This document shows positions 1 to 22,060 of a stretch of DNA of 22,060 bases, in pieces; the first letter of the stretch is position 1, and every line of letters starts with the position of its first letter. The DNA is from a virus. The notes below the pieces were generated by a model, which ran no database searches, was not told the origin of the DNA, and saw only the letters and a program-made list of their open reading frames with translations. The stretch spans positions 1-22,060 of the IMG/VR virus record IMGVR_UViG_3300029787_003226, one strand, 5' to 3'. Made by a program: the position numbers and the translations under genes.

Positions 1-3000
1 TGATGTCATCACCAGACTCAGAACCGAATGAAGCAGGTGAGTTGTCACCATTGTAAGCAATACCACCACCATAGGATATTGATTGTCCAACGAATAAGTA
101 ACCTGTACCTTGGTTGGAACCGAATGCTTCAAAACCAGCTTGATATGAATCACCAGCTAACGCTCTAACATATGTGTTAGCACTTCTACCTGATGTTCCG
201 AATATTGCGTCTTGAGTACTCTGTAGTGATACGCCAGGATTAGAATCTCCAATACCTATACGTCCGTTACGGAAGTATACATTGTTGTATGATAGGTATG
301 TTCCATTGTAACCGAAGCTATTACTGTCATTACCAAATCTCATGTAACCAACGTTACCATTTTGCTTACCCTTCAAGGATAAGACGTTAGTAGTTGCCTT
401 ACCTAAGAAGATACCGTTGCCATCAGCAAGTTGAAGTATGGTTGTACCAGTGTTACCAAATACACCTTGGTCAGCATATAGGTCACTGATGTTAATGTCA
501 TTGCTTCCTGTTCTTCTTACAAGAGTGTTAGCAACGTTAGCAGAGTTCTGTGTATAACCATCAACATAGTGAGCATCAAGTTGTGAGTTAACACCATCGT
601 TACCCGCATGCCATACTGTGTTACTGTTGATAGTAACGCTACTGGACGCAATGTCCATGAGTCCGTTACCATTGGTTGAGTTACCACCACTGAACTCGAA
701 TCTTACATCGTAGTCATTTGATAGTCCACCAGATCTTACATCGAACTGAGGTGTACCAACGATACCTGCTCTACCCATTTCAAACAGAGCACCAGTCTCA
801 GTATTGCTAAGAGCGAATACCTGTGAAGCACCTGTTGTAAGTAGGTTAGATGAAGTAACAGTCCACTTAGAGCCAGGGTTAGGACCGAAGACTCTGATAT
901 CTTTGTTACCGTACGCACCAACGAAGGTTATAGAACCAGTAACAACTGTGTACTTAGCGTCTACAGTAGTGTCATCTGTCTCAACAATACCACCTGGATC
1001 AATAGTGATCGTACCGATGTTGTTTATAGCAGCGTCATCAGCATAGATGATGTAAGTACCACCCGCTGAGATGTTACCAGCTGGATTAGCTCCAGTTGCT
1101 GCGAAGAAGTTAGGAATATATAATTGATATTTTTCTCCAGAAGATACAACGTAGAAGTTGTTAGCGACAAACTTGTCTCTACCTAATAAAGTAGGAAGAG
1201 CACCGTCTCCAAGAACACCTACTGTTCTCTGGTCATGAATGTTGTAGCCTTGCTGATACCATAGACCCTGTTGGTTATCTAAGAAGTCAGCGTTAGGACC
1301 TGGTAATGTACCACGACGAGGTTCGTTAACATCAGGAGGACCATCATTTTCTGAGTGCCAGATCTTCGCCCAGTTACCGTATACAGTACCGAGGTCACTG
1401 TTACCACGTAAGTAGATGTTATCTGTAGCAGAGAATGCTAACTGAGCAACAGAGTTACCAGTAGCAGATCTTCTGAATGTTAATGTACCGTTTCTATCTC
1501 CACCAGCATCAGTTGGAATACCGTTAACGTTGTTAGATCTAAGAGCTAACTGAGCACCAACGTTTGCTGCTGATACGAGGTTAGCGTTAGCAGATGATGG
1601 AGCAGTTGTTTCAGCAAATAGTACGTTAGCAAAGTCAGCAGTACCAGATATAGAAATGTTATATGTAGTGTTCGCTAGACGTTGTGGGTCAATAACACCT
1701 TCAACTAAGTTGGAAGCATTCTGATAGAACGCACCTTCGTTACCATCTAGTTTGTCAGCGTTAAGTTTAGAACCCGCACCCTGATCAATAGAAACTTCAC
1801 CATTGTCTGTAACAATGAATCCACCCTCTGTCTGATCTCCTAGTGCTTGCTCTGCTCTGTTCTTTCTGAACTTAGTAATACCATAGTTACCAAATACTGA
1901 ACCACCAGCCTGTAAGGTTGTTGGAGTAAGTTTGTTTGCCTTTCTAATGTCAATAGATGAGTTACCAAAGTATCTTGGTTGTACACCCTTTCTAGCATTA
2001 AGAGTAGCTGCTTGTGATGGAGTACCTAGTTCATTAGGAACTGTTAGTAAGAAGTCTCCATTATAGCCAGTACCTGGTGTAACCACAGATACACTGGTTA
2101 CGACACCGAATGCTTGTGATGATGTTAGTGTTGATACTGTGATGTCAACTGGTTGTTGTACAGTACCACCGAATAGAGGACCATCGAAGGTTAGTGTATC
2201 ACCACCTAAGTATCCAGATCCACCATCTAGTATGAGGTCAACTGATAGTGTACCGTTACCATCAGTGACAAATCTTATTTGAGCACCGAGACCAGCTCCA
2301 GTTGTTGTGGAAGCATTTACATCAAACGTTGTGCTTGCTGTGTATGACTCAGGTGTCTGATTGAGGTTACTTGTAGAAGCAATGATACCACCAGTGGTAA
2401 CATCAGCAACTGTGTAAGTAGCACGTGCGACTCCTGCGTTGGCGATGGATACGTTACCACCCAACATAGGAATGTTCTGATATGTACCAACCGTATATCC
2501 TGAACCAGCTACAGTAATGTCAACTTTCTCAATGTATGATGTATCAGATAGACTTGACTCACCAACCATACAGTCAGAAGTTGAGAACTTGATAGACTGT
2601 ATAACGTTCTGGTAAGAACTATCACCTCTTAAGAATGTGAAGGAGTTCGCTGTACCTGTGTCTGCTAAACGCTCTGGGTCAATAGTACCCGCAACAATGT
2701 TAGATGCGTCAATGTTGGTTGATGATAACTGTGTCCAGTTAGCAGCATCATTAGCAGATGTATTAACTGTTCTAATAACATCAACGATCTTCTTACGTTC
2801 GTAGTTACCAGATGTTAGTAGTGATATAGCAGCAGTAACTTTATACTCGTTAGCATTAACAGGAGTTGTATCGTAGAAACCAGATGGTGATGAACCAGAT
2901 GTAAATTGTAAGAATACAATGTCACCTTGACTGAATCCATGGTTTGTCTCTGTTACTGTGATGTCATATGTATCATGTACATATGTGCCTGTAGCAACTG

Positions 3001-6000
3001 TAGAGTTGGTTTCATCTTGCATGAAGTCAACGTTAGAGAACTTGATGTTGTTCGCTAGGTCAACTTGTAGTCTTGCTTCAATTCTAGCTACGTTACCTTG
3101 AGCAGTAGCAGTTGTACCACCTGTAGGAGCAGCAGTGAAGGTTACAGTAGGTTGTGAGAAGTATCCAGAACCTTTGTTTGTGATACTAACTGTTGAAACT
3201 TGTCCGTTAACAACCGTACATGTCGCTGTTGCTTGTGTACCGCTACCACCAGGTGCTGAGATTGTAATACCTGGAGGACCTGTATATCCAGCTCCAGTCT
3301 CATCAACTAGGATGTCTCTAACAACACCTTGATCGTAGTTAGTAATGATACCTTGAGCACCACTAGCAGAACCAGTTACAAGTTCAGAGTTAGTGAATGC
3401 TAATGTAGCATCAGGAGTGAATGCGATGAACATAGAGTCCAGATCATTCTCCAAGATGTAGGATATAGCAGCACCCTCAGTACGTAATGTGTGAGTACCA
3501 GATCCTTGACTTGCTAGGTTTCTGGCAGTACCAGCTTGAGCATCAGATAGTGATGTAGCAAGTTTGATGTAGTCTGTTGTGTTAGCACCTACAGAGTGTA
3601 CTATGACATAGTACTGAGCACCGTCTGCCAAGTTGCCGATATTAGCAGTTCCTTGGAAGTAGGTTAAGATGTCACCTGTTGCTAGTCCGTGACCAACAAT
3701 AGTAATGTAGTTGTTAACTGTGTCAACCGCTGCGGGAGCGAATGTGAATGATGTAGATGTAGTCTCAATAGCGATGTCACCAGCAGAGGCATCTTCGATA
3801 CCTAGTCGTTCTGCGGTAGAGGCTACAGATGTAATATTGAATGGACGTAACGCAGGTATCTGTTCAATGTTAATCTTACCAGAGGTAGTTAACTGTACAA
3901 GAGCAGATGGAACAGCGTTAGTTGAGAATGGCTGGTTTAGGTATGGACCTAGTTTGTTAGTAATGTAATCCTTAACCGCTGCCTGTGTAGGTAGTAAGGA
4001 GTCAGAAGCGAACGCACCACCAAGTTCGTCACTGTCTGAGAATCCAGTGATAGTAATGGATCCACCAACAATCTTGATAGATGATAGTTCAGAGATACTA
4101 ACAGTACCAACGAAACTGATAGAACCAGTTCTGTTGAAGATGGTAACAAAGTCACCAACCTTGAAGTCACCAAACTCGTTAGTTCCTGATGTATAAACCT
4201 GTCCGAATGCTTCTTCAACAGCTTCGTTAGCAGGTATACCAACACCACCGTTTTGTGGTAGTGCCAAGTATGTGTCACCCGCACCACAATATTCCCAAGT
4301 GTGTGAGGATGAGTTACAGACAGATGGTCTGTGGAATCTTATTGTCTTACCGACCAGAGTATCTAAGTTACCCTGACTGAATGCGATTTGATTTCCTGTT
4401 GCGGTCTCATTTAGATCAAGTCCTAAACCGTCGTTAGTTGTTACGTTAGCAGTGACCTGAGTACCGATAGAACCAGATAACTTCTCTACACCTAGAATGA
4501 AGTATTCTTTAGCTGGGTCAGTATTAGTGTAACCATCAAACTTGATGATGTAATCTTCAATCGGGAAGTTAGTTAGAGTTGTACCACCAACCTCGATGAT
4601 CTGACGACCTGTCTGAGCACCGTTATTATCAGTTTGGTTGATAACGTTTGTAACTGTACCTATGTCAAACTCATAAGCAGTGGATCTAAATCCAGTTGCT
4701 TTAAGAGCACGTGTACCGAAGTTAGACGCTGAGTTAGTTAGTGAAGCATATCCACCAGACTGTACAACAACACCGTCTCCACCGAAGATAACGAACACAG
4801 AAACTAACTGTGTATATCCATCATTAAGAATGTTGTATCCAATACCACCACCGACTGATATAATCGTGAAGGCGTTAGCAACCATTGACTTACCCTGTCT
4901 TGGGAATGTCGCACGTTCTCTACCGTTAGCATCTTGATAAACACCTGGTCTTGGGACGTTAGGTTCAGCAACCTTGTTACCATCAATTTCAGCACCTGAC
5001 GCTCCCAAGAAGGAGATCAATGATGCGTTCTGGATATAAGGTGATGCTTCAATGACTGGTAGGTCAAGTAAGTCACCTAACATAGGAACTTTCTTAAGAC
5101 CTGAATCATCCTTAAGTAGTGTGCTTGGTTCAGTTAAGGTGACACTAGCTAGTGATGTAGGTGTAGCAAGAGCATTGTCTAAGATTGTATGTAACGCTGT
5201 TAGAGCAGTGATAGCAGCTCCACACTCAGGTTTGTTGATATCAACAGTTGATGATGCGTTATGGAATGGAATTATAGATGTGAATTTGGCTTCAGGTAAC
5301 TGGTTACGGATAGCAAGAACTGCCATGTCCTTAGCTTTCTGGTATACAGCACGTGTCTGAGCAACTTCGTTGTTAACGTAGTTGATATTTGTACCGAGAA
5401 TATATTTACTTGCGGCTTCAAGAGTCTTCTTATTACCACCGTATCTTAAGTCATACATCCATGAACGTAGAACGTGTCTTACGTCATCAATACACTGATC
5501 ATCAGCGATAGGATATGTTCTTGTAATGCCTTGAAGGTTACCAGGTGATCCTGTTGTACCAATAGCTTGTGTGATGATACCAGTTAATGTTGTGATAGAG
5601 GAAGCAACGTCAGCACAACGGTTAGTATATGATAGTGTTCTACTTACAGATGATAGACTTCCTGTGTCAATCGCAACCTCGACAATATTCATCAAGGTAG
5701 TGATAGAAGATATAACCACGTTACAGATTGGTAGACCTGTATCCTGTGTGATAGTTAGATCTTTAACCTGTGCTAGTGATGTGTGTCCACCTGTAGTTAC
5801 ATCCTGATTCTGGAATACTTCGATAGCAACTTTCTGTGCCTCTCTCAAAGCATAGATTGAATGATGTTCTTCACCTTCTAGATGAGCACCAGTAACATAC
5901 ATGTTAGCAGCGTCATAGGTAAAGTCGTTTCCACCCATTGCTAGGTTCCAAGAAACAACCTGTAGAATATCTACTACGTCATCCTTACAGTCATCGTTAG

Positions 6001-9000
6001 TACCTGATACTTCAACACCGTTAGCAGTAGCAGAGATAAATCTGTGTGGGAAGTCACCACCACTCTTAACAACTACTCTGTTGATACATCCTGTAAGAGC
6101 ACTTACGAATGTATGTGCTGTAGTGTTAGTTGGATCTGTACCCTGTAAAACATTAATCTCAAATGTGTCGTTAGTTACACGTTCAATCTTAACAGACTTG
6201 TTGAATATAGGATCGCCAGGTCTAGGATAAGCATGGTTAGTTACGTTGCTATCTTGAGCACATGTAAATGTAACACCACCTTGATCTACCTTGACATAAT
6301 CTCCTGCGACTAGACCATGACTTGTCTTAGTCAATGTCATCCAACCTGTTGTAGGATTATACGCAGCATCTGTTGGTGTGATGCCAGTATTAGGAACAAA
6401 GGTGTGATCTGTTGTGTTAGTAGAAGGAGTTACAGGTAAAGTCTGGAAGGATATTGTTGTGTCCTTAACAGTGATACCATTTGCTGTAGCAGATACGAAT
6501 GAGTGAGTAGTCTCGTTAGAAGATGTTGCGATACAAACGTTGAATGTATCAGCATCAACAACTTGTACATGTCTGAACTCATTGCTGTCTGGGTCTTTCT
6601 GAATGATACCATCGGTTACAGCAGATACGAATGTATGAACTGTTGTGTTTGTAGATGGTACTATATCTAATGACTTGAATGAGAATGTATCAGTAGATAC
6701 TGCTGTAAGTGGAATGAACTTACCGCTGATTGGGTCAGTTGATCTTGGATATGTCTTAGTGCTTTGATCTCCATGTGTACATGAGAATGATAAAGCATTA
6801 TCCTTAACCTTGATGTACTCACCCTTGAGCATACCGTGGTTAGCAAATGTACATGTTACTATACCAGTCGCTGTATTATATGTTGCGTCTGTGACTGTAA
6901 ATTTCTTTCTCTCTGCTCTTGGATAAGAGTGGTTAGTAGCATTGCTGTCATGATCACATGTAAATGTGATTGAGTCATCAGCAAACTTAACCATAGAATC
7001 TTCTCTGAGTCCATGATTAGCAGATGTAATTGTGATCTTACCTTCTGTTGGTACGTACACAGCATTGGTTGCTGTCAATGTAGAATCACTGATAGCTGTA
7101 ATCTCTACAGCAGTATCGTATAGTGGATCCTTCTTGATTGACATGCCATTAGTTGTGGCACTTACAAAGGTATGAGAAGTTGTGTTTGTAGAAGGTATAT
7201 TACCTATGCCTAATACTTGTACACTAAAGTTGTTAGTTGATACAGAAGATACTGTCAACCATCTATCGTTAGCATAGTCTGTTGCTCTTGGGTAAGAGTG
7301 GTTTGTACCGTTGTTATCTTCTAGACATGTGAATGTGATTGAGTCAGTAGCAAACTTAACCTGATCTCCATTTTGTAGACCATGATTAGATGCTGTGATA
7401 ATCATCACACCTGTAGAAGGTTGATAGTTAGCACTCTCAACTGTATCTGTGTCTAGAGCAGATCTTGGATAGTACTTAGTAGATACGTTGCCATCTTGTG
7501 TACATGTAAATCCTAATGAATCAGGAGCTAATCTCATGTACTGTCCAACACCGAAGTTATTAGTACCGATGTTAGCGGTCATTATACCTGTGGTTGGGTT
7601 GTATGCTGCGTCTCTTACATCATAACCGTCAACAGTTGTAGGTCCGACATTGATGTCAATAGTATTAACACCGACAGCTACAACAGGTGACCAACCGTCT
7701 CCGTTAGCAGGATCACTTGCTCTTGGATATGTGTGAGTGGTATTACCATCGTCCATATCGCATGTCCAAGTCATGCTATCAGTAGCAATCTTAAGATACT
7801 TACCAACTGTAACACCGTGACTTAAGATAACAGCATCTGATAGTGCGTTCTGGAATACGTGAGTAGATGTATCACTAGAAGCACCAACGTTAACTGTAAT
7901 AGTTGAACCTGATACTGCTGTAATTGCTAGGTCTTGCTCATATGCTCTGTCTCTCTTCTTCTCTAATCCGTTTGCTACAGCAGATACAAATGTATGTGCT
8001 GAAGTGTTAGATGATATACCAACGTTGACATCAAATGTAAGTCCACCTGTGTTGGAAACTTGTAACCACTTACCTGATACTGGGTCAGTATCTCTTGGGT
8101 ATGAGTGACTACCTGTACCTACAGCACAGTCCCATGTAATTGAATTCTCTTTAAATCTAATCCAGTCACCATCAGTTAGTCCATGACCAACTGTTGTAGT
8201 AACTGACATCGCACCTGTAACAGGATTGTATGTAGTACCTGTGGTGATAGTAGATGTATCAATCGTTGTACGTGGATAGTAGTGATCTGTTGCCTGACCA
8301 TCTAGATCACATCTAAAGTTAAGTGATCCTGTTTTAATTCTGATACTATCGGAAGTTGTCAATGTATGACTACCGATATTAAGTTCTAGTAAACCTGAAG
8401 CAGGAGTGAATGAAGCAGCTGATACTTGTTTAACATCAGTATTAACTGTTACTGTCATCAAACCAGTAGCAGGGTTATACACCGCATCCTGAGCAGTTCT
8501 CTTCTGTGGAGATGGAACGTTGAATGTTCTAGGTGTAGTCTTCTTGATTTGGTTTAGACTATCGTTAAGAATCGCACTATGAATAATTTCAAATAGTGTG
8601 TCTATAGAAGCTCTTACATCAGTACAGTCAGCGTCTGTGTATCTACCAGCTGAGTTTGAACTGTCGTGTGTGATAGTAAGATCAAATGTCTGTGTCTCAC
8701 CATGATCACCTCTAACAACAACCTCGTTGTTAGCAATAACTAATTTACATATTTCTCTAGCATGCTCAATACATCTTACTGACTGGAACTCTTCATCATC
8801 TAGATGAGGTGTGCCAACATAGTACTCAGCAGCTTTCCAAACTTTATTATTACCACCGTGCTGTACGTTGAAAGCAATAGCATCAACGATGTCAGCGATG
8901 TCATCTATACAATCTTGTCCGTTTCCTGTTGGAACGTGTAGTGTAGGATCTTCAGCGAGTTCCCAAGCATATGCTTCTTTAGCAATGAAGTCTTTGTTAG

Positions 9001-12000
9001 CGATCAATAGATCGTGAGCATCAACAACCTTGTTGTTAGCAACTTCAAAACCGAAGTCAGCATTCATTCTACCGACTGCTACGTCAGCAATGAACTGTCT
9101 GTTAGCCCATATTAAGTTACGAGCATCAGCATGCTTATTACCTTGACCAGATCCAGCTGCGTCAGGAGTAATAGTGATGTCTCTGATCTGTGTTAATCCA
9201 TGACCACCTTGTACAGTAACCACTTCATTACGCATTATCTGAATGGCAATGTCTCTTGCGTGGTTGAATGTCTCTACAGATTCATTCTCTTCACCTACAA
9301 CATGAGAACCATCAACGTAATACTTAGCACCATCCCATACTTGATCGTTACCACCGTATGCTAGGTTATATCCCATTGCCTCACAGTAGTCAACAATGTC
9401 ATCAATACATGCCTGACTACCAGTAGGAACCTGATAGGATGGGTTAGCAGCAAGCATTCTGTCTACTGCTTCCTGAGCAATAAACTGTTTGTTAGCAAGG
9501 ATTAGTGATGTACCATCAGCAGATCTATCTACAGGAGGTACACTGTTTGGTGTCTGCCATGGAGCAGGTACTGTTATTACAACTGTTCCAGAATCTGTGC
9601 TAGCACCACTTAGTATTACTGTAGCTGTTCTATGATCTGCTACGTCATCAACCAGTACAGAACCATCAGGGGTAGCACCACTGAATGTCATACTGTATGC
9701 GTTCTTAGCAAATACAGCGTGTCCTCTTGGACAGACGATTGTCATTACATCGCCAGAGCATGTATATGTACCTGTTCTTGTAAATGTTGCGGAAGTACCT
9801 GCGTTGTTTGCCTTCTTAACGTGTGCGTATGACTCTAACGCTATGAAGTCAAGGTTGTTATTGATTGTCTCAGCACCATCTCTTTGCTTAGACATCTCCT
9901 TGAAGTCAGCACCAAACTCAACCTTCTCAAATGCGTAAGGAGAGTTCCTCAATGACATCAAAGCATAGTTTGTAGCAGAACAAACCTGTTGGTCTCCAGA
10001 TGGATCAAAGTCTGTAGCAATCTTAGAACATGAACCTCTGATAGCAAACTTAAGTGAGTAACCGTCAGCTCTTTCTATACGATGTGTAACATACTTTCTT
10101 CCATTGAAGTCACCAAGGTTATCTAAAACGTTACAGTTACCAGATCTGGTAGCACTGTCTGACGCTCTGATTACAAAGTATACTTCGTTTGTTGATGAAT
10201 TATATCTAGCAACACCACATCCTAAGTTTGAACTACCACCTAAGATAGTAGCAAAATCACTTTGTGCTTGAGCAAGTGTACCAGTTTTATATGTTGCTAT
10301 ATGGAATGACTTGTCTTGATGTGTACCAGCATCGAATGTGATATGAACACCAACGCCAAGACCATTTGTAGGAGCAAGAGTAACAAGTTGTGGCCACAGA
10401 GCACTTAACTTAGAAGGATCTGTATTAGCAACTGTGACTGTTAATGTTGTAGCTGCCTGTGTAAATGTAGCACTAGCACTACTACCGAAGTCGATAGCAG
10501 TATATGGTAAACCATATATCTGAACTTCTTGTCCTTTCTCATAGTCATGACCAACGAAAGGAATACCTTCTATTGTTCTTGAAGCACCTGTTACTTCAAA
10601 TGCTATACCTAAGTATTGCTGCTGTGTAGCAAGGTCTGTGTTGATTTGACTGATGTCAACAACGTTTAGTGCTTTTTCTAATCTGTGGTAACCTTTACCT
10701 ACACCTGTGATAGAAAGGATAACAGGAGCATCAGCACCAGATATATCAGTATTGGTAGCATCGGCTTGTGTTTGTGCTAATTGGAAATAATTATCATCTA
10801 TTTTGTAAACATAATATAGTCCGTTATTAGTTAATCCACCTATATCTCCAGCTTTAGAAGAACGATAGTAAGCACCGTTACCAGTGAACAAACCATGTTT
10901 GGGGAAGTAGAATGTATTATCTTTTACAGAAATTCTTGAGGTAAAGAGTGTGTGCTCGTCTCCTGTACCAGGATCACCTAGGTCTCTTCTACCAGTTGTT
11001 GTTTGTATGTTGAGTGCGTTAGCAGCAGTGTCATACAGTTCTAATGTATTCTCATCTATTGATCTGACAAAGTATGTTGTGCCAGTTACTAATCCAGATG
11101 GAGCAGTACCACCTTCGTTTTGTACAGCATACTCTACTTTAAAACCAGTGTTCAATCTGTGTAGAGGAACAGTAATCTGATTTGTAGTAGCATCTACGAT
11201 AGTAGCATTACTACCATCGAAACGTAGTGTCTCTGTCTCAGAGTTAATTACCCACTGATACCTTTGGTGTTTAATAACCTCAGTCTCAGGTCTTTGTGAT
11301 TCTCTATCAGCAACGTCGAGTGAGTCAGATGGTGAAGCACCTGTCTTAACGATGTTAGCGTAGACATCAGCATAGTATAATCTTTCAGCGAGCTGGAACG
11401 TTGACTCATCATCACTCATCAGTACCGTAATAGTACCAGATGAATATGGAGATGCTTGAGGACCTGTAAATGTTACAGTTTCAATGATCGCTCTAGAGGA
11501 TGAAGATCCACCTTCTACTGCGTATCCAACAAGTAACGTAGTATTGTCACCTGTGTGGTTTTCAAATGTAATAGCAAAGATGTTTCTACCTTTGTTTTCC
11601 AAACCTGGTGAGAACTCAAATGGTTCTAGGTCTGGTTCATACATTAACCTTTGCTTATCGTCAAACACATAAGCAAACTTCCATGTAAAGTCTGGACTTC
11701 CGTTAGCATCTAAGTGGTCTCTGAATACAACACCCGCACAATACGTCTCGTTAGACGCTTTGATCATGTGTCTGTCCATGTTCAATGGACGTAAGATAAC
11801 TCTTCTTAAGTTATCTCCAATCAACGAACAGTTGAATGGTAGAGATATTGGGTTGTCTTCTACGTAGTCACCACCTGAACATATAATAGAAACGTATTCA
11901 GGAGTCTGTGTGTCTTGCTGTAAACTATAAGCTATCTGAGCAGCTTTCTTAATGGTACGAACTGGTTTAGCAGCTGATCTACCATCGTTAGCATCGTCAC

Positions 12001-12739
12001 CAATACCAGCAACGGATGATACGTAAACACGACCACCATTGTCAGCAGTAGCAACGTCGTATACAAACTTGGTAGTAGCAACTCTGTTATTCTGTGTCTG
12101 TCTTGGTGGGTTATCAGCAGTAGGATAGTATATTGTACCAAAGTCAGCAGCAGTTGGGTCTGTCTCTTCAAAGTTAATTAAATTAGGACCTCTGAGGTCT
12201 AGTCCTTTAGTTACAAACTCGTTAGTAACGTCTAGGTTTCTAATTTGAGCAGTATCTGAGATGATAGATCTTGTAGTTCTTATCTGTCCTTCAACGTCAA
12301 GGTCAAACTCAGGGTTGGTGTTGTTGATACCAACACGAACGTTACCTGTACTACTCTTGGTTACGAATATAGCGTCTTCTTCGTCAGCACCTGAACCGAT
12401 ACTGAACTCCATTTTATCTGAAGCATTGATTACTAATGATCTGACACTTCTGTATGATATAGTTGTGGCAGCAGCAATAAAGTTAGTACCTGTGCCTGTT
12501 ATTGAAAATGTATCTTCGTCTACTACAGTTATTGTATAATTTCCAGCCGCAAAAGTCCTTAACAGGTCATCAGAACCTGGTTTTACATATAATTCATCGT
12601 TGTCGTTTAGCTTGTGTGCTATTGATGTGACAGTAACGATGCCATTAGCTCTACCGTACGTAGCACTCGTCCACGGTCCCTGTGGAACTTTACCAGTACC
12701 TTCTATACGTTGTTGCGAAGAACTCTGCCTAAGTGTCAT
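1..12739 (-). CDS. Giant tail-fibre-like virion protein, at least 4,246 residues, C-terminus outside window
   Basis: ATG at 12739 (MTLRQSSSQQRIEG) follows TGGATTAAAAG, with GGA seven bases before it. The frame has no stop in any line I checked and is still open at base 2. Parts by residue: 131-145 VGINNTNPEFDVEG; about 237-480 beta-helix entry (GRVYVSS, PVRTIKKAAQIA, CSLIGDNLRRVIL); about 520-690 HGL..G..YY repeats; 1075-1356 helical C-I-D-D/GGN repeats; 1406-2246 an array of Cys...HxYPR units; 2247-2483 more helical repeats; about 2560-2700 a second beta-helix segment (SPYIQNASLISFLG, NDGYTQLVSVFVIFGG); about 2910 LPTQAAVKDYITNKLG; 3130-3520 GxGYT repeats; 3700-4246 fibre motifs (KLDGNEGAFYQNA, KIWHSENDG, VWHAGNDGVNSQLDAHYVDG, GRIGIGDSNPG). 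The last region is the kind that precedes fibre tips in cyanophages. Probable role: long adhesive tail fibre. Confidence 0.93.
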   Translation of the reverse strand, partial: MTLRQSSSQQRIEGTGKVPQGPWTSATYGRANGIVTVTSIAHKLNDNDELYVKPGSDDLLRTFAAGNYTITVVDEDTFSITGTGTNFIAAATTISYRSVRSLVINASDKMEFSIGSGADEEDAIFVTKSSTGNVRVGINNTNPEFDLDVEGQIRTTRSIISDTAQIRNLDVTNEFVTKGLDLRGPNLINFEETDPTAADFGTIYYPTADNPPRQTQNNRVATTKFVYDVATADNGGRVYVSSVAGIGDDANDGRSAAKPVRTIKKAAQIAYSLQQDTQTPEYVSIICSGGDYVEDNPISLPFNCSLIGDNLRRVILRPLNMDRHMIKASNETYCAGVVFRDHLDANGSPDFTWKFAYVFDDKQRLMYEPDLEPFEFSPGLENKGRNIFAITFENHTGDNTTLLVGYAVEGGSSSSRAIIETVTFTGPQASPYSSGTITVLMSDDESTFQLAERLYYADVYANIVKTGASPSDSLDVADRESQRPETEVIKHQRYQWVINSETETLRFDGSNATIVDATTNQITVPLHRLNTGFKVEYAVQNEGGTAPSGLVTGTTYFVRSIDENTLELYDTAANALNIQTTTGRRDLGDPGTGDEHTLFTSRISVKDNTFYFPKHGLFTGNGAYYRSSKAGDIGGLTNNGLYYVYKIDDNYFQLAQTQADATNTDISGADAPVILSITGVGKGYHRLEKALNVVDISQINTDLATQQQYLGIAFEVTGASRTIEGIPFVGHDYEKGQEVQIYGLPYTAIDFGSSASATFTQAATTLTVTVANTDPSKLSALWPQLVTLAPTNGLGVGVHITFDAGTHQDKSFHIATYKTGTLAQAQSDFATILGGSSNLGCGVARYNSSTNEVYFVIRASDSATRSGNCNVLDNLGDFNGRKYVTHRIERADGYSLKFAIRGSCSKIATDFDPSGDQQVCSATNYALMSLRNSPYAFEKVEFGADFKEMSKQRDGAETINNNLDFIALESYAHVKKANNAGTSATFTRTGTYTCSGDVMTIVCPRGHAVFAKNAYSMTFSGATPDGSVLVDDVADHRTATVILSGASTDSGTVVITVPAPWQTPNSVPPVDRSADGTSLILANKQFIAQEAVDRMLAANPSYQVPTGSQACIDDIVDYCEAMGYNLAYGGNDQVWDGAKYYVDGSHVVGEENESVETFNHARDIAIQIMRNEVVTVQGGHGLTQIRDITITPDAAGSGQGNKHADARNLIWANRQFIADVAVGRMNADFGFEVANNKVVDAHDLLIANKDFIAKEAYAWELAEDPTLHVPTGNGQDCIDDIADIVDAIAFNVQHGGNNKVWKAAEYYVGTPHLDDEEFQSVRCIEHAREICKLVIANNEVVVRGDHGETQTFDLTITHDSSNSAGRYTDADCTDVRASIDTLFEIIHSAILNDSLNQIKKTTPRTFNVPSPQKRTAQDAVYNPATGLMTVTVNTDVKQVSAASFTPASGLLELNIGSHTLTTSDSIRIKTGSLNFRCDLDGQATDHYYPRTTIDTSTITTGTTYNPVTGAMSVTTTVGHGLTDGDWIRFKENSITWDCAVGTGSHSYPRDTDPVSGKWLQVSNTGGLTFDVNVGISSNTSAHTFVSAVANGLEKKRDRAYEQDLAITAVSGSTITVNVGASSDTSTHVFQNALSDAVILSHGVTVGKYLKIATDSMTWTCDMDDGNTTHTYPRASDPANGDGWSPVVAVGVNTIDINVGPTTVDGYDVRDAAYNPTTGIMTANIGTNNFGVGQYMRLAPDSLGFTCTQDGNVSTKYYPRSALDTDTVESANYQPSTGVMIITASNHGLQNGDQVKFATDSITFTCLEDNNGTNHSYPRATDYANDRWLTVSSVSTNNFSVQVLGIGNIPSTNTTSHTFVSATTNGMSIKKDPLYDTAVEITAISDSTLTATNAVYVPTEGKITITSANHGLREDSMVKFADDSITFTCDHDSNATNHSYPRAERKKFTVTDATYNTATGIVTCTFANHGMLKGEYIKVKDNALSFSCTHGDQSTKTYPRSTDPISGKFIPLTAVSTDTFSFKSLDIVPSTNTTVHTFVSAVTDGIIQKDPDSNEFRHVQVVDADTFNVCIATSSNETTHSFVSATANGITVKDTTISFQTLPVTPSTNTTDHTFVPNTGITPTDAAYNPTTGWMTLTKTSHGLVAGDYVKVDQGGVTFTCAQDSNVTNHAYPRPGDPIFNKSVKIERVTNDTFEINVLQGTDPTNTTAHTFVSALTGCINRVVVKSGGDFPHRFISATANGVEVSGTNDDCKDDVVDILQVVSWNLAMGGNDFTYDAANMYVTGAHLEGEEHHSIYALREAQKVAIEVFQNQDVTTGGHTSLAQVKDLTITQDTGLPICNVVISSITTLMNIVEVAIDTGSLSSVSRTLSYTNRCADVASSITTLTGIITQAIGTTGSPGNLQGITRTYPIADDQCIDDVRHVLRSWMYDLRYGGNKKTLEAASKYILGTNINYVNNEVAQTRAVYQKAKDMAVLAIRNQLPEAKFTSIIPFHNASSTVDINKPECGAAITALTALHTILDNALATPTSLASVTLTEPSTLLKDDSGLKKVPMLGDLLDLPVIEASPYIQNASLISFLGASGAEIDGNKVAEPNVPRPGVYQDANGRERATFPRQGKSMVANAFTIISVGGGIGYNILNDGYTQLVSVFVIFGGDGVVVQSGGYASLTNSASNFGTRALKATGFRSTAYEFDIGTVTNVINQTDNNGAQTGRQIIEVGGTTLTNFPIEDYIIKFDGYTNTDPAKEYFILGVEKLSGSIGTQVTANVTTNDGLGLDLNETATGNQIAFSQGNLDTLVGKTIRFHRPSVCNSSSHTWEYCGAGDTYLALPQNGGVGIPANEAVEEAFGQVYTSGTNEFGDFKVGDFVTIFNRTGSISFVGTVSISELSSIKIVGGSITITGFSDSDELGGAFASDSLLPTQAAVKDYITNKLGPYLNQPFSTNAVPSALVQLTTSGKINIEQIPALRPFNITSVASTAERLGIEDASAGDIAIETTSTSFTFAPAAVDTVNNYITIVGHGLATGDILTYFQGTANIGNLADGAQYYVIVHSVGANTTDYIKLATSLSDAQAGTARNLASQGSGTHTLRTEGAAISYILENDLDSMFIAFTPDATLAFTNSELVTGSASGAQGIITNYDQGVVRDILVDETGAGYTGPPGITISAPGGSGTQATATCTVVNGQVSTVSITNKGSGYFSQPTVTFTAAPTGGTTATAQGNVARIEARLQVDLANNIKFSNVDFMQDETNSTVATGTYVHDTYDITVTETNHGFSQGDIVFLQFTSGSSPSGFYDTTPVNANEYKVTAAISLLTSGNYERKKIVDVIRTVNTSANDAANWTQLSSTNIDASNIVAGTIDPERLADTGTANSFTFLRGDSSYQNVIQSIKFSTSDCMVGESSLSDTSYIEKVDITVAGSGYTVGTYQNIPMLGGNVSIANAGVARATYTVADVTTGGIIASTSNLNQTPESYTASTTFDVNASTTTGAGLGAQIRFVTDGNGTLSVDLILDGGSGYLGGDTLTFDGPLFGGTVQQPVDITVSTLTSSQAFGVVTSVSVVTPGTGYNGDFLLTVPNELGTPSQAATLNARKGVQPRYFGNSSIDIRKANKLTPTTLQAGGSVFGNYGITKFRKNRAEQALGDQTEGGFIVTDNGEVSIDQGAGSKLNADKLDGNEGAFYQNASNLVEGVIDPQRLANTTYNISISGTADFANVLFAETTAPSSANANLVSAANVGAQLALRSNNVNGIPTDAGGDRNGTLTFRRSATGNSVAQLAFSATDNIYLRGNSDLGTVYGNWAKIWHSENDGPPDVNEPRRGTLPGPNADFLDNQQGLWYQQGYNIHDQRTVGVLGDGALPTLLGRDKFVANNFYVVSSGEKYQLYIPNFFAATGANPAGNISAGGTYIIYADDAAINNIGTITIDPGGIVETDDTTVDAKYTVVTGSITFVGAYGNKDIRVFGPNPGSKWTVTSSNLLTTGASQVFALSNTETGALFEMGRAGIVGTPQFDVRSGGLSNDYDVRFEFSGGNSTNGNGLMDIASSSVTINSNTVWHAGNDGVNSQLDAHYVDGYTQNSANVANTLVRRTGSNDINISDLYADQGVFGNTGTTILQLADGNGIFLGKATTNVLSLKGKQNGNVGYMRFGNDSNSFGYNGTYLSYNNVYFRNGRIGIGDSNPGVSLQSTQDAIFGTSGRSANTYVRALAGDSYQAGFEAFGSNQGTGYLFVGQSISYGGGIAYNGDNSPASFGSESGDDI
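4650..5062 (-). other. Second beta-helix segment of the giant protein
   Basis: This covers residues about 2560-2700: SPYIQNASLISFLGASGAEI, then PRPGVYQDANGRERATFPRQ, GKSMVANAFTIISVGGGIGY, NDGYTQLVSVFVIFGGDGVV and GGYASLTNSASNFGTRALKA. In the phage proteins I remember, this motif string follows directly after the entry segment of the beta-helix, but here about 2,000 residues separate them. Confidence 0.65.
5290..5997 (-). repeat. Helical C(I/K)DD/GGN repeats, copies 3 and 4
   Basis: Copy 3 (about 5997-5740) reads CKDDVVDILQVVSWNLAMGG, YDAANMYV, HLEGEEHHSI and ends GGHTSLAQVKDLTIT. Copy 4 (about 5500-5290) reads CIDDVRHVLRSWMYDLRYGG and AASKYILG, without the EE..S helix. Both lack the ANKxFIA first half seen in copies 1 and 2. 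They lie on the other side of the HxYPR array. Confidence 0.75.
6000..8520 (-). repeat. Array of at least eight Cys...HxYPR beta repeats
   Basis: The units read Y.P.TG.MT.T...HGL..GD.(V/I)(K/R), then (F/W)xC, 6-10 residues, and (H/K)xYPR. YPR copies lie near 8270, 8094, 7725, 7463, 7283, 6915, 6745 and 6224. Interleaved are about eight HTFVSA.(A/T)NG segments (near 7990, 7855, 7160, 6635, 6505, 6395, 6105 and 6040). Copies differ in sequence and order, so this is old duplication with loss. The array covers about residues 1406-2246 of the giant protein. Confidence 0.85.
8670..9515 (-). repeat. Helical CIDD/GGN repeats, copies 1 and 2, plus a half copy
   Basis: Two full units lie at 9515-9180 and 9015-8670, with a half unit at about 9120-9030. 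The unit reads ANKxFIAxEA, then VPTG...CIDDI, N(L/V)xxGGN, VW..A.YYV, H...EE..SV and a HAR helix, ending with a beta stretch GGHGLTQIRDITIT or its equivalent. The composition predicts alpha helices inside an otherwise beta-rich fibre. A diverged FIALESYAHVKKA at about 9845-9805 may be a remnant of another first half. Confidence 0.8.
11300..12033 (-). other. First beta-helix segment of the giant protein
   Basis: This covers residues about 237-480. It shows GRVYVSSVAGIGDDANDGRS, then PVRTIKKAAQIAYSL, GGDYVEDNPISLPFNCSLIG and RRVILRPLNMDRHMIKASN, the rungs seen at the start of beta-helix domains in marine phage fibres. It runs into longer strands (NIFAITFENHTGDNTTLLVG) before AERLYYADVYANIVKTG. 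The usual continuation (SPYIQN...) is not here but near residue 2560. Confidence 0.65.
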
Positions 12740-12752
12740 CTTTTAATCCAGT

Positions 12753-13292
12753 TTAATCTGTTGATACTCTTGTGATATCTATGATACCAATCCACTTCAC
12801 AGTCGATGTTGTTGAAACAGCCTCAACATCAAAACTAAAATAAGCACCGCCTCCTATTTGGAAAGCGACGGGGGTGATAGTCCAAGTCTCTACGCCAGGT
12901 AGATGTTCATGTATTACATTCTCAAATTGTGCTTGGAGGGTGGGTACACCGTTTGTGTCCACTGTGATCACAGCGTCAAACTGTGATGCCATAACATATA
13001 TGTTATTATTTACCTCTTGTCCAAATACCTTTGCCTTCACAAATGCCACACTATTGTGACCTAGGGGAGGTGTATTGGATGAAGTGTTTGTGCTTCCATC
13101 AAAACTTAAACGAAGCAAGTTGTTAGCTGGGTCTGTCGTTCTCTTACTAATGAAGATGTCATTTGATGCATCGGTAAAATCATCAGCAACCATGTGAATT
13201 GCTGAGATGTTCTTCAGTTCAAGACTAGGATTTAAAACCTCAGTCGAACCTACTCCGAACCCGCCTATTGATGAGAAATTTTTTGTTGCCAT
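12753..13292 (-). CDS. 179-residue phage structural protein of unknown fold
   Basis: It runs from ATG at 13292 to TAA at 12755-12753, with GAAGGT upstream and a late promoter in the 23-base gap before it. The protein starts MATKNFSSIGGFGVGSTEVL, then alternates short strands (LLRLSFDGS, NNIYVMASQFDAVITVDTNG, GGAYFSFDVEAVS) and ends KWIGIIDITRVSTD. There is no cysteine, signal peptide or membrane segment. The pattern suggests one compact beta-sandwich. I recall similar small proteins with an FGVGS start between large structural genes of T4-like cyanophages, but know no function. The giant gene follows after 13 bases, so the two are probably co-transcribed. It could be a fibre-tip or adaptor subunit; this is a guess from position. 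Confidence 0.92.
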   Translation of the reverse strand: MATKNFSSIGGFGVGSTEVLNPSLELKNISAIHMVADDFTDASNDIFISKRTTDPANNLLRLSFDGSTNTSSNTPPLGHNSVAFVKAKVFGQEVNNNIYVMASQFDAVITVDTNGVPTLQAQFENVIHEHLPGVETWTITPVAFQIGGGAYFSFDVEAVSTTSTVKWIGIIDITRVSTD

Positions 13293-13303
13293 TGTATAGG
13301 GTT

Positions 13304-13309
13304 ACCTTC
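13304..13309 (-). promoter_or_regulatory. Ribosome binding site of the 179-residue gene
   Basis: GAAGGT on the minus strand ends 11 bases before the ATG at 13292. The spacing is slightly long but this is the best Shine-Dalgarno in the window. If transcription starts near 13307, only AGGT would remain at the very 5' end of the leader. Confidence 0.5.
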
Positions 13310-13312
13310 GAT

Positions 13313-13320
13313 TATTTATA
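13313..13320 (-). promoter_or_regulatory. T4-type late promoter TATAAATA
   Basis: The minus strand reads TATAAATA from 13320 to 13313, an exact match to the T4 late-promoter consensus recognised by gp55-like sigma with gp33 and the clamp. It overlaps the TAA stop of the upstream fibre gene and lies 20 bases before the ATG of the 179-residue gene. The T4 spacing places +1 near 13307, giving a leader of about 15 bases. It would drive the 179-residue gene and probably the giant gene after it. Confidence 0.75.
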
Positions 13321-16300
13321 CCTTAACTTTAGTTGTAGTGTACCTTCCTGTGAAAGTAGTTGAACTAGAAGCTTGAGATGACTTCGCTAATGTAATTTGT
13401 ACAGAGTCACCGTTAAGGTTTACTGACGCATCCATCAAATCATTATCAGATGTAATGGAGTTTGTAATGGTAGCATGTGCCACTGTGCCTGATGCTCCAC
13501 ATATAGATGTGACTTCAAACATATGAACTTTACCATCATTACTTTCAAGAGTAATAAGTGTCTTAGCACCCTTGTATGATGTCTTATCAAACTGTGCGAT
13601 GTTCACAGTAGTTGTGAATGAAGGTATAGATCCTCCTTCCACTCTTGCTGAATCTAACTCTACAAATGTAGCAGTAGAATCTAGAACTGTTAGGTAGCTT
13701 GTTGCTCCACCAGCATTGTAAGTCCTATTGACTTTAAGACTTGCTTCTGCTCCAGTAGAATCCAATGACAAGAATTGCTTGTCACTGTTCATATTGAAAC
13801 GAAGTTCATTCTGTAAAGCACTGATCTTACCGTGAGCAACGTCAGCATTACTCAACGTCTCTACAGTAAATGTTACGTCAGTACCAGCACCACCACCAAG
13901 AAGACCACCACCAATGGTGATAACTTCATTGATCTCAAAGTTAATACCACCAGAGTTAATGGTGATAGATGAGATAGTACCATTCGCATCAGTTACGATG
14001 TCAAATGTAGCACCAGATCCTGCGAACTCTGATACACCAGCAACTCCAGTGAATGTAGATGATAAGTCATATGCTGCTGCGGTAGCATTGAATGTGCCAG
14101 GATTAGCACCTAATGTACCGTCAGTAAAGGTAGCAATAGTACCTGCTACTAACTGGTTCTTCATAAAGAATCCACCAGTTATCTCAGCGTCTTTACTTCC
14201 TCTTACCTTGAATAGTGATGTTCCTTTTCTTTGTACGTCTAATGTATCTTGTCCTACAGTACCATTAATAGAAAGAGTACCGTTGACATCCATCAACTTA
14301 GCAGTTCTTATTGTAAACTTGTCTTTATCGAGTGATAGGTTATTGATACCTTCAGCATAAAACTCGAATGTATCTTCGTCAGAGCCAGGTGTTGTTTCAG
14401 TTAATATGTAAGTATCTTGGTCAACGTCACGTACACCACCAAGTGATACGTAGTCGATACCATTGTATCCTTCAAACTGTGATGTTGAAGTATTATATCT
14501 GATACCACCAAGGTAGGTGTCATCAGCAGGAGGTCTATTGTTTGTGTCACCAACTGGAACTATAAGAGTACCAGTAGTATCCATCTTGATATTTCTAGCA
14601 GGACCAGGTTTGAAACTTAAACCAGAACCAGCTACGTCAGTGATGATAACTGTTTGAGCAGCATCAGTTCCTATGATAGCGGAGTCAAGGACTACTGTGT
14701 CACCACTTACATAATCCTTACCAGATGCGTTAATAACAACCGATGTAATAGAACTACTTGTGACTGTGACATCAACGGTAGCACCTGTTCCTTTTCCAGT
14801 TCCTGTGGATGTGACAGCAACAGCAGTGAATGTACCATCAGTAAATGTAGTACCACTTCCAGATGTATCTAATGTTAATATTTCTCCGAATGATTTTACA
14901 ACACCCTGTGCTACGTTAGATATCTCAGTATCTGTAATTCTTGATCTGCCATTTGCTTGAATATAACCGAGTGACTCTACATTACCTTTGTCCATCTCTA
15001 CCTTTAAGGCAGTAGCTGAACCATTCATTATCTTGAAGTCTCTATCAACAGCACCTGTAAATGTTACTCCACCAGCTCCTTTCGGTGTTAGTGTTAGATC
15101 TACGTCAGCGTTAGTACCAATCGCTTGGATAGATGCGTCATTGTTAATCTGTAGACCTACCTGAGCAGTACCAGTGATGATAGTTGCGTTGGCAGTATCA
15201 ACTTTGAATACAGGACTAGCAGTTGTTGAGTCAACACCAACTTGGAAGTCATTACCTATATTGAATGATGTACCATATACTGCTCTCTCTACACCAGCTA
15301 TTGCTATACCAAACTCATCAGGATTTTTATGGAAGAAACCTGTGGTCTGAGAAGTTACAAAGTTTAGACTTGGGGCAGCAGCTGTACCGTCAGCAAGATT
15401 TGCTGTTACGTTTGTGAGTGCTACGTTACCTACAGTCTGTGTTATATCTCCAACTAGAGTTAAATTACCTGTCTGTGCTGTGTCACCTGTTACTGTTTGG
15501 TTAGCAGTTGTTGTTATTGTGTCAACAGCAGCATCGTCACCAAAGGACATGTTGCCTTTAACAACTAAGTCACCGTCAGCAGTGATGTTACCAGATGTTG
15601 TTATATGTCCGAACTCACCTTCTACTTGGAAGACTGTTGCTTGCTTACCAACACTAATTGTACCTTCATAGAGAGTTGGGTCTTTAGTACCAGCTAACTT
15701 GAAAGCATCAGATATTAACGCACCGTCATGTGTAAACTCAAATCTATCAGCACTTGTGACCGCACCTACTGTTAGAGCAAATGGGTTACCTGTTGTAGCA
15801 GGTCCTGACTCATTACCGTTTACTCTTGGTAGTAATGTTTGTCCTACGTTATATCCAAATCCACCTTCATTGACAGTTACGTCTCTAATAAAACCAACCT
15901 TAGTAACAGTGTATTGGAATCCTGAACCACTACCACCAATATCTGCAGCATCAGCACTTAATACATCACCTACAGTGTAAGGTCCTCCAGTCAAACTTAT
16001 ATTTTCTACAGTACTAACAACAAGATTATTACCACTTAAAGTAAATATAAAGTTTGATCCAGCACCACCTAATTCCTGAGCAGTTGCTGATACTTGATCA
16101 CCAACAAAATAGTTTTCACCTTGTGCGTTACTCTTAACTACAGTTACTACACCACCAGCTACAGTAACATCTAAGGATAATCCTGTACCATAATCTCCAG
16201 TTGAACCAGAATTAATTGTGATACTAGCACCCATGTTAGCATGAGTAGAACAAATATAATCTGCTGTTTCACCTGCTACACCAGGTCTTAGTACAACATC

Positions 16301-19300
16301 AGTAAATGCTCCAGCTGTACCTGCTGTGCCTACTGGTATGGCAACGATGTCATTATTTAAAGTCTCACCATCTTCTCTACCAATGAGTAGTGGATGACCA
16401 CTGTTAGAAGTATCACTCTGATCGAAACGATAGGTGTTACCCTCGACCATAGTGATAGCTGCTTGTGTACTGCCATCTATAACGTATACATTATCAGGAG
16501 GAGGTGTACCAGGATTTGATATTACTGTAACTGCGAATGTTTGTGTTGGTACGTTATATGCGTTAACCCCATCATATTGTCCATCTGTATATCCACTACC
16601 TGCGTTTGATATATTTCCTTCCCAACCTGGTATGACGAAATCAGCAGTAGCAACGTTAGTTGGTGCTGTGCCACCACTTACAAAACTAAAGTTTACACCT
16701 GTGTATGTGCCTGGTGTATAAGCACTACCATTATTTGTTATGTTACCAGTCAGTGACTGGATATTTACTGATGTCTCAGCGTCTCCACCAGCTCCACCAA
16801 TCAGTGTTAGTGTAGGAGCAGTGGAGTATCCAACACCTGGACCTGTGATCTCTATTCCAGATAGTCTAGCGTTTCTCTTACTGAAAGATGGTGTTAGAAC
16901 CGCATCAGTAATAGGATCACCACCTGTGATTAGGATTGTAGGATTAAAGTTATAACCTGAACCTATGTTTGTGATATTAACAGCACCGATTGGGTAACCG
17001 ATAGTTGCTGTAGCAGCACCGCCAGATCCTGTTGTGTCAGTAGTGTCATTTGTGACTGATACAGTAGGAGCAGATGTATATCCACTACCTCTGGATCCGA
17101 TAGCGACACTCGCTATAGATCTACCACAATATACTGTGAAAGCAGCAGCTGTTGCTCCAACATCTTCTGAGAATGAAATTGTAGGTAGAGAACTGCCATC
17201 ATATAATGTACCTGGTTCAGTAACGGTGATACCTGTGATTGAACCGCCTGATTCTGTAACAGTAGCAGCTGCGTTAACACCCTTGAATGAATGTGACTCA
17301 CCTGATTCTGAATCAGCTGATGTAGTTAGAGATATAGCAGAACCACCATTGGAAGAAGAAACACCGAAAGTATTTCCTGACTTATTAACGATATAGTAGG
17401 TATTACCTTGTGTTAGACCAATAGCTTCACTACCACCGTTGTTGTCATAAACAACTCTCAATCCATTTATAAATGGGTTATCTGTTATAGTAATTGTAGT
17501 TCCTGATATATCATCAAATGTTCCGAATGATACTGTTTGAGGTTCTTCAATCGTGATAGTTGGAGCTCCAGTATATCCAGATCCACCATCAGCTAAATCA
17601 ATTCTGTTGATTACACCATACTGTTCTAGGACTGCTGTAGCGTCTGGGTTAGTAGTACCCGCAGTAAATCCAATAGTAGGAGGTGAAGTGTAAAGTGATC
17701 CAACGTTGGTTACAGTAACAGTCTTCAGTGAACCATCAGTAGTGTCTATAGTACAGTTTGCCTGACCATTTACAGCAGGGTTGGTGTCTAAAGTTAATGT
17801 CTGTGAACCACCAGTATATCCATCACCTGTTTGAGCAACAGTGATTGTTGATAACTTTTCAGTAGATATGAGAAGGTTCGTATCTGATAATAATCCATAA
17901 GCGTTAAATCCACCTCTTCTTTGTTGTTGTCCTAAGAAAATGTCAATAGAACCAGTCTGAGCAGTGTTAAAACTACCTACCTTATTAGCATCAAAGTATG
18001 CGTTCTCGTTAAATATTACCTCACCGTTAAATGTAATGTCTTCGTTACCAGCTGGGTCAATTAGTAGAGCACCACTTGTTGTAGAGAAAGTGTTACCCGC
18101 TAGTCGTATGTTACCTGTCTCAATATAAGCAGGGAAAATGTTTGTAGTACCAGTGGAGTCAGATAATCCAATACTGGTTGCTTGCTGTGATGATGATGTT
18201 GACTGGAAGTTAACGTTACCTGTCTCTTGGTCAACTAAGAATACTTCACCAACTCTGAAGTCACCTTTCTGGTCAGTAGATGAGTAGAATACTCTACCAC
18301 CATTTGTCTCAACAACTTCATTAGCTTGGTTTGCTAGTGATGTATCATTTGTAAAGTCCTTTCCAGAACCAATGTACATGAAGTTGTGTGCTGATAGAAT
18401 CAGTTTACAACCATTACCATCAGAGACAGCACCCTTAAGACCATAGATGTTAGCAGATGCTATAGACTTAAGTTCACAACCAAAGGCACTGTAGTCTACA
18501 AGTGATACACCTGTAGCTGAGTCACCACCTGATGAACGAACATCCTTTGGAGATGGACTGTCAGAGAATGTACTTGCTTGGTCTGTACCGTTAAAGTGTA
18601 CTAAGAGAACTGTATTAACGTCTATTCCATACTCTGAAGATGGAGCAGTGAAATTACCTGTAAATCTTGCTGTACCATGACTGACTCTAATTTCGTCGAT
18701 ATAACCTGTAAAGAAGTCAGAACCAACTGATCCGTAGTTAGCACCGATGTTTAATGGTTTGGTGCTTCCATAATTATTACTATCTGAATATGTGCCTACT
18801 GAAGTACCATCCACAAACAGTCTTGTAGTACCGTTGTAACGTGCTACAGCGACGTGATGCCATGTGTTGATACTAAGTGTACCTCCACTGATATGTTCTG
18901 TTGTGCCAGAACCAAACTTAACAGTGCCACCATTGTGCCATAACTTTGGTGCTGTATCTGTATTAGATCCAGTACGGAAGTCAAAGATAACATTGTCACC
19001 TGTAAGTGATGAAGCATATACAAATGCTTCTAGAGCAAAGTTTGCTGTACCAAAACCAAAGTCTTCTGAAGTTTCAATACCAATAAAGTCACCAGTACCA
19101 TCAAGTTCTAGTGATGCTGTACCAAATTTCTTAATTGAAGTGTCAAGTCTAGCGTCAGCATTAGGAGTCAGAGTCTTACCTGTCTCTAGTGCTGTAGTAA
19201 ATTGTCCTTCACCTTTTCCTGTTAGGTATATGTAATTACCATCATTTGATGCGATGTTACCATAACCTACCGCTTTCTTATATGTGACATTACCAGATGT

Positions 19301-20446
19301 ATTACCTGCTGTGAGAGCAAAGGTAAATGTATCAACTGTCGGTGCTCCTGTTACCTGATAATAACCATCAGTAGCACTGCCAGAAATAAAGTCACAGTAT
19401 ACGCGGTCATTCGTAGATAAACCATGAGCAGCCCTCGTTACTGTTACAACGTTACTGGATAAAGCGTATGTACCAGATCTAAATTGATTCTCTAGTTCAT
19501 ATACTTGCTCGGAAGCATCAAAGCTACCAGATACACCTGATAGTTTTAATCTTACCTGTCCAGATCCATGTTTTCCTGTGGCACCCTGTATACCTTTGAT
19601 ACCTTCGTTAGCGAAGTATATAAAGGAGTTCTGCCACTCACAACGAACACCATTAGTTAATAGTATACCAATAGAGTTTGGTACGATGAATGTACATTCG
19701 TTGAATAATATAGATGTCTCTAGTGTATTTGCGTTAGCAATAGCTCCATCTAGTTTAGCACCACGACCCGCATCACCTGCGTCATATCCATATGGGTCAC
19801 TAGCAGATGTTGTTGATCCTTTGTTTAATACTGTTACTCTTTGTATATAAGCACTTCTTTCTGAATTCCAATCGTTAGCACCAACGAAGGCATAACCTGT
19901 ATCGTTGCCACTGTTATAGAACATGTCCTTAACAGTCAGTTCTGATACGGTGGTGTCACCGTTCATGATGAAACAGTCAAGGTCGTTTGTTGCTGTTGTG
20001 GGGTATATATTTGTTGCTCTTAAACCTGCTCCTCTAACTGCCACTCCGTCTGGAACTGTTAGTGGAAATTCTTCTTGGTATTCACCAGCTGCTACGTTAA
20101 CTGTATCTCCAGATGTAGCAGCAGCTAAGGCATACTTAAGTGTTAGGAATGGAGTTGAGGAATGTCTACCTCTAGCACCGCCTCCTAATAGAGAAGCAGC
20201 GTTAGTACCAGTTTTAGCTACGAATAGATGATTACTAGGACCATTAGTAATATCAGACGCTAGCATAGACGCAGTAACACTAGCAGTGTTTGGTGCTGCG
20301 TTACCTATCTCTACGATAGAACCTGAATTGTTAACAAAGAGTTTCTTATCCGCAATATTAATTGCGACTTCCTTATCGACTAGATCGGTATTAGTCGGTG
20401 TCGCGTTCGGGGTTGTCGAGCTCTTTAGTTTGATCCTCGTTGCCAT
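13316..20446 (-). CDS. Giant tail-fibre-like protein with beta-helix, LamG and cupredoxin-like domains
   Basis: This frame has 2,376 residues, from ATG at 20446 to TAA at 13318-13316. Order of parts: residues 1-50, an MATRIKLKSST...EVAINIADKKLFV head common in marine phage fibres; about 72-300, a right-handed beta-helix (NHLFVAKTG, PFLTLKYALAAA, VPDGVAVRGAG); about 424-625, a LamG/concanavalin-like jelly roll (TASLELDGTGDFI, WHHVAVARYNGTTRLFVDG, GYIDEIRVSHG); about 870-1300, GxGYT..PT repeats; about 1312-1412, a cupredoxin-like domain with His1351, Cys1399, His1402 and Met1405; about 1419-1535, 1859-1940 and 2106-2200, VGD/GSG repeats; about 1977-1996, GGIRYNTSTSQFEGYNG. The C-terminus ends TTTKVKV, and I recognise no autocleaving chaperone in it. 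The weak AGAG before the start and the 56-base overlap suggest translational coupling to the small upstream gene. Likely a host-contacting fibre or adhesin; no catalytic site is evident. Confidence 0.95.
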   Translation of the reverse strand: MATRIKLKSSTTPNATPTNTDLVDKEVAINIADKKLFVNNSGSIVEIGNAAPNTASVTASMLASDITNGPSNHLFVAKTGTNAASLLGGGARGRHSSTPFLTLKYALAAATSGDTVNVAAGEYQEEFPLTVPDGVAVRGAGLRATNIYPTTATNDLDCFIMNGDTTVSELTVKDMFYNSGNDTGYAFVGANDWNSERSAYIQRVTVLNKGSTTSASDPYGYDAGDAGRGAKLDGAIANANTLETSILFNECTFIVPNSIGILLTNGVRCEWQNSFIYFANEGIKGIQGATGKHGSGQVRLKLSGVSGSFDASEQVYELENQFRSGTYALSSNVVTVTRAAHGLSTNDRVYCDFISGSATDGYYQVTGAPTVDTFTFALTAGNTSGNVTYKKAVGYGNIASNDGNYIYLTGKGEGQFTTALETGKTLTPNADARLDTSIKKFGTASLELDGTGDFIGIETSEDFGFGTANFALEAFVYASSLTGDNVIFDFRTGSNTDTAPKLWHNGGTVKFGSGTTEHISGGTLSINTWHHVAVARYNGTTRLFVDGTSVGTYSDSNNYGSTKPLNIGANYGSVGSDFFTGYIDEIRVSHGTARFTGNFTAPSSEYGIDVNTVLLVHFNGTDQASTFSDSPSPKDVRSSGGDSATGVSLVDYSAFGCELKSIASANIYGLKGAVSDGNGCKLILSAHNFMYIGSGKDFTNDTSLANQANEVVETNGGRVFYSSTDQKGDFRVGEVFLVDQETGNVNFQSTSSSQQATSIGLSDSTGTTNIFPAYIETGNIRLAGNTFSTTSGALLIDPAGNEDITFNGEVIFNENAYFDANKVGSFNTAQTGSIDIFLGQQQRRGGFNAYGLLSDTNLLISTEKLSTITVAQTGDGYTGGSQTLTLDTNPAVNGQANCTIDTTDGSLKTVTVTNVGSLYTSPPTIGFTAGTTNPDATAVLEQYGVINRIDLADGGSGYTGAPTITIEEPQTVSFGTFDDISGTTITITDNPFINGLRVVYDNNGGSEAIGLTQGNTYYIVNKSGNTFGVSSSNGGSAISLTTSADSESGESHSFKGVNAAATVTESGGSITGITVTEPGTLYDGSSLPTISFSEDVGATAAAFTVYCGRSIASVAIGSRGSGYTSAPTVSVTNDTTDTTGSGGAATATIGYPIGAVNITNIGSGYNFNPTILITGGDPITDAVLTPSFSKRNARLSGIEITGPGVGYSTAPTLTLIGGAGGDAETSVNIQSLTGNITNNGSAYTPGTYTGVNFSFVSGGTAPTNVATADFVIPGWEGNISNAGSGYTDGQYDGVNAYNVPTQTFAVTVISNPGTPPPDNVYVIDGSTQAAITMVEGNTYRFDQSDTSNSGHPLLIGREDGETLNNDIVAIPVGTAGTAGAFTDVVLRPGVAGETADYICSTHANMGASITINSGSTGDYGTGLSLDVTVAGGVVTVVKSNAQGENYFVGDQVSATAQELGGAGSNFIFTLSGNNLVVSTVENISLTGGPYTVGDVLSADAADIGGSGSGFQYTVTKVGFIRDVTVNEGGFGYNVGQTLLPRVNGNESGPATTGNPFALTVGAVTSADRFEFTHDGALISDAFKLAGTKDPTLYEGTISVGKQATVFQVEGEFGHITTSGNITADGDLVVKGNMSFGDDAAVDTITTTANQTVTGDTAQTGNLTLVGDITQTVGNVALTNVTANLADGTAAAPSLNFVTSQTTGFFHKNPDEFGIAIAGVERAVYGTSFNIGNDFQVGVDSTTASPVFKVDTANATIITGTAQVGLQINNDASIQAIGTNADVDLTLTPKGAGGVTFTGAVDRDFKIMNGSATALKVEMDKGNVESLGYIQANGRSRITDTEISNVAQGVVKSFGEILTLDTSGSGTTFTDGTFTAVAVTSTGTGKGTGATVDVTVTSSSITSVVINASGKDYVSGDTVVLDSAIIGTDAAQTVIITDVAGSGLSFKPGPARNIKMDTTGTLIVPVGDTNNRPPADDTYLGGIRYNTSTSQFEGYNGIDYVSLGGVRDVDQDTYILTETTPGSDEDTFEFYAEGINNLSLDKDKFTIRTAKLMDVNGTLSINGTVGQDTLDVQRKGTSLFKVRGSKDAEITGGFFMKNQLVAGTIATFTDGTLGANPGTFNATAAAYDLSSTFTGVAGVSEFAGSGATFDIVTDANGTISSITINSGGINFEINEVITIGGGLLGGGAGTDVTFTVETLSNADVAHGKISALQNELRFNMNSDKQFLSLDSTGAEASLKVNRTYNAGGATSYLTVLDSTATFVELDSARVEGGSIPSFTTTVNIAQFDKTSYKGAKTLITLESNDGKVHMFEVTSICGASGTVAHATITNSITSDNDLMDASVNLNGDSVQITLAKSSQASSSTTFTGRYTTTKVKV
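16210..16512 (-). other. Cupredoxin-like domain with intact type-1 copper ligand set
   Basis: This covers residues about 1312-1412 of the 2,376-residue protein. It starts DNVYVIDGSTQAAITMVEGN and continues YRFDQSDTSNSGHPLLIG, then closes with DYICSTHANMGASITI. The ligand pattern is His1351 (codon 16396-16394), Cys1399 (16252-16250), His1402 (16243-16241) and Met1405 (16234-16232). C-x2-H-x2-M is the spacing I recall for the ligand loop of amicyanin, and the His-to-Cys distance of 48 is close to that of plastocyanin. Related HPL...C..H..MG domains occur, as I remember, in other marine phage proteins. Copper binding is an inference. Confidence 0.7.
16530..17860 (-). repeat. Array of GxGYTxxPT beta repeats
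   Basis: In protein space this stretch holds about nine related units in the 2,376-residue protein, among them GDGYTGGS, GSLYTSPPTIGF, GSGYTGAPTITI, GSGYTSAPTVSV, GSGYNFNPTILI, GVGYSTAPTLTL, GSAYTPGTY and GSGYTDGQY. Spacing varies. One span between units carries an HSFKGVN segment. The repeats look like short beta hairpins forming a fibre shaft. Similar units recur in the giant protein at about 2170-3360. Confidence 0.8.
18572..19177 (-). other. LamG / concanavalin-like jelly-roll domain in the 2,376-residue protein
   Basis: This covers residues about 424-625. The signatures are those of the Laminin_G_3 type: KKFGTASLELDGTGDFI, then FALEAFVYASS, a WHHVAVARYNGTTRLFVDG strand pair, and GYIDEIRVSHGTARFTGNF near the end. 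The family often binds sugars or glycoproteins, so a glycan-binding function on the host surface is a reasonable inference. The ligand cannot be read from the sequence. Confidence 0.85.
19547..20233 (-). other. Beta-helix (pectate-lyase-like fold) domain in the 2,376-residue protein
   Basis: This covers residues about 72-300. The sequence opens with NHLFVAKTG, then PFLTLKYALAAATSGDTV and VAAGEYQEEFPLTVPDGVAV, the DUF1565-like entry of many right-handed beta-helices. Later rungs (TTVSELTVKDMFY, NGVRCEWQNSFIYF) alternate short strands and turns. The fold is usual in phage adhesins. I see no lyase or hydrolase residue set, so I call it a binding scaffold only. The C-terminal limit is approximate. 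Confidence 0.75.
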
Positions 20447-20621
20447 TTATAGCATTCTCTGATGATTGATCTTGGTTAATAGTATTTAACTGGTTTTGTA
20501 AGTCCAGTGTTTTCGCTTCAAGCATGATGTTAGCGAGTGTCAGTTCAGAAACTTTACGTTGTAATGTAGCAATGATAATGTTGATGTCCATAATAATATC
20601 AGTGTTAGAAGACACCTCCAT
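20391..20621 (-). CDS. Small coiled-coil protein between fibre genes
   Basis: This is a 76-residue frame from ATG at 20621, overlapping the upstream gene by 17 bases and the downstream gene by 56. The second ATG at 20591 (residue 11, MDINIII) would give 66 residues and start just after the upstream stop. It resembles the start I remember for small cyanophage proteins of this kind, but neither start has a clear Shine-Dalgarno sequence. Residues 13-45 show heptad-like spacing of I/L/V (IIIATLQRKVSELTLANIML), predicting a coiled coil. The C-terminal third is acidic, rich in N, Q, D and E, and probably disordered. It is the only frame filling the 158-base gap between its large neighbours, which supports it being real. 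A helper of fibre trimerisation or attachment is possible but unproven. Confidence 0.8.
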   Translation of the reverse strand: MEVSSNTDIIMDINIIIATLQRKVSELTLANIMLEAKTLDLQNQLNTINQDQSSENAINGNEDQTKELDNPERDTD

Positions 20622-22060
20622 CTAGGGTGTCTGTCCAAACAGGAACGCCTAATGATGTTACTGTCAAGACTTGGAAAGAAGTTGTTGCGTCACTTCCTGT
20701 GCCAGGTGATGCTATGTTAGCAGCAGCAGTTACCTGCATCGCAGAAGAACCATTACCGTAAGGAACACCATATTGAGTAAAGGTTGAAACACCTGTACCA
20801 CCATATTGGACTTCGAGATCAGTATCAAGTTCAAGATCTCCTAAAACAACAGTACCACGATTACCTGTTACTCCGAACACGGTAGCAGTGTCTGTAGCAT
20901 TTTCAATGAATGTCCAAGCACCTGCTCCATCAGCACCGCCTGTACGATCATATCCAAAGAAACCAAACTGAGCAGCACTACCTGTATGGTAGTGTACCTT
21001 CACACCTCTATCTAGGCCATCACTAGCATCCCTAGTTGCAGTAAGAGCTCCACCTGAATCAATATTTCCAGTGATTGCTTGGTCTAAAGTAATCTGCTTT
21101 AGTCCAGTATTGATAGAAGCAATAGATGTTGAGTTTGCTATGTTTGTTCCAGTAATATCATCACCAACGTTTAGTCCTGTTACTCTGTCCACAGTTAGAA
21201 CTGTAGCACCTGAAGTAGCGGATGCTGTTAATGATAGAGCAGTTGTAGGATCACCTAATTCAATAGTAGGATCGTTAACGCTCATTGAAGCACTGTTAAC
21301 AGTTGTTGTAGTACCATCAATCTGTAGGTCACCTTTGATGATAACCAAACCTTCTGAATCATTACCAGCTGGGAATGGGTCAATGATCATCTCTGTACCA
21401 GAAGTAGTTTCGATTCTATTAGCATCGAACTTTAACTGGTCAATAGTCAACTCTCCAGTTATGTTCTGAGTAGCGTTGATTGTTTGTGTGCCTTGGAACT
21501 CAACTCCAGCAGCAAATGTAACTGTTGAGTTAACAGTCATGGTATCTGTGTTAGCAGTACCAATCGTTACGTCATCATCTACAACTAAGTCTTTGATCCA
21601 TGCTTTAGCACCAACTGCTAAACCACCTGATACCATTACAGCAGCAGTGGTTGAGTTAGATGCTGTAGTAGTGTCAGCAAATGTTACTTGAACACCTGTG
21701 TCATACTGCTGATCAGCACCAGCCCATCTTAGTTTGTCTAGAGTTGTTTCATCATAATATACACGTGCGTCATTTCCTGTACCGAACTTTAGGGGGATAT
21801 CGTCCTGTATAAGAACTGAAGCAGCTGCGTTACCACCTGATACTCTTCTGACTTGTAAGTCACCATCAGAGTCGTCCCAGACTAACTCAAGGTCACCAGT
21901 GGTTCCGAATTCTACTTCTTGTCCATCTTGGAATACAACCTTACCAGCTCCGTTAGCACCTATGATTAGGTCTGCGTCTGTTGTGCTTGTGTCAATTACG
22001 TTCGAGTTGATCTGAACGTCATCAACCAAGAGTTGATCTATTTTACTATTACTATCTACA
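20605..22060 (-). CDS. Phage virion structural / tail-fibre-like protein, start outside window
   Basis: The frame is open to the window edge and gives 484 residues up to TAA at 20607-20605. A TTG at 22029 could be mistaken for the start, but the ten codons upstream stay open and run into the conserved-looking LLVDDVQINSNVI, so the true start is upstream of this window. Visible parts, counted from the edge: beta-rich strands with the GAGKV, DLELVWDDSDGDL and TTAAVMVSGGLAVG motifs typical of cyanophage structural proteins; a DPTIELGDPT...DRGVKVHYHTG...FGFFGYDRTGG module (about residues 265-375) with a VGDDITGTNI segment inside it; and a C-terminus with YGGTGVSTFTQYGVPYGNG and WTDTLDGGVF. The last module recurs at the ends of such proteins as I remember them. 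No enzyme motif is visible. The end overlaps the next gene by 17 bases. Probable role: part of a tail fibre or another late virion component. Confidence 0.9.
   Translation of the reverse strand, partial: VDSNSKIDQLLVDDVQINSNVIDTSTTDADLIIGANGAGKVVFQDGQEVEFGTTGDLELVWDDSDGDLQVRRVSGGNAAASVLIQDDIPLKFGTGNDARVYYDETTLDKLRWAGADQQYDTGVQVTFADTTTASNSTTAAVMVSGGLAVGAKAWIKDLVVDDDVTIGTANTDTMTVNSTVTFAAGVEFQGTQTINATQNITGELTIDQLKFDANRIETTSGTEMIIDPFPAGNDSEGLVIIKGDLQIDGTTTTVNSASMSVNDPTIELGDPTTALSLTASATSGATVLTVDRVTGLNVGDDITGTNIANSTSIASINTGLKQITLDQAITGNIDSGGALTATRDASDGLDRGVKVHYHTGSAAQFGFFGYDRTGGADGAGAWTFIENATDTATVFGVTGNRGTVVLGDLELDTDLEVQYGGTGVSTFTQYGVPYGNGSSAMQVTAAANIASPGTGSDATTSFQVLTVTSLGVPVWTDTLDGGVF

Follow-up and report, generated by a model that had tools for sequence, protein, structure and literature searches.

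Can a structural protein of a phage carry a complete copper site of the blue copper type, and what use could such a site have on a virus particle? The question is raised by a 22,060-base virus record, analysed over its full length and referred to here as the window, in which the list of open reading frames (ORFs) gives consecutive structural genes, all on the minus strand. One of them encodes a protein of 2376 aa with a motif (SGHPL...YICSTHANMG, i.e., C-x2-H-x2-M) that a preliminary description of this DNA had read as the four ligands of a type-1 copper site. Here, we propose that residues 1301-1412 of this protein form a cupredoxin with an intact His-Cys-His-Met site, which would act as an extracellular, metal-holding display module on the particle, and we put the probability of this reading at about 0.6.

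Gene layout and the large virion protein

The gene order in the window is that of PHM1_093 to PHM1_097 in the Prochlorococcus phage P-HM1, and its genes, together with one further domain of the large protein, are as follows.

2..12739, minus strand: giant structural protein, 4246 aa or more, with its 3' end beyond the window; ORF, 54% over 1256 residues to PHM1_097 'YapH' of P-HM1
12753..13292, minus strand: 179-aa neighbour, virion structural protein of the T4-GC 512 family; PHROG 5449, 53% to its P-HM1 counterpart, with identical gene order
13316..20446, minus strand: 2376-aa virion structural protein carrying the domain; ORF, PHROG baseplate wedge subunit, E=0
18680..19072, minus strand: Laminin-G/concanavalin-like domain, residues 459-589 of the 2376-aa protein; PF13385, E=1.7e-17
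20391..20621, minus strand: 76-aa ORF that overlaps the large gene at its start, like PHM1_094 in P-HM1; synteny only
20605..22059, minus strand: C-terminal portion of another structural protein, truncated at the window end; PHROG 15769, 63% to its P-HM1 counterpart

Residues 1-1307 of the 2376-aa protein share 50% identity with PHM1_095, which is annotated as 'gp7 baseplate wedge initiator'. Since P-HM1 encodes a second gp7 gene that is longer than PHM1_095, the gp7 label of the window protein may rest on shared (repeat) modules. The equivalents in the closest isolates (Syn1, S-H9-1, S-RIM32, and ACG-2014h) occupy the same place, flanked on one side by large genes of the baseplate region and on the other by the T4-GC 512 gene; their annotations read virion structural protein, structural protein or hypothetical protein. 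The most cautious name for the window protein is 'virion structural protein'. In the earlier term 'phage fibre protein', 'fibre' is too loose, as PHROG and the relatives give baseplate wedge or virion structural protein. Likewise, the lectin-like fold reported next to the copper domain does exist, as the Laminin-G-type domain listed above, but it is not adjacent in sequence, being separated from the copper domain by about 710 residues on the N-terminal side.

The predicted fold and its kinship to blue copper proteins

The domain and its predicted ligands are located as follows.

16211..16546, minus strand: cupredoxin-fold domain, residues ~1301-1412, first beta strand included; AlphaFold2 model and PDB fold matches
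16394..16396, minus strand: His1351, the first of the predicted copper ligands; matches ligand His39 in the plastocyanin alignment
16391..16393, minus strand: Pro1352, second-sphere residue; Pro in 127/138 ligand-complete copies
16232..16252, minus strand: ligand loop C-S-T-H-A-N-M with the predicted ligands Cys1399, His1402, and Met1405; position and conservation
16250-16252, 16241-16243, and 16232-16234, minus strand: codons of the predicted ligands Cys1399, His1402, and Met1405, respectively

On the translation, the residue numbers first given for the four ligands are exactly right, and the loop spacing is indeed that of amicyanin, whose ligands are Cys92/His95/Met98 (PMC12723479). The interval 16210-16512 originally assigned to the domain places it correctly but does not cover its extent, as it corresponds to residues 1312-1413 and leaves out the N-terminal beta strand (TFAVTVI, residues 1303-1309).

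The AlphaFold2 model of residues 1298-1414, built with 87 homologues, has a pLDDT of 96.3 and a pTM of 0.89. A shorter model, starting at residue 1311 and with 69 sequences in the alignment, had a pLDDT of 78, and the gain between the two is not apportionable because the first strand, absent from the shorter model, and the alignment depth both differed. An Ig-like reading came from weak matches of this shorter model only and was dropped after the full-domain model gave cupredoxin matches. In the numbering of the full model (position 1 is residue 1298), strands span 5-13, 22-26, 34-37, 41-45, 56-59, 70-75, 84-89, 97-102, and 110-115, with the predicted ligands at H54, C102, H105, and M108. This is the strand order of a cupredoxin, with the Cys ending the second-last strand and the ligand loop between the last two. 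It is also the basis on which a shared orientation of the ligands towards one site was judged. The small Greek-key sandwich proposed from the letters alone fits this order. In the PDB, the first 11 places by fold similarity were taken exclusively by type-1 copper proteins, namely rusticyanins and three-domain nitrite reductases (E from 3.1e-4, probability 1.00). Against the copper-site reading, these matches are moderate, with TM-scores of 0.47-0.56, the best being just 0.56, an rmsd of 4-6 A, and identities of 14-20%.

At the level of sequence, the window domain matched no family in the Pfam search, PF00127 (Copper-bind) included, and the domain family has no Pfam or NCBIfam entry. The family profile aligned to plastocyanins with an E of 0.12, which is not significant alone, and placed all four residues on plastocyanin ligand positions, with the His-to-His and Cys-His-Met segments in register and the two-residue loop difference falling where expected. 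PF00127 was matched by 12/88 family members. One cellular relative (L202) scored 24.6 bits over positions 16-97 of 99, above the curated PF00127 cut-off of 21.2, and was recovered by a purely viral profile at 6e-20, so that a significant, transitive link connects the family with blue copper proteins. In profile-profile comparison, the scores against 12 PF00127 proteins were 31.0 and 37.2, compared with a maximum of 16.1 in 200 column shuffles and 7.8 for the reversed profile. Masking of the ligand columns lowered the score to 17.4, barely over the shuffle maximum, indicating that much of the sequence signal is the ligand site itself, a further point against the copper-site reading. The predicted fold, the plastocyanin-aligned ligands and the relative above the PF00127 cut-off together support the initial claim of a four-ligand cupredoxin-like domain.

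Other matches were set aside. Spherulin4 and PotD were chance matches from single-sequence searches with the window domain (Pfam, NCBIfam, and PDB), while PF25489 (At5g54830-like) was matched by a few members, all under its cut-off. The domain is a cupredoxin family without earlier description, and our literature search returned no report of a cupredoxin in a phage tail, tail fibre or cyanophage virion.

Conservation of the site in viruses and cells

The preliminary description had mentioned similar domains as seeming to exist in other marine phages, and we detected the domain in 48 phage records (cyanophages, pelagiphages, and methylophages) and in at least 565 IMG/VR stretches. Among predicted viral protein structures, 62 matches were obtained at E <= 0.001, mostly from marine phages and some from giant-virus beta-sandwich proteins. 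A scan of species genomes also found it in SAR86, Woeseiaceae, SAR92, OM182, Bacteroidetes, and Marine Group II archaea; in SAR86-type bacteria and the Marine Group II archaea, its carriers are lipoproteins encoded on the chromosome. A lipobox-like signal is present at the start of 30/67 cell-contig ORFs, and within complete cell-contig ORFs the domain lies in the last 15% of the ORF in 49/65 copies. Some SAR86 proteins in a chromosomal setting consist of a lipobox and the domain alone (161-177 aa). The gene neighbours of the cellular lipoproteins were fatty-acid, PUA, nitroreductase, and SDR genes, with no copper or redox operon among them. Some cellular copies sit after collagen-like or cadherin-like stalks, and other 'cell' contigs were clearly viral (L203, Pelagibacter fibre-like proteins).

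For conservation, we used 152 full-length copies from all loci, non-redundant at 80%. The His, Cys and His residues are all present in 138 of the 152 copies and all missing in 10; four copies keep one of them (the first His only in three, the Cys only in one), and none keeps two. The four ligand columns are among the most conserved (0.97, 0.93, 0.91, and 0.91). Within the 138 copies with His, Cys and His, the His at C+3 is present in 138/138 and the Met at C+6 in 137/138, the single exception at the fourth ligand position being a Gln, which is the axial ligand of stellacyanin. The Met is kept despite loop lengths of x2 (most isolates), x3 (P-HM1, P-HM2, and MED4-213), and x4 (Sf-CH1b), and natural cupredoxins span the same range, from x2 in amicyanin to x4 in plastocyanin. 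Some of the collections were gathered by patterns outside the ligand region (YxF[DR]..SD) or with a ligand-free member as query; the 138/152 count is hence not a product of selection on the ligands, although the best 80 per scan were retained by similarity ranking. The ligand pattern is far beyond chance. This nearly all-or-none retention, with a Met kept across loop lengths, fits what would be predicted for one working four-ligand metal site.

Free loss of Cys1399 or His1402 among homologues had been named at the outset as an outcome that would speak against the four-ligand reading; instead, losses are uncommon and take out the site as a whole. When the ligand columns were left out of the tree building, ligand loss required up to 7 changes, at least 3 of them on well supported branches. 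In an independent-pairs test of co-loss, the supported pairs were too few for significance, and none pointed in the opposite direction.

The losses also bear on another explanation, namely that the domain is a plain adhesion or structural beta-sandwich, a decoration domain without metal in which the four residues are held by packing or history. The 10 ligand-free copies are still recognisable members of the family, ligand-free second copies occur in the equivalent proteins of Syn1, ACG-2014h, and S-RIM32, and the placement of the domain in viral proteins is free (109 copies in the middle, 80 in the C-terminal, and 75 in the N-terminal third). That the fold can be used without metal in other phage proteins counts against the copper reading. 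Residues that were neutral would, however, be expected to leave partial sets commonly, whereas not one copy keeps two of the three and 138 keep all, and unrelated cellular lipoproteins also keep the site. We therefore regard a metal-free sandwich as unlikely. The site quite probably binds copper.

Host, possible function and comparison with known systems

The preliminary description had suggested a host whose own electron carriers are cupredoxins, and the relatives of the window protein agree with this. A protein with 82% identity is encoded on a 189,106-base phage contig within the single-cell genome of Prochlorococcus sp. AG-418-C09, a genome that encodes plastocyanin, and the isolates that come nearest to the window protein over its full length have Prochlorococcus MED4 as host. 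The host of the window virus is thus probably the cyanobacterium Prochlorococcus. The same 189-kb contig carries its own plastocyanin gene, a known cyanophage metabolic gene (PMC3037559).

This setting, together with the complete type-1 ligand set, could point to an electron carrier or redox site at work on the virion, e.g., one exchanging electrons with the host envelope or photosynthetic chain. The phage-contig plastocyanin is, however, a separate gene of a different family from the virion domain, and the Asn or Ser expected in the second sphere is absent. Electron transfer is less likely, and also not needed, because the virion shows no apparent partner; we consider it highly improbable.

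A further alternative is that the metal is structural and not specifically copper, with Zn, Fe or Cu locking the loop and stabilising the virion in seawater. Tail parts offer precedents, as T4 gp37 holds iron in HxH sites, with HxH motifs also in marine phages (PMC11705849), and lambda gpL has a 4Fe-4S domain (PMC11101478). The Pro after the first His also departs from the electron carriers. On the other hand, among known folds of this kind, only type-1 copper sites have a His-Cys-His-Met set with C-x2-H-x2-4-M, and both the sequence alignment and the fold search led to copper proteins, so that this alternative appears improbable.

We thus favour a putative extracellular copper-binding display module over an electron carrier. 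Phages assemble in the cytoplasm, which contains almost no free copper, a point that weighs against this reading; because the protein would fold there, copper would have to be acquired outside the cell, most likely after lysis. The domain, probably located towards the tail or baseplate of the particle, might then hold the metal as a display module and help the particle to contact or recognise the host surface. Since the module is common to phages and cell-surface lipoproteins, with no redox partner in sight, surface display or binding would be its most likely use, and its location near the C-terminus of exposed marine bacterial and archaeal lipoproteins points to an extracellular binding role common to virus and cell. 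A more specific proposal, that marine phage particles carry copper for host contact on modules that were borrowed from, or are common to, lipoproteins on the surface of marine bacteria and archaea, is speculative and rather doubtful. A cupredoxin family with an intact type-1 ligand set is widespread among abundant ocean phages, in their structural proteins, and among abundant ocean microbes, in their surface lipoproteins. If copper is bound, virions would be a copper-carrying colloid in seawater, and the metal may be required for phage-host contact.

Among known systems, the plastocyanin/azurin/amicyanin family (PF00127) shares the predicted Greek-key fold and the four ligands in register, with one family member above its cut-off, whereas the window domain itself falls under any Pfam cut-off and is one part of a very large virion protein instead of a small soluble carrier. 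This structural cupredoxin is to be distinguished from the well-known phage plastocyanin gene, as the contig of one relative has both. Amicyanin has the same C-x2-H-x2-M ligand loop, but it is a small soluble protein that partners methylamine dehydrogenase, whereas the window domain is embedded in a 2376-aa structural protein. The best structural matches are rusticyanin and, in three-domain nitrite reductases, the cupredoxin domain, at the moderate TM-scores and low identities given above, and the ligand loop of rusticyanin is longer. The position after the first His tunes the site and is occupied by Asn in amicyanin and by Ser in rusticyanin (PMC12723479), in contrast to Pro1352 in the window domain, a difference that counts against the copper-site reading. 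Multicopper oxidases have a His followed by Pro (NHPIHLHGH), as in the window domain, and Cu-oxidase families were matched weakly by single members of the family; the window domain is by contrast isolated, single, and without the trinuclear-cluster histidines. In these oxidases, the His of the His-Pro is the type-1 ligand. With Pro1352 and the x2 loop, the site brings together a loop of amicyanin length and a His-Pro like that of the oxidases. Finally, the phage-tail metal sites of T4 gp37 and lambda gpL, with the 'Trojan Horse' iron hypothesis, resemble the domain in placing a metal-binding feature, here a predicted one, in tail-region proteins, although their fold, ligands and probably metal are unlike those of the window domain; a role of copper in host contact, if true, would parallel for copper what this hypothesis proposes for iron.

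Surroundings of the domain in phage genomes

Upstream of the cupredoxin-fold domain, residues ~870-1300 of the 2376-aa structural protein hold many diverged repeats, and a repeat module of the same type is also present in the neighbouring giant protein.

16550-17900, minus strand: diverged GSGYT/GxGYxxxP-type repeats

In phage MED4-213, two CDS are annotated for the gene equivalent to the domain-carrying one, and the frame breaks immediately upstream of the domain (locus L415, 1266-1806), which may reflect a real split, a frameshift or a sequencing error. The 189-kb relative, a phage contig in the Prochlorococcus sp. AG-418-C09 single-cell genome, encodes a plastocyanin-like gene as well, the start of which is signal-like (L428, G102:C3:110600-111500).

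Domain copies lacking the His/Cys/His set

The structural proteins at three loci (L065, L069 and L420) hold a second, ligand-free domain copy further on, which is broken up by an inserted module in several cases. In a family of ~370-aa viral proteins (L027, L028, L039 and relatives retrieved with a ligand-free query), the N-terminal domain copy has lost the His/Cys/His set but retains Met-Gly; at L027 and L028, a ligand-complete copy lies on a separate ORF close by.

Cellular lipoproteins and giant-virus folds

On SAR86 contigs (L190, L201, L219), lipoproteins of 161-177 aa consist solely of a lipobox and a single cupredoxin-fold domain, and are possibly lipid-anchored blue copper proteins. 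Neighbouring genes are conserved for two of these three loci.

L219, neighbours: an SDR gene; a ~976-aa protein with no Pfam match

On Marine Group II/Poseidoniales contigs (L173-L185), the domain is C-terminal in archaeal lipoproteins; in the two read, L174 and L182, it comes after collagen-like GxY stalks. By predicted fold, the domain matches giant-virus 'beta-sandwich proteins' of Pithovirus and Marseillevirus (BFVD A0A481Z7Q7, A0A481Z6J5 and A0A481YVH3; E 1e-6 to 1e-5).
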